Below are positions 1 to 64,000 of a DNA stretch of 64,000 nucleotides, in pieces. A program made the position numbers and the translations under genes. The stretch is from positions 138,300 through 202,299 of the forward strand of contig JBBHKE010000102.1 of NCBI GenBank assembly GCA_037447655.1, given 5' to 3'. The number at the start of each line of letters is the position of its first letter. Within the stretch, counting starts at the first letter, position 1. The notes below the pieces were generated by a model. That model was not told the origin of the DNA. It did not search any database and saw only the letters and a list, made by a program, of their open reading frames with translations. Source of the DNA: Zygnema cylindricum. Its lineage: Eukaryota > Streptophyta > Zygnematophyceae > Zygnematales > Zygnemataceae.

Positions 1-21
1 TTGAACGTGTGATACGCCATC

Positions 22-1872
22 TCATCTCAATTTTGGAGTACAAATTTTGGCAGTTGTACTGGTCCTTTTGGCCTTCGCGCGAATACTGTCAAGTGCAATC
101 TTAGTACATGCGAAATTATTTAAAGAGAGAAAGGATCCAGGTTTTATTTTGGTGCTAATGTCATCTTTGAAGAATTTGTTATTCAAAATGCTACAAGTGT
201 GTGAGCTTTCCAACGTGATCGGTGTTCCCGTGCAATTTTTTAATCCACCCCCAAGGTCCACACTGTCTAAGCAAACCTGGAGGCAAAAGAGATACAACAC
301 CCGCAATAAACATTATTAGCCACACTTGGTTATGATGCGAGTTTTTACGATTTGTGGAAAGATTTTGAATAGTAGAAATTGCTAATTTTAGTTTCAAGGG
401 AAAGGCAACCACAAAGGCCTACTTTGATTTTTACAACAGATTGTTAAGAGCATATTATACTCACATCCATGATAATAATTTGACAATCTTGGTCACGGGG
501 GAAGATATAAACAAAACATGTGCAAATTGCAAGTATGAATGAGGAAAGCCCTGTTCCTCTAAACTTCAAAAGGGAAAAAGTGTTTTGAAAAAATGACATT
601 CGCTTATTGATTGGACTTCAAAAAGTTGAATAGCTATTGATGTGTTGGAATTATTCCCACCTCTTGCTTAAAGGTGCTGTCATCGTTGGAATACAACCGG
701 ATTCGACCACAATACACACCAGGGTTTAGAGTGAAGAATTTTTTCACGTCTCCATCCATATATTTACGAATAATGATAGGACACGTTTCTCCCCGCTTAA
801 TGCTATATGGACGGGTACAAGGTCCACGAAATGGTAATTCTCCCTTCTCAATGCATATCTAGAAAGATGGATGTATTTTGCAAACACATAAAACAAATTC
901 ATCATTAGCTCCGTATGTCTACGTGATGCTATGTTAGCACAACATTATATAAAATCGTTAAAGATTAGGGAAAATTACATTGCACTTTCCAGGTAGGTTC
1001 ATTCATGCAACAAGATTTTCAAATGTATGGTTAAGGTATTCCAAAACCACCTGTTGAAAAGGTTTCAATTTTGAGCAGTCCAAGTCTGGATTTGGGGAAT
1101 TTGCACCATCGAGTTTTACGTAGTCGTCGATATTAAAAAGAAACTTTATGGAATCACATGTATCGCCCTGCAAATTCCGATTTTGCATAGATCAACTAGT
1201 TAAAGTAATTAAGTACTCAAATGGGATTGTTGAAATACAAGACCATAATAATGGGGCCAATAACCAAAATCATTATTGGAAAAGAAAAAAGAGTTGCATT
1301 GAAGCTCTAAAGCTCTAAGCCCATGCAAATAAAATCGAAGAAAAAAAAATCTTCAAGGTCCACAAGAACAAAAACTTACCTCTTCCACTGCATAAATTAG
1401 GGAGCACTCTATGGCGTTGGTGACGTTAACTTTGGCACCTTTTGGGAGAAGCTGGTTGCAATTCAAGTTCTGGAACTCACCCCAAATATGCTTTCCCAAT
1501 GGTATCAATACCATACATTTTTGCAAAAAAGAACTACTGCCATTGCGCCATTTCCTTTCCAAAAGCATAACAATTATGATTTCCCAATGGTATCAATACC
1601 ATACATTTTTGCAAAAAAAACCTACTGCCATTGCGCTACTTCCTTTCCAAAAAGTATAACAATTGCTTTTGGTTGAGCAGTTATTGAAGAAAAAATCCAA
1701 GAGTTTGACTCAGGATACGTCAAACAACAGGGCATTATAAGTAATATAAATGAAACCTTGTTTTGTTGTTTTAACATTTGTTGTGAGATGCCAAATGTGG
1801 TGGAGATTGTTGAGCAAGAAATAGATCCACTAACAGGCACAACATACTCCTTTGCCCCTATTGTCAAGGCGG
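22..1872 (-). CDS. Exons 17-21: four LysM-type modules and stop codon
   Basis: Exons 1872-1757, 1469-1380, 1167-1051, 858-661 and 276-22, with phase-0 joints after the first. LysM1: EYVVPVSGSISCSTISTTFG, then LKQQN joined to KNLNCNQLLPKG. LysM2: YAVEE joined to GDTCDSIKFLFN, then NPDLDCSKLKPFQQ joined to ICIEKG. LysM3: PYSIKRGETCPIIIRKYM, FFTLNPGVYCG, closing with VCL across the last joint. LysM4, the most divergent: PITLESSHTCSILNN, SLNNFAC and AKICTP. The paired cysteines and the LNPG..C patterns are those of eukaryotic, chitin-binding-type LysM rather than bacterial LysM. The stop is TGA at 24-22; polyadenylation signals lie outside the window. Several introns fall inside the modules. Confidence 0.8.
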
Positions 1873-3353
1873 CTGCAAAACGACAAGGTTGAATTGAAAA
1901 CATTGGTGGACATAATCGAGAACTTGTTATACTGTTTTAAAAACCAAGAAAGTATTTCGTTAACATCTCTACATTTTAAGGTAATGCATTTACATGCGAC
2001 ATTGATTCACCATTTGTTTATTCTTTTGTGTCTTTACCCGAATGTTTCTGCAATCTCATTTATTTATTTCAAAAACACTGCTTCTACGATTGAGCAATAC
2101 CCTAAAAACTGAAAGGCAAAAAACACACAAATACCCTAAAAACTGAGAGGCAAAAAACACACATCCAGTAACTTATTTTTATTTATTCTCATGTAATAAA
2201 GTAGACCTTTGATAATCCTGTTATTATTATAATAGTTATTATTATTATTATTTTTTTTTTTTTTTATTATTATAGTTTATTATTATTATTATTTTTTTTA
2301 TTTTTTTTATTTTTCTTTTATTTTTTAACACTAAAAAATAAGAAAAAACAAATTCTATGGTATTAAATTACGTGTAATACCACATCCTATCAACCCAATA
2401 AGTGATGCAAGGAGCCAAATGACAAAAAACAATAACTTAAATATTCCTCTACTTGTATGGTCTACTCTATTTGGGAAATGTAGATTTTGACAGTCTTTTG
2501 CATCATATACAATTGGAGAGAGGGAGAGGGAGAGGGAGAGGGAGAGGGAGAGTAAGAGGGAGAGGGAGAAGGAGAGCGAGAGAGAGGAAGAGGGAGAGGG
2601 AGAGGGAGGGAGATCGGGAGNNNNNNNNNNNNNNNNNNNNNNNNNNNNNNNNNNNNNNNNNNNNNNNNNNNNNNNNNNNNNNNNNNNNNNNNNNNNNNNN
2701 NNNNNNNNNNNNNNNNNNNNNNNNNNNNNNNNNNNNNNNNNNNNNNNNNNNNNNNNNNNNNNNNNNNNNNNNNNNNNNNNNNNNNNNNNNNNNNNNNNNN
2801 NNNNNNNNNNNNNNNNNNNNNNNNNNNNNNNNNNNNNNNNNNNNNNNNNNNNNNNNNNNNNNNNNNNNNNNNNNNNNNNNNNNNNNNNNNNNNNNNNNNN
2901 NNNNNNNNNNNNNNNNNNNNNNNNNNNNNNNNNNNNNNNNNNNNNNNNNNNNNNNNNNNNNNNNNNNNNNNNNNNNNNNNNNNNNNNNNNNNNNNNNNNN
3001 NNNNNNNNNNNNNNNNNNNNNNNNNNNNNNNNNNNNNNNNNNNNNNNNNNNNNNNNNNNNNNNNNNNNNNNNNNNNNNNNNNNNNNNNNNNNNNNNNNNN
3101 NNNNNNNNNNNNNNNNNNNNNNNNNNNNNNNNNNNNNNNNNNNNNNNNNNNNNNNNNNNNNNNNNNNNNNNNNNNNNNNNNNNNNNNNNNNNNNNNNNNN
3201 NNNNNNNNNNNNNNNNNNNNNNNNNNNNNNNNNNNNNNNNNNNNNNNNNNNNNNNNNNNNNNNNNNNNNNNNNNNNNNNNNNNNNNNNNNNNNNNNNNNN
3301 NNNNNNNNNNNNNNNNNNNNNNNNNNNNNNNNNNNNNNNNNNNNNNNNNNNNN

Positions 3354-3432
<79 letters not shown>

Positions 3433-6400
3433 AGGGTTGGGAGGGTGGAAGAAAGGCGAGAGAGAGAGAGCCAGGGGGAGAGCGGAAGAGGGTCAAAGAG
3501 AGAGAGGGGGAGATGGGGAGGGGGAGAGAAGGAGAGAGGGAAATAGGAAAAAAGGGCGAGAGAGAGAGAGTGAGAGAGAGAGGAGGTATTGTCCTCAAAT
3601 ATTGTCGCATACATAGGTTTTTAGGATTAAATGGACATTGCATATAATCCATCCGGAGATTCTCACGAGATCAAACCATCCGAGAGAAATAATATGTGTA
3701 CGGATATGGATGAATATAACACTATAAATTTTCTCTGATTCATTAATGAAACAAACGTGAAATGTAAGTTAGTATTGAGCCCCGCTTAACCGAAATCTAT
3801 ATATAATTTCGTAAACATAAATGTTTGTAAAACCTTTTATCTATCTGCATGAAAACTTCGTGCCTTCTGATAGGATTAGTATTAATTTTGAAAAAACTTG
3901 ATTCTCTGCGTAGAGCTGTTGAAATACGTAACTCATCACATTCACATTTAAGCGTATTTTTTCTTGTTTTGATTTTGAGAGCATGGAAATTGTAACCAAC
4001 CTCGGGCAATAAGACGAATAAGACGAAATGAGACAGAACCCACCTGGAAGACACGAGAGAGAACCGTCTGAATCGTCCGTAGCATATCCCACCAAACAAA
4101 CGCAAGCATATGTTCCCGGTTTGTTCTTAGAGTCCACGCAAGTTCCCATTGCACAAGGGTTCCGCGACGTAAAGGTACATGGAGAGGCTGAACAAAAACA
4201 AATGCCGTGAGGATCTTGAACCACTTGAATACTTAAGACAATTTACGTTTTAATAGACTTCCATTGGAAAGAGAAATGAATATCTATAATTGCTAGCGGT
4301 GATTTGAAATCTTATTCAGATTGTTCTTGAACAAGGCAAGCTCACCATTTTCTTTCGGATGTAAATTTCTTTGGGCTAAAGCTAAAGTTGCAAACTCACA
4401 AACACAATACTTGATTATAAAATACGTCTTTACCTCGCATAAGGCAGGTCTTCTGTCTTGATACTGGGCTTGAAAGATCGTATATAAAGCTTTGCCAGAT
4501 CTATTTCCCTTAGGCTAACTAAAAGTTGTTTTCTATGAGAAAATTATAACGTCTCCCCAATTTCTTTGAAAAATAGATTTTAACTTCAATTATAGTCATC
4601 TTATTCATTAGGGGTAGAAGATCCAGTAACCAAAAATGCTCAAAGTTTATTTTTCAACGGTTTATCTCAAAAATATGCGGACATCAAAAACAGAACTGGT
4701 AATTTTTTAAGTCAAAATTTCCTTCCTTAGATTCAGGGACCGTGAAGTTTTTTCTTCACCTATTAATCGACAATGTTATTTATCCACACTATTTTAAGGT
4801 TTTATTTACTATTTTATACACATGTATTTATATATATAAATAATGCATATAGAAACATAATTTTTATTTTATTTATAAATGTAATTGTAATGTTCATATA
4901 TAAATAAATACACGTGTATCATTCTGTCTGTGATGGAAAAGATTTGTCAAAGAATGTCCACGTGCTAATATCAGAAGGTCTGGGAAAATGAAACATTGAA
5001 TTCAAAGTAAATTTCACAGCGAAAACAATTATACAAATTTTGCATAATTGCTTATTGATGTTCACAAAATTCCAAAATAAAATGTTTGTCTATAGATTCT
5101 GCCTTTGGAAATTTGTAAGCTTTGTTTTTTCGATCAAAAAATATTCTTCTCGAATATGTGATACGTCAACTTTGAAAAATAAAAGCGGTGACATGACAAG
5201 TAAAAAACGGTGGCAACAATTTAAAAGTCTACGTGGCCAGAAAACGAAGGGTGATTGACCTTGAAAGAGCTATATGGGACATGGAGAATTGTTTCTGACT
5301 TTACGCCCTTCCAAATAAAAGCTTCCATTCTACGGTACTATAACAACGAAAAATCATAAAACAAAGGACAACAGGGTTTTTGAATCCCGTTTTACGCCAC
5401 ACATACATCCCGTTTTACGCCACATATATACAAAAGATATGCAGATAACATAATTGTTATTAAATGCTTTTAAGACTGGACATCTACAGCAATGTAGAGC
5501 ATGCTGACAACACATATACCGTTTCGTACCTGGAGCGCAAGTTTGTGTTCCGTCCGTGTTGTTCACTGCTACAAACTGATCCGTACAATCGCACGTGTAT
5601 GTTTTGTTGTTGGAAATGCATACACCATTACCGCATGGGTTCATGCTTCCAGGACCATTGGTAGAATTTTGTTGTATTTGCGCAAAATTTCTGACGTTGC
5701 AGCGATCGCTAGCTGAAATTCTCCAGGAAAAAAAAGAAAAAGTGTAAGGTTCTAATCAAGCCCCTTGACTTCAACCCAGATACGGCGGTACTTGCAAATC
5801 TATCAATCTCATATTGTAATATTCCATTGATTCACAAATTAGCATCTATGATTATAACCAACTGCTTGTATACGTCCTTTTTGGGTCACACAAAAATTGA
5901 AGCAAAAAGTACAACTTTTACGAACTTACGATTGGGTTTCATTATCGGTATGATAGCTGGTTGAGTATTAATTCCGCAAATCCCATAACCACTTGATATT
6001 TTAATACGCATGTACCCTTTATCTCCCCAGCTCGTTCCCCACGAATTCTGAATGAGCCAATATGGCGTCTCAGCTGTCAAATCATAACCAACGACTACCA
6101 CCGCATGGTCCACCCCATTCGAGAAGCAAGTCTCGTCATCAAAGACACCCTACACCAGGCCCGACCATACGTGTGTTACAACATATAACTGTATACCACT
6201 TCAAATTAGTCCATAAAATGGCATATAAGAGTTCCATGAAATCTGACACAACAAACACCTGGGGATAGCCCAGTGATCCTAAGAATAGCTGAAAAACTGC
6301 ATTTAAGTTTGCAGCAGCGATTTCAAGTTGGTTGCACATCATTAGTATATTCTTAAACGGCATTTGTGGATTGCAAAAAACTTAAAAATGTAGGACAAAT

Positions 6401-9400
6401 GCTCACTAGGTCAGGGTTGTAATTGTTGAATGCATCAGAGCTGGCCTCGATAGACACCACAGCTGGTTGTTGTTGAAGAGCCAATAAGAGCCCCTTCCAG
6501 CCATTCATTGGAATTCTATCATATGATAAGATTTGTAATCCGTTTAATTTCTGCACATGCGCAGTCATCAGACCATGAATGCTACGTTGTAAAAGGTTGT
6601 GAAGAATTTACAAAAAATAATCACACGTTGAGGGCCAAAAGATCAAAAAGAAAATTGAAGCCAACAAAAAAAGAGAGTAGACATAGAGTAGATGGAGGAT
6701 ATACGGAGCATAGTCACACATACTGTTAAAATTTCGCAGAATCCGGGATTCAATATATCCCAAACTAGGGAAAACTTGAGCCGGCCAGGGCTGAAGCCTG
6801 GGACCTTGACTTTACCTGTCAACGCTCTAACCACTGCGCCACCAGCCCGATATTGGGTCTGGCGGGTCCGTACTCATTTATATTTGAGTATATTCCGGGT
6901 GTGGACGGACCACATTCTACCCCGTAATGAACGGCAGCCACGTGCCAATCCCATAACTATGTGGTCGCAAGTTTTTTCATTTAAAAGTTGAAGAATAAGA
7001 AGGAAAGGGAGAGGAAAACATATACAAGGAAACCCTAAAATCTGAATGAGACAGGAGGTAAAACACAATGAGAATGTTTGGAAGTCATAAACATTGACTT
7101 ACATTGACCAATTTGCAGCTACTTTCATTTATAAAACTTTTTGATGATAAAAGACCAGTGCTTGCTGCGTAATCAAAAGCTTCGTTTGGCCAACCTCCTC
7201 TAGCACAAGAAATTTTTGAGCAGTTAAGCATTTGCTCTGGTGGAAAGTCGGGAAGAGGTTGTCTTCCCGCGTTTGCAATGTAATAAGCATGTTCAATGGC
7301 GGTGAAAGCAGAAACGATCCAGCATATATCTTCACATCGCAAGAAAAAAATGATGAAAAAACAAACATTTTAGATTCTCAACTATTAGCATAGTGTGCCA
7401 TGGTGTCTATTCACAAGAACATGACTATTGTGCTTTTGAAGAGAAAAAATGAAAGAGTTGAATTTCAAAGTAGGAACCGACATTTGTTTTCAAGCAAAAT
7501 AAATAAAAAAAAAACGAGTTTGAGTATTTACTGCAACTATGTTGATCCTTGACTTTGTTGCTATCCAGTTGAGCAACCCAATTCCATGAGGTCGCCACCA
7601 GCCACGATGGTTTCTTATCTTTAGAATACAAATATCCAGAACTCGCATAGCGGAAAAAATTATTTGTTTTGTTAGACAGTGTTTGCGGAGGTGTCAATAG
7701 TCCCAACGCGCGAGGTTCTGCATAATTCATTAGAAGAATAAGAACAAAAATATAAAGCCCTGTATCAAAAAGCATACCTACCATATCGTCGTCACTACAA
7801 TACCTCATAAGTTTTTTGTGTTACTATGACCTACTGACTTAAAACTATTTAGTGCATGACAATGTGTTAGTCCTCACTATAGGTTAACTATGATGATGGC
7901 CCTACATATTTAGGAGAACAAACTAATTTCACGAATAAACTATTGCTTAAATACTCAATATATCACACAATTTCGGCAAACTTGCGACATGCTTGTAAAA
8001 CGATCATTCCCATGTGGGCCAATGTCAACTTGGTAAAATTTAATACTTAAGCGATGAACAAAAATAGGCGTTTTTGAGCCATACATCAACTCGGCTTCAC
8101 ACATGCTGAGGATTAAATCACGATTTGTTGTGGGGGATTTGAGAGGCTTGTTTCGAAAGGAAGCTATTATAACACATGAAGTACCTTTTTTTGGTTATCG
8201 TCCACATGTTTTGCAAAAAAAATAGAAAGTGTGGCACCATACCAATATTGTGGATGCTGTCCATAGTGTAGTGACTTACGGAAAGTACATGTGTTGTTGA
8301 AAATTACGTCCGTGGAATATTCATCATCGCATATGCATGCTCTATTCACTCCAGGACAGGTGCCGTGGCCGCCACATGCACCCATTGGTTGAGAAGCATT
8401 ACAGAACTGCAAACACTGGGATTTATTCCTTTGCACCATTGACGAACAACTTTTCAGCAAAGGGTCGTCGACGTTGAAGCAGTTTACCTTAGTCGCGTTG
8501 CAAATATCTGGAGGATCTTGGTAAACTATTGCAGAACCAGAAATAAAGTTGTTTCTAAAGTCAAAGACAGGCTTAGATATCCAAGAATCTAGCGGGAATA
8601 AAATAAGGCCACTGAAAAGGTTATCAGCCAAATTCCTGCACAGAGTCCAATAATAAAATTATTAACTTCATGTTTACAACATTTGACATAACTTCCCTGT
8701 TGTAAAACTTGAAAACTGATAAGGAAGCCCATCGTTATGAAAAATACTCATCAAAAAACCTAAAAGAAAAAATTAAAAAGCGAAACACTCATCATTCGAA
8801 CATATTAATTTTCTTTAAAATAAAATAAGATAATGAAAATTGAAATCACTTAAATGTTCATGTGTATCTTCTGGTTGCTTTAAAAGCTTATCACAACCCA
8901 CACCAGTCCCCGCCCTTTCTCCCCCTCTCACTTTAATGGCAGCTTTACTCATTTATTATTTAAGTTCTACACATCGACATAAGACATTTGTTCAAATGAC
9001 ATGCGTCTTACAATTGATAAAAAGATTTTACAAATCGACATAATACATTTGTCAAATGAAATGCGTCTTACAATTGTCGAAGAAATCTAAGTCGACCGAT
9101 GGACGTTGGAATGCTTCCAATCAACCGGTTGCCAGATAGATCTCTGTGACATCCTCAGCCCCATACCTCGCACATACTTTATATTCAATACCAGTTACAA
9201 ATTCACACGAAAAATTTGTAAGATATGATTGTGCCACACATTACAGTTTACTGTATCCAACATAACATAGCGCCTGTAAGAGTAAAAAGACATATTTTCC
9301 TCATTGATTTTCAGTTGTTAATAAGACAAAAGCCACTCCAATTCTTTCTCAGCTAGTGAAAGAGGTAGAATTAGCATTTTTCTGGTAAAGTAACTAGATC

Positions 9401-12400
9401 ATCTTAGCTCTTTGACCAGATTGGTTTTACAACAACAAATTACAAATATAGAAAATTAATATCGCCCAACTGTTCATACTGATATTTGTTTGTTTGAAAC
9501 CCATCGCCCCCCCCCCTGCTCCTCTCCCCTCTTTCAATGAAAAATTTATTTGTTCAACACTAAAATTTCAAAAACCGACACAAGATTTCGCATATTATGT
9601 GCCTTACAAGTATTGAAGGGATGACATTTGGCCGATGGATGATGGAATGCGTCCACTCAGTTTGTTGCTGTGTAGCCATCTGTCACACCCGCATCCTCAC
9701 CCTCAAGCCCTTGAAACTCCTTGAAGCCATTGCCAAATGTAAATTTACATAAAAAAATAAAAAAAATAGTATGCATATTACAATTTTAGTCATTCAAAAT
9801 TACACAGCCCACATCAAAAGTAAGAATTTTTTCATTGTTTTAGGTTCTTGGGACGACGAGTTTGAGACCGCCTTAATGATAACTTCAATAATTGCTATTT
9901 AGAAAAATAATAAAAAAACTAAATTTAGATTAATCACTAACACTTATAATTATTAATAATTGCAACTACGGTTTTACAATAATACAAAAACTAAACCTTG
10001 TTCAAACTTAATTTTTACTTAATTGAATTCTCTCCCCCATCTTCCTCCCTTCCCCCGCCCATCCTGCTACAATGATAAAAATTCTTAAAAAAAAAAAAAA
10101 AAAAATCATTTATATTATTGCAATTAATTAATCTATCTGGTAGTTGATTTATCCTACAAGATTTCAAGGGATTTTCCAGTTGGTACAAAGGTGTGTTTCT
10201 CTGACTTGTCTTACAAGGTATTAAGAAATGCGAGTTGATCGATGGACGATGGAATGCTTCCACTTAATTGGTTGTTATATAGAGATCTGTGTCACCCCTC
10301 CAAAATGCAAGTTACTTAAAATTGGCTTATGGTTATCATGGATGAATTTTTATAATCATCCAAATTTTATGTTTAGTTACTATTAAATAGTAATTATTCA
10401 TTCGTTCTATAGTATTCATAATTACCTCTTATTTAGCCCTACTAGTTACTATTATTTTTAATGTTTGTGCTTAGTTTTCAATGTTAAATATTTATCATCA
10501 CTATTTGTGAAAGAAATGTTATCTGTTTATTTTAATTAAGTATGTTTATATTAATAAATTACTAAATTTTAATTAGTATCACTATCGATTAATGTGATAG
10601 ATTATTTTCATTAACTCAATTTATTACTATTATCATCTATTCATTGCTATTATTTGCAATTACTTACAACAATTTGAATATTTTATTCATTTGTCTACGC
10701 TATAAGTTGGGATATTAGTTTTTTTATAATTAGCATTATTATTAATTGGTTATGATCATAATTAGTTTCCACTTGCATGTTACTACCCCTCCCTCCCCCT
10801 CGTCCTTTCTAGACAGGCCTGCCCGATAGGATAGACAATACACATTTTAAAGTATCAAACTTGTTTCTCTTTTTGTTATTTGGTACAAAATGTGCCTGAG
10901 AATGTTTCAAAGAAATGCTTCAATAATTTTTTTTTTTCTTTCATATTTCTTACAAGTATTTGAGGGATGTCAATTGACCGATGGACGATGGAATGTTTCC
11001 ACTCAACTTGTTGTCATATAAGAGTCTGTGGCACCTCACATCCCCACCATCAAACCGCCCACATTTTAGTCAAACAAGCTTACTATTATTGTTAGTTATA
11101 TTTTCAATAAATAACTATTCACGCTTAATAAATGTAAATCATCATTATTAATTACTATTTAATTAATTTTATTTCATCTTTGACAACCCAAAACCCCACC
11201 ACAAACCTATGCTATTTTGCTATTATTGTATATTGCCATTCATCAATTCATTTATTACTTACTACTATTGATCATTATTATGAATTGTTAAAGATTGTTA
11301 GACTTTATAAATCATTATAATCTTTTGTAATTCATTGTTATAAACATGAACTACCAGTAATTATCATTATCAATAATTATCAATGGTCTTTATAGAAAAT
11401 TGTAAAAATTACTTTTTTAATTTTTGAAATTAATGATTTTGATCATTTATTTTCATTATTACTGATTTTTAGAAATAAATGATAATTATTTTTATAATTA
11501 TTATTCTTAATAATTATTTTTTGCTTTTCTTTTCATTGTTACCACTTGTTATTCTTACAACTCATCGATAATTTGTTTTTTTTAATTCTTGATCTACGAT
11601 CTTCACAGTAATTATTCTTTAGTAGTCATCACATCACGACGTTGTCACATGCTTGTAACGCCCCGTCCCCCCCCTCCCCTCTCCCTTTTACTCAACCAGT
11701 TATTATAGTGAATACTTTTGAAGGTATTGATCTTATTATTTATTCAGTTGGTAGATAATGTGTCGTTAATGCGCCTTACAAGTCCGTGAGGGATGACATT
11801 TGACCGATGGACGATGGAATTCTCCCACTCAAATTGTTGGCAGATAGCTCTCTGTGACACCCCGCCCCCAAACCTACCGAGTGCCTTTTAGACAAATGGG
11901 CTTCTTACAATTAAAAATCAAGTTTTATTGCTTTCCATTTTTTAAGTTTGATTAACACTAACTATTATCTAGCGTCTTTAATTACTGTTAGATTTAATTG
12001 TTATATGTAATTTATATTATTTTCGTTGTTGATTATAATTAACGTCAAAATTATTTGTTTTACTTTTCTTTTTCTTACCTCCTTTGTTATTAACTTGTTA
12101 TGATCACAACTAGTCTTTACTTGCTTTAACCCCCCTTTATCCCCCACCACAACCCTTAAAGTAGTCAATATCTTTTAAATCTATCAATCTTGTTAACTAT
12201 AGTATCAATCTTCTTTATTTGGTAGAACACATGCCTTAAAAGATTTCGAGGGATATTTCAAGGTAGTAAAAATGTGCATTTCTGCTATATATGTCTTACA
12301 GGTATTGAAGGGATATCAACTTTCCTATGGACGATGGAATGCTTCCACTCAAATTGGTGTACCCCAGACTTCTGTGACACCCCCCATCCCCACTCGCAAA

Positions 12401-12423
12401 ACTCCGAAGCACAGTTAACACAA

Positions 12424-12456
<33 letters not shown>

Positions 12457-15400
12457 ATACAATAATAATCATAACAATAACAATAACAATAACAATAACA
12501 ATAACAATAAAAATAACAATAACAATAACAATAACAATAACAACAACAACAATAACAATAACAATAACAACAACAACAACAACAACAACAACAATAACAA
12601 TAACAATAACAATAACAATAACAATAACAATAACAATAACAACAACAACAACAATAACAATAACAATAACAATAACAATAACAATAACAATAACAATAAC
12701 AATAACAATAACAATAACAATAACAATAACAATAACAACAACAATAATAATAATAATAATAACAATAATAATAATAATAATAAAAAAAATAATAATACTA
12801 ATAATAAAAATATTAATTATAAAAATAATAATGTTAACCAATAATAATAATAATAATAAAAAAAATAATAATACTAATAATAAAAATATTAATTATAACA
12901 ATAATAATGTTCGCAAACGGAATATAATTGTACTTATCCAATATCTAACTTGAGCAATTCAAAAAACAAATTTTCACCTCTTTGCTTCTACGAATACAAT
13001 ATCACTCCTAACTGTCACACCACCTTCCTAAGTCAAAAAGCACTGAGTAAAAATACAACAAATGAAGTTTGCTTTTCCAACACATATAATATTTTATAAA
13101 GTTGTTAATTTATAAAGTGATGATCGCTTCGAACCACCAATGCACCTCTCTTTTTGAAAAATTACCCCTCCAGTACGGAGTTTTTTCTTTTCAAAAATAT
13201 ACAAGTTTTTATTCAATTTTCCAATGATTGAAATTGTTCAATTATTCATCATTAATTGTCTATTTTTATGCGAAAAAGAATGATTCCTTTCCCCCTCTCT
13301 CCACCTTGTCACAATACCAACCCAATCCTTGAAACTTAAAAGGGAATAAAATTATTGTCAACATTTTCCATCCCGTTTAGGTAAGAGACTCTGATGAAGG
13401 TGGCATTGCTACTATTCTAATAGTTCTTCATATGAGATGCATCCCTTTCCCAATCTGCACTCACAAGTATGTCATGTGTGTGAGGTTGCCAATCTCCGTA
13501 GCAATGCTCCCCTTTAGGTCCTTGTAAAATATATTACTACACCCCCCCCCCCCTTGTTCAGTCCTTTTATCCCATATCCACACTTTCCCTCTCCTTCTTT
13601 CTACCTTCCCCGCACTAACCCACTGCCCCCTCATCCGCCTCAAAGCACATCACAGTAGTAGAGAAAAATCAAAATTCATTGTTAGATTTAGTGCGATTTC
13701 CCCTTCCTTTCTCTCCTGACGAGATCCTTTTTTCCATCCCCCTTCCCTTTCCCTCTCCCTTCCCCTTCCCCCTCCCTCCTCCCTTCTTGATGTTTTCCTT
13801 CAATTTCTCTCGTCAGCCTTCCCCCCTTCCCCTCCTCACTCCCTCTTCTAATGAGGTCTTATTTCTCTTCAACCCTTTCCACCTCCATCTTCCCTCCTCC
13901 CACACTTGATGATATCCCTTTATTCTATTCTCCTCCCCCTTTTGCTTCCGCCTCCCTCTCCGAAGGGGGTCTCTTACTCTCTCGCCCTTTTCCCATGTCC
14001 TTCTCGTGGGATCCTCATTCTCTCCCCTCCTTCCTCCTCTGTCTCTCTCCCCTATCCACCTTCCCTCACCTGATGAGATCCCGCATTCACTTCCCCGCCC
14101 CTTTTCCCCCCCATCCCTCTCCTAAGGAGATCCCCTCTCCCCACCCTTTCCTAACAAAATCCTTCAATCTCTTCCCCCCTCCCCCTCCCCCTCCCCCCAC
14201 CCCTCACTTTCTAACAATAAACCGATCAGTGCCCTTCCACTCCCTTCCAGATCCACCCTGCCTCCCCTCCTTCCCTCCTCCCCTCTCCCTTCCTTCCTCC
14301 ACCTTCCCTCCCTCCTCCTTCCCTCTTCATTCCTCCACTCCCATTCCCCTCTTTCCATTCCTCCACCACCCCCTCCCGCCCTCCCTCCACCCCCCCCCTT
14401 CAAATCCACCCTTCTTTCCATTGGATTGATTCCTCATTCTCTCTATTCCAATCCCATTCGACCTGGGGAAAATGAGCCGGTGGTGGCTGAACCTGGGGAG
14501 CTTTTAAGCTGTCGGCGCTTCACCTGCCACCAGCTCATTAAGTCCTGGCGGGTCCGTACCCATTTATTTCGGGCAGCTTCGAGTATGGTATTACCATGAT
14601 GCCTCCGTGGAACGGCGTAATTTGATCAACACTCTCCCCAACCCTTCCTTTCATGCCAAGGGCAGCTGCTCACGCCTTTTTCTTTCCTTCTCTTCTCTCT
14701 CTCCCCACTACACCCTTCTGGTTTGCAAATACCTAAGCCTCGGCGCCCAAGTATCTCTCTCAAAGCGCGAGAGTGCACGCAACCTATCATTCAAACATCA
14801 GTGCGAAATTTAGCCCGAAATTCAGTTCGAATTCAGTACGAGATTCAGTACGTGATTCCTGTTGTTTTATAAACTCCGGTCTCTCAGAACACCTGAGTAA
14901 GAGAGACTTTTAGAATTAGAAATATTTTTGAATGTCTAAGTTCTAAATGTACTGAATTTAGTATGGCAGTCTGACACATGTCAACAGGACATTAATTTAG
15001 AAAGGAAGGTTCGCATACTATCAATTTGAAGACGTCAGATTAATATCCGACGATACATACACAAAGCGAAGAACTGGGAATGTCGAAATAGAATCAACAG
15101 TGTCGGGTATTGGTAGAAGAGATTCGCAGATCCTACAGTAAAGTTCAGGTGATCGGCAACAGTAAACCTTATTGGAAGAGTACGAATATGGGACCACTTG
15201 CAGAATCAGAAAAGTACAAGGATGACATTATGGAAAGTAAAGATGTTGGTGGAATGTTTCCACCAGAGTACAACATGTCCTATTCGAATTAAGTTTTAGT
15301 GTGTACAGTGTAGATTAGAATCTTAGAGGACAAACCTGTGTTGTTCGTAGCGTAGTACAAAAGGTGGAAGTAGGTACTTTAGTAGGACAGTACGATGGTG

Positions 15401-16150
15401 TACTACACAACGTTCTATCGGTTAGTCAGATAGTTAATGAGATCTATTAGTATAAATTAGGACTTAGTGAAATGTAGGATAACTTGTATGAGTTCACAAA
15501 GGAAGAAAAGTGTCTTTTATGGCCCTCTTTGTATGAGTGTTACTTTGTGTCTGATCAGAGTTTGTGTGTGAAACTCTGGCAGATTTATGAGTTAAGTGTA
15601 AGCTCTAAGTGAGCTGTGTTTTGAGTTAAAGGAACTCATTGGTGATTAAGTGTCAGTTGGTCAAAGCTGACCATTAGTGGGGTACTTTTGGGTAGTCTTC
15701 TGTTTATCCAATGGGAGACTCTGCAGCTTCTGGTAGTGCCCCTGTTGCTGTAGAACAACAAATCCATCCGGAATCATCTCTGCAGCAGAGAGTGCACGCA
15801 GGGATCGCCACCCACATCCAAAACACGCGACGGGAATCGTCGCACGCGAAATACACTCCGTCACATTTGATTTCGGGAAACTTCGCCTTGTTCGTGACGG
15901 CCGCCTTCACCGCCTCCAGAGTCGACTCTGCAGCAGCGTAGCCTCACACGTGTCAGAGGAGCGAAGGAGCTAATCAGATTTTATATCCGCGAGTGTGAAG
16001 TCATTGACCGCAGAAAAGGGGGAAGAGGAACGGTAAAGGAGGGGAAAACCTACTGTCAGGCTCTGGCATGGTTCCTACGTATTCGCCCACAACGAGTGCC
16101 ACGTGGCACGCCAAGATCAGCACTGTCGTGAAGACCATGTTGGCCGCCAT
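22..16150 (-). CDS. Secreted LRR-EGF-papain-EGF-LysM protease, 21 exons, 982 aa
   Basis: Complete spliced gene read on the minus strand. Exons, 5' to 3' of the gene: 16150-16054, 15927-15816, 13536-13465, 12371-12300, 11851-11780, 11025-10954, 10286-10215, 9679-9608, 9143-9072, 8635-8280, 7717-7532, 7329-7103, 6550-6407, 6149-5930, 5712-5530, 4187-4044, 1872-1757, 1469-1380, 1167-1051, 858-661, 276-22. Every intron is GT-AG, every phase matches, and the chain totals 983 codons including TGA at 24-22. Order by residue: signal peptide 1-22, LRR cap 33-70, LRRs 70-265, EGF 316-354, C1A peptidase about 398-605, EGF 642-674, EGF 688-722, four LysM-type modules 733-974. Catalytic set is Gln415, Cys421, His557, Asn577. 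Inferred role: extracellular protease that binds GlcNAc-type glycans through LysM and a ligand through the LRRs. Only about 43 residues separate EGF1 from the mature peptidase, so no I29 propeptide is evident. An extra exon could hide in the gap at 2621-3353, although the flanking exons already join in frame. Confidence 0.85.
2210..2335. repeat. AT-rich TTA/T-run low-complexity tract
   Basis: Runs of TTA/ATT and long T homopolymers lie in intron 16 of the protease gene. No coding signal. Confidence 0.8.
2514..3598. repeat. GA/GGGAGA microsatellite containing a 733-base N gap
   Basis: GAGAGG/GAGGGA repeats (2514-2620) run into Ns (2621-3353), then resume as pure (GA)n (3354-3427) and impure GA to about 3598. 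The whole block lies in intron 16 of the protease gene, between the third EGF exon and the first LysM exon. The gap length is an assembly estimate, and an undetected small exon inside it cannot be excluded. Confidence 0.9.
4044..5712 (-). CDS. Exons 15-16: second and third EGF-like domains
   Basis: Exon 15 (5712-5530) encodes SDRCNVRNFAQIQ, then an EGF-like module, NPCGNGVC ... YTCDC ... DGTQTCAPG (residues 642-674). Exon 16 (4187-4044) encodes a closely similar one, NPCAMGTC ... YACVC ... DGSLSCLPG (688-722). Both exons begin with two bases and end with one, the classic symmetrical phase of shuffled EGF exons, so they probably arose by exon duplication. Acceptors follow good pyrimidine tracts. 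Donors are GTACGA and GTGGGT. The domains sit between peptidase and LysM modules as an extracellular spacer. Confidence 0.8.
5930..7717 (-). CDS. Exons 11-14: papain-family (C1A) peptidase domain
   Basis: Four exons: 7717-7532, 7329-7103, 6550-6407, 6149-5930. Spliced, they give a full C1A peptidase. KVKDQHSC-N-ICW carries the oxyanion Gln415 and nucleophile Cys421, six residues apart as Gln19 and Cys25 are in papain; the Cys region forms only across the 7532/7329 junction, where A joins AT. FPPEQMLNC and GGWPNEAFDYAASTG follow the family pattern. FNNYNPDL joins GVFDDETCFSNGVDHAV across 6407/6149, placing His557. WLIQNSWGTSWGDKGYMRI carries Asn577. The usual CGSCWAF is NICWIVSAF here, which is unusual at the positions flanking the nucleophile. 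The peptidase should be active if the catalytic residues suffice, but activation without a visible propeptide is an open question. Confidence 0.88.
6766..6950 (-). mobile_element. SINE-like tRNA-derived element, copy 1
   Basis: Read on the minus strand, 6841-6831 is TGGCGCAGTGG, a perfect RNA polymerase III box A core followed by TTAGAGCG. About 40 bases on comes a box-B-like GGCTTCAGCCC (6798-6788). The upstream segment GTACGGACCCGCCAG is shared with a second copy near 14.46-14.62 kb, as are the order and spacing of the boxes. The element lies in intron 12 of the protease gene, in the same orientation as the gene. No full tRNA cloverleaf is recoverable, so it is read as a SINE head rather than a tRNA gene. 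Confidence 0.5.
8280..8635 (-). CDS. Exon 10: last LRR, Cys-rich linker and first EGF-like domain
   Basis: The acceptor TGCAG before 8635 leaves one base, in phase with the LRR exons, and the frame begins NLADNLFSGLILF (last LRR), then FDFRNNFISGS. A linker rich in cysteines and N-glycosylation sites follows (CNATK, KSQCLQFCNASQ), then an EGF-like domain, residues 316-354, with the six-Cys pattern GACGGHGTC ... ACICDDEY ... NNTC. The exon ends at donor GTAAGTC with one codon base, joining exon 11. This exon is the physical proof that LRRs and EGF belong to one protein, because both lie in one uninterrupted frame. Confidence 0.85.
9072..13536 (-). CDS. Exons 3-9: seven single-LRR exons of 72 bp
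   Basis: Seven exons of exactly 72 bp: 13536-13465, 12371-12300, 11851-11780, 11025-10954, 10286-10215, 9679-9608, 9143-9072. Each starts with the last base of a codon and ends with the first two bases of the next (usually TT of Leu), so each encodes one 24-residue plant-type LRR and any can be duplicated without shifting frame. Repeat cores: LKGSIATEIGNLTHMTYL, LSGSIPSSIGKLISLQYL, LSGRIPSSIGQMSSLTDL, LSGNIPSSIGQLTSLKYL, LSGSIPSSIDQLAFLNTL, LSGRIPSSIGQMSSLQYL, LIGSIPTSIGRLRFLRQL. The first is the most divergent. Donors are GTAAG or GTGAG. The introns share sequence with one another, so the array grew by duplication of exon plus intron. Confidence 0.85.
12421..12911. repeat. TA and AAC/AAT microsatellite cluster
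   Basis: (TA)n at about 12425-12450, then (AATAAC)n/(AAC)n to about 12745, then (AAT)n. The end is a 70-bp tandem duplication (about 12767-12836 and 12841-12911) of an AT-rich sequence. It lies in intron 3, directly beside the LRR exon at 12300-12371. The long open frames here are artefacts of the repeats. Confidence 0.9.
13680..14430. repeat. Pyrimidine-rich (C/T) tract with degenerate units
   Basis: About 750 bp of almost pure pyrimidine on the plus strand (purine on the minus), within intron 2 of the protease gene. Irregularly spaced spacers of the type TGATGAGATCCC recur, suggesting an old minisatellite of roughly 70-100 bp units. Both strands are open as Pro/Ser-rich or Gly/Glu/Arg-rich frames, but these follow from the base bias. 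Confidence 0.7.
14461..14620 (-). mobile_element. SINE-like tRNA-derived element, copy 2
   Basis: Same family as the element near 6.77-6.95 kb. On the minus strand it has GTACGGACCCGCCAG, then a box-A-like GGTGGCAGGTGAAGCG, then a box-B-like AGGTTCAGCCA (14495-14485), then CGGCTCA and a TTTTCCC end. It lies in intron 2 of the protease gene. The two copies share the frame of the element but have diverged considerably, so they are old insertions. Confidence 0.5.
14640..15710. other. Intron 2 remainder with an unrecognised 60-codon frame
   Basis: Unique-looking sequence between copy 2 of the SINE and exon 2. A plus-strand frame (15110-15292) reads MVEEIRRSYSKVQVIG ... ending MFPPEYNMSYSN. I do not recognise it, and it could be a scrap of an inserted element. 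Short direct repeats of AATTCAGTACG type lie at 14820-14850. No supported gene. Confidence 0.3.
15816..15927 (-). CDS. Exon 2: LRR N-terminal cap of the LRR-protease gene
   Basis: Translates to about 37 residues: STLEAVKAAVTNKAKF, then KCDGVYFACDDSRRVFW. This matches the shape of the plant LRR N-terminal cap (a helix with A/L/V spacing, then Cys, G-V, C-D, R-V). It ends with two bases before donor GTGGGT, exactly the phase needed to enter exon 3, so the joint reads RRVFW-I-NIFYKDLKG, as in plant LRR proteins where the cap runs straight into the first repeat. The reading frame left open past the donor stops soon after, as expected for intron. Confidence 0.7.
16054..16150 (-). CDS. Exon 1: signal peptide of the LRR-protease gene
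   Basis: The ATG at 16150-16148 sits in a good plant start context (agccATGGC). It opens a peptide with a short polar N-terminus and a hydrophobic core of about 16 residues (VFTTVLILACHVALVV), then a small residue and GEYVG, a typical secretory signal with likely cleavage near residue 22. The exon ends at 16054 with donor GTAGGT, leaving one base that joins the two-base start of exon 2. I see no clear TATA box in the 100 bp upstream. Confidence 0.75.
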
Positions 16151-16820
16151 GGCTAACCGCTCGCCACTATTAACTGATGTAAAAGTTTTTTTAGCAAAGG
16201 CGACGTTGCAGTTTTGGCTTTTTCAAGTCTGAAAAGAGGAACTTTTTTTGATATCGATTAAGGGTTTGACTCTGTAAAAACTGTTGCTATCTCTTTTTCT
16301 AAGTGGTGCAAAAGCAGTCTAAGGCCTGGTTTAGAAGAAACGACGCAGCACCCTGTTTGACCACAAAGGAATGAAGTGCAATCTCTTTGACCGCCTTCTG
16401 TAGGCTGGTTGCACGTGTTCCGAAAACATTCACTTAGAAGCGTGCTGGCACTTCGCACGCGTGAAAGTAGCTACGGCTGTACGGCCATTTCCTGCGGGTA
16501 AAAACCCTTTTAAGGTATTAATTTTCTTTTGGTCGGAAACGTTTTCTTTTGTTGAAGCCTGCCCCCCTCTGCTAGAGCTACATTTAGAATCAATACCGGA
16601 CTTGTTTCATTAAAAATGATGTCCATGAGATTGCACCGTCAAATTCTCGAGCGTTTTCAGAACTTGCTGAGCACTTTCACCTTTCCGCGTTACGCAAATG
16701 TCCGTTGTAAAATTGTACCAAGTGAGCCTTTCGCGGTTTCGTTAGCGAAAAGTTGACGTACGGACGAGACATTTCCTTTCAGAAAAGTTTGACCAATAGG
16801 ATTTGTTGTTTGTAACACTA

Positions 16821-17034
16821 CACCGCCAATCGTTATTAGCGCTGTGTACGCTAATTCCGTCCCGATTTTTTTTTATTATTCTCAAATAGAATTATCCACA
16901 CTATTTAAAATAAACCCTAATTCCTAATTAGAATAGACGATTTCTTCGAAAAATTTCAAATTCCCAATTAGCGTAAACCACGTAATTATTCGTATACGCT
17001 AAAAAAACTTACACGCTAATAACGATTGGCGCTG
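16821..17034. mobile_element. TA-flanked inverted-repeat element (MITE-like), 214 bp
   Basis: The left end CACCGCCAATCGTTATTAGCG and the right end (read inverted) CAGCGCCAATCGTTATTAGCG form near-perfect terminal inverted repeats, each bordered by TA (16819-16820 and 17035-17036). A TA target duplication plus a short AT-rich body without coding capacity indicates a non-autonomous Tc1/mariner-type DNA element. Related ends recur at 17977-19993, 20097-20859, 40380-40883 and 50905-51456. Confidence 0.7.
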
Positions 17035-17318
17035 TACTGTAGTAAATCAATGCCCCTTTCACGGTCATGGACCGTGTGTCCCGTTATCATGCCCGTTACA
17101 AATCAAAACATGTAAGTACTATTGTACCGTTCATGACGTCCGTACGGACATTTGTAGACGCGACCCAAAACAACATAATGATTGACGCAAAATCGAGCAA
17201 AGATGTAACGGCACGAAATCGTACTGCTTGAAAAGGACGGTTACCTTCTGAACTGAGCATTCTATGATCGGACGGTCACGAACGAAGGATAAACGGCGAA
17301 TACTCATTACTGCAGGTG

Positions 17319-17610
17319 GCGGCTCTATCTATATTCATTGACAGCGGCTCTATCTATATTCATTGACAGGATCGAGCAGCCAAGGTCTGACGGTCAAAAA
17401 CGATTGCCGAGGGGGTACTTTGGAAGTTGCCCGATCGCTGACGTCGGCCGAGGGACAAAGTTACTCGATCGCTGACGTAGGTTGAGGGACAAAGTTACCC
17501 GTTTGTTGACGTCGGTCGAGGGACACGCCATTTACGGGTGCAAACGAACAGAAAGTCGGCCTATTTAAAGGTTTTCAAACGGGCGACCAAAGGTCTATAA
17601 TTTGTATAGA
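17319..17610 (+). promoter_or_regulatory. Tandem TGACG boxes followed by a TATA-like TATTTAAAGG
   Basis: A 25-bp direct duplication (about 17319-17368) is followed by three 34-bp units (from 17432, 17466, 17500), each carrying TGACGT and a GAGGGACA motif. TATTTAAAGG follows near 17563. TGACG is the core of plant as-1/bZIP (TGA factor) sites, so the layout resembles a plus-strand promoter or a retroelement U3. No recognised gene follows before the DNA element at 17977, so the role is unproven. Confidence 0.35.
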
Positions 17611-17976
17611 GATTGTTAAGTACGACAATCCAAACAAATTTGATCTCCCACGCGTGTGATCGAGTCGCACGATTGCGTAGCACACCTGAAGACAGTTCAA
17701 CTGGTACTCACAAAAATTCTAACTGAATGCTGAAATTGTCTCATGTGTTCATGCATGCACATTGTACAGGTTTTTGGTCGCTGAGATTCAATGCCAGCAA
17801 AAGTACTGTACTGTAGCACGGTCCACATAGCTTTGTCCGAAAGACAAAGTCAGTACCCGACCGGACCCAAAACGGACCGCACCGGACCGGCGACAGTTCG
17901 GTCGTTTCAACAGCATCGATCGCTATATAATCCGTGAGCATCAATCGGTCAACTACGGCGTGTGTGCTGTACAGTA

Positions 17977-19993
17977 CACCTTGAATCGTTTTTCCCGTTA
18001 TGAACGCTATATCTGCGCCCCCAAATTTTGACCCCAAAACCTGAAATAGAATTAATAACACTAATTTTTTTTACGTTAATTAAGGTTCAGGTGAATTAGG
18101 GTGAAGTTCCATTAGACGAAAAGTGAGGTTGTTTACAGAAATTCGGACCTCTCCGTACTATGTCGTACCTCTTATTTTGTTTTTATCCGGAAAAAAACTT
18201 TACAGAGAATCTTGCCAATATTCTCCAAAAGTCTGGGAGTTAACAATGACCGTTGGATATTTTTTCGCGAAGCATTGGCTTCGAAAGTTTCTGTAATTGG
18301 TGATGTACCTCGCGAGGTACATCACCAATTGCAGATTTTTTTGAGCCGCGACACGTTGGATAATGAGAATGCGTGTCAAAATGACAACCAACGGAAATCA
18401 AAAAATTTCACACAAGATATACGCATTCAAAAATCCAACAAAAAATACAAACGAAATGTCATAACGCACTTTCGTCACGCTATTTCTGTTAGCGCCCATT
18501 AGTCACACTATTTCTCGTAGCACTCATTCGTCACGCGAAAAAACAGGAACCTTGGATATAATGAGGTGGTATCTGACAAGGCGTATGCAAAGAGTACAAA
18601 AGTTATGTTGAACGATGACTTGGTACGCACGTACGTGGTACACAAATGAAGATTTTTGGTCGGTGTGAAAATCATTGACGATTTTTAACATCCGATCTTA
18701 GCTCACGTGGCACCACTAAATTATGAACACGTGGATTACGGACTCTGCGCAATGAAACTTCGTTCAAATTGTAGCATTCTGTAATGTTGGCCGTACAATT
18801 ACAGATTGTCCTAATAGAACTTCACCCTTTGCGTTAATAATTATAGTTTATGATTTTATTAAAATGTGATGTACGAACGTGTCATTCCGTACAAAATGGT
18901 ACTTTGTTAAGTAGAAAAGTACGAAATATGGATTGAAATAATCGCGATCGCACGTAAAACTGCGCCCATAATAAAAGGCAGAATGAGATCGTACCTATTT
19001 TAGTGTAAAGATATTGATCGAGTATTAATTATACAGGAGAAAACCCAAATAAGAGATATGAATAAATTAGAGCATAAGGACGCAACGGTGTACGATTTGT
19101 CAGATTTTGTACTTTGACCTATTTTACTGTGAAGATCCTGATGGCAGATCCGTCGTACCCAAATCAGCGTTATGGATAAATTAGAGTAATTTTTTTTTCC
19201 GAAATTTTGAAAAATCCAAATTAGCATTAATAACGCCAAGGGTGAAGTTCCATTAAGGAAAAAATGTCGTTGTTTACTAAAAGCCGTACTGTTTCGTACA
19301 GTGCCGTACCAAAAAAAAAATGTCAAAAAAACAAGTCTACTGAATGAGTGATTTGATTCTCCACGTTTATGGGCGTAAACATGGACCGTCGGATGCAGAA
19401 TTGGATACGCCATCGGTTGAACCTTTCAGTTCGCAACAAGTGAACCGGAGTAGGTCAATTCTAAGCGCCTGAACGTATAGCATCGTGCCTCGTGGAAAAA
19501 GTGAACAAATATCCATGACGACTGCACGACCACGTGGGTACACGTCGCATATGACATATGCCTTCCGCCAGGGAGGATGCGAGGCCACCGGAAACCGCAA
19601 GAAAATATTCAACGGAGGATATTGTTTTACGCGTCAATTGCCATCCACTAACCATTCTGACATTTTGGTACGCTTTTACAAATCTTAAGTTTCATCCGCC
19701 CATACAGATTTCATTCAATAGGTCGTACGAGTCACTTTTTACCTTCGCTGGTACAAATGTGTGGTCACACTTTGCTGTCAAAGATTCTTTGAAGATTTAG
19801 CAGAATCTTATTCATCTACTACGTGGATCCAATCAAAATGTGCCACGCAAATATAATGTTGGTTACTGACCCGACATAATGGAACGATGGCTTCAGTAAA
19901 CGTATTTTTGACGATTACTGAGACCGCCTAATATAACAAGGCTCTAATTAATTTTTAACACTAATATCTTAACGATAATAACGATTCAAGGTG
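17977..19993. mobile_element. TA-flanked inverted-repeat DNA element, 2.0 kb, non-coding
   Basis: The left end CACCTTGAATCGTT and the inverted right end CACCTTGAATCGTT match exactly, flanked by TA (17975-17976, 19994-19995). Inside, the sequence GGGTGAAGTTCCATTA occurs at about 18098 and again at about 19238, with an inverted copy near 18813, so a second element appears nested within. A 36-bp perfect palindrome lies at 18295-18330. No transposase-like frame is visible. Confidence 0.6.
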
Positions 19994-20096
19994 TACTGTA
20001 CTGTACAGTATAAAATGTCGCATTTAAAGGATGTGCGCATGTAACCAAAACTTTGAGATGAAACTTTGTATCTTCGTAAAGATTCTATGCACTATA

Positions 20097-20859
20097 CTAT
20101 AAATCGCTATTAGCGTTAATAACGCTAATTAGGCGCCCACAATCTTGACCCTCGAACTTCAAATAAAATTAATAACTTTTTTTTTTTTTTTTATGTTAAT
20201 ATAGATACTGTTTAATTAGCGTCAATTTCTCTAATTTCGACTGTTTTTAAAAAGTGCACACCATGTATCGCTTTCAGTGTTAATGGTTATTTTTGCCATT
20301 TAATACACTTTTTCTCTGTACACACTTGTCAAGTTATGCATGTGAAGGTTGCGATTGAAAGGCGAGATTCTCACCTTCTAATTGGTGCACTCCATTTGAA
20401 AATAAGACAAATGTGTTCAGATAAAAGATGTTTTAAGAGGCGAAAAAAATATTAACATTAATAGCGATACACGGTGTAGTGTATTGTTATATTTTTTAAA
20501 TGTATTACTCCTTACTAAAACTACTCACTATTTCGTACAAACATACAAAATAAGTGTCAGATAAAGGGGTCGACACTAGAAATTGAGTGTGTTGCCACGG
20601 AAAAGTGCACTTACATTTGATTCTAAGTCATAAAGACGAGGAAAAATTGCGAGAACTTGTTCTCACACGTTCAAGCGTCGAATATGTGAACATAAAATAT
20701 CGCGGCTACAATATGGGAATGTGAATCCAAATTCGTGTTAGGTGTATAAATTATCGTTAATCTTTGTTGGCGCTAGGGCCCTTTAACCTAAAATAGAGTA
20801 AATAACATCAATTGTTTCTTTACACTATTTTTTTTTAACTCTGGTAGCGATTCACGATG
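20097..20859. mobile_element. TA-flanked element with a second element nested inside
   Basis: The outer ends are CTATAAATCGCTATTAGCG (left) and, inverted, CATCGTGAATCGCTACC (right), with TA on both sides. The interior outside 20259-20476 matches the element at 40380-40883 over long stretches (for example CGCGGCTACAATATGGGAAT). The interruption at 20259-20476 has its own inverted ends, CACCATGTATCGCT and CACCGTGTATCGCT, and is a younger 218-bp MITE of the same superfamily. Confidence 0.6.
20259..20476. mobile_element. Nested MITE, 218 bp
   Basis: Inverted ends CACCATGTATCGCTTTCAGTGT and CACCGTGTATCGCTATTAATGT. TA follows the right end; the left flank is CA, a probable mutated TA. Removing it restores similarity of the surrounding element to the copy at 40.4-40.9 kb. 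Confidence 0.55.
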
Positions 20860-21184
20860 TACTTCTCAAAGTGTTCCAACGTGCGAGAAAAATGGAAACT
20901 TTATCGCAAAAATTACGATGGTAAAATCGCCTTTTTACAAAAAATGATAAAATTGGAAAAACAACTAAAGAATACAAGAGTCACAAGACTGTAAGATACG
21001 TTAACAAACAAAAGAGCAGTAACAAAAACCATTATGAAAAACAAAAGTACAAAAGATGAGCACCTATAAAAAGACTGAATGCACGGAAGAATTTTGTCAA
21101 CATCCCAAACAAGCTAAGATCCGCAACCACGTAAATCATGGCTGTCAACATAGTCCCAAGGTGGAAGATCAGACCCATCTTATC

Positions 21185-21356
21185 ATCAACCACCGTGCTT
21201 CGTCGAAGTAAGGTCGCATCTTGCGCTTGCTGAAGGGCAGCTGATACACGTTCACACTAGGAGGGAGCCACCGTGCTTCGTTGAAGCGAGGCTGCATCTT
21301 GCGCTCACTGAATTCAACTGATACACATTCACTTGTTCACACTAGAAGGGAGCTAA
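21185..21356. repeat. Two-unit tandem repeat of about 83 bp
   Basis: CACCGTGCTTCGTCGAAG ... GCTGATACACGTTCACACTA GGAGGGAGC is repeated with small differences in the two halves. It lies upstream of the Copia gag remnant and may be part of its degraded 5' region. No gene is visible between 20860 and 21680. Confidence 0.55.
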
Positions 21357-21682
21357 AAAGATCGAAGGAGTCCCTAGACCCTTAAATTTAGACGTTTTTG
21401 GTGCACATTCGCGGAGGAAGTTGTCGAAGCACTTGTCCAATGATACAAAAACCTCCACTCTAAGATCCACAAAATCTAGGTGAGCCTATTCCCTTACTTT
21501 GGTAGCCAGTACGTTAGGAGATGAAGAGTGTGTCCAAGGAGGATATGTAATATCCAAATAATTCTGATGATGATAAAAATAAAATTGAAAGTCCAAAAGA
21601 GAAAATACAAAAAGATAGTGATGATGATGACTTTAATGATGTCTCCATAAATGATGTCCTCAGATCATGAAGAAAGTCGATC

Positions 21683-24600
21683 ATGTTTAATGGAAGCAAC
21701 TATACAATTTGGAAACGATAGAGTAAAGGAACCTTTGGAATGGAGAAGCTTTAGAAGAATTGTCTTTGGAGAAGAAACAAAACGAATTGAAAGGAGAGGA
21801 AAAAATGGATGCTAAAGGATATGGCGGCCATAACTAGAGCTTGGTACATGATCATTTGCTTACTCATGGCACTACATATGAATGTCGGAGAGCATTGCAA
21901 GACGTCTACGAAAAAAGGGTGCCTTCAAAAGAAGATTATGTATTCGGTGAGTATATTCAAATTAAGATGAAATCAAATGAGTCAATCAATGTTGTTGTAA
22001 AACGTTTTAATGCCTTAATTGAACAATTAAACAATTTAGGAATTCGTAGAAGTGGATGAACGGGTTTGGGTCTTTTTAAATGGTCAACGTGCTAGGTATG
22101 AGATCTCGAAAGAAGTTATTATTGGCAAATCTAGTCCATCCTTCTCATTTGTTGTCCGTCAAAAATGTCAAAGGCGGGCACTTCCAAGAAAAATGATAGC
22201 GAAGGAAAACTCAATGTAAAATACCACTGAGGATCCGAAAATCATTACATTTCGTGGTCAAGGAGGTATTAGTGGTCAAAATTGAGGGTAGGGAAGAGAA
22301 CTTGACAATAACAAACTAGATACTAGTAACATAACCTGTTTTAGATGTTATAACATGTAACAGTAATAGCGGATCGAACTTGTTTATAAATAGGTATTTA
22401 GGTGTTATAATTATAGAGTACTAAAATTGGTAGACGTCCGCGAAAGAATCACGCTATTTAGAGTTATATTTTAAAAGTTATAGCGATGGGTGTATTTAGG
22501 TGACAGCGTGGGGTCTAAATAACAAGTGGGTATCATTGAAACGGGTTAAGGGTCAAATTAGTACCGAAAGAGGCCAGAATCAATTTCGAGGTGGACGTCA
22601 TCGAGATTATTACACTGACTATTACGAATACGACAATAATGACACTCATCGAACGTTTGTTACCATGATACAAGAAGACCTACCACCCAAAGTTAACACT
22701 ATGACAACAACGGAGTTATGAACTATTACGGAGTGGATACAGCTGCCACTCACCATGTGTGTATGGATTTTTAGACTATTCGGTGATATGTGAAAGCTAA
22801 CCATACCGAAAAGTGTTACAGTTGGAAGTGGTCACTTTATACTTGATGACAACGTAGGAAGAATCAAACTAGGCCTCATGATGCATACGATAATTTAAAA
22901 TTCAATCTAGTTTGATTTCAAAATGCACTTTATATCCCTAACGGAATTGTCAATGTACTTAGTGTCCCACAGATTCAACGAAGAGGTGGACTAGTTACGG
23001 TACTAGAGGACAACCACATTTTACTATAGGATAGAAATGGATGTATTTTTGGAGAAGGGTACGTCAACGTCAATCAACGTTCTCAAAGTAAACTAAAGTG
23101 GCGAAAGCCAAAACGACCAATTACTTCCACTAACATCATAAAACGCACAAACGTGAGTTTTAGCTTATGACATCACACATTTTGTCATACATCAGAAAGT
23201 AACATCAAGAAAATGATCAAAGTTTCAGCGGTGAGACCAAACACCGCAAAAATGATAAAAGTCTCAGCGGTGAGACCAAACACTGCAAGACAGAAAGTTG
23301 TTGGCTATGGTAGGTGGATTAAAGGCAAACAGATACGCAAACCACAGCTTTTCAAAGACGTCAAACATAGGTCAACTTCAGCACTTGATGTAGTGCATAT
23401 AGATCTTTGTGGGAAAATTGCGCCTGTAACTTTGGGTGGCAAATCGTCATTATTGATAAATTCAGTCGCAAAAGTTGTGTCTATTTATTGAAACACAAGT
23501 TTGATGCATTTCATGCATTTTGAAGATTCGTACTATAGGCAGAAAAGATTCTTTGAGCGTAAATTAAAAGTCGTGCGCTTTGGTAATGGTGGAGAGTTTG
23601 TCGCATTTAAGGGATTTTTTAATGTAGGGCGATCCAACAACAATTTATGGCACCTTACTCACTTGAATCTAACGGTATTGCAGAAAGGAAAAGTCGTATC
23701 TTGCAGAAAATGTTACTTACCATGCTCGCTAGTTCACACCTTCACAGTCGGCTTTGGGGCGAAGCTATCTTGACAGCCAATTATGTTAGCGGCCTACGTT
23801 TAACATCTGTTTTGGGTGATAAAATACCTGACAAATTATGGAGTGGCCTCAAACCGACCGTAAAACATTTAAGCATGTGGGGATGTTGGGCTACAATTTA
23901 TATCGAGGCGCGGAACCAAAACGAAAAATTTAGTCCGTGATCTTGGACAATGTACATGTGTTAGTTAAAGTACGAAAGGGAGTCTGCACCCCGTATTTAA
24001 TCCACTTAATCATTCGGTCGTGGAATCGTAAAATGTCGAATTCCACGAAATATTGGATCGTCCTTTCACACATCGACAGTTGACCGTCACCTCACTTTGG
24101 ATTTCGAAGAAGAGGACACCAACCACGAAGCCATTATTGAAACCTAAAGTGATGAACAGGACTCTATCCTGCCAATTAAGAAATCTGTCTGACATGATGG
24201 TAAGTGATTTGAAATTGACTCTGAAATCTCTAAAACTGAAAATGGTAGTGAACCCTCTAAACTGCCCTCTTATAAGAGTCTTCCTAGTTCACCTCCTATC
24301 GTTGAAAAAAACCTAAATTAAATTATCAATGAGGAAATTGATTAAGGCAAAGTACACGAGAAAATAAGAAAAAGAGAGCAGAGAGATTGTCTTATCAAAA
24401 AATTGGAGGAAGTATTGAGAAATATTGCCATTTCATTTCTAAAGCTAGATTTGATGAATTTCTTGCATAGAAAATACTAAGTGAGACTTTAAATGGTGAT
24501 CTTAATTCCCATTCAAAGGCTCGGGGACCAAAGGATTGGGAAACAAAGTGAAAACTGGCTGAAAGAAAGAGTTAAAGTTAGTTTATAATGGTACATTTGA

Positions 24601-25465
24601 AGAAGTCTCATTGCCCGTCAGCAAAAAATCCATTGATTTTTGATGGGTCTTTAAAACTAAATCGGGTTCTTTCTGAGAAATTCTAAAATATAAAGCATAA
24701 TTGGTAGGCAAAGGTTTTTAGCACAAAGAAAGCACAGAGTACACAAAAACATATGCAACTGTTCAAAAGTTGACTCATTACGAATGCTTGTTGCTATTGC
24801 GGCCGCGGGTCGAAAGTACATTCACCAAACATTGAAACCACCTTTTTAAATGGTGACTTGGAGGAAGAAGTGTATATGAAGGTTCCAAAAAGGGTTCCTC
24901 TAAGGCTGGAATGGTGTGGCGAATCAAGAAATTTTTATATGGCTTGAAATAAGTCCTTCGACCTTGGTTTCGAAAGCTTCACGAGGTACTTACTACTTTC
25001 GATGCTTCGATTTTACACGTACTGTTTGATTCACGAGTTTATGTGAAAGATCATGGAAGTGAGGAAATCTTGTTTATTGTCTATGTTGATGACTTCTTTA
25101 TGATCTCTGATAGCTTGGACGAAATTAAAGGATTTAAAGTTTACATGAAAACACATTTTAAAGTGAAGCTTGGACGAGATTAAAGGATTGAAAGTTTACA
25201 TAAAAACACATTTTAAAGTGACGGATTTAGGGGAGGCAAAGTATATCTTGGGCATTCAAATCATTTGAGAAAGCAATGAATGTATTAAGTTGAGTCAAGA
25301 GCAATATTGTGAAGAAATTTTAACTAGTTTAAAAATGTTTGATGCCAAACCTTTGGATACACCTTCGGATCCAGAGTTACAATTCAATAAATTTGAGGAA
25401 GAAATAACCATTGATGTTCCATATAAAAAGGCCACTAGATGTTTGATGTACCTTAGTGTGGGAAC
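21683..25465 (+). pseudogene. Decayed Ty1/Copia polyprotein, 5' and central part
   Basis: Successive blocks in the Copia order lie in broken frames. Gag begins FNGSNYTIWKR (21683), then a gag domain with GTTYECRRALQDVYEKR (about 21868-22050). A zinc-knuckle start, TCFRC, lies near 22330, followed by an apparent insertion. Integrase: LDVVHIDLCGKIAPV (23388), VRFGNGGEF (23576) where the family has R-x-D-N-G-G-E, and YSLESNGIAERKSRILQKM (23653). Reverse transcriptase: TTFLNGDLEEEVYMKVPK (about 24840), FIVYVDDFFMIS (25073), DLGEAKYILGIQI (25227). Frameshifts, stops, a 51-bp tandem duplication at 25116-25221 and the loss of the integrase Asp make it dead. The gene breaks at 25465, where a younger element inserted, and resumes at 30231. 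Confidence 0.85.
25461..25465 (+). repeat. Target-site duplication GGAAC (left)
   Basis: GGAAC immediately precedes the 5' LTR and recurs at 30226-30230 directly after the 3' LTR. Joining the two flanks restores the Copia reading frame, so the duplication is genuine. Confidence 0.9.
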
Positions 25466-26861
25466 TGTTGATATTTGGGTATTTTCTAGGTCTTTATTAG
25501 ATAGAAAAGAGTAGAGGCAGTCTGCCCCTGACTCCCTTCTCCAAGCCCCCACACTTGTCGTAGTCACTGAAGGCTGGAGAGGGAGCTAGAGCCATGGCTG
25601 CCTAAGCTCTCCAGAGAGACAGGAATAGATAATATAGGTATGTTTACCAAAATGGTATTTGACAGACCCAGGAATTGATCCTGGTACCTACCGTCGGTGA
25701 ACTGTCCCGTAGACGTTAGCTTTGTCCATTTATTCTAGGACTAGTGCTAGTACACATAGGGTTTAATAGATATTTATATAGTTACAGGTAGGGAATTCCA
25801 TTTAACTGGATTACGGTATTCAGGGCATAGAAACAGTTGTACTTTTAGCACCGGACGAAATAAATAGTACGGACATTTATTTCGACGGTCCGTTTTAGTT
25901 ACGATGTGAATCGACGGCCGTGGTGCAAGCCGGGATTCCGGAGTGGGCGACATGGCGTTTTCGGGCACCGCCACCTCGGATGACACGTGGCAGGTTCCTA
26001 CGAGATTGCGGGATTTCCGGAACGCGAGATGACAAATCTGGATGTGACAAATGTCATAGTATGGCGCTGTCGTACATTGGTCGTACAGAAAGTACTCCGG
26101 CACCTGTACTTTCCTGTACGGTACAGACATGATTGGTCCGTACTTCAATTGGTTCCATGTAGACGCGGATTTCAACGGTCAACGCGGAACGACGACCGTT
26201 GAAATTCAACGGTCAACAGAAATTAGTTCGGCGAGTCAAAATGACACGCGGCATCATCCTATAGGATGCCCGGCGAAGAAAAATGACAGAACTGCGACGA
26301 CTTATTTGCCACGTGGCAGACCAAGAGTGGTGCCGAATATTTCCGTTCATAAAGTACGGCGGCTACCGTACTTTAAATGTACATTATGTAGTGTGCTGCA
26401 ATTTTATTGGCCTAGAGGGGTTGTGAGTAGCTTTTAGGACTTAGAATATTTTGGTAGGTAGCCGCCTCTCCCAGAGAGCATCTTGTATAAAAGGCAAACT
26501 TTGGTCAGCCATAACTATCAATTCAGTTGACCAAATTCAGTGATTTTTGTTGCTGCGGACTCAGGGGAGTCCAGGCTACACAGGGGTGTAGTCGGTCAGA
26601 GTTTTTGCTTGCCTGGGTGGCTGCATTTCTAAGGGAAAGTCAAAGTGGGGAATGTTATCCTAAACTACTATTCTAATTTTGCATTGTGTAGTGAAACTGA
26701 GCACACAGAAAGTCTTATTTCACAGGGGTGAAGCTGTAATGGGGTTATGATTTTCAAGGGGTCAATCATTTGGGTTTATATTAACTTGGAGTCGGCACTA
26801 TCTAGATTAGCTTCCTTAAGACCTGCGAATTCTGTGTGGCAATGGAGCCCATAGAATTTCA
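25466..26861 (+). repeat. 5' LTR, 1396 bp
   Basis: Contains TATAAAA (26486-26492) as a likely promoter, preceded by G-box cores CACGTG (near 25986 and 26312) and GGTCAA motifs (W-box complement) near 26178 and 26208. A tRNA-like GATCCTGG segment lies near 25677. The first ~440 bp differ clearly from the 3' LTR whereas the remainder is nearly identical. Confidence 0.9.
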
Positions 26862-26865
26862 GGTT

Positions 26866-28866
26866 ATGGGCCCACCATCTAGGGTGCCTATGTTCGATGG
26901 AACAGACTTCACTTATTCGGAGTTTACAATGGTGGGATTGCTTTTCGAGAAGCACTTATGGGGAATTGTTTCGGGACAACTGAGGTGTCCGCCACCGGAC
27001 TTTGGTGGACCTCACTATGGAGATTCATCGGGGACATCCCAAAGAACCAACCGGATTTCAGATGTTACGGAAGGTGAAGGGAAGAACATTGCCATGGAAA
27101 AGGGAAACGGGGAAAAGGAAAAAGGAACACCGATGGTGAGGGGAGCTAGGCTCTCGGCTACGGTTCCACTTGTACGGACTATAACTGAACCAAAAACTGA
27201 AGAAAATGATAGGAAAATATGGGAATACAAAAACACTGTAGCAAAACATCTCATACTTAGATACGTGTCTAAGTCTATAGCTATCACTCTTTTAAATCTA
27301 ACCAAGTCTTCGGAAATTTGGGAAACACTAATTCAAATTTATAAGAGTGAGACTATACAGAGGCAGCAATTAGTAAAACAAGAAATAGAGGCCTATGTTT
27401 ATAAAAGCGGTAGCATGATAGAGTTTTGCAATGATATTGCTGCGTTATATGTTGAGCTTGCTAGTGCAGGGTATGTAGAATCTGAGGAGAGAAAGATTAG
27501 CACACTAATCATGAAACTTCCCGATGAGTATGAAAACATAATTAACCGTATGCAAGAAATGGATGGCTCCTCATGGACTTGGAGCATTACCATGGGAATG
27601 ATTCTTGTGAGGGAAACCACTTTGGAGCTTCGTAGGGGAAGTGATAGGGTGAATGCACTAACGGCTGGTGGTGACTGGCGGAAGCATGATGAGAGGAATG
27701 GCGGTGACAAGCGGAAGCGTGATGAGAGAAGTGATGGTGATTGGCGGAAGCGTGATGTGAGGAAGAAAGACAAAGGTAAACCTTATCGGAACTTTGGTGG
27801 AAAGAGAGGGAGAGGAAAAGAAAGGGGAGCTTTGAAAAAGGGGGTTTGCTTCTTTTGTAGGGAATCGGGTCACTATATCGAGGAGTGCCCTCGATTGGAA
27901 GAACTTAGAAGTTGGAATGTGGATGAGGAGGAAGAAGAGAAAGAGGATGAAGATTTTTTGGAGCTTCTCCGCATCGGTAGTATGGAGAAGGGTGAAAAGC
28001 ATACAGAAATTCCACGAAGACAACAGTGTGCTTTTGGAGGTATAAGGGAAGTAAAAAGAGAGGAGGTACTTGAGAGAGTTAGACTTGATGAGGATGTGAA
28101 GGAGTGTAGAAAGTATGACTTAGAAATGAGAAAGTCAGATCTAGGATCCATAATTGAAAAAGGGAAAAATAAAAATAATGAGGATAATTTTATAGATATT
28201 TTGGAAACAAAAAATTGGTCGGAAAGGGAGAATTCAACGGATTCGAAGGATAGGGGAAAAGAGGAATATTTGATGAAAGGTTTAGGGGAGGAGAAATATT
28301 TATTGGGAATAAAATTAAAAGGTGATAGTGGAAAGAATCCCATGGGAGAGAGTAAGGAATGTTCAGAAAATGGGATGAGTATCATGGATAAAAACATGAG
28401 TACGGAAGACGTTGATCTTATGAGGAACTTAGAGGGGACACTTGGTTTTGGGAAATTTGACATCACTAATGGGAGTGATGCCGTTTATGAAGGTGCGCCT
28501 GGAAAAGGGTTAGCATCGGGGTGTGCATTGCAGATCGGAGATGGGGCTGGCTGTTTGAACAACAAGAGGGAAATCAGACTTTGTGTGGATGGAAAAGGGG
28601 TGAGGTGGATAAAATCGTTGCTCGGATTTATGAAAAATGGGATGCTAAATAAAATGTGTGATCATCAAGATGGAATGTTTCATTTAGCTCATCTAAAAGA
28701 CCTTTTAAATTATGAGGGTATTGTCTTAAAGTTTTATGAAAAGAAAAGGAAAAAGAAAAGAAAACGGGGAGGGAGTGTTTGTTTATTTGTGTGTGGGAGT
28801 AGAAAGGAAAATAGACTAGAAAAAAAGGGGAGTGTTGATATTTGTGTATTTTCTAGGTCTTTATAA
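26866..28866 (+). CDS. Copia-type Gag polyprotein with CCHC zinc knuckle
   Basis: One open frame of about 666 residues from ATG 26866 (an alternative ATG at 26842 lies within the LTR) to TAA 28864-28866, running a few codons into the 3' LTR. It begins MGPPSRVPMFDGTDFTYSEF, the usual Copia gag opening. A capsid-like stretch (NLTKSSEIWETLIQIYKSET, MKLPDEYENIINRM) follows. Three 33-bp repeats of a DWRKRDER type form a basic linker. The zinc knuckle CFFCRESGHYIEEC is at 27847-27888 (CX2CX4HX4C). The C-terminal ~330 residues are acidic, then basic, without recognisable enzyme motifs. An intact frame suggests recent activity, with enzymes supplied in trans. Confidence 0.85.
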   Translation: MGPPSRVPMFDGTDFTYSEFTMVGLLFEKHLWGIVSGQLRCPPPDFGGPHYGDSSGTSQRTNRISDVTEGEGKNIAMEKGNGEKEKGTPMVRGARLSATVPLVRTITEPKTEENDRKIWEYKNTVAKHLILRYVSKSIAITLLNLTKSSEIWETLIQIYKSETIQRQQLVKQEIEAYVYKSGSMIEFCNDIAALYVELASAGYVESEERKISTLIMKLPDEYENIINRMQEMDGSSWTWSITMGMILVRETTLELRRGSDRVNALTAGGDWRKHDERNGGDKRKRDERSDGDWRKRDVRKKDKGKPYRNFGGKRGRGKERGALKKGVCFFCRESGHYIEECPRLEELRSWNVDEEEEEKEDEDFLELLRIGSMEKGEKHTEIPRRQQCAFGGIREVKREEVLERVRLDEDVKECRKYDLEMRKSDLGSIIEKGKNKNNEDNFIDILETKNWSERENSTDSKDRGKEEYLMKGLGEEKYLLGIKLKGDSGKNPMGESKECSENGMSIMDKNMSTEDVDLMRNLEGTLGFGKFDITNGSDAVYEGAPGKGLASGCALQIGDGAGCLNNKREIRLCVDGKGVRWIKSLLGFMKNGMLNKMCDHQDGMFHLAHLKDLLNYEGIVLKFYEKKRKKKRKRGGSVCLFVCGSRKENRLEKKGSVDICVFSRSL

Positions 28867-30225
28867 GGATAGCAAAAGGCAGAGGCAGTCTGCCTCTAAC
28901 TCTCTTCTCTATGCCCCCACACTTGTTGTAGTCACTGAAGGCTAGATAGGGAGTTAGAACCATGGCTGCCTAGGCCTTCTAGAGAGACAAGAGTTGAAAT
29001 TGGTAGATTTACCAAAATAGTATTTGACAGACCCAGGATTTGATCCTGGTACCTGCCTTCTGTCAAGCCTAGAGCAGCCGTTAGCTTTATCCTACAGTCT
29101 ATGACTAGTGCTAGATTATATAGGGTACGATAAATATATAAACATTTTCTAGTAATATGTTTCATTTAACAAAACACGGAACGGAATATACATGGAATGA
29201 ATTAGACCGCACGTATTTTGGACCGCACGAAATTAAGAAGATGGCATTTCATTTCGACGGTCCGGATGGAATATTCTATTTGAATCGACGGCCGTGGTGC
29301 AAGCCGGGATTCCGGAGTGGGCGACATGGCGTCTTCGGGCACCGCCACCTCGGATGACACGTGGCAGGTTCCTACGAGATTGCGTGATTTCTGGAACGCG
29401 AGATGACAAATCTGGATGTGACAAATGTCACAGTATGGCGCTGTCGTACAGAAAGTACTCCGGCACCTGTACTTTCCTGTGCGGTACAGACATGATTGGT
29501 CCGTACTTCAATTGGTTCCATGTAGACGCGGATTTCAACGGTCAACGCGGAACGACGACCGTTGAAATTCAACGGTCAACAGAAATTAGTTTGGCGAGTC
29601 AAAATGACACGCGGCATCATCCTATAGGATGCCCGGCGAAGAAAAATGACAGAACTGCGACGACTTATTTGCCACGTGGCAGACCAAGAGTGGTGCCGAA
29701 TATTTCCGTCCATAAAGTACGGCGGCTACCGTACTTTAAATGTACATTATGTAGTGTGCTGCAATTTTATTGGCCTAGAGGGGTTGTGAGTAGCTTTTAG
29801 GACTTAGAATATTTTTGGTAGGTAGCCGCCTCTCCCAGAGAGCATCTTGTATAAAAGGCAAACTTTGGTCAGCCATAACTATCAATTTACTTGACCATTT
29901 TCAGTGATTCTTTTTGCTACGGACTCAGGGGAGTCCAGGCTACACAGGGGTGTAGTCGGTCAGAGTTTTTGCTTGCCTGGGTGGCTGCATTTCTAAGGGA
30001 AAGTCAAAGTGGGGAATGTTATCCTAAACTACTATTCTAATTTTGCATTCTGTAGTGAAACTGAGCACACAGAAAGTCTTATTTCACAGGGGTGAAGCTG
30101 TAATGGGGTTATGATTGTCAAGGGGTCAATCATTTGGGTTTATATTAACTTGGAGTCGGCACTATCTAGATTAGCTTCCTTAAGACCTGCGAATTCTGTG
30201 TGGCAATGGAACCCATAGAATTTCA
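28833..30225 (+). repeat. 3' LTR, 1393 bp
   Basis: Same ends as the 5' LTR, TATAAAA at 29850-29856. Nearly identical to the 5' LTR from about 29250 onward apart from an 11-base indel and scattered changes, but noticeably divergent before that. Confidence 0.9.
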
Positions 30226-30333
30226 GGAACTAGACCAAACATATCCGCAACTGTTAGCATTGTGAGTCGATATTGTTTAGTCTAGTAAGGTTGTTTTAGT
30301 TTCTTCTACAGATTCTCCTCTACAGAGGGGGAA
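30226..30333 (+). pseudogene. Copia reverse transcriptase remnant, 3' of the nested insertion
   Basis: Continuing from the frame broken at 25465, the joined flanks read YLSVG-T-RPNISATVSIVSRY, the conserved Copia motif (GTRPDI..AVS..SRY). The RNase H region is missing: after about 90 bases a polypurine-like AGAGGGGGAA leads to TGTTAGGTTCG, so the element had lost its 3' coding end by internal deletion. Confidence 0.8.
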
Positions 30334-30760
30334 TGTTAGGTTCGTGCATTTGTTTCATGTGCGGTGGATTTCTTTCTTGGTCCTGTACGGACTTCGGTAT
30401 CGTGCGAAAATTAATTTCGCGTCCGTGCGGTTTTGAGCGGCAGTGTACTTCAGATGTAGAAGTTGAAGTAGGAATTATTCACTGAAGCTTGTAATCGAGA
30501 AAAGGGAGATAATAGAGTTTAAAAAAAAAAAAATTATGGGGCATCATTGTTGTGAGTTATTCTAAGTTATCGCGTTCAAGTCTTGTTTTTTTCAGTGAAG
30601 GGACTTATCAAAAATATTCTGAGTGTAGAGTCCTCTTTCTCTCATAGTTTTCACATTGACAACATTTGAAAAAACCTACATGTTTGTGAAAATTGGACTT
30701 TAACATGAAAACGCGTTATGAAAATTAAAAGATTTTTGCAATCGACATAGAGAGCATTAT
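30334..30760 (+). repeat. Probable 3' LTR of the older Copia element (end uncertain)
   Basis: TGTTAGGTTCGTGCATTTG begins directly after a purine run, as a 3' LTR would. I could not find the matching 5' LTR upstream of 21.6 kb, so its length is not fixed. Confidence 0.4.
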
Positions 30761-30769
30761 AAAAGAAAA

Positions 30770-32990
30770 ATAAATTGTAACTCTTAGCCCATTCTAATCT
30801 TCTTGTGGCTAATACATTGAGTCGACAATTTGAAGCGATTCTGATTCGATCACTTCTTTCTAATGTACAAAGGTGGTTATTTCTATTGGGGCCTTTTTAC
30901 TCTTGGATTTTTGTCTAGCACCTGCATTGTCATTTGCCTCCTTTTCCTCCTGTATTGCATTCGTTTTTGTGTTCTTTTCGGCATTCTGTAGTTGTTGCTG
31001 CTGTGTTTGATTCTCTTTTGGGGTTTTTGGTGTTGGGTGTGAGTCCTCTGCTTCGCTATCTAAGTCGGCGGCTTGTTGAGGTCTTCGTAAAGTGTTGATT
31101 TCCTTATTTGTCTCCTCAATTGATTCCCCGTCGTTAGGAGGGCGATCCTCAACCGTGGATGAGCTTTAGGCCTCCTTTCACTGACTTCTATTTCCTCCAT
31201 ACATCACTCTCTCATAGAATTTCACGTTTCCGCTAGTCATGATTGTCTGTAGGCTTTTCAATTCTTGTCATAGCCTAAAAATATTCATCTCTTTGGCCTT
31301 TGGGGCTAGCTTCCCTACTTTGTTATTGTGATCAAACATGTAGGGTCTACTCCCCAACACTTTCAAAGGTGAAAAGTTTCGGCGAAGAGCGTGCCACTTC
31401 TCAAACGGTGTGGCATTCTCTAATACCTTTTTTAGGCACCTGTCGCGTAGGTATAGTGCTGTGCAGATGGCTTCTCTCCATATTTTGGGGCTGGTATCGT
31501 GGGTTGCCATCAAGCTTGTGTCATCTTGGCAAGTGTGCGGTTCATATGTTCAACCACGCCATTTTGTTAGGGAATGTCTCGTGTGGTCAGCTATTGTTTG
31601 ATTCTTTCGAAGGTGATAAATTTTTGAAACAAGGAATATAGATACTCTCTTCTGTTATCACTTCTTAGGCATGCAATATGAGTGCCTTATTATTTCTCCG
31701 CCATCGCCTTTAACTTCTTGAAATGCTCAAATACCTCGCTCATTAGGAGATGGATATATGTCATTCTTTTGTACTCGTCCATGAAGGGGACGATGTACCT
31801 CTTTTTGCTGCAGGACGGGACCCTCATCGACCCCCATACATCCGAGTGTACCAATTCAAGCAATCGGGTGCCCCTCTTCCTCTTAGTGAGGAAAAAAAAC
31901 GATGACAGGACTTCCCCATCTCAAACCCGTGACACGGCTAAGATGAGTTTTTCACAGCTGTAAATTCCCATCCATTGACGAGTTTATTTTTGATTAGCTT
32001 TCTTATGTTGTCCGTGTGAAAATGTCCGAACCTCCGATGTCAACCAACTGTTTAAGGTGGGCTAACTCTCTTTTTTATTGTTGACTTTGATTAGAATCAA
32101 TATAAAAACCTTTCTAAGTTGTTGGTCTTTTTGATCCTTGTTTACAGATGGGGTAGCTCTCCTTGAGCAAAAAAACTGCTAAAAATGCAATGGCTAATCT
32201 TAGGATTTTATTTTAACCGATATGCCAGATCTGCCATTTGCTCTCCTTTTGCGAGGATAAGTCTTTCTCGCATGAGTTTCATTCTTCCGCAGCTTAGCTA
32301 TACTGAGGTTCTTCTACTGTCGTCTGCTTGAGGAATACAATAGATGTTTCGTTTTAGATTGTGTGTCAATAAAGTCTTCCTTTCACTAACGCCTCTATCT
32401 CAACGCCTCGTGTCCCATTTGCAAGCGCTGTGTGATTATCCCCCGGGTAAATTCGTGGTCTCTCATTCACGATGGAAGCACATGTGTTCAGACGCACTAA
32501 TGTCAAGCATCTAATCATTATTACAGTTGCTGGTTCTCATAGGTATACTTTCGACGGACTGAGATGAAGTGTCCTCAATAAAAAAATAAAATTGTTTGTT
32601 TTCTTTTCTCTGTACTGATCTCGTTTCTCTCTGCCTCCGATGTTTGCAGAAGCGACCGGAGACCTCTGAGTGTTGAATTCACAATTCGTCATAATTGTGA
32701 TGTTGAATTTGTCCTTGAATTGTGCCTCGACGACTTCATTCCACTTTTAGGTGAGGACATCTTTTTGATGCAGCCAAGTGAGACTGGGTTAGTAGTCAAC
32801 GCGCAAGGAGAGCATCAGGAGAGTTTTTTTCATGTTCATAGGGAGAGTGAAGCCGACTCCATCAGTTCCGGCCAAAATATTTACATAGTGGGAGGTGTAA
32901 GCCTCCACGGAGATGTCGTCCTGATAGAGCGTCGTTGTCATAAGCGTTTTTCCGAGCTTCATTCGTGCCGGAATCCCAGCTAGCTTATAT
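30770..32990 (-). pseudogene. Decayed Ty1/Copia element, minus strand
   Basis: Read on the minus strand, a gag-like piece at about 32990-32730 has DISVEAYTSHYVNI and KKTLLMLSLRVDY. A pre-integrase/integrase start lies near 31860-31750, LLELVHSDVWGS and FMDEYKRMTYIHLL, then EVFEHFKKLKAMAE. QQNGVVEHMNRTLAKM lies near 31560. An open block at 31513-31268 reads SPKIWREAICTALYLRDRCL, then FGS-like VLGSRPYMFDH. A hydrophilic Copia linker with RRPQQAADLDSEAEDSHP type sequence follows down to about 30900. Reverse transcriptase and LTRs are not recognisable. Stops and shifts throughout show it is dead. Confidence 0.7.
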
Positions 32991-32999
32991 ATATATATC

Positions 33000-33700
33000 T
33001 TTTATTTTCCCCAAGCATGTAGCCTAACCGGTAGACTGTAAACTTTTACATAAGATTTTTTGCTTACAGTTTTTTCTTTTGTTCAGCCACTAAATATCTT
33101 ATTTCGTTTGTTCAGGTTTCCAGGATAAGAGAGCAAGGAAAAAACAAGTTATGGCAAAAGGAATACAGGGATAGGAGAAAATCCTAGGATAAGGGGTGGG
33201 AAGAGGGCTCAAAGAGAAAGAGCAAACATGGGGAAAATATGAGACAAATAATTAATTACGTGTAGCTAAAATTTTCGTCTCGTATATCTTTACTCCAACC
33301 AGTTTGCGTGAACAACTTGTCAACAGTAGAAACATGCCCCCACCCTTTCATGCATTTGAAGATGTAAGACGCACCCTAACCTCCACCCGTATGAACGAGA
33401 AACATATTGGCTTTAGTCAGGCTGAGAGATTTTGATATTGGTTGGCCTCTTTGATTAGATTACGATAGCACACAAGCCCAGTAGTTAAAATTTTTGCAAA
33501 CTTGCTGACGAAAAATGGACTTTTATATCTCTGATGTAGACCAACCGGTGGATATCACATAATTCCTTGGTCATTTTATGCATATTATTTGGGCGCAAAT
33601 TTGAATCCTGGTGATTCCATTAGAGAAGTGTTCAACCCCCACTATTGCAAGATGATAAATTTTGAACGGGCTTCTGGTTCGATGGCGTGAGTGTTACAGT
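33000..33700. other. No recognisable gene; edge of the LRR duplication
   Basis: Unique AT-rich sequence between the minus-strand Copia relic and the LRR pseudogene. Similarity to intron 9 of the protease gene begins at about 33720 (CATCATTTGGACATAATG compared with the sequence near 8790). Confidence 0.5.
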
Positions 33701-33719
33701 AATTTAGATAAATCAATAT

Positions 33720-36700
33720 ATTCATCATTTGGACATAATGGTTTTTATTAAAAAATAATAAAGATAGTGAAAATTGAAATGGCTTGAATGTTCGCATTGA
33801 TTTTTTGGTGCTTGAAAAACCTATCATCGCGGATGGCCACTAATTATTTACTGTTTAGGTTCTACAAAACGACAAAATGCATTTGTTCAAATCACGTGTC
33901 TTACAATTTTTCGAGAATCGATGAACGTTGAATTGCTTTCAATCAATTGGTTGCCATATAAACGTCTGTGACATCGCCAGTTCCGTACCTCTTAGACACT
34001 TTACAGTCAATATCAATCGCAAGTTCACACAAACAAAATATAAGATATGATCTTTTCGAAAACACATTAAAAATTAATTTAACAAACATCGAGATTGTGC
34101 ATATAAAAAAAAAACTTCTATCCCTTACCGAATCTCTATTGCTATTAAGCCACAACTATGCCAATTTACTTCAAAGCTTTTATAAAATTTATATTAACGT
34201 TTTTTTGAGAAAAACCTATCAAATAAGCTTATTTAACATATGATTTTCAATCAACAAATTAAAAATACGAAGATTGAAAAAATAATCACTCAAATTGATA
34301 TTCTTTTGGTAGAAACCTATAGCTCCTCCCTCCACACCCGCAACCCATTTCAATAGCACTACATTTACTCAATATTGAACTTCTAATGCCTAGCATAATA
34401 CATTTTTCCAAATATTATGTGTCTTACAAGTATTCGAGCGATGACATTTGACCGATGGACAATGGAATGTTTCCACTAAAGTGGTTGTTAGATAGCCGTC
34501 TGTGATACCACGCAACCCCATCCCCATACCTTTGAAACTCCTCCGAGTAAATTTACATAAATAAACTTTCAAAAATATTGTTTTCCTGTGAACATAGTAC
34601 ATTATTAGTTATTCAACATAGAAGTTGCCCATATTACGAAGTGTAATTGGTTTTCTGTTGCTAGTAAGACAAAATCGGAGCCGGCACTGATAATAATAAT
34701 CATAGTTAATGTTATTTGAAAAATAATAATAACAATTGATGATAAATATTAATCCATGACAATAATACTTGATGGTAATCTCCTTATCCTTACCCAACCT
34801 TCGAGAATGATCAACGTTTTTCAAAATATCATTCTTATTTATTTGTTTAATTATTTATTCATTTTATTTACTTGTTATTTAATTTACATGGTAGATAATA
34901 TGCCTTCCAAGATTTTGAGGAATGTTTCCAATCGATAGATATCTATTTACTTGGTAGATAATGTCTTTTCAAATTTTGAGGAATCTGTCCAATCGATAGA
35001 GCTGTGTATTCTGTGACTCCCGCCCTCAAAACCTTCCAAACTCCCGTTTAGTTCTTAGTGACGCTGTTATTATCCATGAGCTTCTACTACCATCCATTTT
35101 TATGGTTATGCTCATTACTATTACAGTTTAATTTTTGTTATTATTTTTCATTTTTTATTACTAGTATTTGATATTTTAATCATTTCCGAATGTTAAACCA
35201 GTTGTAATAATAGCGCTTTTATTTTTATATATTTTATATTTTAATTTGTCATGATCGTTATTGGTTTTTACTTACTTAACACCACATCTATAGCCCTACC
35301 CCTAAAATAGAAAAAACCTTTTAAAGGATCGTTTTTGCTTTTTCTATTGTCATTTTCTACGAAATATGCTTTAAAATGATTCGAGGATTGTTACAAACAT
35401 GTAAAATGTGTTTTCTCTTATATTTCTTTCAATACCAAGATGGATGTCATTTGACCGATGAACGATGGAATGCTTCCACTCAACTGGTTTTTCTCTAGAT
35501 TTCTCAATGATAACATATCTTGGTAAACATGTTATTCAACATTACCTTTCCCCATATCAAAAACATGTTTTTTTGCACTCGTTTTTTCTTCCTAGTACAT
35601 CAAAATTGAAGCTCGCCTTAATAATAAAAATCTTGATTACTATGTTAAAAATAACAAAAAAACATATGTTAACGGTCATCGATAACAATAATAATTATTA
35701 ATAACAATTATTATTTAAATAAAATAAAATTATAAATTATAGTAAAATAAAAAAAAGCCTTCTTCTAACTTAATTTTCACATGACGAATCCCCCCCCCTT
35801 TCGGGACAAAACCCCCTAACAAGATCAAAATTCTTCAAAATATCATTCTTGTTTAACTATGTAATTTACTATTAATAGTTTATTTATTTATCTACCCGGT
35901 GGATGGTACATCCTACAAGATTTTAAATGATAGTTAGTAAAAATGTGTAATTTTGTAGTTTGTCTTACAGTTCTTTGAGGGATATCAGCTGACCGATGGA
36001 CGATGGAATGCTTCCATTCAACTGGTTGTCACCTAGATTTCTGTGGCACATGCAACCCGGCACCCATATCTTCCAAACGCTTTTAGTCAAACAAATTTAT
36101 TATGATCATTGTAAATTTTTGATCTTAGTGTTTCATGTTGTTATTCATTATCAAATTTCTATGTATTATTGCTACTTATTATTATCAACAACCAATCATA
36201 TGTTTTGTTTATAATCATTTTTATTAATACATTTTATTATTGATGATTGTTTATTTATTATGACTAACATTTAATGTTAGTTATTGCTAGTAATTGTAAC
36301 TACCATTGCTAGTTATAATTCTTATGTCCTTAGTCGTAATTATTCTTAACTATTAGTTATTATTATTATTACTTATTGATTCATGTGTTTTGGTTTACTT
36401 GAAAAAAAATTCACCCCTCACCCCGCCCTCGCCCTTAATCCCCCTCCCACTTTAACGGCAACTTTAGCGATATAATAGTTAAGTTATTCAAATCGATAGG
36501 ATACATTCGTTCAAATAAAACGTGTCTTACAATTCCTCGAGAGATTTCAGTTGACTGATGGATGTTGGAATACCTCCAATCAATTGGTTGCGAGATAAAC
36601 TTCTGTGACATCCCCAAATCGATACCTTTTAGACACCTTGATAGCCAATATCAATTGCACGTTCACAAAAACAAAACATTATATATGATGTTTTTCAAAA

Positions 36701-39700
36701 CACATTACATTTTAAACTTAACAAACATTGAATTTCCATTGCTACGAAAGCAAAACAATGCCAATTTTGTTTAAACCTTTTATAAAATTTATATTATCAT
36801 TTCTTGGGGGAATTTTTTATCGAGTAAGCTTATTTAACATTTTGATTTTCAATCAACAACTAAAGAATACGAAGATTGAAAACACTTAATCGCTCAAATT
36901 GATATTCTTTTGATAGAAAACCATAGCCCCTCCCTCCACCCCCGTCGCCCCCTTCAATAGCACTTCAATTTGAGCTTTCCAAAACTGCCATAATACATTT
37001 TTGTCAATATCATGTGCCTTACAAGGATTCGAGGGATGACATTTGACCAATGGACGATGGAATGCTTCCACTCAAATGGTTTCTAGATAGCTATCTGTGA
37101 GACAGCGCATCCCCACCCTCGTATCTTTGAAACTTCTTTGAGTAAATTTACAGAAATTAAAGCTCAAACATAAAAAAATTGAAAAACATATTACAATTTC
37201 AGTTATTCAACATTGAACTTGCCCATATGAAAAAACTATTTTTATAATTGTTTTAATGTTGCTAGTACGACAAAATCGGAGCCTGTGTTTACAACATAAT
37301 TTATAGTTAAAAAATAATTATAGAAATTGATGATAAATATTATTCCATGACAACAATACTTGATAGCAATCTCCCTATCCCTACTGAATCTTCTAGAATG
37401 GTCAATGTCACTCTATCACTTTCCAAACTATCACTCTTATTTATTTGTTTGTTATTTTATTCATTTTCTTTACTTTTTGTTTAATTTACTTGGTAGGTAA
37501 TATGTCTTCCAAGATTTTTAGGAATGTTTCCAATCGCTAGAACTGTGTATCGTGTGACTCTCGCCCCCAAAACTTCTCAAACTCCCTTTTTGTTCTAATT
37601 GACTTGTTATAATAATTAATGAGTTTTTTACGATCATCTATTTGTATGGTTATGGAGTATTGATTATTAATTATTAATTAACATTAATAGTCATTGTCGT
37701 TTCTACTAGTTATGTTCAAATTTTTATTAAATTATTATCGTCGATAATTATTATTATTTTATTATCAGTTCGACTTGATTTATTTTTGTTTATACTAAGT
37801 AAATTTATAATTATTATTATCAATTTTTATGGCTGTTATTTTTTATTAATTGTACTCATACTACTACTGTTTATGTTTTGTTATTAATTTTCATTTACTA
37901 TTATTATTAGTTGATATTTTAATTATTTTCCAATGTTAATTATAACTAGTTGTAATATTAGAGGTTTCTTTTTTATTATTATTAATTTGCTATGATCATA
38001 ACTGGTTTTTACTTGCTTGTTACCACATCGACAGCCCAAGCCCTAAACGTCCGGATAAGTCGATCAACAAGACTTGACCGACGTAAGAAAACGTACGGAC
38101 AAGACAAAAATATCCTACGCTAAATGTCCCGTAACACTTTTGTACTACTTTTTCTCTACCAAATATACCTTACAATGGTGCACACTTTATAAAATGTACT
38201 TTTATCTTATATTTCTTACAATAAAAAGAGGGATGTCAATTGACCGATAGACGATGGAATACGTCCACTCAATTGATTGCCCTCTAAATTTCTGTGACAC
38301 CTCGGATCGCCGCCCCCAAATCTTTGAAACTCCTTAAATCATTGCCGAATATAAATTTATGCGGAAAAGACAAAACGATAACATTTTCTGGCACACATAC
38401 TACAATTTTAGTTATTCCACATTACACTTGCCCATATAAAAAATAGGATTTTCTGCATTGTTTTTTTTCTCCTGGTAAAACAAAATTGAAGCTCACCTTA
38501 ATAATAACAATAATAGTTGTTAATTTAGGAAATGACAAATAAATTAACGTTAACATTAATTGACAACAATAGTTATTAATTCAACTAATACTATTACTAA
38601 AAATAATTATCATAATTTTTGATAATATTAAAGAAAAACCTTGTTCAAACTCAATTTTTCACATGATCGAATCCCCACCCCCCCCCCCTCCCCATTAAAC
38701 CCCCTACGAAGATCAAATTCTTCAAAAATATCATTCTAATTTGGTTATTTAATTTACTATTAACAGCTGATTTGTTGAACTACGTGTAGATGGTATATCC
38801 TACAAGAATCCAAGGGATATTTCCAGTTAGTAGAAATGTCTTACAGCTGTATAAGGGATGTCAGTTGATCGATGGACGATGGAATACTTCCATTCAACCG
38901 GTTGTCACCTAGACTCCCGTTGCACCTCGCATCTCCGTACCCAAATCTCCCATACACGGTTCAGTCAAACATACTTATTATGATTACAATTTATTATATT
39001 CTTATTATTTGATGTTATTATTCATTATCAAATGTTAATATTAATTATCACTACTATTATCGCATACCACTAATAATAAATTTTGTTAATAGTCAATTAT
39101 ATTAATACATTTTATTATTGATAACAGTTTATTGATTAAATCCACACGTGTGTATCGCGTTTAGTGCCCTAAGGAAAGCGCCATCGCCTTATAAACCCCA
39201 GCTTGGCCATTTCCAAAGCTAATCCTTTTGCGCCCAAGAAATACGCTAAGTGCTACTAGTTATATTTACCATTGCTAAATAAACTTCTTATGTATTTACT
39301 GATTTAATATTTAAATGATACAAATCGACAGAATAAGTTTCAAATCAGACGCGTCTTACAATGTCTCGAGAAGTCTCAGTTGACTGATGGATGCTGGAAT
39401 GCTTCCACTCAATTGGTTGCCAGTTAAATCTGTGACATCCTCGGTTCCATTCCTCTTAGACACCTTATAGCCAATATCAGTTATAGGTTTACACAAACAA
39501 AAGTTATTGTATAATTTATTTGAAAATAAGTTACAATTCAATTCAACAAACATTGCGATGGTGTATCTAAAAAAAACTTTCTGAATTTCTATTGCTACGA
39601 AGGCGAAACAAAGCCAATTTCCTTTAAACCTTCTAGAAAATGATATTAATATTTTTGGGAGGAAAAACATATCGAGTAAGATTATTTAACACATTGATTT

Positions 39701-40960
39701 TCAATCAACAAATTAAAAATACAAAGATTGAAATCGCTTAATTGCTCAATTGATATTCTTTTGGTAGAAACCCCTAGCCCCTCCCTCCACCCCCGCCGAT
39801 AGTACTTCATTTATTCAATATGAACAGTCAAAAAATTCGAAAACTGGCAAAACATTTTCCCAAATATCATGTGCCTTACAAGTGTTGAAGGGATGGCATT
39901 TGACCAATGGATGATGGGATACTTCCACTCAACTGGTTGTTAGATAGCGTTCTGTGACGCCGCACATTCCCACCCCTATACCTTTGAAATTCCTTCAAGT
40001 AAATGTACATAAATTAAAGTTCAAAAATAATAATTTTTGGCGAACATATTACAATTTTAGTTATAAACATTGAACTTGCCCATATTACACAAGTATTTTC
40101 ATAATTTTTTTATGTTGCTAGTCCAAAAAATTCGAAGCATGCATTAATCAAAATAAGAATAATTAATCCTATCTGAAGAAATAATAAAAATTGATGATAA
40201 ATACAAATCCATGATTATAATACTTGATACCATTTATGGTTATCATAACTTTTAATAATAATAATTATAGTTATAAATAGTCAAAATATTTGCGTCATTC
40301 GCTTTTTATGGCATCTTAAGATTTTATAAAGTGAAAGCAAATAATTTTGCAAACTTATTTTTCACTTACTTGAAAGCTACATCGTGAATCTCTATTACTG
40401 TTAATAACAATAATTCTGCGCCTCTAAATTTTGATCCTCGAACCTAAAATCGAATTAGTAATTATGATTTTCCCTTTACACTAATGTAGGTACTGTCTAA
40501 TTAGCGACTGTAATTTAGACTTCTTTTAAAAAAATGTAGGGTACGAAATATGTAAGTCCGTACAAATTGCTCGTTATTTCGTACACACGTACAAAAAAAA
40601 TGATAAGGCGTCAAAACGGGAAACTGAGTGCCTCGATACAGAAAGCGCACTCAACTTTGATTTCTAATTCATAAAGACAAGGAAAAATTGCGAGAACCTG
40701 TTTCTCACATATTCAATCGTCGACTACGTGAACACGGATTATCGCGGCTACAATATGGGAATGTGTATCCAAATTAGTGTTAAGTGTATAAATTAGCGTT
40801 AATTTCTGTTGGCATTAGGCCCTTGACCCAAAATAGAATTATTAACACTAATTGTTTCTTAACACTAATAGCGAATCACGGTGTACAGCTCTCTCCCTGT
40901 CCCACGCCCAACCTTTTGGAATGGTCAATGTTTTCCAAAATATCGTTCTTATGTTTTACT
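33720..40960 (-). pseudogene. Tandemly duplicated, damaged LRR exon array (paralogue of the protease gene)
   Basis: Ten LRR exons with introns homologous to those of the protease gene, in 2.4 direct copies of a 2.6-2.8 kb block (exon-1-type exons at 33905, 36531, 39360). Intact 72-bp exons with both splice sites: 34428-34499, 35969-36040, 36531-36602, 38220-38291, 39880-39951. Damaged: 33905-33965 (61 bp, 11-bp deletion), 35431-35502 (donor GT to GA), 37023-37094 (TAG as first full codon), 38845-38916 (acceptor AG to GG), 39360-39429 (70 bp, 2-bp deletion). Two stubs without splice sites lie near 34903 and 37505. No EGF, peptidase or LysM exons follow downstream on the minus strand. Half of the exons are broken, so no LRR protein can be made from the whole array. 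Confidence 0.8.
40380..40883. mobile_element. TA-flanked inverted-repeat element, 504 bp
   Basis: Left end CATCGTGAATCTCTATTACTGT and inverted right end CACCGTGATTCGCTATTAGTGT, with TA on both sides. It interrupts the LRR-intron sequence of the third duplicated block, which resumes at about 40886 (CCAACCTTTTGGAATGGTCAA). The body matches the outer element at 20.1-20.86 kb. Confidence 0.65.
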
Positions 40961-40966
40961 ATCATT

Positions 40967-43900
40967 GATCGAGGATCGAGGATCGAGGACCATGGATCGA
41001 GGATCGAGGAACGAGGAGCAATGATCGAGGATCGCAAATCGACGATCAGGGATCGAGGATCAAGGATCTGAGATCGAGGATCGGGGATCGAGGATCGGGG
41101 ATCGAGGATCAAGGATCGAGGATCACGGATCGAGGATCGAGGATCGTGGATCGAGGATCGAGGATCGAGGATCGAGGATCGTGGATCAAGGATCGAGGAT
41201 CGAGGATCAAGGATCGAGGATCAAGGATCGAGGGTCGAGGATCGAGGATCGAGGATCGTGGATCGAGAATCAAGGATCAGGGATCGAGGATCAGGCATCT
41301 GGGATCAAGGATCAAGGATCAAGGAAAGAGGATCATGGATCGAGCATTGGGGATCAGGGCGGGAATCGGGGATCGAGGATCGACGATCGAGGATGGAGGA
41401 TTGAGGATTGAGGATTGAGGATCGAGGATTGAGGATCGAAGATCGACGTCGAGGATCAAGGATCGCGGATCGCAGATCGAGGATCGTGGATCGAGGATGA
41501 GGGATTGAGGATCGGGGATCGAGGTTCGCGGATCAAGTATCGAGGATCAAGGATCGAGGATCGAGGATCGAAGATCAAGGATCAGGGATCGAGGATCAAG
41601 GATCAAGGACCAAGGAATGAGGATCGAGGATCAGGGATCAAGGTGTTGATATTTGTGTATTTTCTAGGTCTGTAATAGGATAGAAAAAGGCAGAGGCAGT
41701 GTGCCTCTAACTCCCCTCTCCAAGCCCCCACACTTGTTGTAGTCACTAAAGGCTGGATAGGGAGCTAGAGCAATCAAGGATCGAGGATCACAAATCGCGG
41801 ATTAATGATCGAGGATCAGGGATCGAGAAATAGGGATAGGGGATCGGGGATCGGGGATCAGAGATCGGGGATCGAGGATCAAGGATCGAGGATCGTGGAT
41901 CCATAATCACGGATCGCAGATTGAGGATCACGGATTAAAATAAGGGATAGAGGATCGAGAATCGAAGAATAATGACCGATGACCGAGGACCGAGGACCGA
42001 GGATCGAGGATCAAGGACTGAGGATCGAGGATCAAGAATCGAGGACCGAGGACCGAGGATCGAGGATCAAGAATCGATGACCGAGGACCGAGGATCGATG
42101 GTGGAGAGTCGAGGATCGAGAACCGTGGATCGTGGATCGAAGAACGAGGATCCAAGATCCAGGATCGATGATAGAGGATGGAGGATGGAGGATGGAGGGT
42201 GGAGGGTGGAGGATAGAGGATGGAGGATGGAGGATGGAGGATAGAGGTTCGAGGATCGAGGATAGGGGATCGGGGATAGGGGATCGGGGATCGGGGTCAG
42301 GGGTCAAGCATCGAGGATCGAGGATCGAGGACTGTGGACCGTAGAGAGTAGACAGTGGAGCAAAGAGCGGGGATCGAGGAGGGAGGAGCGAGGATTGAGG
42401 ATCGAGGATCGAGGGTCGGGGATTTGGGCTCGGGGGTCGGGGGTCGAGGGTTGGGGGTCGGGGGTTGGGGGTCAGGGGTCGGGGGTCAGGGGTCGGGGGT
42501 CGCAGATCAGGGATCGAGGATCGAGGATCGGGGATCGAGGATCGGGGATCGGGTATCGGGGATCGGGGATCGGGGATCGGGGATTAAGGATCGAGGATCG
42601 AGGATCGAGGATCAAGGATCGAGGATGGAGGATGGAGGATGGAGGATGGTGGATGGAGGATCGTGGAGTGAGGATTGAGGATCGCGGATCGAAGATTGAG
42701 GACCGAGGACCAAGAACCAAGAAGCGTGGATCGAGGATTGAGGATCGAGGATCAAGGATCGAGGATCGAGGATCGTGGATCGTGGATTGTAGATCGTGGA
42801 TCGTGGATCGTAGATCGAGGATCGAGGATCGAGGATTGAGGATGGAGGATGGAGGATGGAGGATGGAGGATAGAGGAATGAGGATAGAGGATGGAAAATG
42901 GAGGATGGAGGATGGAGGATTTAGTATCAAGGATCGAGGATCGAAGATCGCGGATCGGGGATCGGAGATCAAGGATCAGGGATCTGGGATCCGGGATCGG
43001 GGATTGGGGATCGAAGGTCGGTGATCGGGTGTTGGGGGTCGGGGGTCGAGGGTCGAGGATCGAGGATCGAGAATCAAGGACCGTGGACCGTGGATCAAGG
43101 AGCGAGGAGCGAGGAGCGAAGGAGGAGCGAGGAGGGAGGAGGGAGGAGCGAGGATCGAGGAGCGACAATCGAGGATCGTGGATCGAGGATGGAGGATAGA
43201 GGATTGAGGATTGAGGATTGAGGATCGAGGATTGAGGATAGAGGATCGAGGATAGAGGATCGAGGATCGTTGGTCGAGGATCGTGGGTCGAGGATTGTGG
43301 GTCGAGGATCGTGGATCGAGGATCATGGATCGGGGATCGAGGATGGAGGACCGTGAACCGTGGATTGTGAACCGAGGACCGTGGATCGAGGATAAGGATC
43401 GAGGATCGTGGTTCAAGGATCGTGGATCAAGGATCGGGGAGCGAGGATCAAGGATCGAGGAAAGTTGATCGTGGATCGTGGATCGAGGATCGAGGATCAT
43501 GGATCGTGGATCGTGGATCGTAGATCGTGGATCGTGGATCGTGGATCGTGGATCGTGGATCGAGGATCGAGGATCGTGGATCGAGGATTGTGGATCGAGG
43601 ATTGTGGATCGAGGATCGAGGATCGTGGATCGAGGATCGTGGATCGAGGATCGTGGATCGAGGATCGAAGATCAGGGATCGTGGATCGAGGATCGAGGAT
43701 CGAGGATCAAGGATCGAGGATCGAGGATCGTGGAGCGAGTATCAACGATCGAGGATCGAGGACAGTGGACAGTGGACCGTGACCGAGAAGCAAGGAGCGA
43801 GGAGCGAGGAGCAAGGATAGAGGATCGAAGATCGTGGATCGAGGATCGAGGATCGAGGATCGAGGACCATGGACCGTGGACCGTGGACCGTAGACAGTGG

Positions 43901-45540
43901 ATCAAAGAGCGAGGATCGAGGATCGTGGATCGTGGAGCGAGGATCGAGGATCGAGGAAAGTGGACAGTGGACCGTGATCGAGGAGCGAGGAGCAAGGATA
44001 GAGGATCAAGGATTGAGGATCGAGGATCGTGGATCGTAGATCGAGATCGTAGATCGTAGATCGTGGATCAAGGATCAAGGATCAAGGATCGATGATCGAG
44101 GATCGAGGATTGAGGATCGAGGATCGTGGATCGTGGATCGAGGATCGAGGATCTAGGATTGAGGATCGAGGATTGAGGACCATGGACCGTGGACCGTGGA
44201 CCGTGGATCGAGGAGCGAGGATCGAGGACTGAGGACCGAGGACCGAGGATTGAGGATCGAGGATCGAGGATCGTGGATCGAGGATTGAGGATGGAGGATG
44301 GAGGATGGAGGATCGAGGATCGAGGATCGTGGATCGTGGATCGAGGATCGAGGATTGAGGATCGTGGATCGAGGATCGTAGATTGTGGATCGAAGATCGT
44401 GGATCGTGGATGGAGGATCGAGGATCGAGGATCGAAGATTGAGGATCGTGGATCGTAGATCGAGATCGTAGATCGTTGATCGTGGATCGAGGATCGAGGA
44501 TCGAGGATCGAGGATCAAGGATCGTGGATTGAGGATCGAGGATCGAGGATCGAGGACCATGGACCGTGGACCGTGGACCGTGGACAATGGACAGTGGATC
44601 ATAGAGCGAGGATCGAGGATCGAGGATCGATGATTGAAGATCGAGGATCGAGGATCGTGGATCATGGATCGTAGATCGTGGATGGTAGATTTTGGATCGT
44701 GGATCGTAGAGCGAGGATCGAGGATCGAGGACAGTAGACAGTGGACCGTGATCGAGGAGCGAGGAGCAAGGATAGAGGATCAAGGATTGAGGATCGAGGA
44801 TCGTGGATCGTAGATCGAGATCGTAGATCGTAGATCGTGGATCAAGGATCAAGGATCAAGGATCGATGATCGAGGATCGAGGATTGAGGATCGAGGATCG
44901 TGGATCGTGGATCGAGGATCGAGGATCGAGGATTGAGGATCGAGGATTGAGGACCATGGACCGTGGACCGTGGACCGTGGATCGAGGAGCGAGGATCGAG
45001 GACTGAGGACCGAGGACCGAGGATTGAGGATCGAGGATCGAGGATCGTGGATCGAGGATTGAGGATGGAGGATGGAGGATCGAGGATCGAGGATCGTGGA
45101 TCGAAGATCGTAGATCGTGGATCGTAGATCGTGGATCGTAGATCGTGGATCGTAGATCGTGGATCGTGGATCGAGGATCGAGGATCGAGGATCGAGGATC
45201 GAGGACCGTGGATCGTGAACCGTGGACCGTGGACAGTGGACCGTGACCGAGGAGCGAGGAGCGAGGATCAAGGATCGAGGATCGAGGATTGAGGATCGAG
45301 GATCGTGGATCGTGGATCGTGGATCATGGATCGTGGATCGTGGATCGAGGATCGAGGAGCAAGGATTAAGGATCAAGGATCGAGGATCGTGGATCGTGGA
45401 TCGAGGATCGTGGATTGAGCATCGTGGATCGAGGATCGAGGTTTCAGGTTTTAGGATCGAGGATCAGTGATGGAGTATCGAGGTACAAGGATGGAGGATC
45501 AAGGATTGAGGATCGAGGATCGAGGATCGGAGATCGGGGA
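40967..45540. repeat. 4.6-kb heptanucleotide satellite, GGATCGA type
   Basis: Continuous tandem 7-mers, mainly GGATCGA with variants GGATCGT, GGATCAA, GGATTGA, GGATGGA and GGACCGT. The variants cluster in blocks: GGATGGA around 42180-42240 and 42840-42920, GGGGTCG around 42420-42510, GGATCGT from 43500 onward. The block around 43960-44330 recurs at about 44735-45060, offset 774 bp, so there is higher-order duplication. The array sits within LRR-intron sequence. GATC occurs in most units. The open frames along it (DRGSRIE-type repeats) exist because 7 is not a multiple of 3 and the unit lacks stops. Confidence 0.95.
41644..41772 (+). mobile_element. LTR fragment inside the heptamer satellite
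   Basis: TGTTGATATTTGTGTATTTT through GGGAGCTAGAGCA matches the first ~130 bp of the LTR of the gag-only element (25466 and 28833), and is closer to the 3' LTR version. Satellite units flank it directly on both sides with ATCAAGG. Confidence 0.85.
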
Positions 45541-47640
45541 AAGTTTTTCGTATGATACCAAATATACATATAAATGTACTTTTGTATTGTGTAATAGCGT
45601 ATTTGAATCATTCAATCAACATTGATCAAATGTTAATGAGGTGATCAAGCGGTGTTAGAAGTTGGAGCAAGAGTACGGATATTAACAGAAGCTCTTTAAG
45701 CCCTTTTCTTCTAAAAAATGTATTTTCCTCAGGTTACACTTTCCTCTTTTTAACTTGTACTTGATCTAGCTCGCCAAAAACGCAATGCATAAGTAATTGT
45801 TTTGCACTTCGCAATTATAAGAAGATTAAAAAAACAATCCCTCTGATTTTAGTGTCGAATAAAGAATGTATCGGATTTTCAATTCCCGAAATATTCTTAA
45901 ATGGAATGTTATGACTATGGTTTCAGCATATTTATGGTAAGCAAACGACAACTCGTAGTTTCACTAAGAATTAGAGCCTAAAACCATCCCCAAACGCATA
46001 AAGTATCGGAAAGGTGGTCTAATGGCATTTACGAGAAATTAAATGCCATGTACACAACTAAGAAAACATGATATCATAGACACAATCCGAGTTTAAGACG
46101 GCAAATGAGTCAAACTGCCTGTATTACAGAAGGATATGAATAGAGCATGAATGTAGAAGAATGAGATACTCCGTTGGTGAGGTTCATGATATCAAGTCCA
46201 AGTGGACTCCACCAATTTTAGATCATGTTCACTCTAGCTTGTATCGCTATTTGTGTTGATATTTTTTGGGCCTTTGTGCACATTGCTCTCCAGGTGAATT
46301 TGTTGGATAATTAATCCGAGATAAGATTCCTCCAATTGGCGGTCTCCGAATGAAAATCGAAAAAGTGTACATGGAGAAAAGTTGTTTTAACTGTTGAAAT
46401 AAACATTAACGATAATTGCAATACACGATGGAGTGTTGAAAGCCTTGTCGGAAACTCAAAAAGTAAGGTTGACTTCCGATGTTGACTCTATTGTAAATGT
46501 AGGAAAGAACTTGAGAAACTCACCTTTGTGACAAAAACACAGAGATCTACTCCAACTCCCACCCAGATTAGAAGCGATCCCCAGAATCATCCCAAATACG
46601 ATAAATTTAGAAGACAAGATATAAAACATAAGATACTAAAATAAACACACTTGCTCTTAGAACAGATTGGAAACCATTGAATAACAACATAAACACAGTC
46701 ATCCAAACAATGCAAGTGTTTACTGTATCAGTTCCATTACCTACATTTATTTTGGGACCATAAATGGTTTATTGACTAAGTCCCTGATTTGAATGAGCAT
46801 CGACACAAAATTCCCTAGTCACATTAAACAATCAAACCAAAAATTTTACCCGCATCTGCCAACATTAGTTTTGGTGTGCAAAAATGTGTGGAAACACTAT
46901 ACATAGTTCCTCTGTTTAAAAAAACTAAACAATTACAATACAAACATATTGTTATTGTCCCTGGCCAATAACTGTGTTAACTCATGGATACGACTCTGTG
47001 TTAACTTATGGATACGACTCTGAGGAAGAAGTTACAAGAGCCGATGGGGGAGACTGTGTTGAGGTACTGAGACTCGCATCCTCTATATTTATGAATACAA
47101 GAAAAAGAAAAACTTAACTTTAATAAAAAGTATTAATTTTAAGTAAAACGATTGCAAACTCTGTATTTATGAATACAAGAAAAAGAAAAAGTTAACTTCA
47201 ATAAAAATATTATTTTCACGTAAAACGATTGGAAACTCTAAATTTATGAAAACAAGACAAAGAAAAGTTGACATTTACAAAGATATTCTTGTCCTGTAGA
47301 ACCAGGCATCAAAGGGCATATCCTTGAAATAACGCTCCAGTTATAAAGAGAGAATATGAATGTTTGGATTTATACATTACCCAACTTACCCATGTTATCC
47401 ATGTTTGAGCGTAGATATTTGAGTTTAAGAAACAATTTTGAAAAATAATAATTGGGCTCAATTAAGAATGCTTGAGTTTGAGAAAGTAATGTGGGGTTCA
47501 AAAAACAATGTTTGGGTTTAAGAAATAAAGTTCCAGAATGAGACATTAAATTGGGTTTAGGGAATGATGTTTGGGACTCAGATATATATTCAGTTTCAAA
47601 ACTTTGCCAAGTCATGAATCTGTGTGATTAAAACTAATTA
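45541..47640. other. AT-rich intergenic spacer with small tandem repeats
   Basis: No coding region recognised. Small tandem structures: GGATACGACTCTG twice (46984-47030), a ~77-bp unit three times (about 47085-47270, beginning TTTATGAATACAAG or close variants), and loose ~26-bp units around GTTTGGGTTTAAGAA (47400-47590). Confidence 0.6.
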
Positions 47641-47930
47641 CGAATGGATAGAGCACAGAAGTAGAGTACAGATTTGTGTACGGAGTGGTAATGAACCTCG
47701 GAACAGTAGCAATCGTGATACAAAACTGTGAGAACAGTAACAGTGGACCAAAAATGTGGAGCGGTAATAGTTAACCCGAACTACAAAGTACAGAAGTAAA
47801 GTACAGATTAGTGTACAGTGTTAGTTAACTGTGGAGCGGCACGGTAATGACACGAAACTGTGGGAACGGTAACAGTGGTAAAATAATGTGGAGCGGTAAC
47901 TGTGGTCCCACGAAACTGTGGAGCGTTAAG
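47641..47930. repeat. Dispersed minisatellite, AACTGTGGAACGGTAATAGTGG type
   Basis: Imperfect units of about 25-30 bp built on AACTGTGGAGCGGTAACAGTGG, interleaved with AGAGTACAGA segments. The same family occurs near 49780-50150, 51470-51950 and 55160-55560. Confidence 0.65.
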
Positions 47931-48210
47931 GGGGGGAGAGGGGGAGGGAGAGGGGAAGGGGTAGGGGGAGGTGGGAAGAAAAGGGGAGAGGGAGAGGTAG
48001 TGAGGGAGAGAAAGGGAACGATAATATATTTAGTTTTATTTTATAATATGTTTTATATAATACTCTATTGTGTACTCTATTGTATTTTATATTACAATAG
48101 AACCAGTATGGGACTCATGTTATGACCGACTCGTATACATTGGAACCTACAAGTTTGGACTCCTAAGGTTTTTTCGACTTCTCAACCATCCAATCTGGTT
48201 GGGAATCCGC

Positions 48211-48667
48211 TTAGGCTTGAATTTTCGGTTCAGTTTCTTCCCTTACTGCTTCTAATCCTGCATTGGCAATAATAGGATTATCACACACTCGGTCTATTTT
48301 TCCTCCGTTATCACTTCCACCTGCCACTTGAGCAGGCCCCAACCTACCTGAAGGATGGCTGCTGTCCATATATCCAGACGATCTCTTAACTCTTCCACTG
48401 ACTATTGCTAGTCCCCTCATTAGCCTTCCCCTAGCGAGAGCAACAAGAAGTAAAGGTGGTACGAGGGAGAGGGAGAGGGAGAAAGAGAGAGAGAGAGAGA
48501 CACAGAGAGAGAAAGAGAGGGGGGGAGAGAGAGAGACTGACCTCGGTACTCGTATAAAGAGCAATTCGATCGAGGAGAGATTTCTTCACATTTCTGACGA
48601 AAGAGATTCCCTCCTTGAGGAGGTCAGAGAAGGCCAATCCGGAGACTGTTTTACCCACCATCAACAT
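48211..48667 (-). pseudogene. Possible exons of an unrecognised gene
   Basis: Two stretches look protein-like. 48667-48546 (ATG at 48667) encodes MLMVGKTVSGLAFSDLLKEG followed by an amphipathic FVRNVKKSLLDRIALYTSTE, ending at a GTCAGT donor. 48440-48211 encodes SGYMDSSHPSGRLGPAQ ... GLEAVREETEPKIQA and stops at TAA. A GA-repeat intron separates them. The donor and acceptor phases I can find do not match well, and I do not recognise the family. Could be the 3' exons of the candidate at 49309-49614. Confidence 0.25.
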
Positions 48668-49060
48668 ATAGGGTTAAAGGCGCTTTATTTCCTCCGTAAA
48701 AGTGTTGGAAGCTGTGTCCCGGGAGGGGAGAGGGAGGGGATGAGAGTGAGAGAGAGAGGGAAAGGAGGGAGAGAGGGAGGGAGGGAGAGGGATAGAAAGA
48801 CAGCAAGGGAGACAGCTATTTTATCTCCTCGGAAAGAGCCCTGGAGAGTGGGTCTTAGGGGCAGGAAAGGGAGAGGATGATGGGGGAGAGAGTGGAGAGA
48901 GAGATAGGCAAAGGGAGAGGAGAGAGAGAGAGATAGAAAGAGCAACAGAGGGATAGAGACGGAAAGAGTGAGGGACAGAGGGACAAGGGAGACAGAGAAA
49001 GCAATTGAGACAACGAGAGAAAGAGAGAGAAAAAGAGAGAAAGAGAGAGAGATTAGGAAT
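48430..49060. repeat. GA-rich microsatellite blocks
   Basis: GA/GGGAGA repeats (48465-48535, 48720-48800, 48860-49055) are separated by short related segments, TTACGGAGGAAATAAAGCG and TTCCGAGGAGATAAAATAGC on the minus strand. This suggests a duplicated unit that includes both the purine tract and a short unique piece. Confidence 0.6.
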
Positions 49061-49308
49061 TGTCCTGCATTGTCCACGTGGTCAGCCAGCATGCTGCCAC
49101 GTGGCAGTCAATGCCAGCTGGCATGTTGGCAAGTTTTATCAGGTTACTCAGACGGATTCCATGCAAAACCCTTCCTCCCTGCCCGCCCTCTCCTGCTTTT
49201 AAAATAAGCTAATCGAGAGAGAAGGCGAATAAGAACCCAAAACCTGAGAAACAAAAACTGAGAAAACAGAAACTGAAAAAGCAAAAAGTGAGGGAGAGCG
49301 CGTCTTAC

Positions 49309-49614
49309 CAGTGGAGTGATGACAGGTGTTCCTGCAGGAGACGCTGCGACAGCTGGCGCCGGCGGAGTCGCGGGAGCATTGCCCGTCACAGCCGGCGCCC
49401 CCGCCTCCTCGATCGTCAGCTTCCGTACGGCCGGCTCAGGAGTGGCACGAACATGCGCCACGTGGCAAGTCTAAGTGGTGCGAAGCTGCACACTGGCGAC
49501 GCTGGTTGGAGGCTCGGCACGAAGGCCATGGAAGACGAGTCCATCGGGAGAAGTACCAGAAACGGAGTAGGACACGTGTGCCAAAAGAACCGACGGTTGC
49601 AGGGCTTGCGCCAT
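49309..49614 (-). pseudogene. Possible first exon of a plastid-targeted protein, with one in-frame stop
   Basis: From ATG 49614 a 102-codon frame ends exactly at a GTAAGA donor (49308). It starts MAQALQPSVLLAHVSYSVSG, rich in Ala, Ser and Val and poor in acidic residues like a transit peptide. After TAG at 49473-49471 the same frame continues VRATPEPAVRKLTIEEAG and an Ala/Pro-rich stretch to VITPL. GC content is higher than in the surroundings. The single stop suggests a recent pseudogene or a sequence error. I cannot name the protein. Confidence 0.35.
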
Positions 49615-49779
49615 TACAGAGGAAACTAAAAGGGACAAGTGGCGATGAGAGTGGCAGAAAGACAGGAGGACAGATGAAAACGATGGGAGAGGGGAAAAAG
49701 AGAATTCAAAATTTGGCTCATTTTCAAATGTAGGGGAAGTGAGACGTGGTGGGTATGGGAAGCCTGTAGCCCATATAGT

Positions 49780-50150
49780 GGTGCCACGAAACTGTGGAAC
49801 GGTAATAGTGGTGCGATACTGTACTGTCAAGTACAGAAATGAGTCCGGACTTAGAGTAAGGTACAGTACAGTCTGTAGTAGAGTATGGAAAAAAAATACG
49901 GACGTAGAGTACAGGAAAAGAGTACGTAACTTGTTGCCGTACTGTGAACTAAAAAGTGGTGCAAAAAAATTGTGGCACAGTAGTGGGCGTTACTGAACTA
50001 CGGAGTCTGTTCCAAGTGGAGAACGGCAATGAAATTGTCGTGGTAGTAGAAAATTGTGGAACAGCTACAGTGATAAAAAACTGTGGAACGCTAAAAGGGG
50101 AACGAAACTGTGAAATGTTAATACCGGTTTGAAATTGTGAAAGGTAAGGG
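49780..50150. repeat. Dispersed minisatellite, second block
   Basis: Units like AACTGTGGAACGGTAATAGTGG and GAAACTGTGAAA, followed to 50425 by a unique segment also found at 51943-52230 and 55545-55830. These three blocks are copies of one dispersed repeat. Confidence 0.65.
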
Positions 50151-50489
50151 AATTGATAATGACAGTGACTGTTTTGGTTGCGGACACTCACTTACGTCAT
50201 TTTGTCAAAAAACATACGTTTGAAGTACACACAGGTACAAATAAAGCACCGTTACGGTCAATCGGCTGAACAACTTTGACTTTGAAAATATTTTTCAACC
50301 GCTTAAAATTATGCCACGCTCGCGAACGTCGACCGTCATAATAAATTTAGCAATTCACACGGCCGGCGAACGTTTACGGTAACAAAACTGCGGCAACCAC
50401 ATCAGTATATAAATAAGAGAACGTTGTTTGCCCCTCTGCGAAAGCTTATATAGGCGGTAGGCGGTGTGTCTGTCTTCGATTTTTTCCGT

Positions 50490-50895
50490 CCATCCGCAGT
50501 ACGGACAGCCGTACCGTTGGCACAATGTAACGGTGCCGCCCGTACCTCCGTACGAATGGCGTAAACTTACATTGCCAGTTGTCGGTGTGCAGACCACCGT
50601 ACGGTTCGCATGCTCTAACATTGCCAACCGTCGGTGTGCAAAGCGCCGTACGGTTGGCGAAACCTAACATTGCCACCCGTCGGTGTGCAGCCCGCCGTAC
50701 GGTTGGCGTAATTTAACGCTGTCGTTCGTCGTTGTGCAGAACGCCGTACAGATGGCGTAATTTAACGTTGACGTGCGTTGTGTGCAGACCGCCATACGGA
50801 TGGCGTAATGTATTATTGCCAAACGTCGTTGCGTAGACCGCGTAGGGTTGGCACAATGTAACGTTGCCAACCGTCGAAGGCCGCCGTGCCGCTGG
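50490..50895. repeat. 49-bp tandem repeat, about eight units
   Basis: Units share CGCCGTACGGTTGGCGTAA, then TTGCCAACCGTCGGTGTGCA. The TGTGC marker falls at 50586, 50635, 50684 and 50733, giving a period of exactly 49 bp. Units are diverged, so the array is old. Confidence 0.85.
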
Positions 50896-50904
50896 CTGAA
50901 TGTA

Positions 50905-51456
50905 CACCGCGAATCGTTATTAGAGTATATAAATCTAATTTGGGTTCCTGGAATTTTGTCGTTATTAATGCTAATTAGGAATTTGAGAATATAAAAAAAA
51001 AGGTGTATTCTAATTTTAGCGTTAATGCTAATTTGGGAGTTGCAAAAAAAGGAATAATCGTCGTACAATTGTATATATTAATAAATGTATCCGTACAAAA
51101 TATTAGAAATCGTTCGCCGTCGCGAAATTTAAATATCTGTACATGTCAAACTAATTTACGGCAGTTATGCGACCAGATTGAATTCCGTTTTTTGAGCGCA
51201 CGTTCCTATGCGTGCGCGTCTGATATATTTTATTTTTTGTAAATTTTTACTTGAAAAGGTACATTTATGTACGGTCTGACATCGACCGTACACCACACTA
51301 TTTAGATCTTATTGTACTTTCGTTCTTTACGCTATTTTGTACTGTACCTTAATTAACGTAAAGGAAAAATTAAAATCATGTATACTATTAAAAAAAATAA
51401 ACCAAAATTTCAAGAACCTAAATTAGAGTTATATACTTTAATAACGATTCGCGGTG
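50905..51456. mobile_element. TA-flanked inverted-repeat element, 552 bp
   Basis: The left end CACCGCGAATCGTTATTAGA and inverted right end CACCGCGAATCGTTATTAAA continue as inverted repeats for about 45 bp, with TA on both sides (50903-50904 and 51457-51458). No transposase frame. Same superfamily as 16821-17034. Confidence 0.75.
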
Positions 51457-51499
51457 TAGTAGCAAAGCCACACAATTGTGGCACGGTAATAGTGATGCA

Positions 51500-54397
51500 A
51501 AACAATCATGTATGGACAAAGAGTACGGACAAAGAACGGAATTAGAGTACGCAAAAAGAGTACGGCATATCGTACTGGAGATGGATACGTAATTGGTGGT
51601 GCCGTACTGTTAAACGGTAATAGCGGTGCCATGAAACACCGTCGCAATTCCCATCGCGATTTTGGAAATAAAATCTTCTTTTTGAAAAAAACGAAACTAT
51701 GCCACAGTAATGGAAGTGCGGTAAAAATAGTACGGAATTAGAGAACGGAAATAGAATTGTAACAGTGCAGTAAAAATAGTACGGAAGTAGAGAACGGAAA
51801 GGCAGTGTAGTAAAAATAGTACGGAATTAGAGAACGGAAATAGAATTGTAACAGTGGTGAAAAATGTGGAACGGTGATAGTAGTTAACAACTATGGAACG
51901 GTAATAGTGACATGAAACTGTGAAACGGTAATAGCGGTTAGAAAGGCGAATTGATCATCGCAATGACTATTTTGGTTGCGCGCAGTCACTTAGGTCACCT
52001 TCTCAAAGATTGTACATCTTAAGTACACATCGGTAAAAGTTAAATTACATCGAGTTTAAATTTGACGGGCAATCAGTTGAACAGCTTTGACTTTCAAAAT
52101 ATTGTAACAACGACCTAAAATTTTGTCACGCTTGTGAATGTCGACCGTCATAATAAAATCAGCAATGCACAAGGCCGACGAAGGTTTACGAAAAAAAAAC
52201 TGCGGCAACCACTTGTAAATAAAAGTGTTGCGCACAGTCACTTTCTGACTTTACGTGAGCTCCACTGTGGGGGCACATGTTAACTTATAACTCAGCCGCA
52301 AAATTGAATTTTAAACGCGAAGCGTTAAATTGAACTTAGAAGCGAATTGGAGAACAACGCGAAATGAAACCCTTCAAAACTAAAGTACAAAAGTTTTGTA
52401 CAGATAAATTAAATCGCACAAAACGAAATAAACTTTGTACTCTAAAATAAAACGGACCTGCTTAAAAATATCACTGAAACTAAAAGAAAAATATGCGAGT
52501 CGCTACGCACGACCAAATCAAGCTACACCATTTATGATTCGCAATTAAATCACAAAAATTACAAAAATTATAATTACAAAAATCACAAAGATTATCACAA
52601 TTAAAGGTCTTTGGAAGTCAGGTGTATAGCATAAATGCTAACAGATCTAATTGGAAATGGAAGCTAAGGGAAAGCCTCGATAATTAGTGGGATATGATGA
52701 GGATATAAAAGGATATAAAGTATATGGTCTGAGAAAGAAAGATATAGTTTTGGTCAAACATCTTATAGTCATGGATGTGAAACTTTTTCGAGGACTGGAA
52801 AAATGAGGAGCAACCAAGAAAAAATACAAAGATGCCCTCTATAACAGCGACAGCGTATGAAGGAGGAAGAAGGAGCAGCAAGAGAATCCAATAAAGACAA
52901 GCAAACAGCAAACTCACCAAAATGTCACACCAAAATGAGCCACAAACATACTCCGAGGCCATAAATAATCCTCTAGTGTTGAGGGAAGTAGATGGATTAC
53001 AGCTATAAATGAAAAGATGGTATCTATCATGAAGGCAAACACTTGGGGATCTGGTAGATTGTCCACCTGATATAAAACTTATTGGATGTAAGTGGGTTTT
53101 TAAGCTGAAACTTAATCCAAATAACTCAATAGAAATATATAAAGCAAGGTTGGTTACAAAGGGATATAATAAAAAAGAATGAATAGATTATAAGGAAACC
53201 TTTGCCTCAGTAGTCAGATATCCCTCAGTCACAATTCTCTTAAGTCCAGCAGCAATGGAACACATGGAAATTCATCAGATGGATTTCAAGACAACCTTCC
53301 TACATGGGGAGTTGAAAGAAAAAATGTTCATAAGGCAACTAAAAGGTTTTGTGGAAAAACGAGAAGAAAGCAAAGTGTGTAGATTGTTAAATTCCTTACA
53401 TGGACTCAAGCAAGCTCTAAGGCAATGGAACATCAAATTGGATGAGTTTTTGAGAAAACAGGGATATAAAAGAATTAGCTCTAATCATTCCATTTACTTA
53501 TTTGAGGATGAAAACGGTGTGATTTTTATTGCAATCTATGTCGATGATTTACTAGTATTAAAGTAAATCACCATAAAAGATAAACGAACTGAAGCAAGAT
53601 TTAAGAAGTCAGTTTGATATGAAGGATAAAAGGGAGGTTAGATACATTTTTGGAATTCAAATGGAAAGAGATAGAGAGAATAAAATAATCAAATTAATTC
53701 AGAAGAAACAATAAGAAATATGTTGCATAAGTTCTAGGTGGAGAAAGCAAATAGTTGTTCTACTCCTATGTATATAAACAAGATTTTATGAGGGGAGCTT
53801 GGAAGCAGCGGTAGTGGTTATTAATGATCAGATGGACTAGCAAGAAAAAAACATTATGGGAAAAATCTCGTTTAGACAGGTTGTAGGCAATCTAATATAT
53901 TTAATGAACTTTACTAGACCCGACATTGCAGCTGCTGTAGAAGTTATTAGCAAGAGTTTGAATGATCCTACGATAAAATACTAGGAAGCAGCCAAAAGAG
54001 TATTGAGGTATCTGGTGGGGACAAAGGATTTGCGGTTGCATCTGGGTGGGGATAACACTAACATCACTACAGTTATGGGGATGTGCCGATGAGAAGGTGG
54101 TATTCAGGATATGTTTTGCAAGTTGGGTCTGGAGCTTGTTGCTGGACTAGTGGAGCTTGTTGCTGGACTAGTAAACAACAGAAAGTTGTTTCTCAGTCCA
54201 CTATGGAGGTTGAGTTCATGGCTTCATGTGTTGCTATCAAAGATTTGATGATGGTGAAATCTTTGCTTCAAAGGTTTCGACTTATGAAAAGTGGTGTACA
54301 GAATGTATTTTGTGACAATCAAGCTGCCATTGCAATTGCAACTAATCCCAATTATCACTTTAAAGTAAAACATAAAGACATAAGATTGAGTCTTAGG
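51500..54397 (+). repeat. Direct segmental duplication, copy 1 (2.9 kb)
   Basis: Nearly the same sequence recurs at 55155-57998. It begins CATGTATGGACAAAGAGTACGG, carries the dispersed minisatellite, a non-coding stretch to about 52930, then a Copia RT-RNase H region. Both copies share a 24-bp tandem duplication (TGGAGCTTGTTGCTGGACTAG twice) in the RNase H region and the same early stops, so the Copia part was already dead before duplication. Confidence 0.85.
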
Positions 54398-54545
54398 AGA
54401 GAGAAGGTAGAAAATAAAATAGCTATATTGGTGTACAGACCAGATAGAGAAATGGTAGCAGGTATGATGACGAAAGCTATTCCCTCTCCTATATTAATAT
54501 TTTGCACGGAAAAATGTGAACTGAAGCTTAAAATTGAATAAGTAT
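52930..54545 (+). pseudogene. Decayed Copia reverse transcriptase-RNase H, copy 1
   Basis: Starts EPQTYSEAINNPLVLREVDG, then LIGCKWVFKLKLN, then an open RT stretch (53255-53566) with MDFKTTFLHGELKEKMFIRQ, LHGLKQALRQW and IAIYVDDLLVL. After a frameshift come TRPDIAAAVEVISKSLNDP and the RNase H part FCDNQAAIAIATNPNYHFKVKHKDI, ending near KIE-TAA at 54541. Several stops and shifts. Gag, protease and integrase are absent. Confidence 0.85.
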
Positions 54546-54966
54546 TAAGGGGAGTGTTGAAAAGGTAATTCTTATTTTAGTTTATTTAGTTATTTACCAG
54601 ACTCTTAGGGCAGTAGAGAAAGAGAGAGAAAGAGATAAACCATGGTTGACTCTTAGGAAGCCAAGGTGACAAACTAGGGAAGGAGAGAGAGAGACAGAGT
54701 AGTCTCTTACAAAAAGGATGGACTGACCAGGTTTTGATCCTCGGTCCTACAGAGTGCGTAAACACCGCCCTAGTTGTCGTCCATGTCCATTTATTTAGAA
54801 GATGCTGATACCTACATTAAGTGTTATTCGCTAAGAAAAAGTTCACACAGAAAAATACCATCAAAGAGAATGGAGCTACATATCGGACATGGAAAAGGAG
54901 GGGATTACGGATGCAAAGAACATTCTGCGCGCCGCATAATCGAACGATTGAGATTCAAACAAAAAT
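54546..54966 (+). repeat. Polypurine tract and start of a 3' LTR, cut by a 10-base gap
   Basis: AAGGGGAG is followed by TGTTGAAAAGG, a classic polypurine-tract/3' LTR junction at 54556. The LTR sequence from about 54655 matches 58325 onward until the N run at 54967-54976. Contains a tRNA-like GATCCTCGGTCC segment near 54737. Confidence 0.7.
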
Positions 54967-54976
54967 NNNNNNNNNN

Positions 54977-55154
54977 CATGCTATATGGCATGAGAAAAAC
55001 GCATGAGATTAAGGCAAGAAACAGGCATGAGAAACAGGTATGTACTGACAAGACGTAGTGATAATGGCACGGTGTTAACACACCGTGACCATGATGTGGC
55101 GCTTAGCAATAATCTCATATATTGAGATTAAACCCAAGGACTTTAAAACCCAGA
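54977..55154. other. Spacer between the duplicated units
   Basis: No gene. Two short hairpin-capable sequences: CACGGTGTTAACACACCGTG (about 55068-55087) and AATCTCATATATTGAGATT (about 55110-55128). Confidence 0.4.
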
Positions 55155-57998
55155 ACAGTCATGTATGGACAAAGAGTACGGACAAAGAACGGAATTAGAG
55201 TACGCAAAAAGAGTACGGTATATCGTACTGGAGATGGGTACGTAATTGGTGGTGCCGTACTGTTAAACAGTAATAGCGGTGCCATGAAAAACACCGTCGC
55301 GATTACCATCGCGATTTTGGAAAGAAAATCTTCTTCTTGAAAAAAACGAAACTATGGCACAGTAATGGCAGTGCAGTAAAAATAGTACGGAAGTAGAGAA
55401 CGGAAAGGCAGTGTAGTAAAAATAGTACGGAAGTAGAGAACGGAAATAGAATTCTAACAGTGGTGAAAAATGTGGAACGATGATAGTAGTAAACAACTTT
55501 GGTACGGTAATAGTGACATGAAACTGTGAAACGGTAATAGCGGTTAGAAAGGCGAATTGATCATCGCAATGACTATTTTGGTTGCACGCAGTCACTTAGG
55601 TCACCTTCTCAAAGATTGTATATCTTAAGTACACATCGGTAAAAGTTAAATTACATCGAGTTTAAATTTGACGGTCAATCAGTTGAACAGCTTTGACTTT
55701 CAAAATATTGTAACAACGGGCTAAAATTTTGTCACATTTGTGAATGTCGACCGTCATAATAAAATGAGCAATGCACAAGGCCGACGAAGGTTTACGATAA
55801 CAAAACTGAGGCAACCACTTGTAAATAAAAGTGTTGCGCGCATTCACTTTTTGACTTAATGTCAGCTCCACTATGAGGGCACATGTTAACTTTAACTCAG
55901 TCGCAAAATTGAAATTTAAACGCGAAGCGTTACATTGAACTTAGAAGGGAATTGAAGAACAACGCAAAATAAAACCTCTTAAAACTAAAGTACAGAAGTT
56001 TTGTACAGATAAATTAAATCGCACAAAACGAAATAATCTTTGTACACTAAAATAAAACGGACCTGCGTAAAAATATCAATGAAACTAAAAGAAAAAATTG
56101 CGAGTCGTTATGAACGACCAAATCAAGCTACACCATTTATGATTCGCGATTAAATCACAAAAATTGCAAAGATTACAGAAATTATAATTACAAAAATCAC
56201 AAAGATTATCACACTTAAAGGTCTTCGGAAGTCAGGTGTATAGCATAAATGCTAAGAGATCTAATTGGAAATGGAAGCTAAGGGAAAGCCTCGATAATTA
56301 GTGGGATATGATGAGGATATCAAAGGATATAAAGTATATGGTCTGAGAAAGAAAGATATAGTTCTGGTCAAACATCTAATAGTCATGGATGTGAAACTTT
56401 TCCCGAGGACTAGAAAGTTGAGGAGTAACCAAGGAAAAATACAAAGATGCCCATCTATATTAGCGACAGAGTATGAACGAGGAAGAAAGAGCGGCAAGAG
56501 AATCTAAAAAGGGCAAGTAAACAACAAACTCACCAAAATGTCACACCAAAATGAGCCACAAACATACTCTGAGGCCATAAATAGTCTTCTAGTCTTGAGG
56601 GAAGAAGATGGATTACAACTATAAATGAAAAGATGGCATCTATCATGAAGGCAAACACTTGGGATCAGGTAGATTGTCCACGTGATAGAAAACTTATTGG
56701 ATGTAAGTGGGTTTTAATTTGAAACTCAATCCAGATAACTCAATAGAAATAGATAAAGCAAAGTTGGTTACAAAGGGATATAATCAGAAACAATACATAG
56801 ATTATAAGGAAACCTTTGCCTCAGTAGTCAAATATCCCTCAGTCAAAATTCTCTTAAGTCAAGCAGCAATAGAAGACATGGAAATTACAACCTTTTTACA
56901 TCAGGAGTTGGAAAAAGAAATGTTCATGAGGCAACTAAAAGGTTTTGTGGAAAAACGAGAAGAAAGCAAAGTGTGCAGATTGTTAAATTCCTTACATGGA
57001 CTCAAGCAAGCTGTAAGGCAATGGAACATCAAATTGGATGAGTTTTTGACAAAACAGGGATATAAAAGAATTAGCCCTAATCATTCTATTTACTTATTTT
57101 AGGATAAAAATGGTGTGATTTTTATTGCAATCTTTGTCGATGATTTACTAGTATTAAGTAAATCACCATAAAAGAGAAACAAACTGAAGCAAGATTTAAG
57201 AAGTCAGTTTCATATGAACGATATAGGAGAGGTTAGATACATTTTGAAAATTCAAATGGAAAGAGATAGAGAGAATAAAATAATCAAATTAACTCAGAAA
57301 GAAGCAATAAGAAATATGTTGCAAAAGTTTTAGGTAGAGAAAGCAAATAGTTGTTCTACTCGTTTGGATAAAAAGAAGATTTTATGAGGGGAGCTTGGAA
57401 GCAGCAGTAGTGGTTATTAATGATCAGATGGACTAGCAAGAAAAAAACATTATGGAAAAAATCTCGTTTAGACAGGTTATAGGCAATCTAATATATTTAA
57501 TGAACTTTACTAGACCCGACATTGCAGTTGCTGTAGAAGTTATAAGCAAGAGTTTGAATGATCCTACGAAAAAATACTGGGAAGCAGCCAAAAGAGTAAT
57601 GAGGTATCTGATGGGGACAAAGGATTTGTGGTTGCAACTGGGTGGGGATAACACTAACATCACTACAGTTATGGGGATGCGCCGATGAGAAGGTGGTCTT
57701 CAGGATATGTTTTGCAAGTTGGGTCTGGAGCTTGTTGCTGGACTAGTGGAGCTTGTTGCTGGACTAGTAAACAACAGAAAGTTGTTTCTCAGTCCACTAT
57801 GGAGGTTCAGTAAATGGCTTCATGTGTTGCTATCAAAGATTTGATGTGGGTGAAATATTTGCTTCAAGAGTTTCGACTTATGAAAAGTGGTGTACAGAAT
57901 GTATTTTGTGACAATCAAGCTGCCATTGCAATTGCAACTAATCCCAATTATCACTTTAAAGTAAAACATATGGACATAAGATTGAGTCTTAGGAGTTA
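55155..57998 (+). repeat. Direct segmental duplication, copy 2
   Basis: Matches 51500-54397 in order and orientation. Similarity ends at ATTGAGTCTTAGGAG, where a TA-flanked element terminus begins. Confidence 0.85.
56570..57998 (+). pseudogene. Decayed Copia reverse transcriptase-RNase H, copy 2
   Basis: Same domain order as copy 1. The block 56707-57102 reads INKAKLVTKGYNQKQYIDYKE-like RT sequence, LKGFVEKREESKVCRLLN and LHGLKQAVRQW, then stops at a TAG where copy 1 has GAG. VDDLLVLS lies near 57138. RPDIAVAVEVISKSLNDP is at 57509, and RNase H with FCDNQAAIAIATNPNYHF near 57905. The frame GEVQ-TAA (57811) replaces the EVEF of copy 1. The end of RNase H, polypurine tract and LTR start are missing. 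Confidence 0.85.
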
Positions 57999-58029
57999 GT
58001 GACCGTGACACTAATAACGATGCGCGGTG
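57999..58029. mobile_element. Single terminus of a TA-flanked element
   Basis: CACTAATAACGATGCGCGGTG followed by TA is the right-hand end of the CACCGCG...TTATTAGTG family. No matching left end is present, so it is a truncated remnant marking the break in copy 2. Confidence 0.5.
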
Positions 58030-58139
58030 TAGCTAACTGCTAGTCAACTTAGTACTATACAGCTGTACACGTGGACCTTCGCGGCCAATCCAAGATCTAT
58101 CCAAACTTCCTTCCAGAACTATACAGTTCAATCTACACA

Positions 58140-58270
58140 ATTGCGGCATTGTTATGCTGCGCTGCTATGCCGCTGCGCCGCTAAGTTGCTATGTTGCTAT
58201 GCTGCGCTGGTCTGGAATCCCAGCTGCGTTGCTCTGGCATCGCAACTGCGCTGCTTTGAAATCACAACTA
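58140..58270. repeat. GCTGCG/GCTATG short repeats
   Basis: Irregular repeats of GCTATG, GCTGCG and CGCTGC. No coding evidence. Confidence 0.5.
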
Positions 58271-58324
58271 TAGCAGCCTAGCCCTAGCTACTAAGTACCC
58301 AATTCTGTAACCCTGTTACAGTAA

Positions 58325-59204
58325 CCAAGGTGACAAACTAAGGAAGGAGAGAGAGAGACAGAGTAGTCTCTTACAAAAAGGATGGACTGACTAGGTTTTG
58401 ATCCTTGGTCCTACAGAGTCCGTAGCAGCCGCCCTAATCGTCGTCCGTATCCATTTATTTAGAAGATGCCGATACCTACATGAAGTGTTATCCGTTAAGA
58501 AAAAGCTCACACAGAAAAATACTATTTAACAGAATGGCGCTACATATCGGACATAAAAACGGAGGGGATTACGAATGCAGAGAACATTATGCGTGCCGCA
58601 TAATCGAACGATTGAGAATCAAACAAAAATTTGATCGGACGGCCAAGATTAGCGTCGATTGCCTGAAATGGCTCTTTTGGTGGCTTACGCCAAAAGTGCT
58701 ATAGATTGACACGTGGTGGCATCCTAGAGGATGCTAAAGATGAAAGAGACAAAACCATGGCATCGGTTATGGCAGATGTAATGTTTTGATAGGTGTCGTA
58801 CAAAGGCCGTAAAGAAACTATGTCGGCTATCGTACTTTCATTCGTACATTTCTGTAATTTACAATCCTCCGATTTGTGGAGGGTTTAGTAGATAGACGCT
58901 GTGAGTAGATCTTTAGGACTTAAGCAGTTTGTGTTAGGCATTTTTTGACTCTCTCTCTCCCAAAGAGCATCGATATAAAAGAGCTGACTTTAATCAACAA
59001 TAACTTACTACTCAGGTGAGCAAATTTGGAGATCTCTTTTGTGTTGGACTCAAAGGAGTCTTTTCTTCACACGGGTGAAGTTCTATTCAGTTAGAGCCTG
59101 CCACTGTGGCAGAATTTCTTGTGTGAATAAGTATGGATTGAGGCTATCCTAGTGGCAATATTTGAGTTGTGCATTCTGTGGGACTATAGAGTCCATATAA
59201 TTTC
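58325..59204 (+). repeat. Truncated Copia LTR with TATA box
   Basis: Begins where the LTR of copy 1 can be compared (CCAAGGTGACAAACTA), has TATAAAA at 58974-58980, and ends near CATATAATTTCA (about 59204). The layout after the TATA box (GGACTCAAAGGAGTC, ACACGGGTGAAG, CCTGCCACTGTGGC and the final CATTCTGTG...CCATA.AATTTCA) parallels the LTR of the gag-only element at 25466-26861, so the two elements belong to related families. Confidence 0.7.
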
Positions 59205-59206
59205 AT

Positions 59207-60650
59207 ATTCCATTAGGTCAAGTCAGTAAAACCATTTTTTATTTGCATGGCTCATTTTGGTTCGTACCACGTAGGTTAATATTCAATGTTTAAAATCTAC
59301 AAAAAATCTTCGAAGGCAAATGCCTCTTCTTCATGAAGCGCTGACAACAATCGTTGGGAAACGTTTACTAGCAGTAATATTTTGTTCACTTATTTTGTTT
59401 AATTCTCCATCAGGTAGTGCCCTCTATCCCTCTCATTTGTCTTAGATTTAAGGTTTCCAGCAAGTAGGTACGCACGAGCACATGCGTCCAAACGTGCAGG
59501 GGAGGAAGAATGCACCACCTTCGTCATCTCATGCTCGTTCTACTCCCATTCTTAAAAACATTACCTTTCAATTTTTCCTTTTCCCGTCTCCCACACCTTT
59601 TGTCCTCGAGTCTATTTTTTACGATTTTCTCAATCCTAGTCACATGTCTTAGTCAATTCCTGCATACATTGTTGTCAGGTAAGAGCACTCAGGCTTCCAT
59701 TCAGCAACATCTCCCCACTTGTTCTAGTCTTTCCATGTTTTCTTTTGATTTTTTTTTTTGTTTTTATGCAAAAAAGTGTTTGAAGTCAATGGAAGCCAAT
59801 AGAAGCAAATGTATAAAACAATGAAAATGAAATATGATTATATAATAGCAGATTTACTAAAATCTTGATAAGAGTTTCATTGGCTTTCGCTAGTTAATGT
59901 CTTATGTCAAGGTGTGTTTGTATATGTCATGTTAAAATTGATTGACATTTTCAACGTTTCACAAAAATAATGAAGAGTGCCTTTTGATTTTGTCAAGACC
60001 ATCTTTTATACATAATAAATGATTTTTTTTATATAGAGAAAAGTTTTACTTATACATAAACATAATCGTCATGTAGTTTTATATTTTTTTTGCTTCATAA
60101 ATATTTTTTGTGTTGCGTTTGATTAATGTTGGTTTTGTTCCGTATTATGATTGTTTTTTCTCTTATAGTTTGTTGTTATTTTGTTTTTAACAATTGATGA
60201 ATTTTGTTTTTAGAGTTTAATTTATCTTTATATTTTTTTCGCTTTTAATAAATGTTATTTTTGTTGCATTCAATCTTTTTGTATATATTTTTTTTTATTG
60301 ATTAATGTATTTTCTGTTATACTTCTTTATTTTTTTTTGTTGACGCGTTTATTGTACGTGTTTATTTGGTGTACTTAATTAATATTTTTCTATTGTTTTA
60401 CTTTAACATTTGTCGTACTGACAGTCGTGGCCGTGTCTTCCATTAGGTAGGGTCAGTAAAACCACCTATTATATGTGTGGCTCATTCTCATTGGTACCAC
60501 GTTGGTTAATATTCGATGCTTAAAATCTACAAAAAATCTTTGAAGGCTAAGGTCTCTTCTCCATCAGGTGTCGACAACAATCGTACGCTAACGTTTATTG
60601 GCAGTAATATTATGTTCACTTATTTTGTTCAATTCTCCATCAGGTTTTGC
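59207..60650 (+). repeat. Pair of ~213-bp direct repeats flanking 1 kb
   Basis: TTCCATTAGGT ... TTCTCCATCAGGT occurs at about 59207-59418 and about 60437-60652 with the same landmarks (ATCTACAAAAAATCTT, CGTTTA, GCAGTAATATT, TGTTCACTTATTTTGTT). The 1-kb interior is T-rich without a convincing gene. They could be terminal repeats of a small non-autonomous retroelement, or a simple duplication. Confidence 0.5.
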
Positions 60651-60899
60651 TAGCAAAGGAAATATTCCCTATTTGCTTTATTTTGATTAGAACCACGTAG
60701 GTTCCCTTTCAGACTACTACAATAGTCAAAGATTCAAAAAGCACAAAATGTGAACGTCATGTTTGTACACACAAACAAAATTTAAGATTTGTAGAGAAAT
60801 ATTAAATTTTAAAAATTTGTTCGTGCGTCTTGTACTAGTGTTCGAGTTGCGCCATTATGTTTTAAACGCAAAGTCCTTTCCGCAAAAGGTCAATTGATG

Positions 60900-62340
60900 T
60901 TGAAAATAACGTCAAAGGATATCCTTCAGCAAGTTTTTTTTCGTCGATTTTGGTGGATTTAAATCCACCCTGTATGAAGGAACATGGCCTTTGCCAATTG
61001 TTTGCTTGTCATGGCTCGTCCAACGTGGATCATATCTTTTTTTTCCAATTTACAAAATTTACATGTACAGTGTGTGACTAGTCTCCTCCTTGAAAATTGT
61101 GGAAGGCACTAGCCAACCATAAGTGTTTACTTGAAAAACACCGAATCCGACGGTCGACGTTGTCGCCGAATAGTTTGGAGAATCTTATGGAAAAAAAAGA
61201 GCAATACGACCTTGTCCGAAAATGCATTTTTTCCTTTAAACAACCTCACTTTTCGCTGATGGAGGTTCACCGAAATTATGAATGTATCATGTGTACTAGT
61301 GGAGGTAATTAATGATGATAGGATCTCACACAAAATGCAGAGTGCAAGATTACAGCGGAAGCAAAAATAAAACATTCAGAAGAGAGAAAAATGTCCACGA
61401 AAGCCAATATATTTCACGGACATTTTCTCCCAAAAAAAAAGGTTAAGTTTCCCTCCCTCTAAGTTGCAGTATATAGTACTGCAAGTGAAGCGTCACACTA
61501 TCAAACTATAAAATCCCAAACGAAACATAAAGTGCGCACAAAGCGCCTACCAATCAAAATACGTCATCACGCGAAACAAGATAAAACTAAAGTACAACGC
61601 AAAAGTATACCTAAACGTACAACCCAAACAAACCCGTACAAACCAAACGACAATTAAACCTGGTCGTCGCAAAACCGAATCTACGCGAGACCAGGAATCT
61701 ACGAAAGGATCTAAAAGACATAATGACGCCAAACCAACAAGACCACCATCTAAAACAAAACGACAAATTATCTGGCCGCGCGACAGACCGCGACAACCGA
61801 TTTCAACATTGAATCTAACAAATGATTCGTACATAGTGTAATTAATGACTTGTACAGAGTGCATTATGTTGTGCTATCTGAAATTTCAAAACGAAATGAC
61901 AGAAAGGCGGCGGCAAACTTTGATGGTGGGAGCGTGACGGGATAATTTCGGTGGACTCGCATCCACCCGGACTGAAGGCACATGGCCTATACGATGTGTA
62001 CGAATCTGAACGCGAGTTCATCGTGATTTTTTTTTCTCTTTTTTTCACGCGACCCCAATTTTACACGTTTGGTGTGTGCGTAATGTCTTTCTGACGACAT
62101 TTTCCACACACAGGGTTCGTAAGATGGCGTCCCGGATTAAAAAATCAGAGCACCTGACGGTCAAATTCTATGCCCATAACCCTGGAGATTTTTTTAGTAA
62201 AGATGTTTTTCTTGAAGGAAAAAAAAGGGGTACGAAATGGTACGAAATAGTGCGACCTTTAGTAAAGAACCTCACTTTTTTGCTAATGGAAGTCATGCCT
62301 AATCTAGAAAGTTTAATGCGAAATTGAGCCGATTCCTAAT
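60900..62340 (+). repeat. Two related ~400-bp segments of unknown nature
   Basis: The segments at about 60930-61315 and 61930-62330 share a hairpin GGTGGA...TCCACC, a GAAGG.ACATGGCCT motif and, about 300 bp on, a short frame. Frame 1 (61097-61312) contains EKKEQYDLVRKCIFS and FSLMEVHRN. Frame 2 (62076-62327) contains KSEHLTVKFYAHNPGDFF and NLTFLLMEVMPNLESLM. The similarity is at protein level (VR...LMEV). I do not recognise the family. Confidence 0.4.
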
Positions 62341-64000
62341 GAATCTTACCAAAAAATACTTAAATTTAAACCAAAATAGCATATAATAACCTAAAATGAT
62401 GTCAACTTTTATTGTAATTTGTATCTTTCTCTCTATTTCCTAACCCACAAGTACATCACCGGCATATGGTGTCAACATAAGACATCCACACTTGAAATAG
62501 TGTTCATACCAACACGATACAATGTAAGCTCACAATTTGTTGTTAAATTCCAGAATTACTATCTCCTATTTAGTCACTTGTACACAAAAAAGCGTTGATT
62601 ACATCAATTAGCACTTACGCTATTTTTTCTTTAACGCTGATGACGATGGGCATGTAGTTAGTTAGAACAAAGCCTGTTGTACTTTGCGTTCTCTTATTTA
62701 ATGTAGAATCAGCCCTTTTTTTTCACATTTGTTAGTTTCGTAGTTTTTAAATGTATTTCCTTTTTCTGTTCTACCTTTTGTCGTTTTTTCCTTGCGCGAA
62801 TTCTGGAATAAAGTTGATTTTCCGGCTAAACCAAAATATCTAGAATTGACAGGCGCAATTGTCCATATTCCAAAAAACGAGCTGTCGCCGTCGTCAGACC
62901 TGTCGCTAGACGGTGCCAAAATCATCTGCAATTCTGTAAAATGTTGCAAAGTGTAAAAAAACCTACAAACACCACACAGAACTGGTGAAACATACACTAC
63001 AGTAGCCTTCCAAGTTCCACTTCCAGAACAGACAAAATATTGTCCTATTCCGATGGACGACCACGTTAAGAAGTCAGGATCAACTACAGTATTTTTTAGG
63101 GCTGTACTGAACCGTAGATATACGTTACCGTTGGTTGTAAAGAAAGTACGAAACTATCAAACACAAAGCCCTTATCGTTTGCGTGCGTGGACGATCGCCG
63201 ATTTCCGGCCGAGTTTTGCAGCTCATGATGGCCTACGCGAACCGCCGGCACATGCTTTTTTTTTTCCCCGACCGTCAGCGGCCGGTCATGCTCCAATCGC
63301 CAGTCATACTCGATAGACGTTTGTAAGCGTCCTTTCGTTCGATCGGACGGCTCTAAGTCAAAAATTGCCTGCCAGCCTGGACATGTCCCTGGGACCGGCG
63401 CGCTCGGAGTCCTCGAAACGACTCCTCTTTGATGTCAGCCGTCAAATCACGACAGGGGACATGACAGAGCAGCAAGAAACGCGTGACGCGACGATGGTGG
63501 CTCTGGAGTCGCTGTCGCAGGTCCTAGTTGCTCTCCGTTTCTGTCTGCGGCTGGCTGTCTACTGGAAAGGTCTTTCAGAGCGGACTCGGCTGTGACTATG
63601 GCTGCCTTGTCTTGTACTGAAAGGTATGGAAAGCTGCGGAAGAGTTATTCAGAATTAGTACCCGGCAAGGGAAGATTGAGTTGTGATTTGGCCAGTGGAC
63701 GTTGGAGAGAGAGGATTGCTAGCCAAGGGTTAATTTTATCGGATGAACAAGGAATTTGTCTATGGATAAAAAGAGTGGTCCGGACAGTAACAGTGGATGG
63801 CGTGAGCAATGAGGATTGGTGACGTCAGCAAGACAGGAAAGCACATCAGTGGACAAATGATTGTCATGAGTGTTGAAACATGGACATGAACCTACAAGGA
63901 AAATATTTTTTCGAGGGAATAAAATCAGTGCATCGAGATATTGACAGGAGAGGATGGTTCTATGCGCATTCGAAGGAGGAGGAAATAGTGAGAAATGCGA
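62341..64000. other. No recognised gene
   Basis: AT-rich to about 62690, then more balanced sequence. Short frames, for example 63365-63595 (MPASLDMSLGPARSES...) and 63592-63822, match nothing I know and lack splice or motif support. Repeated TACGAAA/GTACG words resemble those around the DNA elements. Confidence 0.35.

Follow-up and report, generated by a model that had tools for sequence, protein, structure and literature searches.

The minus strand of the window (the whole 64,000-nucleotide stretch that was analysed, from Zygnema cylindricum, a filamentous alga related to land plants) carries a gene that joins leucine-rich repeats (LRRs), EGF domains, a papain-type (C1A) peptidase and a LysM tail in one chain. 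The family to which it belongs has grown to about a hundred loci. Recombination has moved LRR/EGF1 halves from one core to another, the protease is under purifying selection and the ligand face of the LRRs varies. We propose, with a probability of roughly 0.55, that these genes form a streptophyte-algal family of secreted, glycan-tethered modular sensor-proteases, diversified like an immune repertoire and having a job in extracellular defence.

Gene model and domain architecture

The observation of a single LRR-EGF-peptidase-EGF-EGF-LysM gene model is confirmed. An independent rebuild running from 16150 to 22 on the minus strand gave 21 exons forming one frame of 987 residues whose sole stop is terminal, and all 20 introns are GT-AG with consistent phases. 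The initial annotation had the same 21 exons in consistent phase but a frame of 982 residues; that frame is also uninterrupted and is obtained when the second AG is taken as an alternative exon-2 acceptor. From its N-terminus the protein consists of a signal peptide, an LRRNT-like segment, LRRs encoded by seven exons of 72 nt, an EGF, a papain-type peptidase, two further EGFs and the LysM tail. Exon 10 as a continuous frame from LRR into EGF, exon 11 as the EGF-peptidase junction and exon 14 as the peptidase-EGF junction had all been described before and were recovered in the rebuilt model. The features are as follows:

Exon 1, 16054..16150, minus strand: signal peptide (MAANMVFTTVLILACHVALVVG...), phase 0 in, 1 out; hydrophobic peak at residues 3-21; homologue in locus L023 with 64% identity
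Exon 2, 15816..15942, minus strand: LRRNT-like (C-x6-C ... DDSRRV), phase 1 in, 2 out; no Pfam score in the window
Exon 3, 13465..13536, minus strand: LRR 1, 72 nt, phase 2-2
Exon 4, 12300..12371, minus strand: LRR 2, 72 nt, phase 2-2
Exon 5, 11780..11851, minus strand: LRR 3, 72 nt, phase 2-2
Exon 6, 10954..11025, minus strand: LRR 4, 72 nt, phase 2-2
Exon 7, 10215..10286, minus strand: LRR 5, 72 nt, phase 2-2
Exon 8, 9608..9679, minus strand: LRR 6, 72 nt, phase 2-2
Exon 9, 9072..9143, minus strand: LRR 7, 72 nt, phase 2-2
Exon 10, 8280..8635, minus strand: last LRR/cap and EGF1 fused in frame, phase 2 in, 1 out
Exon 11, 7532..7717, minus strand: family-specific N-terminal segment (FFRYASSGYLYS...) and peptidase start with oxyanion Gln420
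Exon 12, 7103..7329, minus strand: peptidase with catalytic Cys426 (CNICW)
Exon 13, 6407..6550, minus strand: peptidase, middle part
Exon 14, 5930..6149, minus strand: peptidase with catalytic His562 and Asn582
Exon 15, 5530..5712, minus strand: EGF2, phase 1-1
Exon 16, 4044..4187, minus strand: EGF3, phase 1-1
Assembly gap, 2621..3353, no strand: 733 N within intron 16
Exon 17, 1757..1872, minus strand: LysM1, first part, phase 1 in, 0 out
Exon 18, 1380..1469, minus strand: end of LysM1 and start of LysM2
Exon 19, 1051..1167, minus strand: LysM2
Exon 20, 661..858, minus strand: LysM3, by alignment
Exon 21, 22..276, minus strand: LysM4-like segment by alignment, degenerate in the window gene; stop codon

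Since the gap of 733 N lies inside intron 16, a missed exon there is possible. In 15 paralogous loci exons 10-21 follow one another as in the window gene wherever the sequence extends that far, mostly with exactly its exon lengths; agreement of phases is partly by construction, because the script that located paralogous exons sought splice sites only in the phases of the window. Exon 10 homologues with both splice sites found, in 14 paralogous loci, measure 350-371 nt. Exons 1-2 have counterparts in L023, where the exon 2 homologue retains a C..W.G...C-like pattern. The C-terminus ...CTPKLR/K-stop is common to the window gene and three loci (L013, L020 and L024), and L023 ends in CIPKLK-stop. 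Identity to four paralogs is 85.5-86.3% in exons versus 71.8-75.0% in intron flanks, with an excess of third-position differences. A decayed copy is ruled out for the window gene by its intact frame and low omega, with LysM4 looking relaxed. An LRR array at 34.4-40 kb is not part of the gene, as it precedes the exon for the signal peptide and is accompanied by no convincing match to EGF1, peptidase or LysM.

In the Pfam scan of the whole protein, Peptidase_C1 scored 140.4 bits (1.2e-40, cut-off 20.7) over residues 404-611, LRR_14 matched at 4.7e-25 with both LRR_14 and LRR_1 above cut-off (seven LRR exons encode 24 residues each), and LysM scored 34.8 bits (1.6e-8, cut-off 20.9), increasing to 43.9 bits for the isolated tail. 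The EGF and LRRNT_2 domains named in the initial annotation fared less well: EGF2-3 exceeded the cut-off of 21.5 only as an isolated piece (23.7 bits; 19.4 in the whole protein), EGF1 stayed below its own cut-off (16.0 bits against 25) and LRRNT_2 has no score in the window protein, while relative P0002 scores 33.3 bits. All five LysM tails of alignment A5 have a Pfam LysM match, and a search with the LysM profile picks out two 'Chitinase A' LysM chains of solved structure (5bum, 1.3e-6; 4pxv, 0.0011). The LysM tail stands, but the previously given number of four modules comes from alignment with relatives, since per-stretch scores are weak: modules after the first score weakly, and taken alone the window tail has one stretch at E <= 0.1 and two only at the lax limit of E 5.

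The catalytic set is intact in the window protein (Q420, C426, H562, N582), and the earlier description of an LRR, EGF, peptidase and LysM succession on one chain holds. Catalytic Gln, Cys, His and Asn are retained in the 12 paralog cores compared, and among 15 relatives the Gln/Cys pattern is present in 14 (P0016 has Glu there) and the His and Asn patterns in all. Next to these residues, the Trp following the catalytic Cys is Arg in L016 and the Asp preceding the His is Asn in L015. By sequence the peptidase groups with plant papains (ficin, E 1.6e-31). An I29 inhibitory prodomain is usual, though not universal, in papain (C1A) peptidases. The whole window protein has no match to it (PF08246) at the limit of E 5, where HMMER filters drop most matches above 0.1, and an ERFNIN-like pattern is absent from the window protein and from 15 relatives. 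An ordinary I29 papain is ruled out; loci L009 and L010, both from the initial sample, are such papains and clearly differ.

Secretion as a single chain, as first suggested, is still predicted. Residues 3-21 form a hydrophobic signal that no other 19-mer of the protein equals (the best one after the signal peptide averages just 1.2 on the hydropathy scale), and there are 15 N-glycosylation sequons and 46 Cys. With no second strongly hydrophobic segment a membrane receptor is ruled out, and there is no Pfam match to a kinase in the window protein.

A large family with exchangeable front ends

The initial annotation had presented a single odd protein, which turned out not to be so: the gene is one of a large family in its genome and has streptophyte-algal relatives. 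The assembly (352.8 Mb, 2689 contigs) contains at least 105 near-full-length exon-14 homologues, the window gene included, a number that may include redundant contigs because some contig pairs (e.g. C364/C825) give identical matches. A stop lies inside eight of the 105. Several contigs carry multiple members, with five on C39.

The part behind the peptidase is nearly uniform. Where the stretch of a sampled locus extends past the peptidase, EGF2/3 follow in 20 of 20 loci and LysM follows these in 17; no LysM was seen in L011 and L031 within 1.2-1.4 kb after EGF3. The front end is variable and consists either of LRR arrays of differing length with variable concave faces or of legume-lectin exons. 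EGF1, usually with LRRs, precedes the peptidase in 18 of the 24 sampled loci. It was not seen in the other six: L032 has a lectin in its place, L031 begins at the peptidase, the front end of L023 is limited to exons 1 and 2, and L033, L036 and L037 are without a known front end. A legume-lectin exon lies 2.4-4.6 kb upstream on the same strand for 12 of the 105 exon-14 homologues (two lists compared by eye). In L032 this exon is of phase 1-1 and is joined to the peptidase exon in phase 1.

Selection and recombination

Median omega, calculated from pairs with dS between 0.02 and 1.5, is lowest in the peptidase (0.21) and EGF2-3 (0.22) and rises through EGF1 (0.33) and LysM1-3 (0.41) to LysM4 (0.65). 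The LysM4 segment is degenerate, and that of L014 contains a stop. Within the LRRs, entropy averages 2.93 bits at the six concave positions, compared with 1.69 at the remaining non-consensus positions and 1.06 at the rest. The LRR selection test covered the 28 of 41 distinct exons that have a partner with at most 18 differences. Omega is 1.56 at five concave positions versus 0.65 elsewhere (14 disjoint pairs); the difference is significant (p = 0.022), whereas omega above 1 at the concave positions is not when taken alone (p = 0.17).

The two halves of the genes have different histories. Up to intron 10, L016 and L020 share 98.8% identity across 3249 bp of LRR/EGF1 sequence; beyond it, their identity is 77-87%. 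AU tests on the 12 genes with exons 10-16 all resolved rejected a single tree shared by the two halves (p = 0.00024 and 0.0042).

Relatives in other algae

Transcript proteins P0001 and P0002 (EukProt) have 40-41% identity to the window protein over 90-92% of the region searched. Together with P0018 from Closterium sp. NIES-67 they have the order LRR - EGF-like - Peptidase_C1 - EGF-EGF - LysM with a differing number of LRRs; the EGF-like segments of P0018 were recognised by eye only, below the reporting threshold. The domain order, initially thought to have no described counterpart, is shared by unnamed relatives in transcript data and in Closterium, which the texts consulted do not treat as a family. 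The C1-EGF-EGF-LysM core is colinear with P0001-P0003, and no land-plant member with this core was found among the protein-search matches listed. Modelled P0002 has matches to chymopapain (by target length, TM 0.92) and to the receptor LRR ectodomains of plant MIK2 and FLS2 (E ~2e-19). NCBIfam matches of P0002 to LRR effectors are far below cut-off and reflect the LRRs only, and this identity was rejected.

Lectin versions also exist among the relatives. Closterium P0005-P0009 and EukProt P0016 have one or more legume-lectin domains before the peptidase, with or without LRRs, and by sequence they resemble the window protein in the peptidase and in the EGF-like pairs and LysM-like tail that follow it. 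Only P0009 and P0016 among them have a Pfam LysM score.

Possible functions of the family

In the proposed reading, the constant core is a C1A endopeptidase in which no I29 prodomain can be recognised; behind it come two EGFs as spacers and a LysM tail of about four modules. The tail may tether the core to GlcNAc-containing glycans, either of microbial origin (chitin or peptidoglycan) or from the wall or mucilage of the alga itself. The front end is interchangeable, being either an LRR array with an EGF or one or more legume-lectin domains, and meets the core at a phase-1 intron. It would bind a variable ligand and either deliver it to the protease or turn the protease on, while LysM holds the complex at the glycan surface. 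Most likely, the family would recognise and cut non-self (microbial) proteins or wall proteins at the cell surface, as an extracellular defence repertoire. A sensor role is indirectly suggested by the conserved protease, the variable LRR faces and the swapped front ends.

The anatomy of LRR/lectin-C1-EGF-EGF-LysM is compatible with developmental roles as well. Among the rival explanations, wall or matrix remodelling (including conjugation or mating) survives best, and we consider it unlikely rather than far-fetched. LysM would anchor the enzymes to the wall of the alga itself, LRR or lectin ends would target particular wall glycoproteins, and the expansion would represent diversification in development, or duplication under relaxed constraint, rather than defence. 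The LysM, EGF and lectin modules fit matrix targeting, the protease is under purifying selection, and recombination and expansion alone specify no role. However, there are about 100 copies, contigs with multiple members (five on C39), swapped front ends and variable LRR faces, features that, so far as is known, characterise recognition repertoires more than they do matrix enzymes.

It is rather improbable that these are digestive or defensive proteases whose LRR or lectin ends are mere substrate exosites, abundant for antimicrobial secretion or nutrient release and without ligand-triggered control. With no recognisable I29 prodomain the core may be constitutively active, and latex papains and dionain-1, a digestive enzyme, are among the closest solved relatives of the peptidase, but such a function by itself leaves the front-end exchange at the intron 10 boundary unexplained. 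Slightly harder to credit is a fused guard and decoy, by analogy a one-chain Cf-2/Rcr3, where the LRR end would monitor the attached papain domain and sense a bound pathogen protease inhibitor, with cleavage being secondary. The window chain has both kinds of domain found in the tomato pair, in which Cf-2 needs Rcr3 to perceive Avr2 (PMC11371160). However, the window protein lacks both a transmembrane and a signalling part, its protease has the lowest omega of all blocks with its catalytic residues kept, and it is the LRR face that varies. The probability that adjacent LRR, protease and LysM genes were joined in error is negligible: the gap in intron 16 speaks for such an artefact, but paralogs share order, strand and mostly exon lengths and the transcript proteins P0001 and P0002 show equal domain order, which rules out a chimeric gene model.

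In the immunity of land plants, extracellular LRR receptors form one arm and secreted papain-like proteases another, separate one. If the sensor-protease reading is true, a close algal relative united both arms on one molecule and spread it over about 100 loci via duplication and exon-boundary recombination. It would give a testable picture of microbe recognition in pre-land plants, a papain-based counterpart to animal pattern-recognition protease cascades, and a natural series of recognition-end/protease swaps to learn from. More tentatively, and as a possibility rather than an expectation, evolution in the sister lineage of land plants may have produced a large repertoire of soluble immune sensor-proteases that recombines, with about 100 papain-LysM 'effector' cores and exchangeable hypervariable-LRR or lectin ends, in which recognition and response on one chain replace receptor kinases or work alongside them.

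Comparison with known systems

LysM-bearing cysteine proteases are known from volvocine algae. What appears new, by a limited literature search in which no repertoire of LRR/lectin-C1A-LysM proteases was found, is the large repertoire with swappable LRR or lectin ends. Algal LysM-C1A combinations are already in print (PMC6362431) and, like the window protein, have a C1A peptidase and LysM on one chain. The part of that source used here mentions no LRR front end, front-end swapping or large repertoire for them, and reports that C1A-lectin combinations were not retained in vascular plants (PMC6362431).

Plant papain-like cysteine proteases (ficin, chymopapain, actinidin, Rcr3) have the same C1A fold and catalytic residues as the window family. 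They carry an autoinhibitory prodomain (PMC11371160), whereas the window protein has no recognised prodomain and is the only one of these to have LRRs and LysM. Plant LRR receptors (MIK2 and FLS2 ectodomains) are similar in LRR fold to relative P0002, but the window protein has a protease instead of a transmembrane or kinase part. Factor C of Limulus and other modular serine proteases of pattern recognition also combine soluble recognition domains and a protease on one chain; they have a serine protease fold and belong to the animal lineage, and their likeness to a papain-family protein is an analogy only. In tomato, perception of the inhibitor Avr2 by the LRR receptor-like protein Cf-2 requires the secreted papain-like protease Rcr3 (PMC11371160). 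This pair brings LRRs and a secreted papain-like protease together in recognition, as the window protein may; Cf-2 and Rcr3 are two proteins, whereas the window gene encodes both kinds of domain in one chain and adds LysM and EGF.

Gene model and domain content

The window gene has 21 exons (16150 to 22, minus strand), whose spliced length of 2964 nt codes for 987 residues. Every one of the 20 introns is GT-AG, and no stop codon occurs before the terminal one. The initial annotation had likewise proposed 21 exons in a single frame; its length of 982 residues corresponds to use of the second AG where exon 2 offers two acceptors. From the N-terminus, the protein has a signal peptide, an LRRNT-like segment, LRRs, EGF1, a papain-type peptidase, EGF2, EGF3 and a LysM tail. 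The claimed continuity of LRR and EGF holds, EGF1 being fused to the last LRR inside exon 10. Intron phases are grouped in blocks: the seven LRR exons, each of 72 nt, are phase 2-2, both later EGF exons (15 and 16) are phase 1-1, phase 1 marks entry to and exit from the peptidase block, and phase 0 applies to LysM exons 18 to 21. The catalytic residues are all present (Q420, C426, H562, N582), and C426 stands in the motif CNICW once the exons are spliced. The following features lie in the gene or elsewhere in the window:

2621-3353, within intron 16 of the window gene: assembly gap of 733 bases
26806-28866, 53183-53566, 54062-54541, 56707-57102, plus strand: open frames resembling, by eye, pieces of Ty1/copia-type retrotransposons
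34427-39959, minus strand: second array of LRR exons of the 72-nt type
about 40900-45460: long block resembling a minisatellite, with repetitive open frames on either strand

The second LRR array has no convincing match to EGF1, peptidase or LysM in its neighbourhood and is probably either a truncated paralog or a fragment of LRRs. By eye, the Ty1/copia-like frames contain a CCHC motif and reverse transcriptase and RNase H-like segments; the minisatellite-like block encodes repeats such as SSILDPR and GSRIEDR. A long AT-rich microsatellite (ATAACA-type) occupies about 12430-12910 within an LRR intron.

In the whole protein, Pfam scores Peptidase_C1 at 140.4 bits, LRR_14 at 88.5, LRR_1 at 73.0 and LysM at 34.8, all above cut-off. 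Scanned separately, the LysM tail scores 43.9 bits and EGF2-3 scores 23.7 bits (cut-off 21.5). EGF1 stays below its cut-off (16.0 vs 25) and the LRRNT segment has no Pfam match; these two assignments are based on cysteine pattern, paralogs and the relative P0002, in which LRRNT_2 scores 33.3 bits. Four LysM modules had been counted. Only one stretch of the tail is matched by itself at E 0.1, and a second only at the lax limit of 5, so that a count of four depends on aligning the tail with those of relatives. Neither the domain scan nor a sequence-pattern check found an I29 prodomain. Secretion as a soluble protein is predicted, because the one strongly hydrophobic segment is N-terminal and the chain contains 46 Cys and 15 sequons.

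Support from paralogs

The window gene model is real. In each of the 15 paralogous first-batch loci, exon 14 has 220 nt and exon 15 has 183 nt. Where both splice sites were resolved (not so for several exons of L012, L013, L014 and L018), the remaining core exons match the window lengths within about five codons, except for exon 18 of L012 (45 nt vs 90). Splice sites were sought in the window's phases only, at most 45 nt from the expected place; agreement in phase is therefore partly by construction, which does not apply to exact length. Identity to four paralogs is 85.5-86.3% in exons vs 71.8-75.0% in intron flanks, and third codon positions change most. Median omega, from non-independent pairs with dS between 0.02 and 1.5, is 0.21 for the peptidase, 0.22 for EGF2-3, 0.33 for EGF1, 0.41 for LysM1-3 and 0.65 for LysM4. 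The C-terminus CTPKLR or CTPKLK followed by a stop is common to the window gene, L013, L020 and L024, and L023 ends in CIPKLK; L014 has a stop within the equivalent of exon 21, inside which the L019 stretch runs out. In exon 12 of L016 the catalytic Cys is followed by Arg instead of Trp (CNTCR), the sole such change among the 12 paralog cores compared.

A large family in one genome

The genome assembly comprises 352.8 Mb in 2689 contigs. Counted exon by exon, the PF00112 profile gave 150 scored matches among 303 candidates. A protein search with exon 14 (150 of 162 candidates scored) yielded at least 105 homologues, the window gene included, with at least 65 of 73 residues covered and at least 51% identity; eight of the 105 have an internal stop, and lower-ranking matches are partial or less similar. 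Some contigs carry several members, C39 having five. Equal-score matches on separate contigs (C364/C825, C2114/C1803, C1635/C1272) suggest redundant contigs or very recent copies.

Besides the window, 23 loci were read (L011-L020, L022-L025, L028, L030-L037). The first batch, mostly from the table top and hence a non-random sample, had 20 stretches, namely 19 PF00112 loci and the window's flank (L021); L030-L037 were picked at lower ranks. Two of the 19 are ordinary I29 papains (L009, L010) and two are divergent C1-EGF-LysM genes not among the 105 (L026, L027). Downstream of the peptidase, EGF2 or EGF3 is present in all 20 loci with sufficient stretch (L034-L037 stop short), and 17 of these 20 have a LysM match farther on; the L032 stretch ends at EGF2, and L011 and L031 have none in the 1.2-1.4 kb after EGF3. 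EGF1 precedes the peptidase in 18 of 24 loci, window included, with LRR exons ahead of it in 17 (L030 begins at EGF1). L032 has a lectin in place of EGF1, L031 begins at the peptidase, and no front end was recognised in L033, L036 or L037. In L023 (contig C1991), signal-peptide and LRRNT-like exons are followed by the peptidase with no LRR or EGF1 recognised, an apparent loss of the front end.

Exchange and variation of the recognition end

Loci L016 and L020 are 98.8% identical across 3249 bp of LRR exons and exon 10, a block bounded on the left by the end of the L020 stretch; it stops within intron 10, past which identity falls to 77-87%. For 12 genes, the exon 10 tree and the tree of exons 11-16 reject each other (AU p = 0.00024 and 0.0042). 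In L032 the legume-lectin exon has phase 1-1 and splices in phase 1 to the exon that opens the peptidase, where LRR/EGF1 is attached in the window gene. A same-strand lectin exon, frequently paired, lies 2.4-4.6 kb upstream in 12 of the 105 loci, as judged by comparing two match tables by eye, L032 being the one locus read. LRR exon number also differs: the window gene has seven, C1505 has at least eight and L018 at least four. Mean entropy over 41 distinct LRR exons is 2.93 bits at six concave positions, compared with 1.69 at other positions not used for exon picking and 1.06 at all others. In 14 disjoint pairs of nearest exons, made up of 28 of the 41, omega is 1.56 at five concave positions vs 0.65 elsewhere; p is 0.022 for this contrast and 0.17 for concave positions against neutrality. 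The ligand face is therefore variable, and positive selection on its concave positions is suggested, not proven.

Relatives in other organisms

With residues 262-987 as query, a search of about 5.8 billion proteins yielded 15 matches out of 2856 candidates. The best two, the EukProt transcript proteins P0001 and P0002, have LRR, peptidase and LysM (40-41% identity over 90-92%) and are followed by Closterium entries, some with a legume lectin preceding the peptidase. In the core-alignment search, the 7993 candidates with the most words in common with the query were scored; the best 120 of 245 matches run from EukProt, Closterium and unnamed (P0003) members down to ordinary, mostly I29-bearing papains, and no land-plant protein with the core was seen among these 120. 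EukProt protein P0016 has two lectin domains ahead of the same core. Closterium P0011 and P0012 add C-terminal EF-hands to C1-EGF-LysM, which is either a further domain combination built on this core or the product of a wrongly joined gene model. In the predicted structure of P0002 (mean pLDDT 72.2, pTM 0.49; relative domain arrangement unreliable), the LRR part matches the MIK2 and FLS2 ectodomains and the peptidase part chymopapain and actinidin. Among solved structures, the LysM profile found two LysM chains named Chitinase A.

Proposed role and comparison with known systems

As read from sequence, the product is a papain-type enzyme, predicted to be secreted, that has its catalytic set and combines a LysM tail with an exchangeable recognition end. 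The tail would anchor it to GlcNAc-containing glycans, the LRR or lectin end would bind a target, and the protease would then cleave the target or a nearby protein. As there is no recognisable prodomain, either the front end or FFRYASSGY, a family-specific segment preceding the peptidase, may confer latency. Copy number, multi-member contigs, front-end exchange and variable LRR faces are as expected for a recognition repertoire, and because of them we favour a putative role in cell-surface defence. Matrix remodelling or mating would also suit the anatomy of the protein.

Our limited literature search found no description of an LRR-EGF-papain-EGF-EGF-LysM protein or of such a repertoire. Published work describes algal proteins that join LysM to C1A and reports that vascular plants lack C1A-lectin combinations (PMC6362431); it also notes legume lectin in 26 domain architectures of Zygnema (PMC11096116). 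A further comparison is with tomato, where, according to PMC11371160, the LRR protein Cf-2 is paired with the secreted papain-like protease Rcr3: the likeness lies in an LRR protein acting with a secreted papain-like protease, but in tomato these are two separate proteins.
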